Shown here piece after piece: positions 1 through 64,000 of a stretch of DNA of 64,000 bases. The stretch lies in NCBI GenBank assembly GCA_028712695.1, contig JAQTQZ010000005.1, forward strand, positions 86,514-150,513. Reading direction: 5' to 3'. The stretch is from Methylovulum sp. GTDB taxonomy: Bacteria; Pseudomonadota; Gammaproteobacteria; Methylococcales; Methylomonadaceae. The notes under the pieces were generated by a model that was not told the DNA's origin, ran no database searches, and saw nothing but the letters and a program-made list of their open reading frames with translations. A program made the translations under genes and the position numbers. Position 1 is the stretch's first letter. Each line of letters begins with the position of its first letter.

Positions 1-3000
1 CCGTGGTGCTGGGCGGTATCTCGCAACTTCGCCGCCAGTCCAGCCGGAAGGCTCAGTTCGATACTGCCGCCGCGATAGCTTTGCTGCGCTGGCCGGGGCC
101 GGTCGGTTGGCAATTCCAGCAAGGCCGGTGCGCCTGCCAGATGCTTTTGCCAAAACTCGGTTTGCATCTGCAACACCTTGCCTTGCAGCCATTGCCGTTG
201 CCAGAGCGCATAATCGGCATATTGGATAGCCAAATCAGGCAACGGGTCGGGCAGGTTTTGGCTGAAAGCCGTGTACAACGTGCTGAATTCACGGATCAAC
301 AAGCCGATAGACCAGCCGTCGGAGATGATATGGTGCTGGGTGACCAACAGGATATGGTCATCCTCATTGAGGCATAGCAGTAAACCGCGTATCAATGGGC
401 CTGCCGACAAGTCAAACGGCTGGTTGGTTTCATCAGCGCAAATGCGGGCAATCGCATCGGCTCGCTCGTTGGCAAGCATTGTGCGCAAATCACGTTCGTA
501 CAGCGCAAAACCGCAACCCGCATCGGCAATGACTTGTACCGGTTGACCGTTAATACTGACAAACCGGGTACGCAATATCTCATGACGGGCGATAATACGG
601 TCAAGCGCGGCTTGCAACGCGTTACAGTCCAGTTTGCCATGCAAGCGCAATCCGGTGGGCAGGTGATAAGCCCTACCGGCGGCAGGATCAAACTGGTCAA
701 GAAACCACAGGCGCTGCTGCGCCCAGGACAACGGCAGCGGCTGGCTACGGCCAGCAGATAAAATAGGCTGTTGCTCGCAGGCTTGGGCATCAACAAGTAG
801 CTGGGCGAAACCGGCCAGGGTTGGCTGGTTAAAAAGCTCGCGTAACGCGATTTCAACGCCCAATTCTTGACGCAACCGGGAACTAAACTGTACGGCGGTC
901 AAGGAGTGCCCACCCAACTCGAAGAAATTATCGTGGCGGCCTATTCGCTCCAACCCCAGCAATTCCTGCCAGATACCCGCCAGTGCGGTTTCCGTAGCGC
1001 CTTGCGGCGCTTCGTATTGGCGGCTCAACACCGATGCGCCGTCCGGCGCAGGCAAGGCGCGGCGGTCGAGTTTGCCGTTAGCTGTCAACGGGAATTCGGG
1101 CAAGATGACAAAGGCGCCGGGGATCATATAATCCGCGAGCGTCACGGCAAGCTGGGCACGCAATCCGGCAATGGGACATTCAACACCGTCTTGGGGGATG
1201 ACATAGGCGACCAGGCGCTTATCGCCGCCAGCCTCTTCGCGGGCGATGACGGTAGCGGCGCTTACGCCGTCGCAACTGGCCAGCCGGGCTTCTATTTCGC
1301 CCAGCTCGATGCGGAAGCCGCGCAGCTTGACTTGGAAATCGTTGCGGCCCAAGAACTCAATGCTGCCGTCCGGTAACCAACGCCCTAAATCGCCGGTTTT
1401 ATAGAGACTGCCCCTACCCTCCCGGAAGGGATCGGGGATGAAACGCCCGGCGGTTAGTTCGGGCTGGTTCAGGTAACCGCGTGCAACGCCGATGCCACCG
1501 ATGTAAAGCTCGCCGACAATGCCTTGCGGCACCGGTTGCAAATGGGGATCGAGGATGTACAGCTGCATGTTCGCTATCGGTCTGCCAATTGGCACGATGC
1601 CGGGATGCTGGTCGGCATTGCAGCGCCATGACGTCACGTCGATGGCGGCTTCGGTCGGGCCGTAGAGGTTATGCAGCTCGATTTCCGGCCAGCGTGTCAA
1701 AAACTTAGATTGCAGCGCATAAGGCAAGGCTTCGCCGCTGCACAGCACACGCCGTAACCGGTGTCGCCCCAGCTCGGCCTGTTCCAGGAAGACCTGTAGC
1801 ATCGATGGGACAAAATGCACCATCGTGACACCTGCCGAAACAATCAATCCAGCCAGATAATGCGGGTCTTGGTGGCCCTCTGGTCGCGCCATGACCAGCC
1901 TCGCACCCGCCAGCAACGGCAGGAAAAACTCCCAGACCGACACGTCGAAGCTAAACGGGGTTTTTTGCAGCACACGGTCATCACCACCCAGCCGGTATTC
2001 GTGCTGCGCCCAGCACAGCCGGTTGACGACGCCGTCATGTTGGTTCATGACGCCTTTGGGCTGGCCGGTCGAGCCGGAGGTGTAGATGATATAGGCCAAG
2101 TTCTGTGACGTCAGTCCCAAAGCTTTCGGGTCGGGATTGGTGTCCGCTTGCATAGTCAGCGTAAACAAGGCCTGCGCGCTGTCCAGCGCCAGCACCGGAG
2201 CCTCTGCGGCCAACTGCGGCAAGCGCTCTTGCAACGCCGCTTGGGTCAGTATCGCCACCGGCGCACTGTCGGCCAGCATCACCGCGATACGCTCGGTCGG
2301 GTACGACGGATCCAGCGGCACATAAGCGCCGCCCGCTTTCAGGATGCCCAGCAAGGCGGCCACCAGCTCCAAGCTGCGTTCCATGAACACGCCGACCCTA
2401 TCGTCGGGGCGCAGGTTTAAACCCAGCAAATAATGGGCGATTCGGTTGGCTTGCCGGTTCAGCGCATCGTAACTCAGGCTTTGTTGGGCATAGACGACGG
2501 CAATGCTATTGGGGGTTTGCGCAACCTGTTGTTCAATCAGTTGCTGGATCAGTAGCTCGCTTGGATAGTCTGCCGTTGTGGCGTTAAAGCTATTCAAAAC
2601 TTGCTGGCGCTCGTTTGCCGGCAAGATACTAAGTGCGCTGATTTTACGCTGCGGGTCTTGCGCCAACGCATCCACTAGACCAACTATCGCCGTGTACAAA
2701 TAAGCGGCGATGCGTCCGGCATCCAACTCGTGTACGCATTGCGCCGTGATGCTAAAGCCAGCGCCCAAATCATCGACATAAACCGAGATGGGATAATTAT
2801 CCCATTCCTCGCCTTCCATGATTGTTACGCCGTCCCAGACAAACTGGTCGTCCACATTATCCATTTTGCTATGCCGGTAGTTCAGCAAGGTCGTAAACAA
2901 CGGCGTTGATGCGGACACGCCACTGCAACGCTGGGCCAACGCCAACGAGGCTTGTTCATGGCTGAGCAATTCACTTAAGCGCCGGTAAGCTGCGTGTACG

Positions 3001-6000
3001 GCTTGCTGCACATCCATATCCCGTAAAGAAATGCGCACTGGCAAGGTGTTGATAAACATCCCGAGAACCCGGTCAGCGCCTGCCGAACCTTGCAGCCGCC
3101 CGACCAAAACAGTGCCGAACACGACATCATCGCGGCCGCAACACTGCGCCAGGACTTGCGCCCACGCGACATGGAACAGCACGGCGGCCGACACGCCAAG
3201 TTGCCTGGCCGTGTCGGCGACACGTACTGCAAGCGCATCAGTGAGCGCCAGGCTCACCTTGTTGACCTGCTTATCGTCGCTTCTGATATTGGTCAACCCA
3301 AACGGCGCAGTCGGTTCGTCAATGTCGCCTAATTGTTCGCGGAAATAGGCTTCATGTCCGGCCATCGGGACCGCTAGGGTCTGGGCGATGAACTGGCGGT
3401 AAGGCAGGGCGGTCGGCAACCGGTTACCCTGCCCTTCCAATAACATCCTGATTTCAGAAATGATGAGTTCCAGCGTGACATGGTCAATGGCCAGATGGTG
3501 CCTGAGCAGCGCCAACAGCCATTTTTGCGTATGCGGGTCGCAGGCGGTGGTTGCCGCGAACAACGGCGCTTGTTGCAAATCCAGGCGGGTATGCAGCGGG
3601 TCGGTGACCGCGAGCAACTGTTCCAGCGCATCGCCTTCCAAGTCCAAATCAAGTTGTCCGACCGGCAACGGTGCGGCCCGCTGCACGACTTGCACCGGTT
3701 GCGGCAGACCTTGCCAATGGATTGCCGTGCGCAAAATATCATGACGGTTGATCACCGTCTGCAACGCAGCCAAGAAGGTGTCTAGGCGGTTGCGGTCATC
3801 GAAGGTTATGACGGTGCGCGACAAATAAGTGTCGCCTTGGGTTTGCAGCAAATGATGGAACAGGATACCTTCCTGTAATGGGGCTAGCGGGTAAATGTCC
3901 TGGATATTGGCCGCGCCGCCTGGGACATCGGCACAAATTCCGTCGATTTCCTGTTGGCTAAGGCTGACCAGCGTCAGCATCTCTGGGGTGATTTGCGTGC
4001 AGGCTTCCGGTATTAAATTGGGCGGCGCTTTGAAAGCCGGATTATTGCCGCCAGTAGCTATCGCCGCCGCCATCGCCGACAAGGTGGGCGTGATGAACAC
4101 GGCTTGCACGCTGGCTGTCCAACCTTGCTGGCGTAGCCGTTCAATCAGCGTGACGACCATCAACGAATGCCCGCCCAGCTCAAAGAAATTGTCATGGCGG
4201 CCCACTTGCCCCAGCCCCAGCAGGTCTTGCCAGATTGCCGCCAACGTGGTTTCCGCCGCGCCTTGTGGCGCTTCGTAGTGGCGGCCCGGCACGGCGCTGC
4301 CATCCGGTGCTGGCAGTGCACGGCGGTCTAGCTTGCCGTTGGCATTGAGCGGAAAAGCAGCCAAGCTGACGAACGCGCTGGGGATCATATAATCCGCCAG
4401 CGTGGAAGCAAGCTGGGCGCGCAATGCGGCGGTGGACAGTTCGGCACCGTGTTCCGCAATCAGGTATGCGACCAGGCGCTTATCACCGGGGCTGTCCTCG
4501 CGGACGATGACCACGGCGTCACGGACGCCAGCGCAAGCAATAAGCCGCGCTTCAATCTCGCCCAATTCAATGCGGAAGCCGCGTAGCTTGACTTGGAAGT
4601 CATTGCGCCCCAAGTATTCAATTTGACCGTCAGCCAGCCAACGCCCCAAGTCGCCGGTTTTGTAGAGCCTATTGGCTGTCCCCGCAGTGAAAGGGTCGCT
4701 GATGAAGCGTTCCTCCGTGAGTTCCGGGCGGTTCAGGTAGCCCCGCGCCACCCCCGCCCCGCCGATGTAAATCTCGCCGGTCACACCGGGTGGCACGGGT
4801 TGGCGTTGGGCATCGAGGATGTGGCAACTTAAATCGGCAAGCGGCCTGCCGATGACGCTGCCCCGCTGCGCGTCGATGTCCGCCCGCAAGATGCGCCGGT
4901 ATGTCGCATGCACGGTGATTTCAGTGATGCCGTACATATTGATGAGTTGCACCTGTTCGGGGTCGTTGCGTTCTATCCACGGTGCCAGCGTGTGGAACTC
5001 CAGCGCTTCGCCGCCAAAGATGATGCAGCGCAAAGCGTGGGGCTGTGGGTTTTGCGCTTGGGCGTTAATCAATTGCCGGAATGCGCTGGGGGTTTGGTTC
5101 AGCACGGTCACGCGCTCCTTGCACAGCAGTGCATAAAACGCGTCCGGCGAGCGGGAGGTCAGGTAAGGCACAAGCACGAGGCGGCCACCGTACAGCAACG
5201 CGCCCCACAGTTCCCACACGGAAAAGTCGAACGCAAACGAATGGAACAGCGTCCAGACATCGGTATTGTCAAAGTGGAACTGCGCTTGGGTGGCGGCAAA
5301 CAGCCGCGCAACCTGGGCATGTTCGACCATCACGCCCTTGGGTAAGCCGGTCGAACCGGACGTATAAATGATATAGGCAAGGTGCTGCGGCGTAAGGCCC
5401 AGCGCCGCCGTGTCAGGGTTATGTCCGGGATAATGCGCCAACGGTGCATCCTTATCCAACAACAGGGTCGGCAACTTTAGCGCAGCTAAATCCGGCAGTC
5501 CGATCTGCACGGCGGATTGGCTCAGTAACGCCACTGGGGCGCTGTCGGACAGCATGTAGCCCAGCCGGTCGGCGGGATAACTGGGGTCTAGCGGGATATA
5601 GGCGCCGCCCGCTTTGAGTATGCCGAGCAGGCCTACGACCATTTCCACGCCGCGCTCCAGACAAATAGCAACCCGGTCATCAGGCCGTATGCCCAACGCC
5701 AGCAGATAATGCGCCACTTGGTTGGCTTTCCGGTTGAGTTCGGCGTAGCTCAGGTTGTTGTTTTCAAAGGTGACGGCGACCGCATCGGGGGTTTTTTCAA
5801 CTTGTCTTTCAAACAACTGATGCAGGCACAGCGGCTGCGGGTATTCGGCATGCGCACTGCCCCACCTAGCCAGGATTTGCCGGCGTTGGCCAGCGTCAAG
5901 CAACGGCAACTGGCTGACGGGTTGCCGGTCATTGGCGACGATACCGGCGAGCAGGGTTTGGTAGTAAGCAGCGATGCGCTCGGCGGTCGCGGCATCGAAC

Positions 6001-9000
6001 AAGTCGCTGGCGTATTCCAGGCTGCCGACAATCTCGCCGCCGACATCGGTCAACGATAGTGACAAGTCGAACTGGGTCGTCGTGTAGGGGAGTTCTATCG
6101 GTTCCAGGCTCAGACCTGGTAGTTCCAATGCGCTGCCGCCCGGCGTATTGTTCAACGACAGCATGGCCTGGAAAACAGGGCTGTGGCCCATACTGCGCGG
6201 CGGGTTGACGGCTTCGACAACCTGCTCGAACGGGATGTCCTGATGGGCGTAGGCGTTCAGCGTCGTCGCCTTGACCTGAGCCAACAATTGCGCGACGCTG
6301 GGGTCGCCCTGCAAATCCACGCGCAAGGCCAAGGTATTGACGAAAAAGCCGATCAGGCCTTCAATCTCGGCGCGTTGCCGATTGGCGACCGGCGTGCCGA
6401 TCACGACATCGGTTTGCCCGCTCAACCGTGCCATTAATGCTGACCAGCCGCCGAGCAAGACCATGAACAACGTGACACCGTGGCGTTGCGCCGTGTGCTG
6501 CAACGCGGCGCTGAGCCCTGCGCTTAAGGCAATGGCTATACTGCCGCCGCGATAGCTTTGCAGCGGCGGACGGAGCCGGTCGGTAGGCAATTCCAGCAAG
6601 GCCGGTGCAGACTTCAGATGATCTTGCCAATAACCGATATGCACCTGCAACACGTCGCCTTGCAGCCATTGCCGTTGCCAGGCGGCATAGTCGGCATACT
6701 GGATAGCCAGCGGCGGTAGCGGATCGGGGCGGTTTTGGCTGAAAGCCGAATACAACGCACTGAATTCCTTGACCAACAAGCCGATGGACCAGCCGTCGGA
6801 AATGATGTGGTGCTGGGTGATGAGCAGCACATGCTCGTCGTCGGCCAACTGCAACAAGCGGCCACGTATCAGCGGCCCGGCGGCCAGGTCAAAGGGGTGG
6901 CCGGTTTCATCGCCGGTAATCCGTGCGGCTTCGGCGGCCTGAGCATCCCCGGCCAATCCGGTCAGATCCTGGATTTGCAACGAAAAACCGCTGTCGGCAG
7001 GTGCGATAACCTGCACCGGCTGGCCATCGATGCTGACGAAACGGGTGCGCAAGTCTTCGTGGCGGGCCACGATGCGGTCGAGCGTGGCTTGCAGCGCCGT
7101 CTTATCCAATTGGCCCCGCAAACGCAGGCCGACCGGAATGTGGTAAGCCTTTCCTGCGGCAGAGTCCAGTTTATCCAAGAACCATAAACGTTGCTGTGCC
7201 CACGACAAGGGCAACGGCTGGCTACGGTCAGCAGGTGGGATCACGGCAAGTTCGGTTTGCACGGCGTTGGCGACGATGTCTGCGAAGCCGGACAAGGTCG
7301 GTTCTTCAAAGAACTCCATCAGGTCAACCTCAACGCCCAGTTCATCACGCAAACGTGAGACCAGTTGCACGGCCAGCAGCGAATGCCCGCCCAGCTCGAA
7401 AAAATGGTCATGACGGCCTATTTGTTCCAGCCCCAAAAGTTCCTGCCAAAGTTTCACCAGCACAGTCTCGACATTGCCTTGTGGCGCTTCATACTCGCCG
7501 GACACGACGGCCGCCATGTCGGGCGCGGGTAATGCCTTGCGGTCAAGCTTGCCGTTGGGCGTCAGCGGGAAAGCGGGCAACATGACGAACGCCGCCGGTA
7601 CCATGTATTCGGGCAGCACGGCGGACAAACGGCTACGCAATTCGCCCGCCGCAAGTTCAATCCCGTTTTGGGCGAGCAAGTAAGCGACCAGGCGCTTATC
7701 GCCGGGGTTGTCTTCACGGACAATCACGACCGCCTCGCCGATGCCGGGACAAGCGAGCAATTGCTCTTCAATTTCGCCCAGTTCGATCCTGAAACCGCGG
7801 ATTTTGACTTGGTGGTCGATGCGGCCCGCGAACAGGATAGCGCCGTCTGCCTGGTAACGGGCCAGGTCGCCGGTTTTGTAAAGCCGGCCGCCCGCCGCGC
7901 CGAACGGGTCTGGGATGAATTTTTCGGCGGTCAGGTCGGCACGGTGCAAATAACCGGACGTGATGCCTTCACCGGCGATATAAATTTCGCCGTAGACGCC
8001 AACCGGCACGGGATTCAGGGTTTCATCCAACAGGTAAAGCCTGACGTTAGCAATCGGGCGGCCTATCGGCAACGGCGGCGTGATGTCGGCGTTATAGGTT
8101 TGGTAAACACTGCTCCAGACAGTGCCTTCGGTAGGCCCGTACTCGTTGAATAAACCCACTTCCGGTAACATAGCGTAGTGCTGTGTGACCACATCCACAG
8201 GGCAGGCTTCGCCAGCGACGATAGCGGTCTTCAGCGAGCGCAGTTGCGCTGGGCTTTGGCATAACAGCAAGCCATACAATGATGGTAGCGCCAGCAAATG
8301 GGATATTTGCTGGCGCTCTATCAATCTGGCGAGCGCAGCCGGGTCTTTCGCCGCATCCTCGGAAGCCAGGCACAAACACCCGCCTTGCGCCAATGTCCAG
8401 AATATCCCGGCCACGGAGCTGTCGAACGCAAACGAGGACAACAGCAGATAAGCCTGCACGGGTTCCTGATAGGCGTCAAAGCGGGCCGTCGTCGAATGCA
8501 CGGCGTTGCGGTGGCTCACCATGACGCCTTTGGGTTTGCCGGTGGAACCGGAGGTATAAATGATGTAGGCCGTATCCAGCGGGTGGTTGACAGGTTCGGG
8601 GTTACCCGCGTCGTATCGGGCCATTTCCGGCCAACCGCCATCCAGGCAAACCACCTCGGCCGTGCCACGCGGCAATTGCGCAGTCAGGCCTTGCTGGGTC
8701 AGTAAAAGCGGCGCTTGCGTGTCTTCCAGCAAATACGCGATGCGGTCTGCCGGGTAATGCGGGTCGATAGGCACATAAGCACCGCCTGCTTTCAGTATGC
8801 CCAGCAAGCCGACCAGCATGTCCAAAGACCGCCCGACGCAAAGCCCGACCAGCACACCCGGCACCACGCCCTTGGCCCGCAGGTAATGCGCCAGTTGGTT
8901 GGCCTTGGCGTTCAGCCCGGCATAGGTGATAGTTTGGCCTTCGAAGACGGCGGCGACCGCAGCCGGTGTTTTTTCGGCCTGTTCCTCAAACAGTTGGTGG

Positions 9001-10610
9001 ATATACCAATTTTTGGGGTATTCAGCTGCGGTGTCATTCCAATCGTAAACGAGGCGCCGTGTTTCCGCCGCTGTCAGCAGCGGCAATTGGGAAAGCCTGG
9101 TATCCGGTTGGCTGACGATAGCCTGCAATAAGGTCAGATAGTGTCCGGCGAGGCGGGCTATTGTCGCGGCTTCGAACAAATCGGTGCGGTATTCAAAGCC
9201 GCCGGTCAACCGCCCCTGCCCGTCTTCCTGTAAGTGCAAGGCCAAATCGAATTTGGCGACAGCGGCGTCATCACCAGCCAGGCTGACTGTCAACCCCGGC
9301 AAGTCCAGCGTTTGCTTGGCGGTGTTTTGCAAGGTGAACCAGACTTGGAATAACGGGTTATAGCTGCGGCTGCGTTCGGGCTGCAACAGTTCGACGACTT
9401 GCTCAAACGGCAGGTCTTGGTGTTGTTGGGCATCGAGCACGGTGCGCCTGACCTGGGCCAGCAAGGCGCTAAAAGCAGGGTCGCCGGACAAATCGCTGCG
9501 CAACACCAGCGTGTTGACGAAAAAGCCGATCAGCCCCTCGGTTTCGAGCCGGTTGCGGTTGGCAACCGGTGTGCCGACGCAGATAGCCTGTTGATAGCTG
9601 TAGCGGTGCAGCAAGACGTTGAATGCCGCCAACATTGCCACGAACAGCGTGACATCGTGGCTGCGACTGAAGGTGTGCAACTGTTCCGACAAGACCGGCG
9701 GCACGCTGAATTGGAACAACGCACCGCGAGAGTTCATGACCGCAGGCCGTGGGTGGTCGGTGGGCAGTTCCAGCAAACGCGGCGCATCGCCAAGCTGGCG
9801 TTGCCAATAGTCGGTTTGCCGTTGCAACACCGGGCCGTCCAGCCATAGCCTTTGCCACGCGGCAAAATCGGCGTATTGGATAACAGGTTCCGCCAGCGGG
9901 GACGGTTTCCCAGCGCTGAAGGCCTGGTATAGTGCGGCGAATTCGCGCGTCAGGATTTGTGACGACCAGCCGTCGGAGACGATATGGTGCATGACCACTA
10001 GCAGCACGCTTTCCTCGTTGCCCGCAGTGTTTTGTAACAAAATCAAGCGTACACGGATGAGCGGCCCGGCTGAAAGGTCGAACGGTTTTGCGCTTTCCTC
10101 GCGGCACAGGCCCGCCAGTGCCGCGCCCCGTTCCGCTTCGGCCAACACCGTCAAATCGGTATGGGCTATGGGCAAAGCCAGTGCTGGATGGTGTTGTTGC
10201 AGCGGTTGGCCGTTGACCTCGACAAAAAAACTGCGCAGGCTTTCGTGCCTGCGGACGATTTCGTCGATGCTTTGCGCCAACGCCGCCCCGTTCAGGCGAC
10301 CCTCCAGGCGTAACGCGATCGGGATATTGTACAGCGCGCTGTCCGGTTCCAACCGGTGCAAAAACCATAAGCGCTGTTGGGCATAGGACAGCGGCATCGC
10401 CGCCGTGCGCGGGACGGGGGTTATCCGTGTTGCGTCATATTTTTCGGTCTGCGACAGGACTTCAATCAGCTCATGCTTCCTGACCTTGAGCTGGTTTTTA
10501 AGCGCGTCGGTCAAGGCATCTTTAGGCGCCCGGCATTTCAATGCCCCGCCTTCCAAGTACAAGCTAATATCCAGCCCATCTAAAGTAGCCAGCAATTCTG
10601 TCAGCATCAT
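1..10610 (-). CDS. Non-ribosomal peptide synthetase, third assembly-line protein (3' end beyond window); TubC_N-like docking segment, then C-A-PCP, C-A-PCP, C(dual E/C type)-A-PCP, partial C
   Basis: The frame opens at ATG 10610 (MMLTELLATLDGLDISLYLEGGALKCRAPKDALTDALKNQLKVRKHELIEVL...) and stays open to base 1, so it is absent from the complete-ORF track. Motifs read on the minus strand: PLSYAQQRLWFLHRLEP (C), SSFAFDSSVAGIFWTL (A), FFELGGHSLLAVQL (PCP), PLSWAQQRLWFLDKLD (C), FAFDFSVWELWG (A), FFELGGHSLMVVTL (PCP), DIYPLAPLQEGILFHHLLQTQGD (C), FSFDVSVWEFF (A), FFELGGHSLTAVQF (PCP), PLSWAQQRLWFLDQFD (C, truncated). The start overlaps the stop of the upstream NRPS (ATGA). Confidence 0.96.
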   Translation of the reverse strand, partial: MMLTELLATLDGLDISLYLEGGALKCRAPKDALTDALKNQLKVRKHELIEVLSQTEKYDATRITPVPRTAAMPLSYAQQRLWFLHRLEPDSALYNIPIALRLEGRLNGAALAQSIDEIVRRHESLRSFFVEVNGQPLQQHHPALALPIAHTDLTVLAEAERGAALAGLCREESAKPFDLSAGPLIRVRLILLQNTAGNEESVLLVVMHHIVSDGWSSQILTREFAALYQAFSAGKPSPLAEPVIQYADFAAWQRLWLDGPVLQRQTDYWQRQLGDAPRLLELPTDHPRPAVMNSRGALFQFSVPPVLSEQLHTFSRSHDVTLFVAMLAAFNVLLHRYSYQQAICVGTPVANRNRLETEGLIGFFVNTLVLRSDLSGDPAFSALLAQVRRTVLDAQQHQDLPFEQVVELLQPERSRSYNPLFQVWFTLQNTAKQTLDLPGLTVSLAGDDAAVAKFDLALHLQEDGQGRLTGGFEYRTDLFEAATIARLAGHYLTLLQAIVSQPDTRLSQLPLLTAAETRRLVYDWNDTAAEYPKNWYIHQLFEEQAEKTPAAVAAVFEGQTITYAGLNAKANQLAHYLRAKGVVPGVLVGLCVGRSLDMLVGLLGILKAGGAYVPIDPHYPADRIAYLLEDTQAPLLLTQQGLTAQLPRGTAEVVCLDGGWPEMARYDAGNPEPVNHPLDTAYIIYTSGSTGKPKGVMVSHRNAVHSTTARFDAYQEPVQAYLLLSSFAFDSSVAGIFWTLAQGGCLCLASEDAAKDPAALARLIERQQISHLLALPSLYGLLLCQSPAQLRSLKTAIVAGEACPVDVVTQHYAMLPEVGLFNEYGPTEGTVWSSVYQTYNADITPPLPIGRPIANVRLYLLDETLNPVPVGVYGEIYIAGEGITSGYLHRADLTAEKFIPDPFGAAGGRLYKTGDLARYQADGAILFAGRIDHQVKIRGFRIELGEIEEQLLACPGIGEAVVIVREDNPGDKRLVAYLLAQNGIELAAGELRSRLSAVLPEYMVPAAFVMLPAFPLTPNGKLDRKALPAPDMAAVVSGEYEAPQGNVETVLVKLWQELLGLEQIGRHDHFFELGGHSLLAVQLVSRLRDELGVEVDLMEFFEEPTLSGFADIVANAVQTELAVIPPADRSQPLPLSWAQQRLWFLDKLDSAAGKAYHIPVGLRLRGQLDKTALQATLDRIVARHEDLRTRFVSIDGQPVQVIAPADSGFSLQIQDLTGLAGDAQAAEAARITGDETGHPFDLAAGPLIRGRLLQLADDEHVLLITQHHIISDGWSIGLLVKEFSALYSAFSQNRPDPLPPLAIQYADYAAWQRQWLQGDVLQVHIGYWQDHLKSAPALLELPTDRLRPPLQSYRGGSIAIALSAGLSAALQHTAQRHGVTLFMVLLGGWSALMARLSGQTDVVIGTPVANRQRAEIEGLIGFFVNTLALRVDLQGDPSVAQLLAQVKATTLNAYAHQDIPFEQVVEAVNPPRSMGHSPVFQAMLSLNNTPGGSALELPGLSLEPIELPYTTTQFDLSLSLTDVGGEIVGSLEYASDLFDAATAERIAAYYQTLLAGIVANDRQPVSQLPLLDAGQRRQILARWGSAHAEYPQPLCLHQLFERQVEKTPDAVAVTFENNNLSYAELNRKANQVAHYLLALGIRPDDRVAICLERGVEMVVGLLGILKAGGAYIPLDPSYPADRLGYMLSDSAPVALLSQSAVQIGLPDLAALKLPTLLLDKDAPLAHYPGHNPDTAALGLTPQHLAYIIYTSGSTGLPKGVMVEHAQVARLFAATQAQFHFDNTDVWTLFHSFAFDFSVWELWGALLYGGRLVLVPYLTSRSPDAFYALLCKERVTVLNQTPSAFRQLINAQAQNPQPHALRCIIFGGEALEFHTLAPWIERNDPEQVQLINMYGITEITVHATYRRILRADIDAQRGSVIGRPLADLSCHILDAQRQPVPPGVTGEIYIGGAGVARGYLNRPELTEERFISDPFTAGTANRLYKTGDLGRWLADGQIEYLGRNDFQVKLRGFRIELGEIEARLIACAGVRDAVVIVREDSPGDKRLVAYLIAEHGAELSTAALRAQLASTLADYMIPSAFVSLAAFPLNANGKLDRRALPAPDGSAVPGRHYEAPQGAAETTLAAIWQDLLGLGQVGRHDNFFELGGHSLMVVTLIERLRQQGWTASVQAVFITPTLSAMAAAIATGGNNPAFKAPPNLIPEACTQITPEMLTLVSLSQQEIDGICADVPGGAANIQDIYPLAPLQEGILFHHLLQTQGDTYLSRTVITFDDRNRLDTFLAALQTVINRHDILRTAIHWQGLPQPVQVVQRAAPLPVGQLDLDLEGDALEQLLAVTDPLHTRLDLQQAPLFAATTACDPHTQKWLLALLRHHLAIDHVTLELIISEIRMLLEGQGNRLPTALPYRQFIAQTLAVPMAGHEAYFREQLGDIDEPTAPFGLTNIRSDDKQVNKVSLALTDALAVRVADTARQLGVSAAVLFHVAWAQVLAQCCGRDDVVFGTVLVGRLQGSAGADRVLGMFINTLPVRISLRDMDVQQAVHAAYRRLSELLSHEQASLALAQRCSGVSASTPLFTTLLNYRHSKMDNVDDQFVWDGVTIMEGEEWDNYPISVYVDDLGAGFSITAQCVHELDAGRIAAYLYTAIVGLVDALAQDPQRKISALSILPANERQQVLNSFNATTADYPSELLIQQLIEQQVAQTPNSIAVVYAQQSLSYDALNRQANRIAHYLLGLNLRPDDRVGVFMERSLELVAALLGILKAGGAYVPLDPSYPTERIAVMLADSAPVAILTQAALQERLPQLAAEAPVLALDSAQALFTLTMQADTNPDPKALGLTSQNLAYIIYTSGSTGQPKGVMNQHDGVVNRLCWAQHEYRLGGDDRVLQKTPFSFDVSVWEFFLPLLAGARLVMARPEGHQDPHYLAGLIVSAGVTMVHFVPSMLQVFLEQAELGRHRLRRVLCSGEALPYALQSKFLTRWPEIELHNLYGPTEAAIDVTSWRCNADQHPGIVPIGRPIANMQLYILDPHLQPVPQGIVGELYIGGIGVARGYLNQPELTAGRFIPDPFREGRGSLYKTGDLGRWLPDGSIEFLGRNDFQVKLRGFRIELGEIEARLASCDGVSAATVIAREEAGGDKRLVAYVIPQDGVECPIAGLRAQLAVTLADYMIPGAFVILPEFPLTANGKLDRRALPAPDGASVLSRQYEAPQGATETALAGIWQELLGLERIGRHDNFFELGGHSLTAVQFSSRLRQELGVEIALRELFNQPTLAGFAQLLVDAQACEQQPILSAGRSQPLPLSWAQQRLWFLDQFDPAAGRAYHLPTGLRLHGKLDCNALQAALDRIIARHEILRTRFVSINGQPVQVIADAGCGFALYERDLRTMLANERADAIARICADETNQPFDLSAGPLIRGLLLCLNEDDHILLVTQHHIISDGWSIGLLIREFSTLYTAFSQNLPDPLPDLAIQYADYALWQRQWLQGKVLQMQTEFWQKHLAGAPALLELPTDRPRPAQQSYRGGSIELSLPAGLAAKLRDTAQHH

Positions 10611-13600
10611 AATTCTATTTCCTCGTAATCAGTTTCATCATGTTGTTGCGCTGCGTTGTCGGCCTGTTTGCGGATCCAGACAGCCAGATTTATTTTTTCC
10701 GCCAGTTTTTCCACCGTGCCGGTGTCGAACAGTATTTTCAGCGGCAATTCGATGTTAAAAGCCCGACTCATACGGGAGACCAATTGTGTCGCAAGCAACG
10801 AATGGCCGCCCAACTCAAAGAAATGGTCGTCGACACCGACCCGCTCGACCGCCAGCACCTCGGCCCAGATCTCGGCCAGCAGGGTCTCGGTGGCGGTGCG
10901 CGGTGCGATGTACTGTTTCTTGAGCTGTGCGCAAACATCAGGCGTTGGCAAGGCCTTACGGTCCAGTTTGCCATTTGCGGTCAAGGGCATCCCGTCCAGA
11001 AACACATAGGCATTCGGCAGCATATAATCCGGCAACGAGGTTTTCAGGTAAGCGTTAAAGCCATCGGCAGCCAGAGACCCGCTTGGGCTGACGATATAAG
11101 CGGTCAATCGCTGGTCGCCGGGGCTGTCTTCGCGCACCAGCAGCACGCATTCCTTAACTTCGGGGTGCTGCAACAGCCGGTTTTCGATTTCGCCGAGTTC
11201 AATCCTGAAGCCACGGATTTTGACCTGGTGGTCGATACGGCCTGCGTATTCCAGCTCGCCGTTGGGCCGGTGACAGGCCACGTCGCCGGATTTGTACAAG
11301 CGGCTGCCAGGCTTGCCGAATGGGTTGGGGATGAAGCGTTCCGCCGTCAAATCGGGGCGGTTGAGATAACCCCTCGCCAGCCCCGCGCCGCCGACATGCA
11401 GTTCGCCACGGCTATTGACCGGACACAGGTTCAGGCTGGCGTCCAGCAGATAGGCCTGCAAGTCTGAAATCGGCCTGCCGATGGGGCTAACCGCCGCGCC
11501 GTCCAAGTCTTGCCGGGCCAACGGGCGGTACGTGACATGCACGGTGGTTTCGGTGATGCCGTACATATTCACCAGCTGCGGGCATTGGTCGCCATGCCGG
11601 TCGAACCAAGGCTCCAGGCTTAACGGCTCCAGTGCTTCGCCGCCGAAAATGACCAGCCTCAGCGTGTTTTCCGCCGCCTCGCCGCCCAACTGTTCCTCCA
11701 CCCGCATCAGTTGCAGGAATGCCGACGGGGTTTGGTTGAGCACGGTGACCCTCTCCGTTTGCAGCAGGCGATAAAATTCTTCGGGTGAGCGGCTGAGCCA
11801 GTAAGGCACAATGACCAAGCGACCACCGTGCAGCAATGCGCCCCAAATCTCCCAGACCGAAAAATCGAAGGCGTAGGAATGGAACATAGTCCAGACATCC
11901 TGGCTGCTTATTTGGAATTGCGTCTGGGTGGCGGCGAACAGCCGCAGGACTTCATGATGCGACACCATCACGCCCTTGGGCTGACCGGTCGAACCGGAGG
12001 TATAAATGATGTAGGCCAGTTGCAGCGGATAGCTTACAAGGCCGGGATTGCTGGTTGGTTGCAGTGCAATCTTCGGCCAATCGCTATCGATGCACAAACA
12101 GGCGATCGGTAGTTCCGGCAGCAACGGCAGCAAGCCAGCCTGCGTGACCAGCACCGTTGCGCCAGCATCTTGCAGCTGGTAGGCGATACGTTCTTCAGGA
12201 TAACCAGGGTCTAGCGGCACATAAGCACCACCTGCCTTGAGGATGCCCAACAAAGCAACCATCATGTCCAGCGAGCGGTCGAGACAAACCGCCACTGGAA
12301 CATCTTGGCTTACGCCCCGCGCGATCAGTTCATGCGCCAGTTGATTGGCCCTCGCGTTCAGTTCCGCATAGCTTAGCGGACGGCCTTCAAACACGATGGC
12401 AACAGCATCCGGCACGGTGGCGGCTTGCTGTTCGAAGCATCCGTGCAGGCTGCCGTGTTGCGGGCAAGCAATGGCCGTATCGTTCCATCCATCGGTCAAC
12501 AGCCGTTGCTCGCTGGCGGGCAGGAAACACTGGCGGTCATGGTGATGCAACGGGTTTGCCGCCATATCTTCCAGCACATTGGCAAAATAAGCGCTAATGC
12601 CACTGACTTGCGCAGGTGATAATTTTTTATCGTCCCCAGCCACCAAAAGTTGCAGCTGCCCGCTTTGAATGTCCAGATGGAAAGCGATGCCCAACGTGAA
12701 AATCGCTTGGATATGGTCGTCCCAGCCCAGAATTTCCACGTCATCCGAATTCAGCAAGTCGCCTGCGATGTGGTAATGCAAATAGTAAAACATCGCATCG
12801 AACAGCGCCGCCCCTTGCCGCTCCTGTTGGAGTTGCGCGAGCGGATAAAACCGGAATTTCAGCAATTCCTGCTCGGCGCCAAATACCTGAAGGATCAAGT
12901 CCCGCCACATACCGCCGCCCAACTGTATAGGGAACGGCAACGTGTTCAGGAATACGCCCAGCGCCTTGTCGGCATCGGCGGTCTCCGGCCGGATGCTGCA
13001 CACCAGGCCGCTCGTGAAATTGCGTTCGCCGTACAACATGCCCAGCACTTTAAGATGGGCCGCCAGCAGCACGGTTTTTAACGGCACGGCCAAGGACTTC
13101 GCCAATGCCTGCAAGCCGTGCGTCAGCTCCGGCGATAGCGTGGTCAGTTGTTTGGTCTTGGCGGGATCGCCGGATTCCTTATCCACTCCGGCAGCGGACG
13201 GTAAAGTCGGGTGCGCCGCGTCCGCCAACCTTTGCCGCCAATATTGGCGGTGCGCTTCGGACTGCACGGCGGTACGTTCCCAGACGACTAAATCCCGCAA
13301 GGCATTGGCGGGCGGTGGCTCTGCGGTCTCCCTGCCACCGTCCAGTGACGCCCTATAGCCCATGAATATCTCGTTCAGCATCGACACCAAGCTCCAGCCA
13401 TCGAGTATCGCGTGGTGCTCGGTGACGGTGAAGCGCACGCGGTCGCCTTCGAATTGGTGGACATGAAAACGGATGAGCGGCGCTTTTGAAATGCTGAATG
13501 GTTTGGATTTTTCCTGCTCCAGCCACGCGTTAAATTGCGCTTGTTGCGCACCGGCGGACAAATCCCGCCAGTCTTCGATAGTAACGTCGGCCAATATGGC

Positions 13601-16600
13601 ATCGGCGCGGTAAACCAATTGCAGCGGCTCGCTGTAACTGCCCATCGCGAATGCCGTCCTCAATGCCGGATGGCGGGCGGTTGTCTGCCTGATCGCAGTT
13701 TGCAGTGCTTGGGCATCCAATCCAGAGCGCAGGTCGATGCTGTCCACCAGATGGTAGGCGGCGTTGTCGTACTCGCTATGAAAAATCATGCCCGCTTGTA
13801 GCGTTGACAGCGGATAAGCGTCTTCGACCGTGTCCGGCAGTAAGGCGCGGTCTGCTTCAGAAATCAAGCCGAACGGCACTTGCGGCGGTGCAGATGGTGC
13901 CACCAGCGCAACCGCTTGTATAGCCAAGCTGCGGATAGTTCCATGCCGGTATAGCTGTTCCAGACTGATTTCGATACCGCGCCCTTTCGCCAGATTAATG
14001 ACCTGCAGACTGCGTATCGAATCGCCGCCCAACGCAAAAAAATTGTCGTCAATACCGGCTTGCTCCACGCCGAGGACATCCGCCCAAATTGCCGCCAGCA
14101 CCTCCTCGACCGCCGTGCCCGGCGCGGCATAGACGGTTTCCCGCTGCGCCTGCCGGTCGGGGGCGGGCAGGGCCTTGCGGTCAAGCTTGCCGTTCGCCGA
14201 CAGCGGCAGCGCGTCGAGGAAGACGAATGCCGACGGCACCATGTAGTCGGGCAGGCTTGCGCCCAAATAGCCGCGCAACTGTCCGGCGCTGATGCTATCC
14301 GCCGGGTCTGCGACAAGATAGGCAACCAAACTCTTGCCGCCGTGCTGCTCTTCCCTCGCCAATACGGCGGCTTCTTTGAGGTCAGGATGGGTCTGCAACC
14401 GTGCCTCGATTTCGCCCAGCTCGATGCGGAAGCCACGGATTTTGACCTGGTGGTCGAGGCGGCCCAGGTATTCGATGTCGCCGTCGGCACGGCGGCGGCA
14501 CAGGTCGCCGGTTTTGTACAGGCGGCCGCCCGGCGTGCCGAACGGGTCGGGGATGAACTTTTCGGCGCTCAGCCCGGCGCGGTTCAGGTAGCCACGGGCG
14601 AGGCCGATGCCGCCGATGTGCAGCTCGCCGGGGATGCCCACGGGGACGGGGTTGAGCGCGTGGTCGAGGATGTGCAGGGTGATGTTGGCGATGGGTTTGC
14701 CGATGGGCACGGTGGCGCCGGGGTCGTGCGGGCACGGCCAATAGCTGACGTCGACCGAGGCTTCAGTCGGCCCGTACAGGTTGTGCAATTGCGCGCCGCT
14801 GTGCTGGTGGAAACGCCTGACCAGTCCGGCGGGCAAGGCTTCGCCGCTGCAGATGACGCGAACCAGTGACGTGCAGATGGCCACGCCGGGCGTGTCGAGG
14901 AAGGCCTGCAGCATCGACGGCACGAAATGCAGCGTGGTGATGCGGTGTTCATTGATGAGGCCGATGATTGCCTGGCTGTCCTTGTGCTGTTCCGGCGGCG
15001 CCATGACCAGCGTGGCGCCGCTCATCAGCGGCCAGAAGAATTCCCAGACCGAGACGTCGAAGCTGTACGGGGTTTTTTGCAAGACCCGGTCGCTGGCATC
15101 AAGCCGGTATTCGGCCTGCATCCATTGCAAGCGGTTCAGGATGCCTTGGTGCGGCACCGCCGCGCCTTTCGGCTGGCCGGTCGAGCCTGAGGTGTAGATG
15201 CAGTAGGCCAGATGCCCGGGCAGCAGCTCGGCCTTGGGATTGGTCAGCGGCTCACCGGCCAGCCTCGGCCACTGCGTGTCCAGGCACAGCCGCCGTGCCG
15301 GACTTCCGGCCAGTTTGTCCTGCAGCGGGCTTTGTGTCAGCACGACCGGCGGGTTGACGTCGCCCAGCATGAAGTCCAGCCGTTCCTGCGGGTAGCTCGG
15401 GTCCAGCGGCACATACGCACCGCCCGCCTTCAGGATACCCAGCAACGCCACGACCATGTCCAGCGAGCGTTCCATGCAGACGCCGACCAAGACATCCGGG
15501 CCAACGCCCAAGCCTTGCAGGTGATGCGCCAACTGGTTGGCCTTCATGTTCAGTTCGGCATAGCTCAAAAAGCGCGGCCCGAGCTGCACGGCGACGGCGT
15601 CCGGTGTGGCCTCCGCCTGTTGCTCGAACAGCTGGTGCAGCCATAGGCCTTGCGGATAGGCCTCATCGGTGGCGTTCCAGGCGTTAAGTTGTATGGCTTC
15701 GTCCGCTGTTAACAAAGATATGTCGGCCAGCCTTGCCGCACTAGGGTTGGCCAGACTTTCAAGAATCGCTTCAAAATGGTCGAGCATGCCGATGATGGCC
15801 TGTTCATCGGCATAACCTTGGTCGTAACTTAGCGTTATTTCTAAGTTGACGTCCGGCACCACCGTAACGGTTAATGGGTAGTTGGTCTGATCTTTGATCG
15901 TTATGCCGGAAACCGACAGGCCGCCCATTTGCCCGCGTAACGCTTTGTCGGCGGGATAGTTTTCAAAAACCAGCAGGCTATCGAATAGCGCCCGACCCGC
16001 CGGAATGTCGCTCCAGCCGTTAATGTTGACCAACGGCGTGTATTCGTACTGGCGCAGCGTCATATTCTGTTCCAGCAGTTGCTTAAGCCATACCGCACAT
16101 TCAGCGGCATCCGGTACTTGGACGCGTAGCGGCAGCGTGTTGATAAACAATCCGGTCATTGCCTCAATGCCATCCAAGTCCGCTGGCCGACCTGACACGG
16201 TCACGCCAAACACGACCTCCCGCTCACCGCTGTACCGGCCCAGCAATATCGCCCAAGCACCCTGTATCAGCGTGTTCAGCGTCAAGCGCTGGTGTTGTGC
16301 GTAAGCTTGCAGCCGGGTGGTGCAGGTACTGGAAACAAGCCGCGTGTTTTGCCCATAACCGCCCGGCATAGCGGGCTTTTTATCGCCAAACAGCGGTGTC
16401 GGTGCGGTGAACCCCGCCAATGCACCACGCCAGTAGGTTTCGGCGGCCTGCATATCCTGCTGTTGCAGCCACGCTATATAATCGCGGTACGGCTTGGTGG
16501 CGAGTGGCCGGTATTCAAGCCCTGCGCTTAAGGCTTGGTAAGCGTCAAAAACATCTTTGAGCAGCAGCGACATGCTCCAGCCGTCCTGTAATAGGTGGTG

Positions 16601-19600
16601 AAAACTCCACGCGAAATAATGCCTGTCGTTGGCACAGCGGATCAGCGTCAAACGCATCAGCGGCGGCGTTGCAAAATCGAAGCCTGCTTGGCTTTCGGTG
16701 GTTTGAAAATCTTGCCAATACTGCGATTGTTCTTCTTTGGACAAATGTTGCCATTCCAGCTCAGACCAAGGTAGCGGAACATTGCGGCAGACGCACTGCA
16801 ACGGCATATCGGTATCCTTGACCAGAAAACCCGTCCGCAAAATGCTGTGCCGGTCTATGGTTTGTTGCCAAGCTTGTTTAAAAACCGGCACATCGAGCGC
16901 ACCTTCCAGACGGCAACCCAGCAATATGCAGTAAACGCCCGCTTCTTTTGCATAAAGGCTGTGGAACACCAGGCCTTGCTGTAGCGGCGTCAACGGATAA
17001 ATGTCCTCGATACGCGCAGGTGTCAACGCCAAGCTGTCCAGTTCCTGTTGGCTGATCTGTGCCAGAGGAAAATCGGAAGGCGTATAACCGCCGACTTCGG
17101 GCAAACAACAATGCCAAATCAGCTTCTGCAAATTGTGCAGGAAGGCCTGCGCGAGTGATCCGATGGTTCCGTCCTGAAAGCGCAGACGGCTGTATTGGAA
17201 GTCGGCCTGCAAGACACCGTGCTGGATCTTGGCGATGACGGCGATTTCATGGGCACGGCGGTTGGCATCGTCGCTGCTTGTCCCGCTGTCCTCAGCCGCC
17301 AGTTGATAAGGGCTGTCCGCTGGCAAGGCCGCATCGAGCCGGCCCAAGTAATTGAAGATGACCTGCGCGGCGGGTTGCCGCGCCAACGCCGCACCGGTTT
17401 TTCCGTCGCCCAGATAACGCAGCAGGCCGTAAGCGATGCCGTTGTCCGGCACTTGCCGCAATTGCTCCTTGACCGATTTGATCAGGCCGCCCGGCTCCCT
17501 GTCCGGCGGCAGCGCCAGCAGCACCGGATAAACGCTGCTGAACCAGCCGACAGTGCGGCTCAAGTCGATGTCGTCAAACAGCGCCTCACGTCCGTGGCTT
17601 TCCAGATCGATTTTTACTGTGTCGCCGCCGCTCCAGTCGGCTAAGCTTTGGCCTAATGCCGCCAACAGGATGTCGTTGATGCGGGTATGGTAAACGGCGG
17701 GCACTTTCTGCAATAAAACGGCTGTTTCCGCTTCATTCAACGCGACCGTCCAGCTTGCCGTGCTGGCTTCGCTATTGTTTCCTTGCGGCTCATCGACCGG
17801 TAATGGTGCAGCGTTCGGCTGACCCAACCAATAATTGGCGGCTTTTTGTACGGCTTCGCTTTGTACGCTTGCAGATAATTGCGCGGCCCATTGTTTGAAT
17901 GACGTGGTTTTCGGCGGTAACTTGACGGCCTGACCATCGGCCAGTTGCCGGTAGGCCGTATGCAAATCTTCCAACAGGATACGCCACGATACAGCATCCA
18001 CAACCAGATGATGGATGGCCCAAAATAAGCGTTGCGCCCCAGCTTTACGGCTATCGAACAGCACCACCGACATCAGCGGGCCTGCCGTCAGGTTAAGGCT
18101 GCGTTGCTGTTGCTTGCATGTCGTTTCGATTAAATCTTGCCGTTGTCCGGTAGCCACGGCATCCAAATCGACGCGCAAAAACGACGGCGCAAGCTGGTTT
18201 TGGTTGATGGCCTGCCAGCCGCCGTCTTGTATGGCAAACGTCTGGCGCAAGGCGTCGTGATGCCCGACTAACTGCAAGATAGCTTGTTGCAGCAGGTCGG
18301 GTTCCAGCCGCAGCGCCGATTGCAACAGCACGGCTTGGTTCCAGTGCTGCGGATTAGCCAGCCCCAGCTCGAAAAACCAGTGCTGGATAGGTGTCAACGG
18401 CATTGCCCCGGTGACCCTGCCCTGCTCCGCCTGGATTTTTCCGACCACCGCTGTGCCGATGCCTGCGCCAATAATCGCCGTCGCCAATTCGGCAATGGTC
18501 TGGTGTTGAAATAACTGCCTGGGCGTCAGTGTCAATCCCGCCTGATACGCGCGGCTGACCGTCTGGATGCTGAGTATCGAATCGCCGCCCAAGTTAAAAA
18601 AATTGTCATGGATGCTTAACTGCCCAATGCCCAGCAATTCAGACCAGATTGCCATCAGCGTTTGTTCGACGGCGTTGCGCGGGGCAACCGGCGCTTGCCC
18701 GTCGGTGTGTGATTGTTCGGGCTGCGGCAAGGCGTTGCGGTCCAGTTTGCCGTTAGGCGTCAGCGGCAGTTTGTCTAACGAGATAAAGACCGGCGGCACC
18801 ATGTAATCGGGCAGGCTCTGTCTGAGATAACTTTGCACGACCTGCGTTTCTGGCACGGGCTGTCCGGCGACGATGTAGGCCGTCAAGCGATGGTTGCCGG
18901 GCTTGTCTTCCCTGACCACTACGGCGGCTTCGTTGATGCCGGGATATTGCAGCAACCGGCTTTCAATCTCGCCCGGTTCTATGCGGTAGCCGCGGATTTT
19001 GACTTGGTTGTCAATGCGCCCCAAAAATTCGATGCTGCCGTTGGCGCGGAAACAGCCCAAGTCACCGGTTTTGTACAAACGGCTGCCTGGCATTGGGCTA
19101 AACGGATTGGGCATGAATTTGTCGGCCGTCATCGCGGGCTGGTTCAAATAACCGCCCGCCAATCCTGCACCGCCGATGTACAGCTCACCGCTAACGCCTA
19201 CCGGCACTGGCTGATGGTGGCGATCCAAAATGTAGATTTGCACTTGGTCTATGGCTCGGCCTATCGGCAACATCGACGGCAGTCCGGTTGGTTCGCTGTG
19301 CAATACGCTGCTCCATACCGTGGCTTCGGTGGGGCCGTATTCGTTATAAAAATTAACATCCGGCAAGCGCCGGTGATGTCCTGCCGCAACTTCGCCGGAG
19401 CAGGCTTCACCGGCGACGATCACCGTTTTCAACGAGCGTAATAACGGTGCGGTGCTGTCCGTCAAGATAGCAGTGTAAAAAGACGGCAAGGCCAATAAAT
19501 GGCTGACTTGCCACCGTTCAATCAATTGCGCCAGCGCTACGGGGTCGGCCAGTTCGTCTTGCTGCGGCAGGCATAAACAACCGCCTTGGATCAAGGTCCA

Positions 19601-21700
19601 GAAAATACCGGCGACCGAACTGTCGAACGCGAACGATGACAGCAGCAGGAAACAGCTGACTGGGTCTTGGTAATAATCCGTCCGCGTCAATGTCGATTGC
19701 AACAGGTTGCCGTGGCTGACCGGCACGCCTTTGGGCAGGCCGGTCGAGCCCGACGTGTAGATGATGTAGGCGGTGTTCCTGGCCGTTGCGCTTTGTTGTC
19801 CGCCAAGTGGTGCATCCGTGCTAAGGGTTGTGCTGCCCGGGCTATCCAGAAACAACATTTTTATGTCAGGCTGCCGGAACTGGCTGGCAAGATGGGATTG
19901 GGTCAACAACAATCCGATACCGGCATCATGCAGCATGTAGTCCAAGCGCTCGCTAGGATAGCTTGGGTCTAGCGGCACATAAGCCGCACCGGCCTTAAGC
20001 ACCGCCAGCAGGCCGACAATCAGTTCCAACGAGCGCTCGGCGCTGACGCCGACCCGGCTTTCCGCGCCCATGCCACAGGCGTTAAGTTTATCGGCGAGCA
20101 GGCTTACCCGGCGATCCAGCTCGCCGTAGCTGAGGCTTTGTCCGGCGAAAACCAACGCGGTTTTTTCCGGTGTGGCTTTCGCCTGCGCTTCAAAAAGCTG
20201 GTGGACCAGCGGCAAATCCTTATCTTGTCCCTTGGCTACGGCTGGCCTGTTCCAGTCGAAGAGCACTTGCCGATGTTCCTGCGTGGTCAGCAGCGGCAAT
20301 TGCGTTATCGGTAAATGCGGGTCGCAGGCCGCGCCCGCCAGCAAGGTCTGCAAATGTCCCGCCATCCTTGCCAAGGTGGCGGCGTCAAACAAATCGGTGT
20401 TGTATTCGAAGACACCGCGCAACTGGCCGTCCGTTTCTTCGATGAACAGCGTCAAATCAAATTGCGCGGTGTGGATGTCCAAATCTTCCGGTGTCGCCGT
20501 CAAGCCCGGCATCTGCAAAACCGTCGTCGGCACATTTTGCACAGCCAGCATCACTTGGAACAGCGGCGCATGGCCAGCATGGCGTCTAGGGTTCAGCGTT
20601 TCCACCAACTGCCCGAAGGAAAAATCCTGATGGGCCATATCTTGTAGGGACTGCTCGCGGATTTCGGCCAGCAGTCCGGCAAAAGACAAGCCACCTGATA
20701 AGCGGCAACGCAAAACCAGCGTGTTGACGAAAAAACCGATCAGCCCGGCGGTCTGGAGCTGGTTCCGCCCCGCCACCGGATAGCCCACCGTGATGTCGTT
20801 GCTGCCGCTGTAACGGTGCAGCACACTAGTGAATGCCGCCGCCATGACCATAAACAACGTGGCGTTATGCTGCTTGCCCAGCACATTAAGCGCAGTGCTG
20901 AGCGGTTGGGCAATCTCAAAACCATACCCGGCACCGCGATAGCCTTGCACCGGCGGCCTGGGATGGTCGGTGGGCAAACCCAACAGCGGCGGGGTGTCAT
21001 GCAATTTTTGCAGCCAGTATCCCAGATGTTTTTCGTTGCGTTCCGTTTGCTGCCGTTGCCAAGCGGCATAATCGCCGTATTGTATCGCCGGTTCCGGTAA
21101 GCTTGACGGCAAGCCAGTGCTGAATGCCGCATAAAGCGCCGCCACTTCGTTCATTAACACTCCGACCGACCAGCGGTCGGCGACGATATGGTGCAGCACC
21201 AGCACCAGCCGGTATTGCCCATGCTCCAATGTAGCCAACATGCCCCGTAGTGGTGGGGCTGACGACAAGTCAAACGGGGCACGGTTGAAAGCCGCCGCGC
21301 AATCCTGAAAGCAGCTTGACGGGACGCCCGTCAAATCCAGCCGTAACAGGGCTAATCCGTTATCCGGCATCACGCATTGGACAGCCTGATGGAATTCACC
21401 GACAAACCGGCTGCGTAATATTTCATGCCTGCGGATAACTTCGTCCAAACTTTGCTGCAAGGCTTCCCTATTCAACGCGCCGTCAAAACGTATTACGCCC
21501 GCCATGTTGTATATCGGGTTGCCAGGTTCCAGTTGCGACATGATCCAGAGCCGTTCCTGGGCATAAGACAACGGTGCGGGCATGTCGGGCGGACGCTTTG
21601 TAATTGGCTTGCCCGCCGCGTTGTTTTTGTTGAGCTGCAATATGAGTTTTGCGCGGTTGTTGCGGGAGGTTTCGTTATTTATTAGGGATGCTTGCGGCAT
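10607..21700 (-). CDS. Non-ribosomal peptide synthetase, 3697 aa: C-A-PCP-E-C-A-PCP-C-A-PCP
   Basis: Long ORF with C (PLSYAQERLWIMSQLEP, HHIVADRWS), A (SSFAFDSSVAGIFWTL), PCP (FFNLGGDSILSIQ), E (MPLTPIQHWFFE, HHLVVDAVSWRILLEDL), C (DIYPLTPLQQGLVFHSLY), A (SFDVSVWEFFWPL), PCP (FFALGGDSIRSLQ), C (DAYPLSTLQAGMIFHSEY, HHAILDGWS), A (AFDFSVWEIWGALL), PCP (FFELGGHSLLATQL). Confidence 0.97.
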   Translation of the reverse strand: MPQASLINNETSRNNRAKLILQLNKNNAAGKPITKRPPDMPAPLSYAQERLWIMSQLEPGNPIYNMAGVIRFDGALNREALQQSLDEVIRRHEILRSRFVGEFHQAVQCVMPDNGLALLRLDLTGVPSSCFQDCAAAFNRAPFDLSSAPPLRGMLATLEHGQYRLVLVLHHIVADRWSVGVLMNEVAALYAAFSTGLPSSLPEPAIQYGDYAAWQRQQTERNEKHLGYWLQKLHDTPPLLGLPTDHPRPPVQGYRGAGYGFEIAQPLSTALNVLGKQHNATLFMVMAAAFTSVLHRYSGSNDITVGYPVAGRNQLQTAGLIGFFVNTLVLRCRLSGGLSFAGLLAEIREQSLQDMAHQDFSFGQLVETLNPRRHAGHAPLFQVMLAVQNVPTTVLQMPGLTATPEDLDIHTAQFDLTLFIEETDGQLRGVFEYNTDLFDAATLARMAGHLQTLLAGAACDPHLPITQLPLLTTQEHRQVLFDWNRPAVAKGQDKDLPLVHQLFEAQAKATPEKTALVFAGQSLSYGELDRRVSLLADKLNACGMGAESRVGVSAERSLELIVGLLAVLKAGAAYVPLDPSYPSERLDYMLHDAGIGLLLTQSHLASQFRQPDIKMLFLDSPGSTTLSTDAPLGGQQSATARNTAYIIYTSGSTGLPKGVPVSHGNLLQSTLTRTDYYQDPVSCFLLLSSFAFDSSVAGIFWTLIQGGCLCLPQQDELADPVALAQLIERWQVSHLLALPSFYTAILTDSTAPLLRSLKTVIVAGEACSGEVAAGHHRRLPDVNFYNEYGPTEATVWSSVLHSEPTGLPSMLPIGRAIDQVQIYILDRHHQPVPVGVSGELYIGGAGLAGGYLNQPAMTADKFMPNPFSPMPGSRLYKTGDLGCFRANGSIEFLGRIDNQVKIRGYRIEPGEIESRLLQYPGINEAAVVVREDKPGNHRLTAYIVAGQPVPETQVVQSYLRQSLPDYMVPPVFISLDKLPLTPNGKLDRNALPQPEQSHTDGQAPVAPRNAVEQTLMAIWSELLGIGQLSIHDNFFNLGGDSILSIQTVSRAYQAGLTLTPRQLFQHQTIAELATAIIGAGIGTAVVGKIQAEQGRVTGAMPLTPIQHWFFELGLANPQHWNQAVLLQSALRLEPDLLQQAILQLVGHHDALRQTFAIQDGGWQAINQNQLAPSFLRVDLDAVATGQRQDLIETTCKQQQRSLNLTAGPLMSVVLFDSRKAGAQRLFWAIHHLVVDAVSWRILLEDLHTAYRQLADGQAVKLPPKTTSFKQWAAQLSASVQSEAVQKAANYWLGQPNAAPLPVDEPQGNNSEASTASWTVALNEAETAVLLQKVPAVYHTRINDILLAALGQSLADWSGGDTVKIDLESHGREALFDDIDLSRTVGWFSSVYPVLLALPPDREPGGLIKSVKEQLRQVPDNGIAYGLLRYLGDGKTGAALARQPAAQVIFNYLGRLDAALPADSPYQLAAEDSGTSSDDANRRAHEIAVIAKIQHGVLQADFQYSRLRFQDGTIGSLAQAFLHNLQKLIWHCCLPEVGGYTPSDFPLAQISQQELDSLALTPARIEDIYPLTPLQQGLVFHSLYAKEAGVYCILLGCRLEGALDVPVFKQAWQQTIDRHSILRTGFLVKDTDMPLQCVCRNVPLPWSELEWQHLSKEEQSQYWQDFQTTESQAGFDFATPPLMRLTLIRCANDRHYFAWSFHHLLQDGWSMSLLLKDVFDAYQALSAGLEYRPLATKPYRDYIAWLQQQDMQAAETYWRGALAGFTAPTPLFGDKKPAMPGGYGQNTRLVSSTCTTRLQAYAQHQRLTLNTLIQGAWAILLGRYSGEREVVFGVTVSGRPADLDGIEAMTGLFINTLPLRVQVPDAAECAVWLKQLLEQNMTLRQYEYTPLVNINGWSDIPAGRALFDSLLVFENYPADKALRGQMGGLSVSGITIKDQTNYPLTVTVVPDVNLEITLSYDQGYADEQAIIGMLDHFEAILESLANPSAARLADISLLTADEAIQLNAWNATDEAYPQGLWLHQLFEQQAEATPDAVAVQLGPRFLSYAELNMKANQLAHHLQGLGVGPDVLVGVCMERSLDMVVALLGILKAGGAYVPLDPSYPQERLDFMLGDVNPPVVLTQSPLQDKLAGSPARRLCLDTQWPRLAGEPLTNPKAELLPGHLAYCIYTSGSTGQPKGAAVPHQGILNRLQWMQAEYRLDASDRVLQKTPYSFDVSVWEFFWPLMSGATLVMAPPEQHKDSQAIIGLINEHRITTLHFVPSMLQAFLDTPGVAICTSLVRVICSGEALPAGLVRRFHQHSGAQLHNLYGPTEASVDVSYWPCPHDPGATVPIGKPIANITLHILDHALNPVPVGIPGELHIGGIGLARGYLNRAGLSAEKFIPDPFGTPGGRLYKTGDLCRRRADGDIEYLGRLDHQVKIRGFRIELGEIEARLQTHPDLKEAAVLAREEQHGGKSLVAYLVADPADSISAGQLRGYLGASLPDYMVPSAFVFLDALPLSANGKLDRKALPAPDRQAQRETVYAAPGTAVEEVLAAIWADVLGVEQAGIDDNFFALGGDSIRSLQVINLAKGRGIEISLEQLYRHGTIRSLAIQAVALVAPSAPPQVPFGLISEADRALLPDTVEDAYPLSTLQAGMIFHSEYDNAAYHLVDSIDLRSGLDAQALQTAIRQTTARHPALRTAFAMGSYSEPLQLVYRADAILADVTIEDWRDLSAGAQQAQFNAWLEQEKSKPFSISKAPLIRFHVHQFEGDRVRFTVTEHHAILDGWSLVSMLNEIFMGYRASLDGGRETAEPPPANALRDLVVWERTAVQSEAHRQYWRQRLADAAHPTLPSAAGVDKESGDPAKTKQLTTLSPELTHGLQALAKSLAVPLKTVLLAAHLKVLGMLYGERNFTSGLVCSIRPETADADKALGVFLNTLPFPIQLGGGMWRDLILQVFGAEQELLKFRFYPLAQLQQERQGAALFDAMFYYLHYHIAGDLLNSDDVEILGWDDHIQAIFTLGIAFHLDIQSGQLQLLVAGDDKKLSPAQVSGISAYFANVLEDMAANPLHHHDRQCFLPASEQRLLTDGWNDTAIACPQHGSLHGCFEQQAATVPDAVAIVFEGRPLSYAELNARANQLAHELIARGVSQDVPVAVCLDRSLDMMVALLGILKAGGAYVPLDPGYPEERIAYQLQDAGATVLVTQAGLLPLLPELPIACLCIDSDWPKIALQPTSNPGLVSYPLQLAYIIYTSGSTGQPKGVMVSHHEVLRLFAATQTQFQISSQDVWTMFHSYAFDFSVWEIWGALLHGGRLVIVPYWLSRSPEEFYRLLQTERVTVLNQTPSAFLQLMRVEEQLGGEAAENTLRLVIFGGEALEPLSLEPWFDRHGDQCPQLVNMYGITETTVHVTYRPLARQDLDGAAVSPIGRPISDLQAYLLDASLNLCPVNSRGELHVGGAGLARGYLNRPDLTAERFIPNPFGKPGSRLYKSGDVACHRPNGELEYAGRIDHQVKIRGFRIELGEIENRLLQHPEVKECVLLVREDSPGDQRLTAYIVSPSGSLAADGFNAYLKTSLPDYMLPNAYVFLDGMPLTANGKLDRKALPTPDVCAQLKKQYIAPRTATETLLAEIWAEVLAVERVGVDDHFFELGGHSLLATQLVSRMSRAFNIELPLKILFDTGTVEKLAEKINLAVWIRKQADNAAQQHDETDYEEIEL

Positions 21701-21743
21701 GATGATGGTCTCATATTGTTGTCGTACCTATTTCAGGAGGGAA

Positions 21744-21760
21744 GGTACGCGGTGCGTACC
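21744..21760. repeat. Short intergenic palindrome ggtacgc-ggt-gcgtacc
   Basis: Perfect 7-bp inverted arms with a 3-nt centre, between NRPS 2 and the MBL-fold gene; same flank (CCCTAC on one side) as the repeats near 23.5 kb. Confidence 0.8.
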
Positions 21761-21856
21761 CTACTAATCTTGGAACGATGTAACCTGCTGTCTTTTTTAA
21801 TATTTTCGTGATTCTAGTAAACTAACCGCTTGTTTCAGGTTGATAGAAACAATTGG

Positions 21857-23464
21857 TCATCCGGCATGCAAAAATATGTCGTCCTTGCCATACAAACGCC
21901 TGGCATCAACAAAGCCCTGTTCTTTACAAGCCACCAACACCTTATTGATTTCGGCGATGTAGGCGTCGTTGTCTTCCGGCTCCAAGGCCATGAAATATTG
22001 CAGCCACGGCTCGCGGCCTATCGCGTAGATGTAGACCTGGTTGCTTTGCACGGCCTGCAAAAGGTCTAGCGCCGCCGCCGCATCGCTGCCTTTCGAGCGG
22101 CGCGACTGGCATAGCTTATGGTCGGGGAGTTTCGGCAACAACGGGCCGTAAACCCAAGACAGCGGCGCACCGATACATTCCATGCCCAAAAAGACCGTGT
22201 TGATTGGCCCAAAATCTTGGCACAGGTTTTCGTACATGCGTTTGTCGAGACAATTGGAATCCGCCGCAAACAGGATCTGCTTGTGGCCAGTGCGGATCAG
22301 GTAAGCGCTTTTGGCATGCGGCAAATCGTTGTGTTCGCCAAGGAACGGCGCGGCAATGATTGCGCCGCCGGGAAAGGGGATAGTATCCAGCGGGTCGACT
22401 TCGACGACATGGCTAAAACCCATTTCGCGGGCCAGCAGTTTCAATGAAATATCGCCGTAAAAAATGCCTGAGCTTTTTGGCACCACCAAGCAACCGATTT
22501 TATGCCGCAAACGCAACAGCGTTTCAAAGACATAATGGTCGTGATGGACATGCGTGATCAGCACGTAATCAATATGCTGCGGCAAGTCTTGGAAGGTATA
22601 ACGGCTGATGCCGCCCTCACTGGGTTGCACCGAAATAAAGGGGTCGATCAATATTGCCAAGCCGTTGAATTCGACCAAGACGCTGGCATGGCCGAGATAA
22701 CGGATACGCACGCCGGGGCCTTGCCAAGCCTCTGATCTTTTGGACGGCTGTTCGGTCAGCAGCCCCATAAGTTTGTCTTCATCGGCGGCATCCAACCCCA
22801 GCAATTCGCGGATATAGCCCAATGTCTGGGGATGGCTGTCCAGCTTGAAGAGTTCATCTATTTCCGCTTGGGCAAACGGGATGTGCCATTCGACCGTGTC
22901 CTGTTCCGGCAGACGCGGTGTGCTCATATAATACGGGCGGGCGCGGTCATGGGTTTGGGTGAACAAACGCAGTGATTGCAGGTGTTTTTTATAATGCGGG
23001 CTTTGGTAAAACAGCCCCTCAATGCAGCGGACTATCGGGCGGCTGTTATAGTCGTAGAGCAGTTCGACCCGCCCTTTCAGCGATTCGGGCAGCTTTTCAT
23101 AATACGGCTCCAATGACTGTCCAACCGCCTCGTTGTCCAGCAAGTTCTGGAACGCCGTCAAATCCTGCGCCAGCTGCAATTCTTGGCCGTGTTCGTTTTC
23201 CATGCGCGACAGCAGCTGGGTGATTTCGCCAGAGCGGTGCGCCGGAATGTTAACAAACGGGCCGCCCAACAGCTTGGGGTTAGCGCTGGATTTAACGTGA
23301 ATATCAGGATTCTGCAGGTACGACGCCAGCGTTTTTTTCTGGTAATTCAGCATGTGCAGGCTATAGGGCACCGGCGAAAACGTGTGTGGCCACGCGACCC
23401 AGTGGTCGACCAAGGCTTCCACGGCGGTTGAATCGGCAAGACGGTATAAGGTTGGGTTATTCAT
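21857..23464 (-). CDS. MBL-fold protein of CmlA type; candidate di-iron beta-hydroxylase of a PCP-bound amino acid
   Basis: 535 aa: about 230-aa N-terminal domain, then a metallo-beta-lactamase fold with THVHHDH, a FLGEHNDL segment (Glu in the metal-ligand loop) and AADSN. Length and layout match the CmlA family; located between NRPS genes on the same strand. Confidence 0.8.
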   Translation of the reverse strand: MNNPTLYRLADSTAVEALVDHWVAWPHTFSPVPYSLHMLNYQKKTLASYLQNPDIHVKSSANPKLLGGPFVNIPAHRSGEITQLLSRMENEHGQELQLAQDLTAFQNLLDNEAVGQSLEPYYEKLPESLKGRVELLYDYNSRPIVRCIEGLFYQSPHYKKHLQSLRLFTQTHDRARPYYMSTPRLPEQDTVEWHIPFAQAEIDELFKLDSHPQTLGYIRELLGLDAADEDKLMGLLTEQPSKRSEAWQGPGVRIRYLGHASVLVEFNGLAILIDPFISVQPSEGGISRYTFQDLPQHIDYVLITHVHHDHYVFETLLRLRHKIGCLVVPKSSGIFYGDISLKLLAREMGFSHVVEVDPLDTIPFPGGAIIAAPFLGEHNDLPHAKSAYLIRTGHKQILFAADSNCLDKRMYENLCQDFGPINTVFLGMECIGAPLSWVYGPLLPKLPDHKLCQSRRSKGSDAAAALDLLQAVQSNQVYIYAIGREPWLQYFMALEPEDNDAYIAEINKVLVACKEQGFVDARRLYGKDDIFLHAG

Positions 23465-23526
23465 TGGTTTTTCTCTTGTTCCCTGTTAATTTTTACGGGT
23501 CGGAATCAATTCATTTCAGCGTGTAG

Positions 23527-23543
23527 GGTACGCATTGCGTACC
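23527..23543. repeat. Short intergenic palindrome ggtacgc-att-gcgtacc
   Basis: Perfect 7-bp arms; context gtgtagGGTACGCATTGCGTACCa. Confidence 0.85.
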
Positions 23544-23581
23544 ACCAATCGAATGTAAACGATACTCGAAGCTTTGGAGAA

Positions 23582-23598
23582 GGTACGCAATGCGTACC
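23582..23598. repeat. Short intergenic palindrome ggtacgc-aat-gcgtacc (inverted copy of 23527-23543)
   Basis: Exact reverse complement of the 23527-23543 element, 38 nt away, in the same intergenic gap. Confidence 0.85.
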
Positions 23599-23610
23599 CT
23601 GCGCTGAGGA

Positions 23611-26600
23611 TCAGCATTCACTCGCCTGATAGTCGGCAACCCTATCGACAAGTTCGGCAATCGTCGGCGCTTCAAACAGCATTTTCACCGGCAATTCCAG
23701 CGCGAATAATTCCTGTACCCGCAACATGATTTGGACGCCCGATAGGGAATGCCCGCCGAGCTCGAAAAAATTGTCATGGATGCACAGCCGGTCAATACCG
23801 AGGGCTTCCCTCCAGATACCGGCGATGGCGGCTTCGGCCTCATCCCTGGGCGCGACCGGTTCACGTTGCGCCAAACGCAGGGCTTCCGGTGCAGGCAAGA
23901 CGGCCCGGTCCAATTTGCCGTTGGCGTTTAACGGCAAGGCCGCCAAAAACACGAATGCGCCGGGCACCATGTAATCCGGCAGGCTGTCACTGAGCAGTGT
24001 TTTTAATGTTGCCGCCGCCACCGTTTCAGCTTGCTTTGCGACGACGTAAGCAACAAGACGCCGGTTGCCGGGCGAATCTTCCCTAACCAACACAACGGCT
24101 TCTTTAAGCGCCGGATGTAGCAGCAAGCGCGATTCGATTTCGCCCAATTCAATCCGGTAACCGCGCAATTTGATTTGCGTGTCAATACGCCCGCAAAATT
24201 CGATAGCGCCGTCGGGGCGATAGCATGCCAAATCGCCGGTTTTATAGAGCCGGCTGCCCGCCTTGCCAAACGGGTTGGGCATGAATTTCTCCGCCGTCAG
24301 GCCAGGCCGGTTGAGATAACCGCGCGTGATGCCTTCGCCGCCGACATGCAGCTCGCCAGTAACGCCGACCGGAACCGGCTGTAGATGCCGGTCTAAAATA
24401 TAGCTTTGCATATTGCTGACCGGTCGGCCGATGCTGATTACGGTGCCGGTTTCTTGGGTGCCAACCGCATGGACGGTGCTCCAGACCGTCGCTTCGGTAG
24501 GGCCGTATTCGTTGTAAAGGCGGACATCCGGCAATAACTTGTGATGCTGGGCGGCAACACTTTCGGAACAGGCTTCGCCCGCGACAATCACGGTTTTAAG
24601 GCTGGCCAGCCGTGGTGCCGGAACATGCTCGAGCAGCGCGGCATACAGCGACGGCAACGCCAAGATATGCGTGACTTGCCGCCGCCCGATCAGTTCTCCG
24701 AGCGCGATGGGGTCTTTCGGCAAGCCGTCTTCAGGCAGGCATAAACAGCCTCCCCGGCTTAAAGTCCAGAAAATGCCAGCGACCGAGCTGTCGAACGCGA
24801 ATGACGACAGCAGCAAATAGCAGCCGACCGGCTCTTGATAATACTGGAACCTTGCCCACGTGGAATGCACGACATTGCGGTGGCTGACCATCACGCCCTT
24901 AGGCTTGCCAGTGGAACCGGACGTATAAATCAGGTAAGCGGTGTTGTTTGCAACTGCCAACGGGCGCAAGTCTTGTGTGCAGCAGTCCGCATACACTGGG
25001 GCGTCATTGTCCACACAGATGATTTCCGCCTGAGCGTGGGCGATGGCTCCGGTTAGGCCGGAACGGGCCAGCAAAAACTTACAACCGGCATCTTCCAGCA
25101 CATAGTTTTGCCGATCTAACGGATAAGATGGGTCAACTGGCACATAAGCCGCGCCCGCTTTAAGCACCGCCAGCAAGCTAACCAGCAATTCCAATGACCG
25201 TTCCATGCACACGGCGATCCGGGTTTCAGGGCCAACACCACGGGCACACAAATAATTCGCCAGCTGGTTTGATTTGGCGTTAAGTCCGGCATAACTCAAC
25301 GTTTGCTGCTGGAATACCGCCGCTGTTGAGTCTGGGGTTTTCGCCGCCTGTATTTCAAACCATTGGTGTATGCACAGATCGTATGGGTAAGCCAAACGCG
25401 TCTGGTTCCATGCGGTTAATTGGCGTTCGCGCTCGGAAACCGTCAACAACGGCAGTTCGGACAGGCGCATGTCGGGCTGGGCCAGAATCCCCTGCAACAG
25501 GCATTGGAAATGCCCTAACATGCGCAAGATGGTTTCGCGCGCGAACAGTTCGGCGCGGTACTGGAACGTGGCTGACAAACCGCCGTCGGCTTCCGCCATC
25601 ATCAACGTCAGGTCGAACTGGGCGATGCCTTCTGTTAATGCAAGTGATTCGGCGGTAACGCCCGGCCAGCCGATTGCCATCCCCGGCGTGCCCAAGGCCA
25701 GCGCAGCGGCGTCCGTGACGGCGCTTGCCCCGCCCTGCCAGACAAACATCACTTGATAAAACGGCCATAATCCGCCGCTGCGCTCAGGCTGCATTTTTTC
25801 CACCAGCAATGAGAACGGATAATCTTGATGCGCCAGACCGCCGAGCACGGTTTGCCTGACTTCCGCCAGAAAACCGGTGAATGTCTTAGCTCCGCTAGGC
25901 TTGGAGCGCAACGCGACGGGATTGACGAAATACCCGACCAAATCGGCAAAGTCCTGTTTAGGCCGACCCAGCGTAGGCGTGCCGATGATAATATCCTGCT
26001 GCCCGCTGTAGCGGTGCAGCAACACGTTAAACAAACCCAACAACACCGTATACAGCGTGGCGTTGTTGCACTCTGCCAAGTTACGGAGCTTTTGCACGGT
26101 TGCAGGGTCGATGCCCAGCGTTTCAGCGCCGCCGCGATAAGATGCCGCTAAAGCGCGCGGCCTGTCCAGCGGCAATTCCAGCTTCGGCAGTTCGCCTTGC
26201 AGATGGCCTCGCCAATATGCCAAATCCTGTCCGGCCTGTTCGCTGTCCAAGTAATTTTTTTGCCAAGCTATGTAATCGTCATAGCTTGCCGTCAACGGCG
26301 GCAAAAGCGCGGGGTGGCCCGCTATTTGCGCCGCATAGCCACATTTCAGCTCGTCCAGCAAAATGGCCAAGGAACGGAAATCGACGGCGATATGGTGCGC
26401 ACAAAACACGAGTACATGGTCGTCGGCGGTGCTGTACAGTTGGGCGCGCAGCAACAGGCCGTTTCCCAGATTGAAGGGTTGCCGCAGTTGGGCGTTGATT
26501 TTTTGTGCCCTCTCCTGGTCATCGGCACAATTGACTAGTTCCAGCAAAAATTGCGCGTCCGGCAACAGGCGCTGCACGGGTTCCATCGTTTTGTTGACGC

Positions 26601-28959
26601 CAAACACTGTGCGCAGTTGCCCGTGCCTGTCCAGCAGCCCCTGTAACGCGGCCTGCAAAGCTTGGGTATCAATGGCTGAACGGATGCGCAACGCAACCGG
26701 CATGTTGTAAACAGGGGTTTGTGGGTCTAAGCGGCAGACCGTCCAAATGGCCTGCTGTCCCAGCGATAGGGGTTGTTCCGCTCCCTGCCGCCTAGCTTCC
26801 TGGGCTGCAGCAACAACTGGCGTATTGTTTTTTGCCAGAGTCAGCGCATGTTCTGCGATAGCGGCAAGGGATCGGTCTTCAAGCAACAACGCCACAGGCA
26901 GGTTGATGTCCAGAAAGTCGTCGATAAAATACTTCAGTTCCATCGCCTTCAGCGAATCGATTCCCAGACCCATCACCGGCCTGTCCGCGCTACAAGTGGG
27001 GGCAAGGATTTGCTCCAAGGCCAGACCGGATAATGCCGCCACTTTGGCGGCCAAGTATTGCGTCAGCAAATGCACGCCGTCATCCGGCGACGCTAAAAGC
27101 AAGGCCTGACGCAACAAAGCCTGTTCTGGCAACGTTGGTTTTTTTGCCAGTCCGGTATCAACGTCTGGCATGGCAGCACCGCAGTTTTGCTGTGCTGCTT
27201 GATCCAGTTCATCCCGCGCAACCGCTGGCAACGAATCCTTTTCAAAAGCTTCCCGGCACGCGGAACGGCGGATTTTGCCGCTGGTGGTTTTCAGGATGGC
27301 GCCGGGCTTCAGCAAGACGATGGTGTCGAGCTGCACGCCGCAGTCCTCAACCACTCGGCTGCGTATTGCGGCGAATTCACGGCGATAATCGGCTTGCCGT
27401 AGACGGCTGCGTTTCAATTCGGCCAGCAGCACCAGCCGTTCGCCGCCCTCGTTGGTTACGGCAAATGCCGCGATGCAACCGGTGTTCAGGCAATCCACCG
27501 CCGCTTCGGCGGCGGCTTCCAAGTCGTGCGGGTAATAGTTGCAGCCGCGCACGATGATGAGGTCTTTGATGCGGCCGGAAACGAACAGCTCGCCATCATC
27601 GATAAAGCCAAGGTCGCCGGTACGCAGCCAGACCGTACCGTCGGTATCGGCAGCAAACGTTTCCGCCGTGGCTTTGGCATTGCGCCAGTAACCTTGGGCG
27701 ATGCTGGGGCCGCTCACTTGGATTTCCCCGGTTTGACCGTCTGCACATGGCGAGTGGGTTCCAGGCCCGGCTATCCTGATGGTGTGCCCCGCTCCAGCCG
27801 TCCCGCAGCCGACCAGTTTCCGGTAATCGGCGATTTGCACAGGATCGGCATAAGCCAGACGTTCCGCCAGCCGCGCTTTGTCGAAGGCTTTAACCGTAGG
27901 TGGCGTATTTTTTGCCGCACCAGTGACCAGCAATGTGGCTTCAGCCAGACCGTAGCACGGATAAAACGCGTCCCGACGAAACCCGCAACCGGCAAAAGCC
28001 TGCCCGAACCGCTCCAGCGTCGCCGCCTGCACCGGTTCCGCGCCGTTGAACGCCAGCCGCCACCCGCTTAAGTCGAGTCCGGCCTTATCTTCTTCGGTGA
28101 TTTTTTGCACACACAAATCGTAGGCGAAATTGGGGCCGCCGCTAGTATGGGCACGATAATCGGAAATCGCCTGTAACCAACGCAACGGCTGTTCCAGGAA
28201 AGCCAGCGGCGACATCAGGATAACCGGTGCGCCGCTGTATAAAGGCTGCATGATGTTGCCGATCAGCCCCATGTCATGGTAGAGCGGCAACCAGCCCACG
28301 ACAGTGGATTCGCTGTCATGGCCAAAACAGGCCTTGATCAGCTTTTGGTTCGCCATCAGGTTGCCGTGGCTAACCATAACGCCTTTGGCGTTGCCAGTGG
28401 AGCCGGAGGTATATTGCAGGAAAGCCAGCGAGCTAACGTCCAGACTGGGCCGAATAAATGAATCCGCACCGTCGGTGAGCGTGTCGGTCAGCAGCCAGCG
28501 TTGTTTGAGGCCGCTTTCGTTTTGCCACGCCGATACGGTTGCCGAACCGGCAAGCGCCGCCGTGCTGAGTATGGCCGCCGCCCCGCTATCGGCCAGGATG
28601 GCTTGCAAGCGCGGCAGGTTGCGTTGGTTGCGCGGCGGATAAGCAGGAACGGCGACAACACCCGCATAGAGACAACCAAAAAAAGCCGCGATATAGTCCA
28701 GCCCTGGGGCATACAGCAATAAGGCACGCCCGCCCTGCAGCCCTAAGTCCTGCAAATGGGCGGCAATAATGCGTGCTTGCTGGTCGAGGTCGCCATAACT
28801 GAGCGATAAGGCTTGGTTCCCGCCATCGGCAAGGAAGGTGTAGGCGGCTTTATGCGTCTGTTGCAGCGCCCGCAGGCGCAGCAGTTCAACTAAGGTAGAA
28901 GCGCCGTCGGCAACCACATCCGTGCCTTCTTCATGGAAATAATGCGGCGGCTGTTTCAT
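23611..28959 (-). CDS. Lipo-initiation NRPS, 1782 aa: fatty-acyl-AMP ligase (FAAL)-ACP-C-A-PCP
   Basis: N-terminus LRLRALQQTHKAAYTFLADG...LQYTSGSTGNAKGVMVSHGNL...GWLPLYHDMGLIGNIMQPLYSG (FAAL-type), ACP GLGIDSLKAMELKYFIDDF, C PLSLGQQAIWTVCRLDP / HHIAVDFRSLAILLDEL, A SSFAFDSSVAGIFWTLSRGG, PCP FFELGGHSLSGVQI. Confidence 0.95.
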   Translation of the reverse strand: MKQPPHYFHEEGTDVVADGASTLVELLRLRALQQTHKAAYTFLADGGNQALSLSYGDLDQQARIIAAHLQDLGLQGGRALLLYAPGLDYIAAFFGCLYAGVVAVPAYPPRNQRNLPRLQAILADSGAAAILSTAALAGSATVSAWQNESGLKQRWLLTDTLTDGADSFIRPSLDVSSLAFLQYTSGSTGNAKGVMVSHGNLMANQKLIKACFGHDSESTVVGWLPLYHDMGLIGNIMQPLYSGAPVILMSPLAFLEQPLRWLQAISDYRAHTSGGPNFAYDLCVQKITEEDKAGLDLSGWRLAFNGAEPVQAATLERFGQAFAGCGFRRDAFYPCYGLAEATLLVTGAAKNTPPTVKAFDKARLAERLAYADPVQIADYRKLVGCGTAGAGHTIRIAGPGTHSPCADGQTGEIQVSGPSIAQGYWRNAKATAETFAADTDGTVWLRTGDLGFIDDGELFVSGRIKDLIIVRGCNYYPHDLEAAAEAAVDCLNTGCIAAFAVTNEGGERLVLLAELKRSRLRQADYRREFAAIRSRVVEDCGVQLDTIVLLKPGAILKTTSGKIRRSACREAFEKDSLPAVARDELDQAAQQNCGAAMPDVDTGLAKKPTLPEQALLRQALLLASPDDGVHLLTQYLAAKVAALSGLALEQILAPTCSADRPVMGLGIDSLKAMELKYFIDDFLDINLPVALLLEDRSLAAIAEHALTLAKNNTPVVAAAQEARRQGAEQPLSLGQQAIWTVCRLDPQTPVYNMPVALRIRSAIDTQALQAALQGLLDRHGQLRTVFGVNKTMEPVQRLLPDAQFLLELVNCADDQERAQKINAQLRQPFNLGNGLLLRAQLYSTADDHVLVFCAHHIAVDFRSLAILLDELKCGYAAQIAGHPALLPPLTASYDDYIAWQKNYLDSEQAGQDLAYWRGHLQGELPKLELPLDRPRALAASYRGGAETLGIDPATVQKLRNLAECNNATLYTVLLGLFNVLLHRYSGQQDIIIGTPTLGRPKQDFADLVGYFVNPVALRSKPSGAKTFTGFLAEVRQTVLGGLAHQDYPFSLLVEKMQPERSGGLWPFYQVMFVWQGGASAVTDAAALALGTPGMAIGWPGVTAESLALTEGIAQFDLTLMMAEADGGLSATFQYRAELFARETILRMLGHFQCLLQGILAQPDMRLSELPLLTVSERERQLTAWNQTRLAYPYDLCIHQWFEIQAAKTPDSTAAVFQQQTLSYAGLNAKSNQLANYLCARGVGPETRIAVCMERSLELLVSLLAVLKAGAAYVPVDPSYPLDRQNYVLEDAGCKFLLARSGLTGAIAHAQAEIICVDNDAPVYADCCTQDLRPLAVANNTAYLIYTSGSTGKPKGVMVSHRNVVHSTWARFQYYQEPVGCYLLLSSFAFDSSVAGIFWTLSRGGCLCLPEDGLPKDPIALGELIGRRQVTHILALPSLYAALLEHVPAPRLASLKTVIVAGEACSESVAAQHHKLLPDVRLYNEYGPTEATVWSTVHAVGTQETGTVISIGRPVSNMQSYILDRHLQPVPVGVTGELHVGGEGITRGYLNRPGLTAEKFMPNPFGKAGSRLYKTGDLACYRPDGAIEFCGRIDTQIKLRGYRIELGEIESRLLLHPALKEAVVLVREDSPGNRRLVAYVVAKQAETVAAATLKTLLSDSLPDYMVPGAFVFLAALPLNANGKLDRAVLPAPEALRLAQREPVAPRDEAEAAIAGIWREALGIDRLCIHDNFFELGGHSLSGVQIMLRVQELFALELPVKMLFEAPTIAELVDRVADYQASEC

Positions 28960-29549
28960 AGCGCCGCCCGGTGCAAGTCGGCAGCCCTATCTGCGGCAAA
29001 CACGGACGCCAGCGCCAGTCCGGTCGGCACGGAAAAAGCCAGCACGTGTTTGCAAAAAGCATCCCATTCGGGTGTGCGGCGGTCAAACACGACGTCTTCA
29101 CCCTGCCACATCGACAGCGTCACGCTGAAATCCTGATGCAGATACACGACGGTGTCCGCATCCAGACCCGCCTGAATTTCCCGCCAATCTGGAAATTTTC
29201 TAAGGGCTTCGATGGGATAGGCTTTGCAATAAGCACGGCGTTCATCATCCACACAGATGCCTTTATCTGACTGCGCCTGATGCAGCAACGCGGCGCTTTC
29301 AACCTGAGCAGTAGCCAGCGCAATCTGGTAGGCCGTCCTGTTGTCGTGGCCGGTATGGCTAATGTCGGCACCGGCAGCCAAGAGTTTTTGGACAATGCCG
29401 GTATGACCCTTGGCTGCCGCCCAGTGCAATGCCGTCCAGCCGTAGCTGTCGCTTTGCCCGACCGTTGCTCCAGTGTCGAGCAAGGTTCCGATACGGTCAG
29501 CATCACCGGCTATTGCCGCTTCGATCAGCTTTAATTCACTCATAACCAA
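28956..29549 (-). CDS. Ankyrin-repeat protein
   Basis: SDSYGWTALHWAAAKGHTGIVQKLLAAGADISHTGHDNRTAYQIAL is ankyrin-repeat sequence; the stop overlaps the FAAL-NRPS start (28956-28959). Confidence 0.85.
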   Translation of the reverse strand: MVMSELKLIEAAIAGDADRIGTLLDTGATVGQSDSYGWTALHWAAAKGHTGIVQKLLAAGADISHTGHDNRTAYQIALATAQVESAALLHQAQSDKGICVDDERRAYCKAYPIEALRKFPDWREIQAGLDADTVVYLHQDFSVTLSMWQGEDVVFDRRTPEWDAFCKHVLAFSVPTGLALASVFAADRAADLHRAAL

Positions 29550-30524
29550 TTCCTAAAATCCGATAAGGGGATGCCTTATGCGCTATAAAATGCAGAAGGG
29601 AAAATGGGAGAAGTAAAGCCGCGCTATGATTTACCAGGTCTTTGTCAACCGCTAGTCAATCGGAACGTTCAAACCTCTCCGTATAAAAGAGACGATTGAG
29701 TTTGAGACACCCTCACTGGGCAATCCATCTTTAAACAAAAATTTTAGGGTAATTGCTTTGGTTAATCGGTGCCACGATAGCCAACCAACCGTGGCTTAAT
29801 GGGCTCTACCGTAACATTTACCCTCCCTGCCGATAACCCCAAAAGCCATGAATTGATGGTAAACTAAGAGCTGCTATTGGCCAACCATTAGCTTGCGAAC
29901 AAGAAATTAGACATTACGCATTCCCCTTAAGCGGCAAATACCATGGCAGGTTTAAGTGGGATGAGGGCTCCCAACACGCACCGCTTCGACGTGCCGGGAG
30001 TCCTCGCGCCGCCCCAAGCCATATAATATTTTTATATAACTTATTGGTTTATTTAGCTAGATAATGACAAAACAAGATAAGGACATTGCCGCCGCCCGTT
30101 ATCGGGTCGCAACGGCGCATTAATCATGCGCTGTTTCTTAAAAGAGCAGTTGATAGAATTGCCTTGGTGGATTGCCGATAATCCGCGTTAAGGGCTTCCC
30201 GTCTCCAAAAGATAGCCAAGCCATGGCTTTCTCGAATTTTCACCAAAAACACTAATTTATGGCTTCAGTAACCACCCAACTTTACCCCATTTTACAACCT
30301 GTCGATTGTCCAGATAATTTTTATGCCTTAAGCACAGTTGAAACATTTCCCCTTCTTGCCGACTGCGTAGGCCGGGTCGCGCAACATAAAAAAGACTTGG
30401 AAATTATTGGCATGGTTAGAAGTCAAAAAAACCGTAAACAAGGATTAGCTTTCAAGCAGCGCCGGGCATTCATGGCATGCCCCTACCTGACATTGCAAAC
30501 TGGTTAGCTCACGACTATCCTTAA

Positions 30525-31170
30525 TTGACAATAATTACCAATCCTCCAAACAGCCTGCCCAAGAGAGTTGCAGTGAACGATTTTTTCGGTTTTACCCTAC
30601 TTATTCAGCAGCTAGTTCCGGTGGTGCTGATTGTGATGCTGGCAAAGCTGATAGCAAGACAGCCACTTTACTGGGATGAAGTCAGGCAGGTGTTGCACGA
30701 AGACCGGCTGCAATTGAAAGCATTATTGCAACAGCTTGGCGTGACTAGCCTCTTTTTGCTGTTCGCATTACGCCACCTACCGGTAGGCGACCCAGAAACC
30801 GGAGACATCCGGAAATTGCCAAGCGGCGCATTGGCGTTGCTGTCCGTCCTCCTCGGTTTGGAAACAAACCCAGTATTGCTCCAGTATGTGCCCAGTTTGC
30901 ACTCCAGCGGCGTATCGATTTTATGGCTGTTGTTCGGTTTTGCGCTCATGTTCACCGACATCAAAAGGCCAATAGCGATACTGCGGAGGGTCAAGCTAGC
31001 TGGTGTTGTTTGCCTTGGTGGCCTGGACAGTATCCTTCATCGACTTGGCACGTTTGGAGCAAATTTACCAGATTGTCGCTTTCGTCGTTTTGGACATGCT
31101 GGCCTTGGGCGGCACTTTTTTCTACATGCTCTTCCAGCAAAGTTTTATCCGTACTATCGAAAAGGAATAA
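30525..31170 (+). pseudogene. Truncated, frame-disrupted DUF2339-like membrane protein remnant
   Basis: Hydrophobic segments in the listed ORF frame continue, after a frame change near 31000, as LFALVAWTVSFIDLARLEQIYQIVAFVVLDMLALGGTFFYMLFQQSFIRTIEKE*, ending at TAA 31168-31170. This resembles the C-terminus of DUF2339 proteins, which commonly neighbour DUF3999. Confidence 0.5.
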
Positions 31171-32558
31171 TGATAATGGCTACCAAACTCCTCCTGCTAT
31201 GCAGCCTGTTAGTGACGCAAAGCTACGCGGCCGAACTTCCTGACTACCTGCTTAGCCGCCCTATCGTGCGCAAGGATGCCAGTCCGCAAGCCTTACTGGT
31301 CATAGCGTTAGACAGCACCATCTACGCCGCTAGCGCCGACGGCTTCCGCGACCTGCGCCTTAGCGACCAAAACGGCGTGGAAACCCCGTATCTGCTGCAA
31401 AAAATCACCGACCACAAAACGGCAGTCCAGCATGTTTCCAATCGCAGCGAAACCTTGACATCTCAGAAAACCGACACTGACGGTATCAGCATCACTGTCC
31501 GTTTATTTCAAGATGCCATTGCTGCCGATGGCTTAACCATAGTCACTGCGGAACATAATTTTGAATACACCGTGCAAATCTATGGTTCCAACGATAACCA
31601 GCATTGGCAACTGCTTACCGACAACGCTGTTATTTACGATTACTCGCGTTATATGGCGGTTGACAAACACGATATAGACTTACCGCCCAACAGTTACCGG
31701 TATTTTAAGCTCAACATCGCCAAAGCAGGGCAAAACCGCACTGATGACCTGTTGGAACTGACCCGGACATTGCACGGCGATGAGGAATTACAAGGCAGCG
31801 AAACCAGCCATCCACTGCATATCGACCGCATCGATTTTTGGCATAAGCAAACCGTCGTCCTGCCGGAGAGCGAACGGCAATTCGAGCACCCGGTAGGGGC
31901 ATTCAAAGTCACGCAGAATGCCGAACATAAAACCAGCCTGATCGACATCTACACCGCCCGCCAACCGTTAACCGGTTTCAAGCTGCAAAGTAAAACCGCA
32001 AACTTCAGCCGCCATGCTAAAGTGTGGATAGAACAGCAAGACGGCAATGGATCACGGCTGCAACCGATAACCGATACAACGCTGGATGCGTTGCATTTTA
32101 ACGGCATTAACCGCGAGCAAACTACCGTGACCTTTCCTGAGCAACGGCAAAGCCGTTACCGTATCATCATCGACAATCAGGACAGCCCACCACTGGAGAT
32201 CAGTGCCATCAACGGCATCGGCACTGGCTACCAACTGCTGTTCTTACCGCAAGCCGGTAAGGAATACCGACTGCACTACGGCGTCGCCAATGCCTCGGCG
32301 CCGCACTACGACACCGCAGCCATTTTGGAACTGCTGCGCCTGGGCTATGTTGGCACCGCCGCCACCTTAGGCCCAGAAATTGTTGTCACACCTGTTGCGG
32401 ATAAGCAGAATATCGGCCTGCTGCTGGACAATCCTAAATTGCTGAAGCGCATCATTACCCTGACACTGAGGGGGGCCATTGTCCTTACGCTTTTCTCGGT
32501 ATTGGCTTGGAGCCTTTACCGGATAGGCAAACGGGTTGGGGAGATGCTGAGGGCATGA
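31170..32558 (+). CDS. DUF3999 family protein (true start inside the 677-aa ORF)
   Basis: Signal peptide-like MATKLLLLCSLLVTQSYAAELPDYLLSRPIV..., C-terminal TM segment GAIVLTLFSVLAWSLYRIG; ATG 31170 or 31176 overlaps or follows the upstream remnant's stop. Confidence 0.65.
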   Translation: MIMATKLLLLCSLLVTQSYAAELPDYLLSRPIVRKDASPQALLVIALDSTIYAASADGFRDLRLSDQNGVETPYLLQKITDHKTAVQHVSNRSETLTSQKTDTDGISITVRLFQDAIAADGLTIVTAEHNFEYTVQIYGSNDNQHWQLLTDNAVIYDYSRYMAVDKHDIDLPPNSYRYFKLNIAKAGQNRTDDLLELTRTLHGDEELQGSETSHPLHIDRIDFWHKQTVVLPESERQFEHPVGAFKVTQNAEHKTSLIDIYTARQPLTGFKLQSKTANFSRHAKVWIEQQDGNGSRLQPITDTTLDALHFNGINREQTTVTFPEQRQSRYRIIIDNQDSPPLEISAINGIGTGYQLLFLPQAGKEYRLHYGVANASAPHYDTAAILELLRLGYVGTAATLGPEIVVTPVADKQNIGLLLDNPKLLKRIITLTLRGAIVLTLFSVLAWSLYRIGKRVGEMLRA

Positions 32559-32559
32559 T

Positions 32560-32920
32560 GTATTTCCGGATGCGTTGCTTATCAGCCAATCCCGCCAAGC
32601 CACAGCTTATTGTGATGGCAACTTTTACGCTTAACGTAACGGCCGCGTGGCTGCTTTTAAAGCATGTTCTTATCGGCCAATAAGGCCTTTGCCTCCGTCT
32701 GGGTAAACTGCAACAATTGGCGTCGACTTGTCGCGCATCACTGGCTTGGCCTGTCGTCAAGATAAAGTCTATGGGATTGTCCAACGCGTCGATGATGGCA
32801 TGGAGCTTGGTGGTTGAGCCGCCTTTTGACCGCCCCAATGCCTCTGTTTCGGACGTGCTACCGGCCGTCCCGCCTGCACCATCTGGAAAACCGCTTGGAC
32901 ACGGTGTCCCATTTGCCTAA
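32560..32920 (-). mobile_element. Degenerate IS5-family-like transposase fragment
   Basis: EALGRSKGGSTTKLHAIIDALDNPIDFILTTGQASDARQ matches the typical IS5/IS427-group transposase motif; downstream sequence is scrambled and no complete ORF remains. Confidence 0.7.
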
Positions 32921-33003
32921 GGAGGGAAACAGGCAGGCAGTTTTGCCGCCCACTCTAGGTATAAAGCAGGCGGCTTATTTGTTGTGATTAAGCCATTGGG
33001 GAT

Positions 33004-34212
33004 TTACAGCAAGCGCATCACTGGCGGGCAGTTGACAATAAAGCCAGTGGAGCCAAATTTGACACCCCCAGGGCCGGTTAGCCAACCTTGGTGCACCAGG
33101 CCAAGAATCTCGAATTCTTCCCTAACCCGTGACCGGTAACCGCTGTCAATAGCCGCTGGTGTCCATTCAACCGCATTAATGTCCCACAAAGGACTATAGT
33201 CGGTGGCGATGGTCGGGATGCCACCTAATACGTTCAAAGGCCCGCCTTCGCCAGCCAACGCGCTGTTAAAGCCTTGGCGTTGGGGATTGTTTTTGCCCAT
33301 CGGGCCATTGACCACGGCGAACAGGCGCTCAACGGCACTGAACGCGCTGTCATCGCGGCCCACGCCGACGTCTTGCAAGCCCGGTGCGAACGTGGCCTGT
33401 TCCATCGTTGCCGGTAATTCATGGCTGGCATCCAGGCTGAGATACAACAAGGGACGCGCAAACGTGAAACCTAAAGTCAGTTTCAGTTCGACCGTGCCTT
33501 CGGCCGGGCAAATCCGGCGGGCTTTGTCATGGACTAAGCGTTTGTCCGGGGCGGCGTCGCAAAAGGCATTGAGTTGTTCCGCCGTGCCTTTGGCGACGAT
33601 GGGGGCGTTGTAGATATAGCCGCCGACATTGTCAATTTTCATTAACGGGCTGTAATTTTCCTCGCCCACCGCTCCGGGCTTGAATTCTTTGGGCGGAAAC
33701 AGGTTAGGCGCATCGCCGGGAACTAAGACATTCCTGGGGCTAAAGTTAACGCCCGCTTTTTCGGTGCTGAACTTAACCGAGCCGTCAAATTGTTGTACGG
33801 CATGGCGGACACCGCGTCCGGTTTCCGCATAAGTCAATTTGCCGGAGAAGTTCAAGCCCAGTGCTTCGGAGTTAGCTTGATCATTGCTGTCGGTCAATAC
33901 ATACCAGTAAGTTTCGCCTTCGGGCGAGACGGCTTTATACAGCGGCAAAGTCACTGTCAGGCGATTGATGTTAACTTTGCCGGCGGTCAACAATTGATGC
34001 GGGCCGATAAAGCTGGGATTTACGCTGGAAGGGGCCGGGCCGAAATAAGTCAACGGCACCACCGAGCCAATCGACGGCGGTGCAGGGATGACGTTATCAC
34101 CTAAATCTTCAGCAGTGTCGGCAGCCATGGCGGCAGTCGCCATCATTACCATTACGGCGGCTGTCAAGAGGCTGTTTGGGTTCGTAGAATTCATGTTACT
34201 GTCTCCAGTCAA
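33004..34212 (-). CDS. Secreted conserved hypothetical protein
   Basis: 402-aa ORF with a signal peptide (LLTAAVMVMMATAAMAAD); no domain recognised by eye; divergent from the adjacent two-component system. Confidence 0.7.
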   Translation of the reverse strand: MTGDSNMNSTNPNSLLTAAVMVMMATAAMAADTAEDLGDNVIPAPPSIGSVVPLTYFGPAPSSVNPSFIGPHQLLTAGKVNINRLTVTLPLYKAVSPEGETYWYVLTDSNDQANSEALGLNFSGKLTYAETGRGVRHAVQQFDGSVKFSTEKAGVNFSPRNVLVPGDAPNLFPPKEFKPGAVGEENYSPLMKIDNVGGYIYNAPIVAKGTAEQLNAFCDAAPDKRLVHDKARRICPAEGTVELKLTLGFTFARPLLYLSLDASHELPATMEQATFAPGLQDVGVGRDDSAFSAVERLFAVVNGPMGKNNPQRQGFNSALAGEGGPLNVLGGIPTIATDYSPLWDINAVEWTPAAIDSGYRSRVREEFEILGLVHQGWLTGPGGVKFGSTGFIVNCPPVMRLL

Positions 34213-34355
34213 ATTGTCGGATAGGTTGGCCTTGCGGGAATGGCTAAGGCAGGTGTATGTTCCCAGTTAAACATCACGGATTTATCACGGAAATTTCAAA
34301 TAAATGTGATTTGAAAGACACCTCTAACATTGCTACCCTGTCCAATAATTTCCTC

Positions 34356-35078
34356 ATGCAAAAACTTATGAAACGTTTGTTGATTATTGAAGACGATACC
34401 GACATTGGCGATATGCTCGACATCAACCTGCGTGATGAGGGTTATAGCGTGGAGATTGTCACTGACGGCCTGATCGGTTTAGAGCGCCTGAAAGCACAGC
34501 CGTATGACTTGCTGGTGCTGGATTGGATGCTGCCCGGCCTCGACGGCTTGGAAATTTGCCGGCAAGTTCGGCAAATGCCGCATTACCAACCGATCATCAT
34601 GATTAGCGCCAAATCGGCGGAAACGCAACGGGTGTTAGGTTTGGAGCTGGGAGCGGATGATTATCTCAGCAAACCGTTCTCGATACTCGAATTGGTGGCC
34701 CGTATCCGCGCCCTGTTGCGGCGCGTGGACGCGCTGGAAAGAACGCTGCAAACCAGAACCGGCGTGTTGGTTTATGACGACTTGGTCATCGACCCGATGG
34801 CTTACGAAGTCAAGCTTAGCGGTCAAGCCATTGCCCTGACCGGCAAGGAGTTTGAGTTGCTGCTGTTTTTTGCCCGCAACCCCGGCAAAGCCTTCACGCG
34901 CATGGCCTTGCTGGATCAGGTCTGGGGTTATAGCCACGACGGCTACGAACATACGGTCAATTCCCACATCAACCGCCTGCGCAGCAAAATCGAACGTAAT
35001 ACCGCCAATCCGCAATTCATCCAAACCGTGTGGGGGATAGGCTACAAATTCACCGAGAGCGGACAGGCGGCCTTATGA
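34356..35078 (+). CDS. OmpR/PhoB-family response regulator
   Basis: LLIIEDDTDIGDMLDINLRDEGYSVE..., D in VLDWMLPGLDGLEICR, C-terminal winged helix (LTGKEFELLLFFARNPGKAFTRMALLDQVWGY). Start may be 34356 or 34368. Confidence 0.95.
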   Translation: MQKLMKRLLIIEDDTDIGDMLDINLRDEGYSVEIVTDGLIGLERLKAQPYDLLVLDWMLPGLDGLEICRQVRQMPHYQPIIMISAKSAETQRVLGLELGADDYLSKPFSILELVARIRALLRRVDALERTLQTRTGVLVYDDLVIDPMAYEVKLSGQAIALTGKEFELLLFFARNPGKAFTRMALLDQVWGYSHDGYEHTVNSHINRLRSKIERNTANPQFIQTVWGIGYKFTESGQAAL

Positions 35079-36565
35079 AATTCACTTCCCTGTACAGCCG
35101 CATCGCCCTGACTTTTGCGCTGTTGATCCTGCTGTTCGGCGGCTTATGCGGCGGTTTGGACTTTTTCGCCGCCAAACACCACCAACAGGAAATCGTCCAA
35201 AGGCTTAGTGCAGACCTTGCCAAACACATCGCCGAACATTGGCCGCTCGCCAAAGCCAATGCAGTGGACATCAATGCCGTGGGCGAGTTGTTCCACATGC
35301 TGATGGTGGTCAACCCCAGCATCGAAGTGTATCTGCTCGATGCTGGCGGCGTCATTAAAGCCCATAAAGCCCCACCCGGGCGTTTGCAAACACAGCAGGT
35401 CAATCTGGCACCTGTCCAAACGTTTCTGGACAAAAACCCCTTGCCCATCGTCGGCGACAATCCGCGTGACCCTGAGTTGCCCAGTATTTTTAGCGTCACC
35501 GATTTGCGGCAAGACGGCAAATTGGTCGGCTATTTGTATATCATCCTCACGGGTGATGATTACCAAAAATGGGAAACGGACGTGTGGCAGGGGCAAGTGT
35601 TCCAAAGCGCAATGTGGATAGGTCTGGGCGCGTTACTGCTGACTTTACTGGCAGGTTTAGGTCTGTTTGCCGTCATTACCCGCAGGCTCAATGCGCTGAC
35701 TTGTACGGTGGCGGCCTTTGAGGAAAGGGATTTTGTCGGCGGCTTGCACGTTTGCCCGAAAATCAGCAGAAGCCCCGATGAGATCGGACAATTGGCCTGT
35801 ACCTTCGAGCGCATGGCGGAGCGCATCAGCAACCAGATGCAGCACATCAGGCATCAGGACGAACAACGGCGGGAAATGATCGCCAACGTTTCCCACGACT
35901 TGCGCACGCCCTTGACGTCCATGCAAGGCTATCTGGAAACCCTGTCACGCAAGGCGGACACTTTACCGTTGGCGGACCAGCAACGTTATTTGGCGGTAGC
36001 GGTACGGCAAAGCCGGCGGGTCAGCCATTTGGCAAGCGAATTGTTTGAACTGGCAAAGCTTGAATGCGAAGAAGTCACGCCGAATTACGAATTGTTTTAT
36101 GTTCAGGAACTAATCCAAGACGTGATACAAAAATTCGCCTTGACGGCGGCAAAAAAACAAGTGCAAATCACGGCGACACTCACAGCGGATATTCCGATGG
36201 TCTATGCCGACATTGCCATGATTGAACGGGTATTGGGCAACCTAATTGACAATGCCCTACGTTATACGCCTGAAAACGGGCAGATCGCCTTGGCCCTATT
36301 ACAGACTGACCAGCAAAAAGTCACCGTGCGCGTCACCGACACCGGTGCAGGTATTGCTGAAGAATATCTGGCTGGACTGTTCGAACGCCATTCGCCGCTC
36401 CGGAGCAGTTCGGGTAAAAGTCATGGCGGTGGCGGCTTGGGGCTGCTCATTAGCAAACGCATTTTGGAACTGCATGGCAGCTCGATTGAAGCATTGAGCA
36501 GAGTAGGGGAAGGGGCCATGTTTACGTTTAACCTGCCAACCCAAGTGGCCAGCTTAGCCACTTAA
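35075..36565 (+). CDS. Sensor histidine kinase
   Basis: Two TM segments, HAMP-like region, MIANVSHDLRTPLTSMQGYLETL H-box, N-box VLGNLIDNALRYTPENG, G-box DTGAGIAEEY; ATGA overlap with the regulator. Confidence 0.95.
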   Translation: MKFTSLYSRIALTFALLILLFGGLCGGLDFFAAKHHQQEIVQRLSADLAKHIAEHWPLAKANAVDINAVGELFHMLMVVNPSIEVYLLDAGGVIKAHKAPPGRLQTQQVNLAPVQTFLDKNPLPIVGDNPRDPELPSIFSVTDLRQDGKLVGYLYIILTGDDYQKWETDVWQGQVFQSAMWIGLGALLLTLLAGLGLFAVITRRLNALTCTVAAFEERDFVGGLHVCPKISRSPDEIGQLACTFERMAERISNQMQHIRHQDEQRREMIANVSHDLRTPLTSMQGYLETLSRKADTLPLADQQRYLAVAVRQSRRVSHLASELFELAKLECEEVTPNYELFYVQELIQDVIQKFALTAAKKQVQITATLTADIPMVYADIAMIERVLGNLIDNALRYTPENGQIALALLQTDQQKVTVRVTDTGAGIAEEYLAGLFERHSPLRSSSGKSHGGGGLGLLISKRILELHGSSIEALSRVGEGAMFTFNLPTQVASLAT

Positions 36566-36730
36566 AAAACCGAACGGTCTGGCAATAAAGTTATTTACTG
36601 TTTAAAACAATCACTTGTTGCGGCGAGTGGCTGCTTGCCGTTCGCCGCCCCGAACTGATGGATCCCTAAAGCTATGGATAGTTTTTTAGGTATTGTTGGA
36701 AGCAAGTTTCAGCCTACCTGGAAACAGCCC

Positions 36731-37591
36731 CTAGCTTGTAATGCCCTTGTCCTGTACGTCATCAAGCAATTGTCTTAGCCAATCAATAAATGCGTTGGAT
36801 GGCTTAGTTTCCGGGTGCGATTGGTACAACGCCGCCGCCCGCTGTGATTGCTCCAGTTGCCGGATATACGCCAGCACTTGCGGGAATTGCTTGGCTTGTT
36901 GCGGCGAGGACGCAAACTGCAATTGCGCGGCATCGACCCGTCCCAAAGCGATCGCCGTACCGGCCCGTTTATGGCAACGGCAGGCGTTGCCGGGATTGAC
37001 CAAACCGCAATAGTCCTGCATAAAGGCGACAATGTCCGCCCGCGCCCGTGACAGGCGTTTGCGGAACGCGGCGGGGGCAATGTCCAAGACTTCCGCCGCT
37101 TGTTGGTGGTCAAGTTCCATAATCTCACCCAAAATGTACGCCAACCTGGACTTGCGGTCTAGGCATTGCAACATCGCCAGCGTACAGCCAATTTTAACTT
37201 CTTCCAGTAATAAGCTGTCGCTTAGCTTGTCTTCACTTAGCCAATATTGGTCGGACAAGCCTTGCGCCAAGTCTTCGGCAAAGTTATCGAAAGCCAAACC
37301 TTGTTGTTCCAAGCGTTGCTGACGTAGACTCAGTAAAGCATTGCTGGCAACCCGATACACCCACGTCCGGAAAGCGCTGTCGCCACGGAACGAACCTAAA
37401 CCAGTTATGATACGGATAAGGATTTCCTGTGTCGCATCTTCCGCATCGTGTGGACAACACAAAAAGCGCGTCGCCAGTTTGTGGACATCGGATTGGATCG
37501 CCCGGACGACAATCTCCAAAGCTGCTCGTTCGCCTTGTTGGGCGCGGTGCACGGAGTGTTCCAGCAATTCGGTGGGTAAGGTTTCGGACAT
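36731..37591 (-). CDS. ECF-type RNA polymerase sigma factor with Cys-containing C-terminal extension
   Basis: Sigma2 (LATRFLCCPHDAEDATQEILIRIITGLGSFRGDSAFRTWVYRVASNALL) and sigma4-like regions; tail CGLVNPGNACRCHKRAG. Confidence 0.85.
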   Translation of the reverse strand: MSETLPTELLEHSVHRAQQGERAALEIVVRAIQSDVHKLATRFLCCPHDAEDATQEILIRIITGLGSFRGDSAFRTWVYRVASNALLSLRQQRLEQQGLAFDNFAEDLAQGLSDQYWLSEDKLSDSLLLEEVKIGCTLAMLQCLDRKSRLAYILGEIMELDHQQAAEVLDIAPAAFRKRLSRARADIVAFMQDYCGLVNPGNACRCHKRAGTAIALGRVDAAQLQFASSPQQAKQFPQVLAYIRQLEQSQRAAALYQSHPETKPSNAFIDWLRQLLDDVQDKGITS

Positions 37592-37682
37592 GGTGTTTAA
37601 TTTCTCTGGCGATGAGACTGTGGCTTTGATTGCGTATTTGATTGTCGGATCAATTCAAGGCTGGGTTAATAAGCCATTTGAG

Positions 37683-37706
37683 GGGTACAAACCTAAGTTT
37701 GTACCC
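37683..37706. repeat. Hairpin gggtacaaac-ctaa-gtttgtaccc
   Basis: Perfect 10-bp inverted arms with a 4-nt loop in the gap upstream of the sigma gene; no T-run follows. Confidence 0.7.
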
Positions 37707-37864
37707 TGGAATCCGCTAACTTGAGGGATCAAAAAGCGGGGGTGTTTAACGTCCATTCCTTAACTTAATGGCAGTGTGGTCTAGCATGGGCGGAGTATCG
37801 TTAGCGCCGCCCATTCTTAAAAGAATTAACAACATCACGGTGTACGATACCACCGTCTAAAGCA

Positions 37865-38254
37865 TTATTTTGCCAACAACACCGATCCATATGGATTATC
37901 GATAACCATCAACCATTCACCATCCGCTTGGCGGCGAAATACAGCTAAGGACAAGCCACTCTGTCCGATAGCGTTGCCAGTAGTTGGGTCGGTAGCCGTC
38001 ATTGTCCACGGGGCGATATGCAAAGCAATATCGCCTGCTTCAATCACGTCATGTTCGGGCATAGAAAACTTCGGCTGCATGGCGATAAAACTTTGGAAAG
38101 CCTCACGCAAGGCGGGGCCGGCAGCGTTCATGCCCGGTTGCGCCACCAAAGTGGCATTGGCTTCGTAAGCGGACAGGACATCGTCCAAACGCCCCTCTGC
38201 CATTGCCAGGGCCATTGTATTTACTGCGGAAATGATTTGCTCTGCATTAGTCAT
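37865..38254 (-). CDS. NTF2-like/SnoaL-type domain protein
   Basis: 129 aa; ISAVNTMALAMAEGRLDDVLSAYEANATLVAQPG...ALREAFQSFIAMQPKF pattern. Confidence 0.7.
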   Translation of the reverse strand: MTNAEQIISAVNTMALAMAEGRLDDVLSAYEANATLVAQPGMNAAGPALREAFQSFIAMQPKFSMPEHDVIEAGDIALHIAPWTMTATDPTTGNAIGQSGLSLAVFRRQADGEWLMVIDNPYGSVLLAK

Positions 38255-38546
38255 TATTGTTCTCTTTAGTTTCGGGCTTTGGAAATCTCGGCCTTGAACT
38301 TCATTAGACGGCTTGCATAGGCTTGGTGTGACTGAAAAAATCCGATTTTTTAGCGATCAACCAAATAGCTTTTTGGAAGGTAACCACTCAACCCCGCTTT
38401 GAAAAAACATAAAAAACCAAGCAAAGTATAAGCATGGAAAGTCAAACCAACAGCCGTGCGGGCAAGGTTTACCCTCAATTTTTAAGGCTAGGCCCAAATA
38501 CCTTTATCAGGAGGCCATATTCTGTCACGTGCCCCTTGTTGGTAAT

Positions 38547-38924
38547 TTATCGCTTATCCAGCTTTTTCTTGGCCGCCTCCGCTTCGGCACCAGTCGCCTT
38601 AACGGTTTTCGCGTAATCCGCTTGTTCCGTGTTCGCCTTATTTGCAATCACCGCACTATCGGTGTTTGCTTCATTAATCAGGCATTCAAAATAAGTTTTC
38701 GCCTGTTGTTGCCAACTATTGATTGCCGCGACACTTTTGTTAAATGCCTCAACAGAGCCGCCATCTATCGTCGGCGGATTAGGCTTTATGCCACACTGAG
38801 CAGGACTCCAGTCGCCGTTAGCTAACGTTCCGGCATGGGCAATGCTTACGGGAGCTAACAGTAAAGTAATGATAAGTGACATTAAACGCTTCATAAATAA
38901 ACTCCTGATGTTGGATAGTACCAA
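38547..38924 (-). CDS. Small secreted hypothetical protein
   Basis: 125-aa ORF with signal peptide MKRLMSLIITLLLAPVSIAHAG. Confidence 0.55.
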   Translation of the reverse strand: MVLSNIRSLFMKRLMSLIITLLLAPVSIAHAGTLANGDWSPAQCGIKPNPPTIDGGSVEAFNKSVAAINSWQQQAKTYFECLINEANTDSAVIANKANTEQADYAKTVKATGAEAEAAKKKLDKR

Positions 38925-39113
38925 TTATTGGGTACAGAACTAATGGGCAATGGATCTTCGTAGTGGGTTATATGCCGTGCCAGTTGATACTACCGGGAAT
39001 GTAAACCCAGGTTTGCTCCAGTACAGGTAAAATGCCGTTATCCCCCTATCCGCGCTACGGCGTATGAGGAGCGAAAACCGACCCTCTGAAACGTTTTGCT
39101 TTTAAAGACCATT

Positions 39114-42100
39114 TCACGCCTTACCGATCATCGCATAACAGACCGGAGTCAAAATCAGGCTGGCGGCCATGCCCACCAACAGGCCTGCTGACAACGACAA
39201 GGTCATCGGAATCAGGAATTGCGCCTGCGGGCTGGTCTCCAACAACGTGGGCAAAAAGCCTGCAAAATTAGTCAGAAATGCCAGCAGGATCGGCCTAAAA
39301 CGCGTGGTGCAGGCGTCGGTGATCAGTTCGGTTATCGGCACGTCGCTGTCGCCGCGTTCCCTAATGGCGTCCAGCAGCACCAAGCTGTCATTGACGACAA
39401 CGCCGCTGGCGGCAATCATGCCGACCAGCGACTCCATAGATAGTGGCAATCCAACTAAGCTATGCGCAAACACCGCGCCGCTCCAAGCCACCGGCGCGGC
39501 CAGCAGGAAAATCAGCGGCTTTAGGTAAGACCGGAACGGTATCGCGATCAAAGCGTAGATGATGACCAGTGAAATCAGGGTGTTGCGCCCCAGCGTCGCG
39601 GTGGTCGCTTCCTGTTCCTGACGACTTTGACCCAATTCATTAGTGAGGCTAGGAAAGCGTTGCCGCAGGTCGTTTAAGGCATCCGTTTTTAGCCCGGCAT
39701 AAATCGCATTGACATCCGCCCGTTTAGGATCGACCCGCGCCTGCACTTTTAACACCCGATGGCGGTCTTGGCGTATCAGCCTGGAGAACCCCGGCACCTG
39801 CCTGACTTCGGCCAAAGACCCCAACGGGGCGGAAACACCCTCGCCAAGCCGGACAGGCAAAGCCCTCAAACTATCCAAAGAGCGCCGCTCTTCGATGGGC
39901 AGGCGCACCATCACTTTGACCTCGCTACGCCCGCGTTGCAAACGCTGCACTTCTTCGCCGTAATAGCCATAACGCACCTGCTCGGCCAGATCTTCCAAGT
40001 GCAGTCCCAGGCGGTCGGCTTCCGGTTTCAGGCTTAAGCGGATTTCCGGCTTGCCCGGTTCGGCGGAATCGATGACATCGTAAACACCCGCCAATCCGGC
40101 AAGTTTTTGTTTGAACTGTTCGGTGGCGGCACTTAAAACTTCAGGGTCGGATGCGCCCAGGTCAAATTCCAAGTCATAGGGCACATCGCCTTCCTTGTAG
40201 AGAAAATCAATCTTGCCACGGCCAATATCGCCGACGCGCCGCCGCCATTCGCGGATAAAATCCTCGACGACGATACGCTGGCGGCCTGTTGCCGAAAACT
40301 CCGTCCAGAACCCCGCGCCCTGCCCCCAGACCATCGTTTCCAGCCCAACGATGACGCTGGTTTTTTCGGTTTGGCCACCCAACAGCCCCGGCTTGTTTTC
40401 TGGCTGCTGCGCATCCAGCTCATCACGCAGTTCAAAAAAGGCCCGCTCCACTTGTTTCGCCAAATTACTGACTTCGCTGTACGGTGCGCTTTCCGGCACG
40501 CTCAGGTTGACCCAGAAACTATCCTTGGTGACATCCGGTTGCAGTGATTGGCGGACACGGTCACTGGCGACCAGCGCCCCACTGATGATAAGCAACAGCA
40601 TAAAGCAGGCGACGGTCAGGTAACGCCACTCCAGCGCCGCAGTCAAAAAAGGCCGGTAGCAGCGGTCGACAAAATTATCCAAACCCAAATTGAGCCGATC
40701 CCGTAACCGGTCCAGGCGGGACGGCGACCCCGACTTTATGCTGGCGGTCGCCAGATGGGCCGGCAGGATCAGCATCGCTTCGACCAATGAAAACACCAGC
40801 GTCAGTATCATCACCATGCAGATAGGCTGCATCATTTGCCCCACCCACCCGGACAAGAACAGGCCGGGCAAAAAAGCCACCAACGCCACCAGCACCGCCA
40901 ACGTCACCGGCAAAGCCACTTCCTGCACCCCTAGGATGGCGGCAGTGAGGCTGGAAACCCCGCCCTTGGCCTGATGGCTATGGATGCTTTCGCCGATGAT
41001 AATCGCATCGTCCACCAAGATGCCCATAGCCAGCAAGAAGCCGAACAGCGACAGCATGTTGAGTGAAACATCCAACATCGGCATCAGCCACAGCGCCCCA
41101 AGCAGCGAGGTTAAAATGCCCGCCCCCGCCCAGACAGCGACCTTAAGGCGCAAAAACAGTGTCAACACCAGGCAGACCAGGACAAATCCGCTCAGTCCGT
41201 CCTCGACCAAGGTCCTTACCCGTTCTTCATAAGCCTGCGAATCATCCCACCAAGTTTTCAGCACCAAGCCTTCCGGCAAGTGCGCCTGCATGTCCTTGAC
41301 ATAGGCGTTGACCCGATGCGCCACCTCAACCGCATTATGGTCGGCGTGGATTTCCCAGCCTTGCGCGGTTTCGCCATCGTGATGCCATTGCGACAAATTT
41401 TCTTCCATGCCGTCTTTGATGACGGCGACATCGCCCAGCAAGATGCGCGTGCCGTCATTATTGCTGCGCAACACCAAGGCGGCAATGGCGGACGCCTCCG
41501 TTGCCTTTCCGTTGACCTTAAGCAACAACTCGCCCGCCGGGCTTTTCACCAATCCGGCGGGCAAATCGATGGACGCGCGGCGCATGGCCTCGGCGACATC
41601 ATGCAGCGACAAACGGTAGCGGTGCAATTTTTCAGAAGAGACTTCAATGGCGATTTCATAAGGGATTTCACCGTAATTACGCGCACTGGTGACCCCGGGT
41701 ATCGCCGCCAGTTGCTGCTGGATATGCTCGCCGTAGCGTTTCAGCGTCAGCGGGTCGGTCGGGCCATGCAGGGCTATCCAGATCAGGCCATCATCATCCT
41801 CACGGGCGGCCGCCCGCACGTCGATTTTCTCCACGCCTTTCGGCAACCGTTGGATCGCCTGGACCCGACCGCGCACGGCGCTCATGACTTGCTCCTTGTC
41901 ATAATCGGGCAGCACCGCCACTTTAACGGTGCAATTGGCCTGGGATATTTCAGTGTTCAAGCGCTTGACACCGGACACATCAAAAATGGCTTCTTCAATG
42001 CGCACGCACACGGATTCTTCGATTTCTTGCGGCCCTGCACCGGGATAGAGGGCGCTGACTTCGATAATATGCGGGCTAAAGCGGGGGAATACTTCGGTGT

Positions 42101-42221
42101 CTATGAACGTGTAGCTGGACAGCCCGCCTATCAGGATCAACAACATTAACAGGTTGGCGGCGACCGGATTAGAGGCGAACCAAGCCAACACGCCCGAATG
42201 TCCGGTTGGGGTTTCCTTCAT
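39114..42221 (-). CDS. RND efflux permease (AcrB/HAE family)
   Basis: 1035 aa; NPVAANLLMLLILIGGLSSYTFIDTEVFPRFSPHIIEVSALYPGAGPQEIEESV, typical RND TM segments. Confidence 0.95.
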   Translation of the reverse strand: MKETPTGHSGVLAWFASNPVAANLLMLLILIGGLSSYTFIDTEVFPRFSPHIIEVSALYPGAGPQEIEESVCVRIEEAIFDVSGVKRLNTEISQANCTVKVAVLPDYDKEQVMSAVRGRVQAIQRLPKGVEKIDVRAAAREDDDGLIWIALHGPTDPLTLKRYGEHIQQQLAAIPGVTSARNYGEIPYEIAIEVSSEKLHRYRLSLHDVAEAMRRASIDLPAGLVKSPAGELLLKVNGKATEASAIAALVLRSNNDGTRILLGDVAVIKDGMEENLSQWHHDGETAQGWEIHADHNAVEVAHRVNAYVKDMQAHLPEGLVLKTWWDDSQAYEERVRTLVEDGLSGFVLVCLVLTLFLRLKVAVWAGAGILTSLLGALWLMPMLDVSLNMLSLFGFLLAMGILVDDAIIIGESIHSHQAKGGVSSLTAAILGVQEVALPVTLAVLVALVAFLPGLFLSGWVGQMMQPICMVMILTLVFSLVEAMLILPAHLATASIKSGSPSRLDRLRDRLNLGLDNFVDRCYRPFLTAALEWRYLTVACFMLLLIISGALVASDRVRQSLQPDVTKDSFWVNLSVPESAPYSEVSNLAKQVERAFFELRDELDAQQPENKPGLLGGQTEKTSVIVGLETMVWGQGAGFWTEFSATGRQRIVVEDFIREWRRRVGDIGRGKIDFLYKEGDVPYDLEFDLGASDPEVLSAATEQFKQKLAGLAGVYDVIDSAEPGKPEIRLSLKPEADRLGLHLEDLAEQVRYGYYGEEVQRLQRGRSEVKVMVRLPIEERRSLDSLRALPVRLGEGVSAPLGSLAEVRQVPGFSRLIRQDRHRVLKVQARVDPKRADVNAIYAGLKTDALNDLRQRFPSLTNELGQSRQEQEATTATLGRNTLISLVIIYALIAIPFRSYLKPLIFLLAAPVAWSGAVFAHSLVGLPLSMESLVGMIAASGVVVNDSLVLLDAIRERGDSDVPITELITDACTTRFRPILLAFLTNFAGFLPTLLETSPQAQFLIPMTLSLSAGLLVGMAASLILTPVCYAMIGKA

Positions 42222-43411
42222 GGCGTGTCACTCTTGGCGGCTTGAATAACGGTGTCAATCCTGACCTTCATGCCTTCCACCGGCACTTGGATGCCGGCGC
42301 TGACAACCTTGTCCCCCGCCCGCAAACCGCCTTGCACCAGCACGCGTTCAGGCTCGTTACGCAGCACCTCCAGTTTCCTGATGTGCACGTGCTGCTCGGC
42401 GTCCACCAGGAAGGCATTGTGGGAAACCGTGATGGCGCTTTGCGGCAAGGCAAATAAATTTTGTTGTTGCTTGCCATGGATGACCGCCTTGACAAACAAA
42501 CCCGCCAACAAGGGCGGTTGCCGGTCTTGCGCAGTGTAAGGGTTAACCACTTCGGCAACCGCATACAACTGGCCGCTGGCTTCGTTCATGACACCTTCGG
42601 TACGCACGATACGCCCTTCCCAAGTGGCTAAGGTGCCGGCAAACTCAGCCGTTAACGTGACCTTTGGCCCCTGCTTGGCTCCACCTTTAGGTATTCCCAG
42701 CGGCAAATCTAGGAAAGCCAGCTGGTCGGTGGCCAGCGGCAAACGGATTTCCGCCGCATCAGTCGAATAAATCCGTGCCAGTTTTTCGCCCGGCTGGACA
42801 TATTGCCCCAAACCGGCCTGTTTTTCATGCACCCGGCCTGCAAACGGCGCGCGTAGTTCACAACGGCTGCGGTTAAGCCTGGCCTTAGCCAATTCCGCTT
42901 CGGCGGCCTTTAGCTTTGCCCGCGCTTCCGCCAGTTGCGGCTCGCGCATAGCTAACGGTGTCGGTTTGCCATCGCCCAACGTCCGCCATTCATTGCGGGC
43001 TTGTTCGGCCTGCGCCTGTTCCGAAATTAAGAGCCGGTTGGCTTCGGCAATCCGGGCATCCGCTTCGGTGATCGCATAATCATAATCACGCGGGTCTATG
43101 GTCAGCAGCACATCATTTTTGGCAAAGAAACCACCGGAAAAAAAACCCGGATGCAGCTGGATAAGCTTACCGGCCACTTCCGGGACCAGGTCAATTTCCG
43201 TCCTGGGCGTGACGACACCTTGGGAAAGGACGTCCAAGCGCAAGGTTTGCGGTTCGGCGATAATGACGGATACCAGCGGCGCTACGGTGACTGGCGTTTG
43301 TTCCTGCAATTGCGGCTTATAGGCCACCAACCCCAAAGCCGTAGCGGTACCCGCCAAAAGCACTGTCAGCGGTAAAATGATTTTTAGCCGGTTACTCGGC
43401 AGCATCGGCAT
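42218..43411 (-). CDS. RND periplasmic adaptor (membrane fusion protein)
   Basis: 397 aa; N-terminal TM, GVVTPRTEIDLVPEVAGKL..., coiled-coil region, ELRAPFAGRV; overlaps the permease start by 4 nt. Confidence 0.93.
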   Translation of the reverse strand: MPMLPSNRLKIILPLTVLLAGTATALGLVAYKPQLQEQTPVTVAPLVSVIIAEPQTLRLDVLSQGVVTPRTEIDLVPEVAGKLIQLHPGFFSGGFFAKNDVLLTIDPRDYDYAITEADARIAEANRLLISEQAQAEQARNEWRTLGDGKPTPLAMREPQLAEARAKLKAAEAELAKARLNRSRCELRAPFAGRVHEKQAGLGQYVQPGEKLARIYSTDAAEIRLPLATDQLAFLDLPLGIPKGGAKQGPKVTLTAEFAGTLATWEGRIVRTEGVMNEASGQLYAVAEVVNPYTAQDRQPPLLAGLFVKAVIHGKQQQNLFALPQSAITVSHNAFLVDAEQHVHIRKLEVLRNEPERVLVQGGLRAGDKVVSAGIQVPVEGMKVRIDTVIQAAKSDTP

Positions 43412-44789
43412 GGCCTCCCAAAGCCAGGTAAAGGTTAATCCGGTTATTCAGCAATTGCCGCCGCACGGCAAGGTGGGCGCTCTGGGCCTCCAAGGTGCTG
43501 CGGTAGCTGTCCAGCAAGGTCAGGATTTCAATAAGGCCCTGACGGTAGGAATACACCGCCAGCTTGCGGCTTTCTTCGGTTTGCGCGACGGCCTCCTTAA
43601 GTGCTTGTTCTTGGATACGCAGCCATTGTTCCGCCGCGAGCGCCTGCTCAACTTCGCGGAACGCATTCAGCGCAGTACCCCGATAATTGTTGAGCGCCTC
43701 TGCGGTGAGCGCTTTGTGCAAACGGATGTCACCCTGCAACCGCCCTCCGGCAAAAATCGGCTGCGTTAAGCCCATCGCCAAATTCCAAGCGGCCGCGCGC
43801 GGATCGACAATGTCGGCCAATGCGGAACTGGCCATGCCGCCGTTTGCGGTCAAGGTGATGCGCGGCAATAACGCCCGTTGCGCACTGACCAGTCTAGAGT
43901 CCGCCGCGCGCAAACGCCCAAAGGCGGCAATCAGGTCAGGCCGTCGTGTCAATAATTGCGATGGCAATCCAGCCGCCAACAGGGACGGTGGTTCCGGCAA
44001 TTGCGTGGTTTTTGTTAATTTTCCTTCAGGATAGCGGCCTAGCAGAACCTCCAACCTGCGGGCGATGAGCTGCACCTGATTACGCGAATCGGCCAACCGT
44101 GCTTCGGCATTGGCCAGATCAGTCAGCACCAGACGCAAATCCAGGCCACGGGTTAAGCCGAGGCTAAACCGGCCACGCACCAATTCGACAATCGCGCGGC
44201 GATCCTTGACCGACTGTTCGGAAACTTGGACTTGGAGATTGGCCTCGGTCAATTCGAAATAGCTTTGCGCGGTGCGTGCCGCCAACGATAGCCGTGCGCC
44301 ATAAAAATCGGCGGCAACGGCGGCGGCTTCCTGCTCGGCGGCCTGCTGGGCAGCGCGTATGCGTCCCCACAGGTCGATTTCCCAACTGAGATTGAAGAAG
44401 ACGTCGAAGGCTTCATATTGGGTGGTCGCAAAGCCACTGTCTTGCCCCTGCACGCGCTGGTAACCCGGCACAAACGACAACTGCGGCAGACGTCCGGCAC
44501 CGGCAATGACCGCCGATTCGCGGGCCGCGTTGATTCGGGCCGCCGCCGCTTGCAAATCATAATTATTGTCCAACGCGGCATGCACCAATGCTGTCAACAG
44601 TGGATCGGCAAACGCCGCCACCCAGTGTTCGGCAGCGGCCTGGCCGCTAGGGCTTTCGGATTGCCAGTGGTCAGGTGTGCGGATACCGGTGTTGCTGGCG
44701 TCACGCTCCGGCAAGGTGTTGCAACTGGTTAAGGTGAGCACGAGCAGGCCGTACACGCTTCGTCGGACAGTGCAGGACAAGCGTGCCAC
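43392..44789 (-). CDS. RND outer-membrane channel lipoprotein (NodT/OprM-type)
   Basis: 465 aa; lipobox-like LVLTLTSCNTL, LQAAAARINAARESAVIAGAGRLPQLSF, RRPDLIAAFGRLRAADSRL. Confidence 0.93.
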   Translation of the reverse strand: MARLSCTVRRSVYGLLVLTLTSCNTLPERDASNTGIRTPDHWQSESPSGQAAAEHWVAAFADPLLTALVHAALDNNYDLQAAAARINAARESAVIAGAGRLPQLSFVPGYQRVQGQDSGFATTQYEAFDVFFNLSWEIDLWGRIRAAQQAAEQEAAAVAADFYGARLSLAARTAQSYFELTEANLQVQVSEQSVKDRRAIVELVRGRFSLGLTRGLDLRLVLTDLANAEARLADSRNQVQLIARRLEVLLGRYPEGKLTKTTQLPEPPSLLAAGLPSQLLTRRPDLIAAFGRLRAADSRLVSAQRALLPRITLTANGGMASSALADIVDPRAAAWNLAMGLTQPIFAGGRLQGDIRLHKALTAEALNNYRGTALNAFREVEQALAAEQWLRIQEQALKEAVAQTEESRKLAVYSYRQGLIEILTLLDSYRSTLEAQSAHLAVRRQLLNNRINLYLALGGHADAAE

Positions 44790-44790
44790 C

Positions 44791-45198
44791 TTATTGCTGT
44801 ATTGTCACAAACGATAATTTACCGATACCGGAACGTTGCGCACTGGCCATGACTTTTGCCACCGATTCAAACACCGCGCCCCGGTCGGCCTGCAATTGCA
44901 GGCTGATTTCCGGGTCTTTGTCCTGCAAGGCTTTCAGTTCCGTTTCCAAAGATTCCAATGGCACGGCACGGTCATCCAGCAAGGCCTGACCGTCAGCATT
45001 GACGCTTAAAATGGCAACGTGCTGGTCAGGTGCCGGTTCGGTCTGTTCGGTTTTTGGTAGTTTGACGCGCACCACTTGGGTCAACAGCGGGGCGGTGACG
45101 ATGAACACCACCAACAACACCAGCATCACGTCAACCAGCGGCGTAACGTTGATCTCGCTCATTTCACCCTCATCCTCATTAGGCATTTGCATGGACAT
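44791..45198 (-). CDS. exbD: ExbD/TolR biopolymer transport protein
   Basis: EGEMSEINVTPLVDVMLVLLVVFIVTAPLLTQ. Confidence 0.95.
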   Translation of the reverse strand: MSMQMPNEDEGEMSEINVTPLVDVMLVLLVVFIVTAPLLTQVVRVKLPKTEQTEPAPDQHVAILSVNADGQALLDDRAVPLESLETELKALQDKDPEISLQLQADRGAVFESVAKVMASAQRSGIGKLSFVTIQQ

Positions 45199-45853
45199 GC
45201 CCTTTTTCCGTATGTTGGAGCAGATGGTTTTGCATTGTGCTGTGCAGGAAATCGCTGGCGAAATGGTCTAGCACAGCTAAGGACGCGCGGTTTTGACGCA
45301 GGAAAAAGTTGTATGCAAGCACAGCGGGGATAGCGACCGCAATGCCGAACGCCGTCGCAATCAGCGCCTCGCCGATGGGGCCTGCGACCACGTCCAGGCT
45401 GGCCGAACCTTTGGCGCCGATGTCCTTCAGCGCGTCCATAATGCCCCACACCGTGCCGAACAGCCCGACAAAAGGCGCGGTGCTGCCAAAACTGGCCAGC
45501 CAACCCAAACCAGATTCCATTTTGGCTTTTTCCTTTTGCAATTGCTGGCGTAAAGTGCGCTCCAGCAAGTTATGCCAGGCTTGGTATTGGTCGATGGGTA
45601 ACAATTGATGCTTAGGCAAGCTTTGCAGCGTGCCAAGCCCCGCTTGATAAATCCGTGTCGCAGGGGATTTCAACCGTAAATCGAGCAAATCATAGTTTTG
45701 TTCAACGCCAGATTGCTTGATAAAGCGGCGGTTGCGGAACGCATTCCAGACCAATTCCCCCGCCTTAAGCAGTATGACGCTCCAAGTCAACAGGGAAAAA
45801 CACCCCAGTAAACAAAAGGTGCTGTTGACGATACTTGTTTCTGACATGTCCAA
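45179..45853 (-). CDS. exbB: ExbB/TolQ/MotA proton channel protein
   Basis: GLGWLASFGSTAPFVGLFGTVWGIMDALKDIGAKGSASLDVVAGPIGEALIATAFGIAVAIPAVLAYNFF. Confidence 0.95.
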   Translation of the reverse strand: MDMSETSIVNSTFCLLGCFSLLTWSVILLKAGELVWNAFRNRRFIKQSGVEQNYDLLDLRLKSPATRIYQAGLGTLQSLPKHQLLPIDQYQAWHNLLERTLRQQLQKEKAKMESGLGWLASFGSTAPFVGLFGTVWGIMDALKDIGAKGSASLDVVAGPIGEALIATAFGIAVAIPAVLAYNFFLRQNRASLAVLDHFASDFLHSTMQNHLLQHTEKGHVHANA

Positions 45854-45945
45854 GGGTTATCTCCTATTCGTTATTATTGTTATCTGTTGGGTTTTATCTT
45901 AGAACGTATTTTAAAAACCGCTCGCCGCGCTTTTAAAACACATTC

Positions 45946-46533
45946 TCAGTTGCTGAGTACATGGGCTTTACGCCGCAGGATTTCCAGCACCAATTTATCG
46001 ACAACACGCAAAACCTCCGCTTTCTCCCGTGCATCAAGGCGCATCACTGGACAACTAAAGCCGTGTTCGCAGAGATATTGGTGATATTCGATGAGTAAGG
46101 TCTTCGTGTTGTTATCGTCATAGTGGGTGATTGCGATAATGGCAGGGCATTTGTTTAAATAATCTTTATGGAATTGCAGAAAATAATCCAATTCGACCAA
46201 GGGGTTGGCATGGCCGTTATCAATCATGACAACCATGCCCCCTGATCCGTTGCATAATAGGTTCGCCATAAAACTAAAACGCCGCTGCCCAGGTGTGCCG
46301 TAAAGGTGTAATTTAAAGCCATTAAGATGGACAATGCCATATTCCATCGCCACAGTGGTTGAGGGCTTACGGCGCAAAGCTTCGGCTTCTCTCGCCTTCA
46401 CTTCCGTACCCACAACGGGCACTTCGCTGATGGCATTAATGCAGGTGGTTTTGCCCGACCCCACATTGCCGACAAAAACAATCTTAAGAACATTTGGCGA
46501 TTCATTAGACATCATCCAGACCGCCCCCATCAC
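45946..46533 (-). CDS. Small Ras-like/MglA-type GTP-binding protein
   Basis: P-loop GNVGSGKTT, LYGTPGQRRF switch-II-like motif, THYDD near the NKxD position; overlaps the tonB stop. Confidence 0.85.
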   Translation of the reverse strand: MMGAVWMMSNESPNVLKIVFVGNVGSGKTTCINAISEVPVVGTEVKAREAEALRRKPSTTVAMEYGIVHLNGFKLHLYGTPGQRRFSFMANLLCNGSGGMVVMIDNGHANPLVELDYFLQFHKDYLNKCPAIIAITHYDDNNTKTLLIEYHQYLCEHGFSCPVMRLDAREKAEVLRVVDKLVLEILRRKAHVLSN

Positions 46534-47306
46534 TCCAACGCAAATTCAATCGGCACATTCACCCAACTGGCAACCGTGGCGTCACCATGCTTGCCAGGTA
46601 CAAACCGCCATTGCCTGACGGCTTTCAGCGCCGATTCATCTAGCACCTCGTGGCCACTGCTCCGTTGCACTGACAACTCGCCGCAACGCCCATCCGCCGT
46701 GACATAAACCCGCAATACCACCCGCCCTTCCCAATGCCGTTGCCGGGCCATGCGCGGATAATCGGGTTTAGGGTTGTTTAGATAATCCGCATTGGCATTG
46801 GCGGGACTGTCTTTAGCCATCGGGCTGGTTGGCGCTTTGCTCGGCGTTTGTACGGCAGGCGCAGGCGCAACCGGGGCGGGTTGGCTGGTGGACACCGCTT
46901 CCTGAGGCGTGGTTTCCGCTGGCTTAATTTCAGGTTTTACATATTTTTTTTTGATTTCGCTTTTAGCTTTCGGCTTAAGCTTGGCTTTTGGCTTAGCTTT
47001 AGGCTTTTCCGCCAGCGGCTTGCTTTTGGGTTTGGGTGGCGCAGGTGGCGTAACCGTCTCGGCGGGTGCGCTAACATTGGGTGCGGCCAATGCAATATCA
47101 ATCATCGGTAAAGGTATTGCTTCAATCACCGGCGGCGGTGCCGGACGGTTCAAATACCAAATTAACAGCACGCCATGCAGCACGGCAGTCAATGCCGCCG
47201 CTACCGCGACAACAAACGGCCGTCCCCAATCCTCAGACATGACTAAATTTTCAAAAGGCAAACGGGCAGGCTCCGGCTGTGCCGGTTTAACAAAAAAAAC
47301 CTTCAT
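46530..47306 (-). CDS. tonB: TonB energy-transducing protein
   Basis: N-terminal TM, long Pro/Lys linker, C-terminal PDYPRMARQRHWEGRVVLRVYVTADGRCGELSVQRSSGHEVLDESALKAVRQWRFVPG; likely start at 47306 rather than the ORF-track 47396. Confidence 0.93.
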   Translation of the reverse strand: MKVFFVKPAQPEPARLPFENLVMSEDWGRPFVVAVAAALTAVLHGVLLIWYLNRPAPPPVIEAIPLPMIDIALAAPNVSAPAETVTPPAPPKPKSKPLAEKPKAKPKAKLKPKAKSEIKKKYVKPEIKPAETTPQEAVSTSQPAPVAPAPAVQTPSKAPTSPMAKDSPANANADYLNNPKPDYPRMARQRHWEGRVVLRVYVTADGRCGELSVQRSSGHEVLDESALKAVRQWRFVPGKHGDATVASWVNVPIEFALE

Positions 47307-47533
47307 TTTCCCGCTTCGGACAGATCGAACGGGGTATGTGCAGCATCCAAACGCGCCTCTAATCTGGCAACCTGTTGTTTTAGGGTCTCCAAGCAACGTT
47401 GGTTGCCATCAAGCTGAGACTCCAAATGCTCGAAATGGATCTGGAAGTAACGCACCGCCGGAAATTTGGGTTTGCTGAATTCCATATCGGCCGTACTTGG
47501 GCTTTTCTGAGATCGATGTTGATTAGCTGTCAT
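47303..47533 (-). CDS. Small hypothetical protein with predicted coiled coil
   Basis: 76 aa, 4-nt ATGA overlap with the tonB start; FEHLESQLDGNQRCLETLKQQVARLEARLD. Confidence 0.55.
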   Translation of the reverse strand: MTANQHRSQKSPSTADMEFSKPKFPAVRYFQIHFEHLESQLDGNQRCLETLKQQVARLEARLDAAHTPFDLSEAGK

Positions 47534-47872
47534 GACGTTATCTTTTAAATTTGTTCGCGAATTGACCAGATAAATATTAATATTTCTTGCCTACATTGGA
47601 TAAGACGGCTGAGCAGGAAAAAACCACACCCCACAATTTAAAAAATTTTCAGCATGCCTTTGTCAGCAATGTTCCGCTGCCTAGGCCAACGTCCAATGCT
47701 AAAGTGTTGGCAGGGGTTTTCCGGAAAGCGCATCAGGGAAACCGCTTGAATACCGACGAAAGCCCGCTTACAAACGGTCTTGATTTATAAAGGCGGTGCT
47801 AGAAAAGTGAGGCAAATGGCGCGGCGGGAAATGGAAAGTCCCGCTAGTGGGTTGATAGCACCGGACGCCCCA

Positions 47873-48856
47873 TCAACCGATGATGACCAGCCAATCGGTC
47901 AAATGGGTGAATTTAACGGCTAAGGTATTTTCCAAGGTCTCCAAAATATGTGCGGGATCGTGCAGGTTGATGCGGCCATTGATCTTGAATTGGCGCAGGC
48001 TGCCATCCCTAAAAATAACAACGCCGTTCCGATAACGCTGGATTTGTTCAATGACATCGGCCAGTGCCATATCCTGAAAAACAAGATAACCATCAATCCA
48101 GGAAGTGGTCAGTTTGGTATCTAACCGATTGGTTTTACTAAACCCCGCCCTATTGACCGAGACACCGTCACGGTCATGTAGCAATACCGATTCTTCGGTG
48201 CGCTCAGCGTTGCTTACCCGCACGTTGCCGGACAGCACTTTAACTTCATCGCTATTGTGTTTTTCATAGACGAAAAAGCGCGTGCCCAATACGCGGGTCG
48301 TGGAATGGTCGCCGTAAACAATAAAAGGCCGATGGGCATCGGGTTTAACATCAAAAAAGGCTTCGCCCCGCAAAAGCTCAACTGTCCGCTGCTTATCCCC
48401 CATAGCAACCTTAATGGCGCTGTTGGTGTTCAGCATCACATAAGAACCATCTTCGAGGCGTACGGTTTGTTGTTTACCTATACCGGTTGCGTAATCGGCT
48501 TGGAATAAAACCGCTATGTCCGTGCGGAACACGAAGACTAAGGCCAAACAGGCGGCCATGAGCAACGGCAATTGAAAACGGCAATGCCCCGCCCAACCTT
48601 TTTTAGTGGATGTTTTTTTTTCCGCTTCGCCCAACGCCTGCTTAAGCTGGGTATCACCCCAAAGCAGGCAGATTTCATCAAACGCTTGTTGATGGGCTGG
48701 CGTTTGCCGCAGCCAATCGGCAAACGTCGCCTTTTCTTCACGGCTGACATCACTAGCGCGCAGTCTGGCGAACCAGGCCACCGCTTGCTCATCAATCAGT
48801 TCTTCAAGCTCGGATTGGCTTGGTTGACTCTCGTTGGTTTGCTTCATAACGCTCAT
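47873..48856 (-). CDS. FecR-family anti-sigma regulator
   Basis: AVAWFARLRASDVSREEKATFADWLRQTPAHQQAFDEICLLWG, central TM, C-terminal ...INLHDPAHILETLENTLAVKFTHL. Confidence 0.95.
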   Translation of the reverse strand: MSVMKQTNESQPSQSELEELIDEQAVAWFARLRASDVSREEKATFADWLRQTPAHQQAFDEICLLWGDTQLKQALGEAEKKTSTKKGWAGHCRFQLPLLMAACLALVFVFRTDIAVLFQADYATGIGKQQTVRLEDGSYVMLNTNSAIKVAMGDKQRTVELLRGEAFFDVKPDAHRPFIVYGDHSTTRVLGTRFFVYEKHNSDEVKVLSGNVRVSNAERTEESVLLHDRDGVSVNRAGFSKTNRLDTKLTTSWIDGYLVFQDMALADVIEQIQRYRNGVVIFRDGSLRQFKINGRINLHDPAHILETLENTLAVKFTHLTDWLVIIG

Positions 48857-49017
48857 GGTAGATAATTTACAACTAATATAATGACGATTGCCGATGCAAT
48901 TTGGCTCATGTCAGCCTGATGAGTCAAGTGATTTTGTATGTTATTAAATTCTAATATTACACTTAGATTAATTATCCTCACTCAGGACACCAACTCAGGC
49001 ATCTTAGCCTAGCCGGT

Positions 49018-51408
49018 TTATTTACCGGGCTTTAACACCAGCTTGTGTTCGGCTTCACCTACCTGCAAACCGATAGGCAAGCCTTTCACCCAATAGCGTT
49101 GCTGATCCCGGTAATTAGGCGATAAAGGATGCGCGGATTGGCCGTCAGGCATGTGCAGTATGCCCTCGTCAAGATGGGCGGGTGACACCACCAGCCGTTC
49201 ACCCGCCCCAAAATGCGGCCCTGCAACCCGCACACACGCGCTGCAACCGGCCAGCTCATCTTCCGGCATATTCAGCAAGTAACCCAGCAATGGTAAGGAT
49301 TTGGCGAAAGGATGCGCGAATTGCGCCTTGTTGACGTTGCCCCAAGTCAGCTCCGGCAATTTTATGTCGGGATACTCCGCTTTCAGCTGTTGCGCACTGT
49401 CCGTTAACTGGCCCAGGATAAACGCATCCCAGTTTTGATAATGCAAAGGGTCTGGAAGCAGCTCCGGCAGTTTTTCCGTCAGCATGGCTTGCAAGGGCGT
49501 GTCGATATAGGTCCAGGAATACTCGAAGCCTTTATCGGCATCCTGGCAGGCGGCGACAAACGGGGTAAACACAGTTTCAGCCAGGCGCTGCCGGAACCGT
49601 TGCAACAGGGCGAATCCCAGGCTGTCCGTATCCGCCCTGCCGTTCCAGGCCAACAAATAGTCGCGCAGCTCACGCAATTCCGGTCGTTGGGCAATCCGTT
49701 CGGGCGACAGGACATTTAACGCCAACTGCTGGTAAAACGCATGGAATTCGCTTTCAGTATCCAGTTGCAAGGCAAACAGCGACCACTCGTTAATTTCCGG
49801 CATCTGCTTAAGCCGCTGGGAGATCCGGTAAGCACGGTAGCCGTTGGCGAATTGATGACCGATGAGGTAGGGATACTGTTTGCCGAGGCGGCGGTCATTG
49901 GCCGACACCAGCAGGCCTTCGGTAGGGTTGATTTGCCGTGGCAGTGCCTGCGGCTCGACATAACCGTCCCAGCCTACCGCACCGTCAGCCCAAGAGCGGC
50001 TGACCAAGCCGTCACCACCGAAGCGCTTGGGGATGCGGCCCATAACCGTCCAGGCGATACGACCGCCATCGTCGGCGACTAAAAAATTCAACTGCGGCCC
50101 GCCAGTGCGGTTAACGGTGGTCAAGGCCTGTTCCAAAGTTTCGGCTTGCTCCACATCCATTAAACCGAGGTTGACGACATCATCATCCAGCGCCGTCCAA
50201 TGCACGGCAACCGGCTTGCCTAACAAAGGGTCAGGCGCAACCGGCCCCCAAACAGTCCGCCTGACATCAAGTTGCTGCTGCCCGGCATTTTTGATGTTGA
50301 CCGTTTCAGTGCCGTGTTCAAAACGTAACCATTGATCCTTAAACCGGTATTCATCGGCGTTATCGGGGTTGATTTCAAGGCTCACCAGATCCAAGAAATC
50401 GCCGGACAAATTAGTGCTGCCCCAGGCCAGGCGCTTGGTGCTACCGGCAACCAACAACGGTACGCCCGGTAGTGTCACGCCTGCGGCATGGATGTCGCCA
50501 TAATCCAGTTCCGCCCGATACCAAACATTGGGTACGGTGATGCCCAAGTGCATGTCATTGGCTAGGATTGCCCGCCCATCCTGCGTTTTTGCGCCGCTGA
50601 CCGCCCAAGCATTGGAGCCGACGGCGAAATCCCTCAAACGCACGGCGGTCGCCAACTTTTCAGGCGTTTGGACACGCTGCTTAAGCGCTTTTTTAAGTGA
50701 TGTGACGGGAATGGCGCGGGCAGGCCGTAACGAGGGGCTGGCGTTGGTCAGGCGGTCGGTGAAATAGTCGGTGTCAGGCGTGAGGAAAGCCACAATATCT
50801 GCGGGCAGGCTTTTGTCCATGACGCTGACCATGCGCTCTTCCTGTTCCGCCCAGCCAGTCAGGATATTGAACATGCCCAGTATCACCAGCAGGCTGTCTT
50901 CAGCCCGCCACGGCGCGGGCCGGTAGTTCAGCACGGTGAACTCGAAAGGCAGCGTTTGCGCTTGTCCGATGTAACTGTTGACACCTTCCGCATACGCGTC
51001 AAGGTAGCGCCGGTGCTGTTGTGGCAGCTTTGCCAACGCGGCTTTGGCAACCCGATGGAAACCGTAAGTCCTGGCGTTGATGTCACTATTAGCGGCAACC
51101 TCGCCGAACAGTTCCGCCAGTTGTCCGGCATTTTTGCGGCGCATCAGATCCATCTGGAACAGGCGGTCACGGGCGCTGACGTAACCGAGCGCACGCACGG
51201 CGTCGGCGCGATTACGCGCAGTGATTAACGGTATGCCGTGCCGGTCGGAAGTCACCGTGACGGGCGCGGACAGCGTGCTGACGACAAACTCGCCGCTTAA
51301 CGGCGGGACAGACTGTTGCCAAACCAGCAAACAAATGCCAATGCCGGTAATTAATAAAGCCAGCAATGCAAACAATGAATAAAAAAAGACACGGCGGATT
51401 TGTTGCAT
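49018..51408 (-). CDS. Penicillin-amidase-family (Ntn hydrolase) acylase, PvdQ-like
   Basis: DRHGIPLITARNRADAVRALGYVSARDRLFQMDLMRR, autoprocessing Ser in FAVGSNAWAVSGAKTQDGRAILANDMHLG; start likely 51408. Confidence 0.9.
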   Translation of the reverse strand: MQQIRRVFFYSLFALLALLITGIGICLLVWQQSVPPLSGEFVVSTLSAPVTVTSDRHGIPLITARNRADAVRALGYVSARDRLFQMDLMRRKNAGQLAELFGEVAANSDINARTYGFHRVAKAALAKLPQQHRRYLDAYAEGVNSYIGQAQTLPFEFTVLNYRPAPWRAEDSLLVILGMFNILTGWAEQEERMVSVMDKSLPADIVAFLTPDTDYFTDRLTNASPSLRPARAIPVTSLKKALKQRVQTPEKLATAVRLRDFAVGSNAWAVSGAKTQDGRAILANDMHLGITVPNVWYRAELDYGDIHAAGVTLPGVPLLVAGSTKRLAWGSTNLSGDFLDLVSLEINPDNADEYRFKDQWLRFEHGTETVNIKNAGQQQLDVRRTVWGPVAPDPLLGKPVAVHWTALDDDVVNLGLMDVEQAETLEQALTTVNRTGGPQLNFLVADDGGRIAWTVMGRIPKRFGGDGLVSRSWADGAVGWDGYVEPQALPRQINPTEGLLVSANDRRLGKQYPYLIGHQFANGYRAYRISQRLKQMPEINEWSLFALQLDTESEFHAFYQQLALNVLSPERIAQRPELRELRDYLLAWNGRADTDSLGFALLQRFRQRLAETVFTPFVAACQDADKGFEYSWTYIDTPLQAMLTEKLPELLPDPLHYQNWDAFILGQLTDSAQQLKAEYPDIKLPELTWGNVNKAQFAHPFAKSLPLLGYLLNMPEDELAGCSACVRVAGPHFGAGERLVVSPAHLDEGILHMPDGQSAHPLSPNYRDQQRYWVKGLPIGLQVGEAEHKLVLKPGK

Positions 51409-51449
51409 AATTTTAACTGCGTTGGAACGATAAAAGGTATGGGCGTAAC

Positions 51450-53114
51450 TTACGCCACATCCCAAACCCGCGCATCGGTTTTAAGGTTAACCGCCGGATA
51501 ATCGATGGTTTTAATCTGGCCTTCCTCAAGCTTGATGCAACGGTCTGCCAAATGAAAATACCGGTCATCATGGGTGATCGCCAACACGGTTTTCCGGTTG
51601 GCTTTTAAGGCCGGCAACAATTCCGTGTAGAACAGTTCCTTAAACTCAGGATCCTGGTCGGCGGCCCATTCGTCAAACACATAAAAAGGCCGGTCTTCCA
51701 GATAAGCAACCAGCAACGCCAGACGCTTGCGCTGGCCTTGGGACAGATCCAACGTGGAAAACTTGCCATTATCAATACTGACTTTATGGCTTAAATGCAA
51801 GCGCTCCAGAAAGTCGATTGCCTGTGCATTCACTTTATCGGCATTGAAACCGAACAAATCATCAAACAAATAAAAATCTGAAAAAACCACCGAAAAATTT
51901 TGCAGGTAGGCCGCCCTATTCTCATCCGTGACCGTTTCGCCATTCAACCGGATAACGCCTTGCTCAGGACTGTAAAGCCCTATCAGCAGCATCGCCAAGG
52001 TCGTTTTACCACTGCCGTTGCCGCCGACCAAAAACACCAATTCACCCGGTTTAAACTCCAGGTTGACAGGCCCCAGCGTAAAGTTACGGTTTTCTTTTTC
52101 CCTATGGAAACTGTGCGTCAGGTTTTGTAAGGAAAGGCTGTGGAATGTTGACCACCGTTCCGGCTGCTTAACCCTATCGGCTTGCTGTATTTGCAGCCTT
52201 AAAGACGCACCCAGTTTTTCAACCTGCCGTAAAGCGATACCGGCACGGCCAAATACCGGCAGGCTATTGGTCAATACCGACAACGGCGACATCATGAATA
52301 AAAAAACCAGCGTATAACCCCGGATGACATCTTGGCTAAGGTGTTGCCAAAGCGGAAACACGCACAGGATCAAGCCAATGGTGGCGTAATACAGCAAATT
52401 CACCCATTGGCTAGACAGCATATAAAAGGTCAAACCGGACAGCGAATGGCGGCGGTAAGACTCCGCGCTGGCAGCCAACGAATGCTCCATGAAATCGCCG
52501 CTGCGGGCACTGTGTAATTTCAGCTCTTTTATGCCTTCGGTCAGTGCACGGAAACTTCTGTTCAGGTTGTCATACTCGGCGCGCGCACGTTCCATCGATT
52601 TTTTGGGTTTTTCTTTCAGCACAATAAAACTCAACACCCCAAACAGGATGATCCCGCCCAAAATCAAAGCCAACTGCCATGACAACCAGCCTAGATAAGC
52701 CATGCAACCGCTCACTACCGCCGTATTGATACATAAAACCGGCAATAGTTGGTAAGCGCCAGCAATGGCGACAATATCCTCGGTCAAGTTAGCCAACAAT
52801 GCCGGTCTGCCCAATTTCTGCAAATAAGGATAGGGGGCGGCCAAAATTAACCGGCTAATTTGTAGACGCAGCTCATAAGTGGCTTTTTCGCTGAGCCTGT
52901 TAATCAGGTAGAAAGACGACGATGCGCTCAGCAAAACCATTGCGCATAAACCGGCAAATTTCCAAAGCAATGTGGCCTGCTCGAAATGACCTGATAATGC
53001 TGAATTGATCAGGGCAATCAACGATGCGCTGCTTAAACCGCTGGCAATGCCAGCAGCTATTGCCGCAAGAAAAATAAGCCACGATGAACGCCATAAAAAA
53101 CCGAACATAGTCAT
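51450..53114 (-). CDS. Cyclic-peptide/siderophore ABC exporter (PvdE/SyrD-like)
   Basis: 554 aa, TM half plus NBD: VFLVGGNGSGKTTLAMLLIGLYSPEQG, LDLSQGQRKRLALLVAYLEDRPFYVFDEWAADQDPEFKELFYTELL. Confidence 0.93.
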   Translation of the reverse strand: MTMFGFLWRSSWLIFLAAIAAGIASGLSSASLIALINSALSGHFEQATLLWKFAGLCAMVLLSASSSFYLINRLSEKATYELRLQISRLILAAPYPYLQKLGRPALLANLTEDIVAIAGAYQLLPVLCINTAVVSGCMAYLGWLSWQLALILGGIILFGVLSFIVLKEKPKKSMERARAEYDNLNRSFRALTEGIKELKLHSARSGDFMEHSLAASAESYRRHSLSGLTFYMLSSQWVNLLYYATIGLILCVFPLWQHLSQDVIRGYTLVFLFMMSPLSVLTNSLPVFGRAGIALRQVEKLGASLRLQIQQADRVKQPERWSTFHSLSLQNLTHSFHREKENRNFTLGPVNLEFKPGELVFLVGGNGSGKTTLAMLLIGLYSPEQGVIRLNGETVTDENRAAYLQNFSVVFSDFYLFDDLFGFNADKVNAQAIDFLERLHLSHKVSIDNGKFSTLDLSQGQRKRLALLVAYLEDRPFYVFDEWAADQDPEFKELFYTELLPALKANRKTVLAITHDDRYFHLADRCIKLEEGQIKTIDYPAVNLKTDARVWDVA

Positions 53115-53608
53115 TTATTCCTTATTATATTTTCATTAAAGATGACCTCCGGGTTAAACAACGGAGAGCAAGCGTTTGGATTGATCAGACGGTTTCAAAA
53201 AACCGGAATAACCTTAGCAAAGACGCTTGAGCGCCCCATTCACCTCATCTGGCAAATGCAAGACGCCTGTGTTCGGCGGAATTGGCAACATGAATCCTAT
53301 GGAGCAGACTTTTTTCTGGAAAAAATAGGTTATTTGACACAGTGACTGCGGCAAATGGCCTAAAAAAGCGATTTGTGCCTTATTTGACTCAACTGTAGTC
53401 CCAATAATTTTGTTTTTTATAACAACTTGATATTTATCAAAAAAATTATGCAATAACCCTGTGCATGCCAATATTTTAAAACTGGTATAAGAAATGCTAT
53501 TTAGATACATATTCATTTAGATTTGGAAACCTTGCAAGCGCCCACACCACGATGAGCCTGCCGACTGTTTTAGGTGATCATCATTTATTATCAACAACGG
53601 AAGAGAAG

Positions 53609-54115
53609 ATGAGCATTACTATAGAAAACCTTTACTTAAAACATAAAAGCGAATTGGTCTATCATGTCTTCCAAATACTCCACTGCCAAGATTTGGCGGA
53701 GGAAATCGTCCAAGAAAGTTTCATCAAGTTTTCCTTAGAACTGAAAAAACAGATTGTTGAACATCCGCGTTGTTACTTGTTCCGCATCGCCAAAAACTTG
53801 GCACTTGATTACCTCAAGCACCAAAAAGTCACTGACAATTACGTACAAACCAAAGACCCGGCCCTTATGCCAGTGATGGAATCGCCCTCTCTCGAACAAC
53901 TCGCCTCAGAGCAGCAAAACTTGGATATTTTACGGAGCGTGATCGCTGAATTACCACCGCGTTGCCGCCAAGCTTTCACGCTGCATAACATCCACGGCAT
54001 GAGTTACAGTGAAATTGCCAAGGAACTGGAGATATCGGAAAGCGGCGTGGAAAAACACATCATGAAAGGCCTGCTGCATTGCCGCAAACGCATGAAAAAT
54101 TTGCTGCTGGCATAA
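53609..54115 (+). CDS. FecI-like ECF sigma factor
   Basis: LYLKHKSELVYHVFQILHCQDLAEEIVQESFIKF...ELPPRCRQAFTLHNIHGMSYSEIAKELEISESGVEKHIMKGLLHCRKRM; start likely ATG 53609. Confidence 0.93.
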   Translation: MSITIENLYLKHKSELVYHVFQILHCQDLAEEIVQESFIKFSLELKKQIVEHPRCYLFRIAKNLALDYLKHQKVTDNYVQTKDPALMPVMESPSLEQLASEQQNLDILRSVIAELPPRCRQAFTLHNIHGMSYSEIAKELEISESGVEKHIMKGLLHCRKRMKNLLLA

Positions 54116-54230
54116 AATACAACTGAGGTCATTTCCCCGCTGGTCGTCTTTTTTATTATTAGAACGCATTAACCGTTTTAATAATGTCCATAAATCCCGC
54201 ATTTAAATTATTAAAACACTGGAGGTAAAA

Positions 54231-54452
54231 ATGGCTTGGGGCGACGAAGAAGACAACACCGTTTATCAGGTTGTCGTCAACCACGAAGAACAATACTCTA
54301 TCTGGCCCGATTACAAGGAAATACCCGGCGGCTGGAAAGCCGTCGATAAAACGGGGAACAAACAAGATTGTCTGGATTATATTAAAGAAGTGTGGACTGA
54401 CATGCGGCCTTTAAGTTTGCGCAAGCAGATGGAGCACGCGGCGGTGCATTAG
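54231..54452 (+). CDS. MbtH-like protein
   Basis: 73 aa; [53 protein letters not shown]. Confidence 0.97.
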
Positions 54453-54470
54453 ATTTTGCTATAAGTGTAG

Positions 54471-54487
54471 GGCGCGCAGTGCGCGCC
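54471..54487. repeat. Short palindrome ggcgcgc-agt-gcgcgcc, stem-compensated relative of the ggtacgc repeats
   Basis: Context tgtagGGCGCGCAGTGCGCGCCtt; same tgtag lead-in and 7-3-7 geometry as 23527-23543 with paired T-A to C-G changes. Confidence 0.75.
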
Positions 54488-54514
54488 TTATGTGCTCCAA
54501 ACCGCAAAGGCACA

Positions 54515-55228
54515 TCACGGCAGATACGGTTGGACACAGAGCCTTTTTAACCGGACACGCGGCGGGCTGATGTCCTTCACCGTCAATGCGCCGCTCATTC
54601 CAGTCCCTAAGTCCAGATCCAGCACATGCCAGTCATGCGCCAGACCGTAGCCGTCAGGTATCGATAAAAAACGGGCGGCACCTTCGATAGACGTGACCAC
54701 TTTTGCAACGCCTAAGCTAATGCCGGCACCGACCGCCTTTACAAAACTTTCTTTCCGAACCCAGAATTGATAAAAAACAGCGGTTTTTTCCGCATCCGGC
54801 AACGCTTGCCAAAACTGCCGTTCAAGATCGGCAAAACAGGCATCGGCAATAAGGGTGCTATCGATCCTGTCATCCCAAACTTCCATATCAACCCCGACCG
54901 ACCCGCTAACACTGACCGCCACCAGCATTTTATCGCCCGAATGGGACAGATTGAAATTGACCTCATGCGGTTTGTCGTCGGCAAGGATATAAGGCTTGCC
55001 GGACGCCTCTTGTGCAAAACGGATTTTTTCCGGCCCGAGGCCGGTATAACCAGCCAATACCGTGCGCAGTTTACCGTGGCTGATGACATACTGGAGCCGA
55101 TGCTTTTTTTGCACAAACCGCTGTGCCTTGGCTTGCTCATTCTCATCGAGAAAATACCAATAATGCCGGTATTCCTCGTCACCGGCGGACAATTCTTCAA
55201 ACCATAGGTCAATGGTGTTGTAAGTCAT
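54515..55228 (-). CDS. Sfp-type 4'-phosphopantetheinyl transferase
   Basis: NFNLSHSGDKMLVAVSVSGSVGVDMEVWDDRID...FYQFWVRKESFVKAVGAGI. Confidence 0.95.
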   Translation of the reverse strand: MTYNTIDLWFEELSAGDEEYRHYWYFLDENEQAKAQRFVQKKHRLQYVISHGKLRTVLAGYTGLGPEKIRFAQEASGKPYILADDKPHEVNFNLSHSGDKMLVAVSVSGSVGVDMEVWDDRIDSTLIADACFADLERQFWQALPDAEKTAVFYQFWVRKESFVKAVGAGISLGVAKVVTSIEGAARFLSIPDGYGLAHDWHVLDLDLGTGMSGALTVKDISPPRVRLKRLCVQPYLP

Positions 55229-55258
55229 GGAATTTGGCCTAATTTGTTTGGTATGCCC

Positions 55259-56005
55259 CTAACCTTTCCATTTTTCGATGTACGCACGGTACTTTTCTTG
55301 CCATTGTTTTGATCCGAATGCGCCGCCGCTCTGGTGGGTCAGGCCGATCGGCCAAGTGCCCAAACGTAGCCCGCATTGCCTTGCACGACGGCAGAAATCC
55401 AGATCATAAAAATGAAAGTCGAAACGTGGGTCAAAAAACACGCTGTTTGTTGTCAGGGCCGATTTTTTGGCGGCGATAAAAACGCCATCCAATAGTTCGC
55501 ACTCGGCGGGGTTAGACCCAAAAAACGTGATTTTACCTAACGCATTTTTTCCATGGGCGACCGAGCCACTAAGGTTGATGCTTTCGTCGCACTTAAAGCT
55601 GGTATAGACAAAGCATCCGGCCAAGGCACGGATCAATGAACTCCTATCCTTGCGTCCATCCGTGCCAAAGACGCTCTCCACATAACACCAGGCGGGTTGG
55701 TTCAGGACGCGACGCCGGTTGCCCGCAACCCCGATGACATCAAATTCCTGTAACCCTTCGCAGACACGATCGGCAAGAAAATCATCGTCAATCCAGACAT
55801 CGTCATGGATGAAAACGACCATCCCATTGCCGTTTTCTGCGGAAATGCACGCGTTATAAACTTCCGGGAGACCGCGCCGGTTTTCATAAGCAATATGCGC
55901 AGTCAAGCGGGCATCATGCCCAAGCCGCAGCAGAGAAATGCCTAGAGGGGATTTTTCCCAAAAGTCCTGTTCCGAGAACCGCGTTGCACTGACAATGTCT
56001 ATCAT
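55259..56005 (-). CDS. GT2/GT-A-fold-like glycosyltransferase family protein
   Basis: LPEVYNACISAENGNGMVVFIHDDVWIDDDFL, LLDGVFIAAKKSAL, FDFHFYDLDFCRRARQCGLRLG. Confidence 0.75.
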   Translation of the reverse strand: MIDIVSATRFSEQDFWEKSPLGISLLRLGHDARLTAHIAYENRRGLPEVYNACISAENGNGMVVFIHDDVWIDDDFLADRVCEGLQEFDVIGVAGNRRRVLNQPAWCYVESVFGTDGRKDRSSLIRALAGCFVYTSFKCDESINLSGSVAHGKNALGKITFFGSNPAECELLDGVFIAAKKSALTTNSVFFDPRFDFHFYDLDFCRRARQCGLRLGTWPIGLTHQSGGAFGSKQWQEKYRAYIEKWKG

Positions 56006-56026
56006 GAAATCACCCTTATGCTTAAA

Positions 56027-57379
56027 TCAGTCGAAAAGCAATAGATCGCAAGCCGCTTCAGGCTCTTTTTCCAAAGTATCCGCTAATGCGCTGGTCTGGG
56101 CGGCCGCCATCAGGTGCGGAATAAACTGGTTCATCCTTTTCGACCGGGCTTTAAATTCCGGATAAATGCCTTGCGCTTCGTTGGCTTTAACCGAATAGAA
56201 TTTCACCGCGCGGGCAAAATAGCGTGCGTAATCCGCTGGCGAAACAAAGAACGCAACCATATCCAAGTACAAATGCGGTATGCAGCTGTTAAACCATTTG
56301 TCTAGGAAATAATTGACTATATTCATAGCGACCGACTGGTTGGCGCAGGCAAATGGATGCAATTGCGCGAAACGCTGATGGAAAGCCGCCAGTGCGTAGA
56401 TAGCACCGGCTGAGCCAGCACCGCTTACTGAAGTAGGCAACGCGGCAAGCATTGCGCAAAGCTGCTCCAATTGTCCGGTAAACGGCGCGGCTGGGGGGGT
56501 GTACACCAGTTTACCGTCCCGTAACTTGCCTGCCCCCCATTTTAGCCCGCCAGTTTCCCAGCGGACTGCGAATTGTTCCCCCAAGCTGATGCCCAGCGAA
56601 TAAGCCACCATGTCCAGGTAAGCCAGAAATTCGGTAGGCAAAGCAACATGGACTTCCCCTGTCCGAAAATGTCCAGGCCAAACCGCCACATCCGAAACTT
56701 GGGAATGCGGTTTATAGAAAGAAACCAAATCTGCCCCCATCAAGCTGACCAGATGCAAGCGGCGCAACTGCGCCACCAAACTGGCCGGGTCGCCGTTGCA
56801 TCCAGATAACTCAAGCTCATCCCGCACCCCTTTCATATTTTCCCAATAAACCCGCACGATATGGTACGGGGACAGCGGGAAACGTCCTATGGATGCGCCG
56901 GGGATACCCGATTCAAGCGAATTCACGGCGGCAGGAAGGAGAATGGCGGTGCCGAGCATACCGTTAATCGTATTCAGGACCGCTTCATTATCCGCAACCT
57001 GCGTCCCCAGACGGCCTGAGTCGAGCAATTCGCCAAAGCTTGACGTGCCGTCTATCTGCTCCAAAATACGCCCAATATCCTTAGCTTGGGATTCCAGTAC
57101 GATTTCCCCTTGTTCGGACTCGACTAAGGTGTACCTGCCAATAGCCCTAACACATACCTTAAGCGCCAATTCAGGAATATCATCCAAACACAACTCGAAT
57201 CTCGGCTCGTGTATTTCAAACAACCCTTCTGCCGATGACCGCCTAGCACGCTTGGCCTGTTGTTCGGGGGCTTTATGCCAATCCAAGTATCTAAAGTAAT
57301 GCACCGGCAATTGCAGGATGCTATTTTGGTCGTTCATTTCTTCTTCCTTATGCCTTTTAAATAATATCGGCCGCAACAT
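56027..57379 (-). CDS. Protein with degenerate Fic-like motif; function unknown
   Basis: FHQRFAQLHPFACANQSVAMNIVNYFLDKWF resembles a Fic HPFxxGNGR helix with altered residues; N-terminal region IGRILEQIDGTSSFGELLDS resembles PqqD-like/winged-helix segments. Start may be downstream (MNDQNS..., 57336). Confidence 0.6.
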   Translation of the reverse strand: MLRPILFKRHKEEEMNDQNSILQLPVHYFRYLDWHKAPEQQAKRARRSSAEGLFEIHEPRFELCLDDIPELALKVCVRAIGRYTLVESEQGEIVLESQAKDIGRILEQIDGTSSFGELLDSGRLGTQVADNEAVLNTINGMLGTAILLPAAVNSLESGIPGASIGRFPLSPYHIVRVYWENMKGVRDELELSGCNGDPASLVAQLRRLHLVSLMGADLVSFYKPHSQVSDVAVWPGHFRTGEVHVALPTEFLAYLDMVAYSLGISLGEQFAVRWETGGLKWGAGKLRDGKLVYTPPAAPFTGQLEQLCAMLAALPTSVSGAGSAGAIYALAAFHQRFAQLHPFACANQSVAMNIVNYFLDKWFNSCIPHLYLDMVAFFVSPADYARYFARAVKFYSVKANEAQGIYPEFKARSKRMNQFIPHLMAAAQTSALADTLEKEPEAACDLLLFD

Positions 57380-57385
57380 GCCAAG

Positions 57386-58576
57386 CTAGCCACCAAACAG
57401 TAACGTGCCAAATTCCAAGGCCAGGTTTTTATTGCCATCGGCGGTTATCTCACCCTGTTCATAAGCGTGGATGGCGTTTTTCCGGCCTGCCAGAAGTTCG
57501 CAAAAAACGTTATAGCTTGTAGCTATTGTACAATCGCCGGACACCCCGTCATCCAGCAGGGTCAAGCCCGTAGTATCACCCTCAATCACCCAAACGCCGC
57601 CGTTAAAACCGGTTATCACGAATTTGCAAATACCCCGTAATTGCTTGGATTTATCCATTTTTTCGGCCGCGTGTTGAAAAAACTGGTTCTGAAAAAAATC
57701 ATTCAAATCCATGGCATGTGCCGTCTGGTCATCACGGTTTTGTTGTCCGGCATATAAAGCTTCTATCGATGGATACCCTAATTGCTCATGGCGTGTATTA
57801 AGCGCCCCCAGCCACTCATTTGGGATAGCCGTCAATGGGATAGCCGTACCGTTGCCGATAGAGTCGGTGTTGATTTTGCCGGAAAACCACACTTTTAGGT
57901 CGCCGTCACCCTGATCATGGGGCACTTGAAAAACCGAACCGATCAAGCTTTCGTCCCAAGGCTCGCCGAGGAAATTGAACAGTTTTTCCAGGATATGCTC
58001 CGGCTGCAAGACCAACGATTCATAATTGATCCTGATACATTGGCCGGTATGCGCCTGTTCAAACGCAATCAGCTTGCCGGTCTTCTCCAGCCAGCTATCA
58101 AGCATCGCGGCGACCAGGTTGGTCGGGTGTTTCTGTACATAAGGCGCCAATTCTGGCATATAGCCTAACGGACTGATTTTGATGCACGAATTAACAACAT
58201 CGAGGCTATTGCGGTATAAGCAGATGTATTTGGCGTGGGGAAAAACTTTTTCCAGTATCTCCAGATAATCAACATTAATGGTCGATTTTTCGCACCAATT
58301 CTGCTTGCCTTTCCCTTGTGTGTAACGGCCTAGCAAGTCATCCACCACGCGCAGGGTTTCTTCAGCCGCCCGTTTGTCCCGCTGTTCTTCAGTCACTATG
58401 TCGGGCAATTTCCCTAAGGAATAATAAGCCGTCGAATAGAGATGGGTGCATAAAGGCCCCAAGCTTAAATGGCCGGGACTGCATAAGTTGGGGTGCGTAT
58501 CGATGATGCAGCGCAGCATGGTTGAACCTGAACGGACACAGGATAAGATAAAAATCGGTTGTTTAGTCAGTTCCAT
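57386..58576 (-). CDS. Sulfotransferase-family domain fused to C-terminal SCP2-like sterol-carrier domain
   Basis: PIFILSCVRSGSTMLRCIIDTHPNLCSPGHL (PAPS-binding-like), CEKSTINVDYLEILEKVFPHAKYICLYRNSLDVVNS; C-terminus FVITGFNGGVWVIEGDTTGLTLLDDGVSGDCTIATSYNVFCELLAGRKNAIHAYEQGEITADGNKNLALEF (SCP2-like). Confidence 0.82.
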   Translation of the reverse strand: MELTKQPIFILSCVRSGSTMLRCIIDTHPNLCSPGHLSLGPLCTHLYSTAYYSLGKLPDIVTEEQRDKRAAEETLRVVDDLLGRYTQGKGKQNWCEKSTINVDYLEILEKVFPHAKYICLYRNSLDVVNSCIKISPLGYMPELAPYVQKHPTNLVAAMLDSWLEKTGKLIAFEQAHTGQCIRINYESLVLQPEHILEKLFNFLGEPWDESLIGSVFQVPHDQGDGDLKVWFSGKINTDSIGNGTAIPLTAIPNEWLGALNTRHEQLGYPSIEALYAGQQNRDDQTAHAMDLNDFFQNQFFQHAAEKMDKSKQLRGICKFVITGFNGGVWVIEGDTTGLTLLDDGVSGDCTIATSYNVFCELLAGRKNAIHAYEQGEITADGNKNLALEFGTLLFGG

Positions 58577-58642
58577 ATTGATTGCTTGTATTTGCGGTGG
58601 TTAATAGTGTCTTAGGGTGTTAGCAAACGTTGGGGTATCCGT

Positions 58643-59851
58643 TCAAACTGTCTGCCTTGCAAGCCTCGTTTTTTCCGCCTTGCGTTTCTGCCGCCAACGG
58701 ATAACGCCGGTCACATAAAGCAGCAGCGGCAGCAATCCGGTCAGCGCAATAATGATGCGCCCGACAAGCCCAAAGGCTTCGCCGCTGTGCAGCGGATAAA
58801 GCCATTGCAAAAAGACAGCGCTGGCCGAATCAGTCTTAGGATCATGTTCCCAGAGTATCTTGCCGCTATATTGGTCTAACCACAGCGCCCGCCTCGGGCG
58901 GCTTCGGTTGATTTCCTGCGCCGACCCTTTAACTATGCGGTAAACGTCCTGCCCGTCTTGCGGAAAAAAAATCCATTTATAACGGCCATCAGGGAAATGC
59001 CGGTCGGTTATCGCAGCGGCTTGCATCAAAGTGATAGGCTTTTGTGGGCCAGTTTCCGCCGAAACCGGACTTGGCGGTTCTGGAGACGGCAGCGAAAACA
59101 CGTTGACCAAACCATCCACATACTCAGGGAACACCATTTCGATACCCGATACCAGCACCACCAGCAACACAATAGCGCCATAAAAGCCGGATGTTTTGTG
59201 CAAATCAAAGTTGAAGCGTTCGGTACTGGCATTGCGTTTAATGGTCAAAGCCTGCCGAATCTTGCCCGGATGCGGCCACCAAACGATCAGCCCGGTCAAC
59301 ACCGAAAACAACAGAAACAACGCGACGATGCCGATAAACATTTTGCCCGCTTCACCTAGCGCCAGCGTGTAATGGAAGCGCACGACAAAATTCACCAGAC
59401 TGCCCCGCCAAGGGTTGCCGGTGTCAAACATCAGGCGCTGCCCCAAAACACCACCGGTGTAAGGATTGACATGCACCAGATTCCATTCGCTGTGTTCCGG
59501 CGTTTGTGCTGGCAAGCTGTAGGTGATGGCAAACGCCTCGTCCGGCGAGCTGGGAAACACAAAGGCGTAGGGTTTGCCCTGCGTGGGGATGACTGACCGG
59601 GCCGCTGCGGCAATCTCATCTAAAGGCCGGTAAACCGTGTGTGCAGGGTAATCCTGGATTTTTTTAAGCGCCGGATTCAGCGCGGAATCGATTTCCGGCC
59701 CGAAGACCGACAAGCTGCCTGCCAAGCCAATCAGCACAAACACCGCACCGGCGAACAGGCCAATATAAAGGTGCGCTTTCAACCACAGCTTACGGCGGTT
59801 TTTTAAGTTCAGTAATGGGTTGTTAGCAGGTTTTCCAAGCATTACCAACAC
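58643..59851 (-). CDS. PepSY-associated TM helix protein (siderophore/iron-uptake associated)
   Basis: RKLWLKAHLYIGLFAGAVFVLIGLAGSLSVFGPEID..., NFVVRFHYTLALGEAGKMFIGIVALFLLFSVLTGLIVWWPH, FNFDLHKTSGFYGAIVLLVVLVSG. Confidence 0.9.
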   Translation of the reverse strand: MLVMLGKPANNPLLNLKNRRKLWLKAHLYIGLFAGAVFVLIGLAGSLSVFGPEIDSALNPALKKIQDYPAHTVYRPLDEIAAAARSVIPTQGKPYAFVFPSSPDEAFAITYSLPAQTPEHSEWNLVHVNPYTGGVLGQRLMFDTGNPWRGSLVNFVVRFHYTLALGEAGKMFIGIVALFLLFSVLTGLIVWWPHPGKIRQALTIKRNASTERFNFDLHKTSGFYGAIVLLVVLVSGIEMVFPEYVDGLVNVFSLPSPEPPSPVSAETGPQKPITLMQAAAITDRHFPDGRYKWIFFPQDGQDVYRIVKGSAQEINRSRPRRALWLDQYSGKILWEHDPKTDSASAVFLQWLYPLHSGEAFGLVGRIIIALTGLLPLLLYVTGVIRWRQKRKAEKTRLARQTV

Positions 59852-59862
59852 ACCTAATTAAG

Positions 59863-61293
59863 TTACAGCCCGACCGCTTCATGCAAATCAATCAACGCAT
59901 ACTGCCGGTTTAAACAGTAGATTAAAATCAGGAATTGCGCTTCGGTCAGCGCTACGCCCTGATCCTGAAAAATCGAGAACACGGCTGTTAACGTCCGTTC
60001 GCCATCCATCAACGCAAACAGGGATTCCAGCAACAGCGCCATCTCCGCTGGGACGGCAATGAACTTGCCCATGACATTAAGCCACCATAGCTCGCCCTGA
60101 AGCTGGTCGTTTAACGGTCTTTTTTGAAAAAATCCGACACCACGGCCTTCAACAATGCGGGGAATTTCATGCCAAACAGCGGCATTCTTGGTAAAAAACC
60201 GGCTGATCGGCTTGGGTTCGGGGATTTGCATAAGCGCTGCGCTTTTCCGCAAGGTAAAAAAATGCACCACATCGTCGACATTATCGGTTTCGGCATCAAT
60301 AGTCGCCAAATTGAACGGCGTAAACCGCTGGCAACTCATATCCTCGACAACAAAACCCAACTTGTTGAAGTAATCCGGCAATTCAGCGAGGCGATACCGA
60401 CCCAACTCTGCGGGTTCCTGCACGCTGAACGGCTTGGAAAAATTGATCCACACACCACTGGGTTTCAGCACCCGATATATTTCTTGGGAAAACAGTTCGG
60501 CATTGCTGACAATATCAAGCAAATACTGGGTGATGACTAACGATAAGGTTCCGCTTTTAAACGGTAAGGCCATCACATCGGCGGTGATAAACTGTATGTC
60601 GTTTGCCGCTGAGGTAGGTGGTGCTACGGTCACTTCCTGCCAATCCGCCTCTTTCAATTGAAAGCTTAAAGGTGTCCCTTCGATAAGGGTTTTAGCCATC
60701 AACAAGCCTGGCAACGACAAATCGACACCGTAAGATTTCTGAAAATGGTTGGCAACACTGTAGAGCAATCCACACGCACCTGCGCCCAGCACCGCCGCAT
60801 TGCCCTTGTCTTGGCAATGCGCAGTGGCTGTCTGGCAAATCAGGTTTTTGACGGCTTCGTAATCGGCCACGCCGCACCAGTCCTGGTAAAAATACGGCAG
60901 CATGTGATCGCCGGTATAACCGGATTTCAACGGGTTCGCCGCAAAACCGCCCGCATCGCAGGGATGGTTTTGCACAAAATCGGCAATAGGCTGGTAGACC
61001 GCTTCCAAAAACGTCAGGTTTGCAGACATGCCGCTTTGGTTGCGGGCAATTCTTGTCGCCAAAGCGCTGGCACCTGTGGTTTCAGCAGCCGTCAAACTTG
61101 TGCTTATGGCGCTGAATTCGGCTTTAGTGTCGTCGATTTCCCTAAGATATGCCGGTAAAGCGGACAGCGCATCGGGAAGGATAAACACATCAACGCCATT
61201 GATGGACGGATACTGTTTGCCGCAATCCGCACAAACCCATAAATCCGGCGGGGAATCGGTCAAATCGCCATGGCAGGCAAGACAATAAAGCAT
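59863..61293 (-). CDS. SAM-dependent methyltransferase with N-terminal zinc ribbon
   Basis: CLACHGDLTDSPPDLWVCADCGKQYPSINGVDVF (CxxC...CxxC), AVLGAGACGLLYSVANHFQKSYGVDLS, ITADVMALPFKSGTLSLVITQYLLDIV, EIYRVLKPSGVWINFSKPF. Confidence 0.8.
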   Translation of the reverse strand: MLYCLACHGDLTDSPPDLWVCADCGKQYPSINGVDVFILPDALSALPAYLREIDDTKAEFSAISTSLTAAETTGASALATRIARNQSGMSANLTFLEAVYQPIADFVQNHPCDAGGFAANPLKSGYTGDHMLPYFYQDWCGVADYEAVKNLICQTATAHCQDKGNAAVLGAGACGLLYSVANHFQKSYGVDLSLPGLLMAKTLIEGTPLSFQLKEADWQEVTVAPPTSAANDIQFITADVMALPFKSGTLSLVITQYLLDIVSNAELFSQEIYRVLKPSGVWINFSKPFSVQEPAELGRYRLAELPDYFNKLGFVVEDMSCQRFTPFNLATIDAETDNVDDVVHFFTLRKSAALMQIPEPKPISRFFTKNAAVWHEIPRIVEGRGVGFFQKRPLNDQLQGELWWLNVMGKFIAVPAEMALLLESLFALMDGERTLTAVFSIFQDQGVALTEAQFLILIYCLNRQYALIDLHEAVGL

Positions 61294-61398
61294 TTAAAAT
61301 CCTTGGTTAGTCAGTGATGATAGGTTTCACGCCCAGCTACAAATAAAGGTTTACCCTACAGACGCGCTAGGTTCCGTAAGGTACACACTATCCCTGCC

Positions 61399-63945
61399 TT
61401 AGAATTCCACCTTGACCGAACCCATAAATGTACGCGGCGCACCTGGAATGACAGAATTGCTGTTAAACGGCGAACTCGCTGCGTAGTAGCGATGATCCAA
61501 TAGGTTTTCGATATTGAATTGCAAGGTGGTTTTTGCTTTCGCCACTGGCAACTGGTATTTCACTAAAGCATCTACCCTGCCATAACCGGGCAATTGATAA
61601 TCGTTGGTGATGTCCCCTTGCCGCTGATCTTGGAAATACGCCCCCGCACCGACACTCAAACCGCGCAGCACGGCTTGTTGCAGATCGTACTTGAGCCACA
61701 GGCTACCGGCGTTTCTGGGCACGTCCCAAAGCCGTTTGCCAACATCGCTATCACTGCCTTCAGCGCCTTTTGTAACCACCGCATCGGTATAAGCGTAACT
61801 GGCAATCATGCTGAGGCCATCGGTTATCTGTCCGCTCATGTCGATTTCCACACCTTGACTACGCGCTTCACCGATGGCTCTCGAATAATTCCTGTTAGTC
61901 ACACTATCGTAAGCACCAACAGCCAAATTTTTCTTGGTCAATTGGTAAAAAGCCACACTGGACGTCAAGCGGCCGTCAAAAAACGAGGTTTTGAAACCCG
62001 CCTCATACTGTTCCCCTATTTCCGGCGGCAGGAGGTTATTGTAAAGGTTGGTGCTATTGTTCAAAGCCCCCATCGATTCTACATAATTGCCGTATAGCGA
62101 TAACCAATCCCAAGCTTGGTAAAGCAAGCCAACTCTAGGGTTAAACCGCTCATTATCAAGTTGAGGCCGGTTGGTGGCTGCCTCAGCCGCCGTGAGGCCA
62201 TAGCCATTGATCTGGGTTGCCCAGTCGTAACGGCCGCCGCCCAAGATATGCAGTTTTTCAAACAAAATGATCTGGTCTTGGAAAATAATGCCGTTCGAAT
62301 TGCTGCCATTATTGTTGTTAAAATCATGGTTAGCCGGATCGGCGTAAATTTGCGCTATGTTCGACGGATTGTATTGCGGATTGTAAACATTGATGCCGTT
62401 AACAGTGCCCTGAAAAAAATACCCATAAGCATTATCACGCGTGCTGTCGCCGCTGTAATGTTCCCAACCGACCAATACATCGTGTTCAACATCCAAAGTT
62501 TTAAAATGGCCGGTCAGGTTTACCGTGCCATGATAAGTATCGCTGACCCCTTTCGTTCCGTAAAAGAACCTCAGCATGTCGCCGCCGACCTCATCGAAAC
62601 CAAATGGCGGTGGGGCGGTTTGTTGGTCCAGCACATCCCTAGTGAAATAGTTAAACCTGGCACGCACTTTCCAATCATCTGTGAACGCATGGGCCAGAGT
62701 GATGGCAGTGTTAGTAAGCGAGGTGTTGGTCTTATCCGTGGAGGGTTCACCCAAATACCGCGAGATAGGGATATTGATCGGGCGATGGGTTGTTATGGTG
62801 TCGGCCGGTATGCCCCAGTCCTCTTGGGTATCTTCGTCAGAATACAGAAAATCCAGGTCGATTTGGGTGCGGTCGCCAATCTTCCACGTTACGGAAGGCG
62901 CAAGAAAGACCCTATCCGTGAAGCCATAATCGCGGAAAGAACGTTTATTGAGCGATTCCAGATTAACCCGGTACATCAGCGAACCGTCGGCATTGATTGC
63001 GCCGGTGGCATCAGCCGTGGTGCGGTAAAGGTCAAAAGAACCGAATTGCTGTTCCAACGCATAATAAGGGGTGGCTTGTGGCCGTTTGGTGACGACATTA
63101 ATCAAGCCGCCAGGTTCGATACGGCCGTAAAGGTTGGCGGCAGCGCCCTTGACCACTTCAATACGCTCGGCATTGGCGAGCGAGATACGGCTGACCGGGA
63201 AGCTGAAGCCATCGACATAATTGTTATATTGGGTGTTGAAGCCACGGATCATGAATTGTTCGGCAAAACCACCCAAGCTGAAGCCTTGAAACACGCCACT
63301 GACATTTTTGATGGCATCGCCGACCTGGACGGCTTGCTGGTCTTGTATGACCGCCCTAGGTACGACTTGGACGGAAATAGGCGTTTCCATGATCGGCGTG
63401 TCGGTTTTGGTCGCCGACGAGGCATTGCTGCGGTTATAACTGGTGTTGTACGGCGTGTCTTCGCTTTCATCCAAACCGGCGGCGGTGACTTTCACTGGTT
63501 TTAGCGTAGGCGAATCGGCATTGGTTTCTGGGCTGGCTGCTTTGGGCGTCCCAGTTTCGGTCTGCAACGCAATGACATTATCATCCGCAAACCGGTAAGC
63601 GATGGGTGAGCGCCCCAACAGTTTATCCAACGCCTGCTTCGGCGTATAAGTGCCAGACAACGGTTGGCTTTGGACACCTTTGACCAATTGCGCCGGATAG
63701 CTCAACTGGATGTCAGTGGTTTCTGAAAAGGCCAGCAATGCCGAAGACATATCCTTGGCGGGGATATTGAATTTAAACGTTTTCCCATCCGGTTCTGCAA
63801 ATCCGGGTGCCGAATTAACCATCGACAACATAAAAATGCTTATTGCCAAAGGTGTTTTTCTCAGATTTGGTCCGGCGTCCATCCCAGATAACGCTTTCCG
63901 TTTCCGCAAGGCCACCACCCTATTTCTAATAACCGTGTGTTTCAT
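61399..63945 (-). CDS. TonB-dependent siderophore receptor with N-terminal STN signalling domain
   Basis: Signal-like N-terminus, STN (FNIPAKDMSSALLAFSETTDIQLSYPAQLVKGVQSQPLSGTYTPKQALDKLLGRSPIAYRFADDNVIAL), plug TPIMETPISVQVVPRAVIQDQQAVQVGDAIKNVSGVF, terminal F. Confidence 0.96.
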   Translation of the reverse strand: MKHTVIRNRVVALRKRKALSGMDAGPNLRKTPLAISIFMLSMVNSAPGFAEPDGKTFKFNIPAKDMSSALLAFSETTDIQLSYPAQLVKGVQSQPLSGTYTPKQALDKLLGRSPIAYRFADDNVIALQTETGTPKAASPETNADSPTLKPVKVTAAGLDESEDTPYNTSYNRSNASSATKTDTPIMETPISVQVVPRAVIQDQQAVQVGDAIKNVSGVFQGFSLGGFAEQFMIRGFNTQYNNYVDGFSFPVSRISLANAERIEVVKGAAANLYGRIEPGGLINVVTKRPQATPYYALEQQFGSFDLYRTTADATGAINADGSLMYRVNLESLNKRSFRDYGFTDRVFLAPSVTWKIGDRTQIDLDFLYSDEDTQEDWGIPADTITTHRPINIPISRYLGEPSTDKTNTSLTNTAITLAHAFTDDWKVRARFNYFTRDVLDQQTAPPPFGFDEVGGDMLRFFYGTKGVSDTYHGTVNLTGHFKTLDVEHDVLVGWEHYSGDSTRDNAYGYFFQGTVNGINVYNPQYNPSNIAQIYADPANHDFNNNNGSNSNGIIFQDQIILFEKLHILGGGRYDWATQINGYGLTAAEAATNRPQLDNERFNPRVGLLYQAWDWLSLYGNYVESMGALNNSTNLYNNLLPPEIGEQYEAGFKTSFFDGRLTSSVAFYQLTKKNLAVGAYDSVTNRNYSRAIGEARSQGVEIDMSGQITDGLSMIASYAYTDAVVTKGAEGSDSDVGKRLWDVPRNAGSLWLKYDLQQAVLRGLSVGAGAYFQDQRQGDITNDYQLPGYGRVDALVKYQLPVAKAKTTLQFNIENLLDHRYYAASSPFNSNSVIPGAPRTFMGSVKVEF

Positions 63946-64000
63946 CTATCCCCCATGTAAGTATTATGAAATTTCCAAATCCTACGCATCGGAATGCGCA

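Follow-up and report, generated by a model that had tools for sequence, protein, structure and literature searches.

Which amino acid does a CmlA-type enzyme modify when its gene lies within a nonribosomal peptide synthetase (NRPS) operon of a Methylovulum genome, and what would the modified peptide be for? We examined this question for a gene in a window of 64,000 nucleotides (the whole stretch of DNA that was analysed), carried on contig C47 of a 3.8-Mb genome. The first-pass annotation had assigned the gene to the CmlA family, whose members hydroxylate amino acids tethered to peptidyl carrier proteins (PCPs), and had named a repeated residue of the assembly line, left as X, as the probable substrate. 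Our analysis points to histidine. We consider it likely that a CmlA/FrsH-type monooxygenase hydroxylates the carrier-bound histidine of at least one of three histidine modules, in a line that yields an acylated, metallophore-like octapeptide. The family, metal ligands, operon position, histidine codes, co-occurrence and neighbours are read from sequence, and from these we infer the activity, the histidine substrate, the number of histidines modified and the binding of metal.

A CmlA-type enzyme and its metal site

The gene is a single 535-codon open reading frame on the minus strand, and it stands in line with two NRPS genes across gaps of 146 and 156 bp (Table 1); its exact coordinates and its placement in an NRPS operon hold as first annotated. 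The N-terminal domain of about 230 residues that had been claimed is the Pfam domain CmlA_N at residues 8–240 (E = 1.4e-92; 309.6 bits, cut-off 25). The remainder is a metallo-beta-lactamase (MBL)-fold domain, matched by three MBL models, which gives the two-domain, ∼530-residue architecture of CmlA; no TauD domain was found in the protein by Pfam. When all PDB sequences were searched with phmmer, FrsH (8a90) was the best match at E = 2.1e-98, and CmlA matched at 9.6e-92 (4jo0) and likewise about 1e-91 (5kik and 5kil). These alignments span residues 7–528, essentially the full length, and bear out the family assignment; the next matches, none better than 1e-7, are to ordinary MBL proteins.

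Both of the motifs noticed at first pass, HxHxDH (here HVHHDH) and the glutamate in GEHNDL, line up with the metal motifs in the FrsH and CmlA structures. The ligand set comprises H305, H307, D309, H310, E377, D402 and E429, and it aligns one to one, Glu377 included, with that of CmlA, the founder of the family; Glu429 corresponds to CmlA Glu430, a metal ligand in that enzyme. Ala481 stands where MBL hydrolases have histidine. These residues are invariant in 13 of 13 methanotroph homologues, apart from H310, which is kept in 12. A comparison of MBL structures has identified Glu377 and Ala482 as features that distinguish CmlA from its hydrolase relatives (PMC7846560), and both are found here, as Glu377 and Ala481. 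The first-pass annotation had made its assignment depend on the metal site, and by its ligands this site is of the oxygenase type. An MBL-fold hydrolase, of a proofreading or release thioesterase type, scarcely deserves credence: general MBL models do match the C-terminal part, but the full-length CmlA/FrsH match, CmlA_N included, and the replacement of two hydrolase histidines by Glu377 and Ala481 make this reading unlikely, and none of the 13 homologues has histidine at either position. The evidence supports a full-length CmlA-family di-iron enzyme with an oxygenase-type metal site, not a chance resemblance. An AlphaFold model built from a shallow alignment of homologues was poor (mean pLDDT 62) and was not used for metal geometry; Foldseek ranked FrsH and CmlA first with this weak model (TM about 0.57, rmsd 11), a ranking that serves here as agreement only.

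Table 1. Positions in the window of the enzyme gene, its predicted metal ligands, the NRPS line and the metallophore-type genes
Feature	Positions	Strand	Basis or remark
NRPS C: four C-A-PCP modules (His, Thr, Ser, Orn) and tandem thioesterase; 4896 aa	3..10610	-	extends past the window to G000:C47:82433
Module 5 His-type A domain core	8106..8555	-	
NRPS B: C-A(His)-PCP-E-C-A(Ser)-PCP-C-A(Thr)-PCP	10607..21700	-	domain and code reading
Module 2 His-type A domain core	19304..19756	-	
CmlA-family di-iron beta-hydroxylase gene, 535 aa	21857..23464	-	Pfam CmlA_N and MBL domain; phmmer
Glu429 (CmlA Glu430)	22178..22180	-	alignment; invariant
Asp402 (CmlA Asp403)	22259..22261	-	alignment; invariant
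Glu377 (in GEHNDL; His in MBL hydrolases)	22334..22336	-	aligned to CmlA Glu377; invariant
HVHHDH metal motif, residues 305–310	22535..22552	-	aligned to CmlA/FrsH
NRPS A: FAAL-carrier-C-A(His)-PCP, loading module and module 1	23611..28959	-	Pfam/NCBIfam; A code DSALIAEVWK
Module 1 His-type A domain core (DSALIAEVWK)	24472..24924	-	
Ankyrin-repeat protein, conserved partner of the NRPS family	28956..29549	-	Pfam
FecR-type anti-sigma factor	47873..48856	-	Pfam/NCBIfam; with ABC and acylase genes at 4 related loci
Penicillin-amidase-type acylase, weakly PvdQ-like	49018..51465	-	Pfam 2.1e-164; PvdQ model 2.5e-16, below its cut-off
Cyclic-peptide export ABC transporter, PvdE type	51450..53114	-	TIGR01194, 460 bits against cut-off 286
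ECF sigma factor, FecI-like	53552..54115	+	domain matches
4'-Phosphopantetheinyl transferase	54515..55228	-	domain matches
PepSY-TM protein	58643..59851	-	Pfam; conserved at related loci
TonB-dependent siderophore-type receptor	61399..63945	-	TIGR01783, 351 bits against cut-off 223.5

The assembly line and its metallophore-type neighbours

The genome's nine condensation-type domains all lie in this NRPS line, the sole NRPS of the genome. One C-family match in NRPS B is an epimerization (E) domain, as judged by its HHLVVDAVSW and HGRE motifs. The line thus has eight C domains and one E domain for eight adenylation (A) domains or modules, plus a fatty-acyl-AMP ligase (FAAL) loading domain, and no surplus C-like interface domain was found in the window's line. 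Modules 1, 2 and 5 share the code DSALIAEVWK. The codes of the other modules, DVWHISLVDK (module 3), DFWNIGMVHK (modules 4 and 6), DVWHLSLIDK (module 7) and DVGEIGSIDK (module 8), presumably specify Ser, Thr, Ser and Orn, respectively. A survey published in 2025, covering 2051 bacterial A domains, gives DSALIAEVWK as a histidine code that tolerates beta-hydroxy modification (PMC12283262). The predicted product is acyl-His-D-His-Ser-Thr-His-Thr-Ser-Orn, an octapeptide in which the repeated X would be histidine. Beta-hydroxyaspartate was rejected as a ligand of this line, since there is no Asp code among its A domains.

The surroundings of the line vary among relatives. A small ankyrin-repeat gene precedes the FAAL-NRPS gene, and copies 46–54% identical lie beside related NRPSs in many methanotrophs; in G027 and G052 the gene instead follows the CmlA gene. 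Three related lines (G159, G107 and G165, at loci L034, L033 and L025) end in an NAD-binding reductase domain, as opposed to the tandem thioesterase of the window.

Genes for metal uptake and its regulation share the contig with the FAAL-NRPS gene, 19–35 kb away from it, and are closer in several relatives. At four related loci (G165, G107, G159 and G052), ECF, ABC transporter, acylase, FecR and receptor genes occur near the CmlA gene and the NRPS, at 38–62% identity, and the receptor is also found at two more (G110 and G027). By their sequences, these neighbours support a metallophore that would be made as an acylated precursor, then exported and deacylated. It is useful to compare this arrangement with pyoverdine maturation, which employs the PvdE exporter and the PvdQ acylase: members of the same superfamilies stand beside an acylated NRPS precursor in the window. 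Unlike the pyoverdine system, the window has an acylase whose score is far short of the PvdQ equivalog cut-off, and it has no hydroxamate genes. No Lys/Orn N-oxygenase above the family cut-off was found, and a hydroxamate formed by Orn N-oxygenation was rejected on that ground. Among genes of known chelator pathways, neither this type of oxygenase nor a TauD hydroxylase was detected.

Other genes accompany the two blocks. A sulfotransferase/SCP2 protein and a methyltransferase (57386–58576 and 59863–61293, both on the minus strand) lie among the receptor genes, recur in related loci, and may be further tailoring enzymes. Genes for an RND efflux pump, a membrane-fusion protein and an outer-membrane protein (39114–44789, minus strand) lie between the NRPS and the uptake genes, and a set of the same composition precedes the NRPS at G097, with 66–71% identity. 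The interval 30525–38924 holds a two-component system, DUF7482, SnoaL-like and other genes, which were not found between the blocks at the related loci inspected.

Which metal the product would bind is less clearly indicated than the presence of an uptake system. The FecI/FecR pair and the type of receptor suggest iron. Imidazoles favor Cu, Zn and Ni, and copper demand is high in methanotrophs. A search for Fur boxes found none, its best matches being 14/19 at three places and none of them at a promoter of interest. These points make copper or other metals possible. Histidine might accordingly be hydroxylated in a product other than an iron siderophore, either a metallophore that carries copper or some other metal, or a lipopeptide whose hydroxyls bind no metal. 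This alternative, which is compatible with the enzymatic part of our explanation, gains from the sister lines described below, since they imply that the beta-hydroxyls are dispensable, and from the existence of iron-binding lipopeptides that lack iron regulation (PMC9248904). We nevertheless regard it as unlikely, though deserving more weight than any other rival, because a FhuA/FoxA-like TonB-siderophore receptor above its family cut-off and FecI/FecR-type regulation are kept with the NRPS at several loci.

Histidine as the probable substrate, and lines without the enzyme

The case for histidine rests first on co-occurrence. Across 201 genomes of the family, His A domains are present in 17 of 18 CmlA-positive genomes versus 21 of 183 CmlA-negative ones (Fisher p = 2e-13, a value that ignores the relatedness of the genomes). 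NRPS neighbours occur at 14 loci of related CmlA genes, and wherever the NRPS beside a relative of the enzyme is assembled, His modules are present as well. The one CmlA-positive exception is an orphan homologue (L055), with no NRPS within about 18–21 kb. Second, a profile scan of A domains read three complete CmlA-positive lines as His-Ser-His, His-Ser-His-Ser and His-His-Thr-Ser-Ser-His; Pfam gave matching A-domain counts and a reductase domain at the end of each line, and module 1 of the second line comes from the profile scan alone. Because Ser and Thr already bear a beta-hydroxyl, histidine is the only sensible target for beta-hydroxylation in these three lines. Codes and co-occurrence together favor the earlier suggestion that the repeated residue is the substrate.

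The named relatives of the enzyme are from gammaproteobacterial methanotrophs, apart from one proteobacterium and one short fragment. Named hosts include Methylobacter tundripaludum SV96, Methylomonas koyamae, Methylomonas fluvii, Methylomicrobium sp. RS1, Methylovulum miyakonense and Methylovulum psychrotolerans, among others. A second CmlA clade (L015–L018, from G018, G024, G001 and G115) has HGHHDH instead of HVHHDH; its lines begin with a Ser, Gly or Thr-like module rather than His, and a His module follows the CmlA gene.

We propose the following sequence of events. The A domain would load histidine onto its own carrier as a thioester. The di-iron enzyme would dock in trans on this His-carrier, use its reduced di-iron site to activate O2, and insert oxygen at the beta carbon to give beta-hydroxyhistidine, as CmlA and FrsH do with their own substrates. 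A condensation domain would then extend the chain, and the tandem thioesterase would release the acyl-octapeptide. This product would leave the cell by the PvdE-like transporter and would probably lose its acyl group to the acylase; once loaded with metal, it would be re-imported by the TonB receptor, with ECF/FecR regulating the uptake. As many as three beta-hydroxyhistidines could provide three bidentate N,O chelating sites.

A family hydroxylase might instead act on something other than histidine, such as the FAAL-loaded acyl chain on its carrier or another residue, for example Orn. The CmlA gene does follow the FAAL-NRPS gene in the window, and sister lines have His modules without the enzyme. 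However, the substrates of characterised family members are amino acids bound to carrier proteins (PMC7794379). An acyl-chain substrate is further disfavored because FAAL is found in CmlA-negative lines too, and because a CmlA locus from another family (G334, 40% identity) has a His-coded module adjoining the enzyme, with no FAAL seen within 19 kb upstream. Orn occurs in just two CmlA-positive lines. Taken together, a substrate other than histidine seems improbable. A TauD-type Fe(II)/2-oxoglutarate hydroxylase encoded elsewhere was also considered as the source of the modification and rejected, since a domain search of the whole genome found no enzyme of this family; the lack of the usual siderophore hydroxylase is a third argument for the CmlA-type enzyme acting on histidine.

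Returning to histidine as the substrate, 21 genomes have His modules but no CmlA gene. Sister lines of this kind occur in G042, G015, G102 and G168, and code order can be nearly identical: His-His-Ser-Thr-Ser-His in CmlA-negative G042 against His-His-Ser-Thr-Ser-His-Gly in G052. In a tree built from 57 His A domains, the CmlA label has to change 14 times, and well-supported branches account for at least 11 of these changes. The closest relative of the module 1 His domain comes from a CmlA-negative draft genome (G004), in which the CmlA slot holds a protein that, from our reading of its sequence, resembles a phosphate transporter. A replacement hydroxylase was looked for at the CmlA slot of the CmlA-negative sister lines, and none was seen. 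When the His PCPs of CmlA-positive and CmlA-negative lines were compared, no separating signature survived multiple testing, and no PCP feature indicated which His would be hydroxylated.

Since sister lines carry His modules without the gene, these modules do not require the enzyme. Together with the label changes on the tree, this indicates a tailoring gene that has been gained and lost. Histidine hydroxylation may thus be optional tailoring rather than a core ligand step, and the beta-hydroxyls may improve rather than create metal binding. The same patchy distribution could reflect a passenger gene, inherited with the cluster and without a present role, and the orphan copy has lost a metal ligand (HVHHDY). 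We find this very doubtful, as all full-length copies in NRPS clusters keep every metal ligand at 69–81% identity, and decay is limited to the orphan. That copy (L055, also L014; 10001–11596; from an uncultured proteobacterium) appears to be decaying after parting from an NRPS.

Relation to known systems

FrsH, the di-iron Leu beta-hydroxylase of FR900359, is homologous over its full length and is the best match in the PDB by sequence and by fold ranking, and it acts in trans on a carrier-bound amino acid (PMC7794379); its product is a cyclic depsipeptide, whereas ours is predicted to be a His-containing, metallophore-like lipopeptide. CmlA hydroxylates the aromatic substrate p-aminophenylalanine in an antibiotic pathway, that of chloramphenicol. 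KasD (kasumigamide, PMC5061366) and CrpA (cryopeptin, PMC12181424) are likewise encoded by CmlA-type genes in NRPS clusters, but their proposed substrates are Phe and Val, respectively, and their products are not metallophores.

In siderophore pathways, the kind of step predicted here is carried out on NRPS-bound His or Asp by the beta-hydroxylases IBH_His, IBH_Asp and TBH_Asp, which are TauD-family Fe(II)/2-oxoglutarate enzymes with a fold and cofactor unrelated to those of the window's enzyme (PMC12971057). Their counterparts are absent from the genome, and its line has no spare interface domain for them. The first-pass statement that siderophore Asp hydroxylases are of this type is correct and extends to His; in the window's line the ligand is predicted to be beta-hydroxyhistidine, and there is no Asp module. 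Its further remark that a CmlA route to a siderophore ligand would be unusual stands insofar as our search, which covered the open literature, found no prior report linking CmlA with a siderophore or with beta-hydroxyhistidine. It is weakened by the chitinopeptin clusters, a partial precedent in which a CmlA-type gene accompanies iron-binding lipopeptides with beta-hydroxy amino acids. Those residues are Asp, Phe and Ile, production is not iron-regulated, and the description consulted mentions no siderophore uptake genes (PMC9248904). The enzyme family is known; as far as the open literature shows, the predicted histidine substrate and metallophore-type setting are new.

If correct, this reading would extend the substrate range of di-iron beta-hydroxylases to histidine, would mean that two unrelated chemistries can lead to a siderophore ligand, and would predict a defined product in cultured methanotrophs. 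Published mining rules for metallophores look for TauD-type hydroxylases (PMC12971057) and would therefore miss the gene. More broadly, and with somewhat less than even confidence, we envisage a family of His-rich lipopeptide metallophores in methanotrophs in which a CmlA-type rather than a 2-oxoglutarate enzyme makes up to three beta-hydroxyhistidines, giving a hexadentate tris-(beta-hydroxyhistidine) chelator. Such a ligand would have arisen independently, outside current chelator-based detection rules, and a single gene, gained or lost, would switch it on or off.

Sister lines that differ in whether they carry the enzyme form natural pairs for comparing what beta-hydroxylation contributes to metal binding. 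His-rich FAAL lipopeptide lines with metallophore-type neighbours and no CmlA gene occur in G042, G015, G102, G168 and G154 (loci L088–L098), where the neighbours are receptor- and PepSY-like genes, joined in some by genes of ABC transporter and acylase size.

Follow-up and report, generated by a model that had tools for sequence, protein, structure and literature searches.

Pyoverdine clusters carry chromophore-tailoring genes, and the pyoverdine-type pathways of Pseudomonas share with the locus described here an acyl-loading first module, a PvdE-like exporter, a PvdQ-like acylase, an ECF sigma factor, a TonB-dependent receptor, and a PepSY protein. In the methanobactins of Methylocystis, sulfonation of threonine is known (PMC3621798). 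A survey of methanotroph metabolites mentions NRPS generically only (PMC11964084), and a search of one open-access collection found no paper on sulfated siderophores.

The locus was analysed within a window of 64,000 nucleotides from Methylovulum sp. (contig JAQTQZ010000005.1, positions 86,514 to 150,513). The right edge of the window is the contig end (contig position 150513), and the readable sequence stops just upstream of the receptor gene. We consider it reasonably probable that the interval between the PPTase and the receptor genes is a decoration slot of variable content in an NRPS siderophore cluster of the acylated, His/Ser/Thr-rich kind, whose product would be sulfated and also N-methylated, probably on His.

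Cluster context and layout of the interval

The assembly line is encoded on the minus strand by NRPS1 (10607..21700; C-A(His)-T-E-C-A(Ser)-T-C-A(Thr)-T), NRPS2 (23611..28959; acyl-loading AMP-binding domain-T-C-A(His)-T), and NRPS3 (3..10610; C-A(His)-T-C-A(Thr)-T-C-A(Ser)-T-C-A(Orn-like)-T-TE-TE). NRPS2 provides an acyl-loading start module, as it contains two AMP-binding stretches, the first of which lies ahead of any C domain. NRPS3, a protein of 4896 aa that extends beyond the left window edge, ends in a tandem TE, and the idea of an assembly line without a thioesterase was rejected. Histidine is specified three times by these modules and also occurs in most of the relatives' clusters that were checked; the A-domain residue codes were read with a reference sequence that gave back its own code. 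The following markers of an acylated PvdE/PvdQ-type cluster are present: a PvdE-like cyclic-peptide/siderophore export ABC transporter (51450..53114, minus; TIGR01194, 460 bits), a PvdQ-like penicillin amidase, a putative deacylase (49018..51465, minus; PF01804, 550 bits), a TonB-dependent siderophore receptor (61399..63945, minus; TIGR01783, 351 bits), and, by profile match, a FecI-type ECF sigma factor (53552..54115, plus) and a FecR-type anti-sigma factor (47873..48856, minus). Profile matches also identified a CmlA-type diiron beta-hydroxylase (21857..23464, minus) and the PPTase, a 4'-phosphopantetheinyl transferase (54515..55228, minus).

No match to the ornithine/lysine N-oxygenase profile (PF13434) exceeded the cut-off anywhere in the genome. 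The siderophore ligand set is therefore incomplete unless beta-hydroxy-His fills the gap, and we did not class the cluster as a pyoverdine cluster, from which it also differs by the CmlA-type hydroxylase and the three His modules. From these features we infer an acylated, His/Ser/Thr NRPS siderophore type with iron as the presumed metal. A homologous cluster is widespread in the same order, with one named member belonging to the Methylococcaceae.

Five minus-strand ORFs separated by gaps of 21, 6, 66, and 11 bp lie between the PPTase and the receptor genes, as a reading of the sequence alone had described. They encode a GT2/StrF-like protein (55259..56005; 248 aa), a degenerate Fic-like protein (56027..57379; 450 aa), a sulfotransferase-SCP2 fusion (57386..58576; 396 aa), a PepSY-TM protein (58643..59851; 402 aa), and a zinc-ribbon methyltransferase (59863..61293; 476 aa); profile scores and motifs bore out all five family names. 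The PepSY-TM protein (PepSY_TM, 227 bits) is likely an inner-membrane ferric-siderophore reductase or a companion of the receptor. Its gene stands next to the receptor gene in most relatives' clusters, in agreement with the earlier view that it alone was an expected part.

Recurrence and conservation of the sulfotransferase and the methyltransferase

The sulfotransferase combines a Sulfotransfer_3 domain (99 bits) with a C-terminal SCP2 domain (41 bits) in a single frame. In a genome search scoring two candidates per genome, which also supplied the counts for the methyltransferase, the fusion was found in 23 other genomes of the order, with siderophore-type genes at most 10 kb away in 22 of them; in the 23rd (L224), the gene lies on a 3.7-kb contig. 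The clusters contain one to three paralogs, often two or three, which fall into two clades. Residues R15, S16, G17, S18, and T19 of the PAPS loop, E96-K97, R122, D126, and S130 are kept in at least 90% of 28 aligned sulfotransferases, so that both the 5'-PSB loop (R15-T19) and the 3'-phosphate-binding residues (R122, S130) expected of a PAPS sulfotransferase are present, and the SCP2 domain was detected in all five divergent members scanned. An APS kinase encoded in the same genome (224 bits) provides a source of PAPS in the cell, and in genome G832 an APS kinase gene adjoins two sulfotransferase genes in the slot itself. Plasmids yielded generic sulfotransferases only, and phages and viral contigs gave no match. 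Taken together, the sequence data identify the enzyme as a predicted recurrent tailoring enzyme of siderophore-type clusters, with a Ser/Thr hydroxyl or a beta-hydroxyl of the lipidated peptide as its probable target.

By profile, the nearest solved structures were the CurM sulfotransferase (4gbm, 4gox; the best match) and protein-tyrosine sulfotransferases, with SCP2 structures for the C-terminus. The CurM match raises the alternative that the enzyme acts as in olefin synthases, sulfating a carrier-bound beta-hydroxyl, introduced by CmlA or carried on the acyl chain, for elimination, so that the final product would be free of sulfate. Many of the same clusters do encode a beta-hydroxylase, but none was seen, as CmlA, in the sampled parts of the sulfotransferase-bearing clusters G935, G930, and G046. 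CurM and olefin-synthase sulfotransferases are moreover assembly-line domains leading to decarboxylation, whereas the enzyme here is a stand-alone protein fused to SCP2, a domain not known from the CurM architecture. The presence of up to three sulfotransferases per cluster also fits several sulfation sites better, and we regard elimination as unlikely.

The methyltransferase consists of a Trm112-like zinc ribbon (CxxC...CxxC at residues 4-24), a class I methyltransferase domain (Methyltransf_11, 42.5 bits), and a helical C-terminal region of about 110 aa. It was found in eight other genomes, in seven of which siderophore-cluster markers lie at most 10 kb away, and the four zinc-ribbon Cys residues and the SAM motif are invariant across its members; plasmids, phages, and viral contigs gave no match. 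The OvoA C-terminal profile (His N1-methyltransferase, TIGR04345) was matched by seven of eight members, with a score (32 bits) far below the curated cut-off of 170. Carnosine N-methyltransferase was matched by six of eight, with a score (20.5 bits) also below the cut-off (27), and by the family profile in the PDB. These matches could reflect general methyltransferase kinship; they possibly point to a candidate imidazole N-methyltransferase, whose site on the lipidated siderophore would probably be His. A single-sequence AlphaFold model was unreliable (pLDDT 35).

The sequence-only reading had found no counterpart for this interval in siderophore pathways, a view that does not hold for these two enzymes, which occur in 23 and 8 other genomes, nearly always in homologous NRPS clusters. 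They occur together in only one other genome (G860), so neither depends on the other. Elsewhere the slot is occupied by other decorating enzymes, including a carbamoyltransferase (of NodU type in G880), UDP-glycosyltransferases, Sulfotransfer_1, Sulfotransfer_4, and Cupin_8 proteins.

The GT2-like and Fic-like genes

The GT2-like protein scored 25.5 bits with Glyco_tranf_2_5, just below the cut-off of 27, which makes "GT2-like" a fair label, and its HDDVWIDD motif is conserved. Its frame carries a 24-residue insertion (55604-55675) that is absent from homologs; the 72-bp segment has no repeat copies elsewhere in the genome. Relatives of up to 63% identity were found in other phyla and in unrelated contexts only, and none of 80 loci with such relatives had another tailoring gene of the interval nearby. 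The Fic-like protein matches PF02661 with 27.6 bits (cut-off 24) and reads HPFACANQS where HPFx[D/E]GNGR is expected. Since the acidic residue and the GNGR residues are gone, the description as degenerate is correct, and we did not class the protein as an AMP-transferase. Its N-terminal region of about 280 aa resembles nothing known, no full-length relative was found in any search of genomes, plasmids, and viral contigs, and its single-sequence AlphaFold model was unreliable (pLDDT 36). The ORF may start at an internal ATG near 57337, which is preceded by AAGGAAG. A match to viral contig L004 was dismissed as chance, being a short stretch of a phage tail-region protein. Neither the GT2-like nor the Fic-like protein had a match in plasmids.

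A PqqD-like (RRE) module shared by the methyltransferase and the Fic-like protein found no support: hhalign gave a probability below 2% between the two proteins. Neither the methyltransferase C-terminus nor the Fic-like N-terminus had a Pfam match to PqqD, and their single-sequence folds were unreliable (pLDDT 35-36). A defence-system interpretation was discarded, as PADLOC scored the methyltransferase weakly with a generic model (mad2, 22.6 bits) and Fic at 10.5 bits.

It had also been suggested, as a possibility, that the GT2-like, Fic-like, sulfotransferase, and methyltransferase genes were inherited together as a modification system of their own and merely came to lie between the PPTase and the receptor. 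They share one strand, very short gaps, and a similar GC content (0.48-0.52), but this composition is the same as that of the adjoining PPTase and receptor genes. No other genome searched contained all four, which was half of the outcome named beforehand as speaking against such a system; the sulfotransferase and the methyltransferase appear independently in homologous NRPS clusters, the GT2 relatives occur apart from the other three, and no relatives of the Fic-like protein were found. As the GT2-like and Fic-like genes were found in this cluster alone, the four do not constitute a four-gene system, and joint arrival is highly improbable. The supposed undescribed system is reduced to a variable slot, in which the Fic-like protein is the real unknown.

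These two genes are lineage-specific additions, seen in this cluster only, that may add a further group or be inert. That both are non-functional passengers leaving the product unmodified is a serious possibility, to which we give somewhat less than an even chance. Their restriction to this cluster, the unusual GT2 insertion, and the Fic motif lacking catalytic residues favour it, but both frames are open over their full length with short gaps and neighbour-like composition, and thus show no sign of decay.

Proposed pathway and comparison with known systems

In the decoration-slot model, a fatty acid would be loaded first and the peptide then built on the NRPS assembly line, where the CmlA-type enzyme would beta-hydroxylate a carrier-bound residue, probably His, to create iron ligands. 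The sulfotransferase would transfer sulfate from PAPS to a peptide hydroxyl (Ser, Thr, or beta-OH), while its SCP2 domain would probably bind the lipidated precursor by the acyl tail, and the zinc-ribbon methyltransferase would methylate a ring nitrogen of His. The PvdE-like transporter would export the product, the PvdQ-like enzyme would remove its acyl chain, and the TonB-dependent receptor would take it up again, with iron removal aided by the PepSY protein; the GT2-like and Fic-like proteins may add another group or be inert. The earlier proposal that the interval sulfates, glycosylates, or methylates the peptide survives in part: a tailoring role with sulfation and methylation is likely, but relatives of the GT2-like protein lie outside such clusters and the Fic-like protein was found nowhere else.

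The recurring sulfotransferase-SCP2 fusion, together with sulfo-, carbamoyl-, glycosyl-, and methyltransferases swapped at one site, leads us to predict a group of related siderophores that carry negative charge and each bear their own decoration, and such decoration could alter solubility or limit uptake to matching receptors. Rather doubtful, in our estimate, is the bolder proposal that lipidated, sulfated, imidazole-N-methylated His-rich siderophores are made in this order via SCP2-fused sulfotransferases and that a Fic fold without AMP-transfer residues was recruited here for a new transfer or binding step.

Among known systems, the Nod factors offer a parallel as lipidated oligomers decorated by sulfo- and carbamoyltransferases (NodH/NoeE, NodU), and a weak NoeE match was found here; their scaffold and enzyme subfamilies are different, which makes this no more than an analogy. 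Specific matches of the methyltransferase family were best with the OvoA C-terminal and carnosine N-methyltransferases, below the curated cut-offs, and the enzyme here differs from them by the added Trm112-like zinc ribbon and the extra C-terminal region. The methanobactin enzyme MbnS is comparable in being a sulfotransferase encoded in the metallophore operon of a methanotroph (PMC3621798), but it is a PF00685 enzyme acting on a ribosomal copper peptide in Methylocystis, whereas the enzyme here combines PF13469 with SCP2 in NRPS clusters of Gammaproteobacteria. Compared with pyoverdine clusters, the sulfotransferase-SCP2, zinc-ribbon methyltransferase, GT2-like, and Fic-like genes take the place of the chromophore-tailoring genes.

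The five-gene interval and its siderophore cluster

The five genes at 55259-61293 of the minus strand, separated by gaps of 21, 6, 66, and 11 bp, are real and well formed, and the interval is a decoration slot that varies between lineages, as opposed to a self-contained system of four genes. Its reproducible parts are the sulfotransferase-SCP2 fusion and the zinc-ribbon methyltransferase. The slot is flanked by the PPTase gene (54515-55228) and the TonB-dependent siderophore receptor gene (61399-63945), with the contig ending 55 bp beyond the receptor start. The family names assigned in the sequence-only reading were backed by Pfam: the GT2-like protein scored slightly under the cut-off and the Fic-like protein slightly over it, with HPFACANQS replacing the catalytic motif; Sulfotransfer_3 and SCP2 formed one continuous frame; and the remaining two genes encoded the PepSY-TM protein and the methyltransferase. 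The same reading had offered, as one of two possibilities, that the four genes other than PepSY arrived together. Since the interval genes resembled the PPTase and receptor genes on either side in base composition, composition gave no sign of recent joint arrival.

The assembly line, which extends beyond the window, consists of NRPS2 (acyl loading-T-C-A-T; code His), NRPS1 (C-A-T-E-C-A-T-C-A-T; codes His, Ser, and Thr), and NRPS3 (4896 aa; four C-A-T modules and a tandem TE), the latter located at 3-10610 and continuing past the left edge into C47 upstream (L291). The specificity residues of NRPS3 corresponded to His, Thr, Ser, and an Orn-like code, the last (DVGELCSID) resembling ornithine. 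The specificity residues were read against a reference domain sequence, whose own known code was recovered as a control, and were translated with the general code-to-residue assignments. Together with a CmlA-type hydroxylase, a PvdE-like exporter, a PvdQ-like acylase, FecR, and an ECF sigma factor, the NRPS genes make up a siderophore-type cluster. Because no ornithine/lysine N-oxygenase scored above the cut-off in the genome, hydroxamate ligands are unlikely, and beta-hydroxy-His would be the best ligand candidate.

The region 30525-36565, which separates the NRPS genes from the transporter block, encodes a DUF3999 protein, a DUF7482 protein, and a regulator and kinase forming a two-component pair. 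The relative G862 carries a class III aminotransferase between CmlA and NRPS2 (L212:10920-12398), hinting at a different non-proteinogenic residue.

Distribution of the slot genes

A joined query of the Fic-like protein, methyltransferase, sulfotransferase-SCP2, and CmlA was searched against 251 genomes of the order, after which neighbourhoods were read; two candidates were scored per genome, making the counts lower bounds. The sulfotransferase-SCP2 family occurred in at least 23 other genomes, as one to three paralogs per cluster in two clades. Homologs of the receptor, PepSY, NRPS, PvdE, PvdQ, CmlA, FecR, sigma factor, or PPTase lay within 10 kb in 22 of these 23, and the 23rd was on a 3.7-kb contig. 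The family profile found no further member at E ≤ 1e-30 among 194 genomes across the class, a sample with few relatives. The methyltransferase was present in at least eight other genomes; cluster markers lay close by in seven of the eight, and the remaining copy was located at the end of a contig.

No full-length relative of the Fic-like protein was found among 60 near relatives, 369 class genomes, 301 order genomes, 399 phylum genomes, or plasmids; the matches in the phylum genomes were marginal and confined to the Fic domain. GT2 relatives were common in an 85,000-species collection (39-63% identical in the best 80 of 124 loci), and the fetched flanks of these 80 contained no Fic-like protein, sulfotransferase-SCP2, PepSY, or methyltransferase; inside the order, GT2 relatives lay away from NRPS clusters. 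Co-occurrence of the four families was not seen in the order search or in the best 80 of 124 GT2 loci. With sulfotransferase-SCP2 and methyltransferase together only in G860 among the other genomes of the order search, these 80 GT2 loci lacking the partners, and the Fic-like protein lacking full-length relatives in the genomes and plasmids searched, the suggestion of a separate four-gene modification system is not supported.

The GT2 gene contains a 72-bp in-frame insertion (24 residues; 55604-55675), absent from aligned homologs and present in one copy in the genome, which carries the 9-bp inverted repeat GGCACGGAT/ATCCGTGCC. The GT2-like family marked by the motif HDDVWIDD is common in environmental virus contigs (L005-L086; 161 matches); in L005 and L006, for example, its neighbours include recombinase, queC-like, and helicase genes.

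Other genes occupied the slot in relatives: a NodU-type carbamoyltransferase and a UDP-glycosyltransferase in G880 (L188:1547-3547 and 3670-5037), with ORFs of similar length (666-667 aa) in L200, L195, and L226. G034 likewise had a UDP-glycosyltransferase. Other sulfotransferases stood in the slot of G877 (Sulfotransfer_1, with a similar protein in G881) and of G917 (Sulfotransfer_4), and Cupin_8 proteins in that of G837 and, by similarity, of G918.

Proposed chemistry

In the slot of G832, which is part of a siderophore NRPS cluster, an APS kinase gene (L208:2083-2838) has two sulfotransferase-SCP2 genes close by. Such a PAPS-making gene beside them is the strongest sequence argument for real sulfation; the APS kinase of the Methylovulum genome is encoded outside the slot. 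Conserved PAPS-site residues argue for an active sulfotransferase, whose acceptor would be Ser, Thr, or a beta-hydroxyl. SCP2 domains bind lipids, and the peptide leaves the assembly line acylated; the role of the fused domain is therefore probably to position this lipidated precursor until PvdQ takes off the tail.

The N-terminal zinc-ribbon cysteines of the methyltransferase were invariant in relatives, with a Trm112 match in two of eight members. The OvoA C-terminal model was matched by seven of the eight and carnosine N-methyltransferase by six, the latter also being the best solved relative of the family profile. Both act on the imidazole ring, and most methyltransferase-bearing clusters read contain His codes. 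These sub-threshold matches are a suggestive hint of an imidazole-acting enzyme.

Comparison with known systems

The term 'sulfated siderophore' had no match in the open-access papers searched. An NRPS siderophore cluster is present in N. oceani AFC132, and the other strains have kept receptor and PepSY genes for that siderophore (PMC7285500). The N. oceani sulfotransferase was rejected as a precedent because its gene lies in a polysaccharide locus (PMC7285500). Methanobactin, in which MbnS accounts for a sulfonated threonine, is a methanotroph precedent for sulfation of a metal-scavenging peptide (PMC3621798). It differs from the present cluster in being a ribosomal copper peptide, and MbnS belongs to a different Pfam family than the sulfotransferase-SCP2 fusion.
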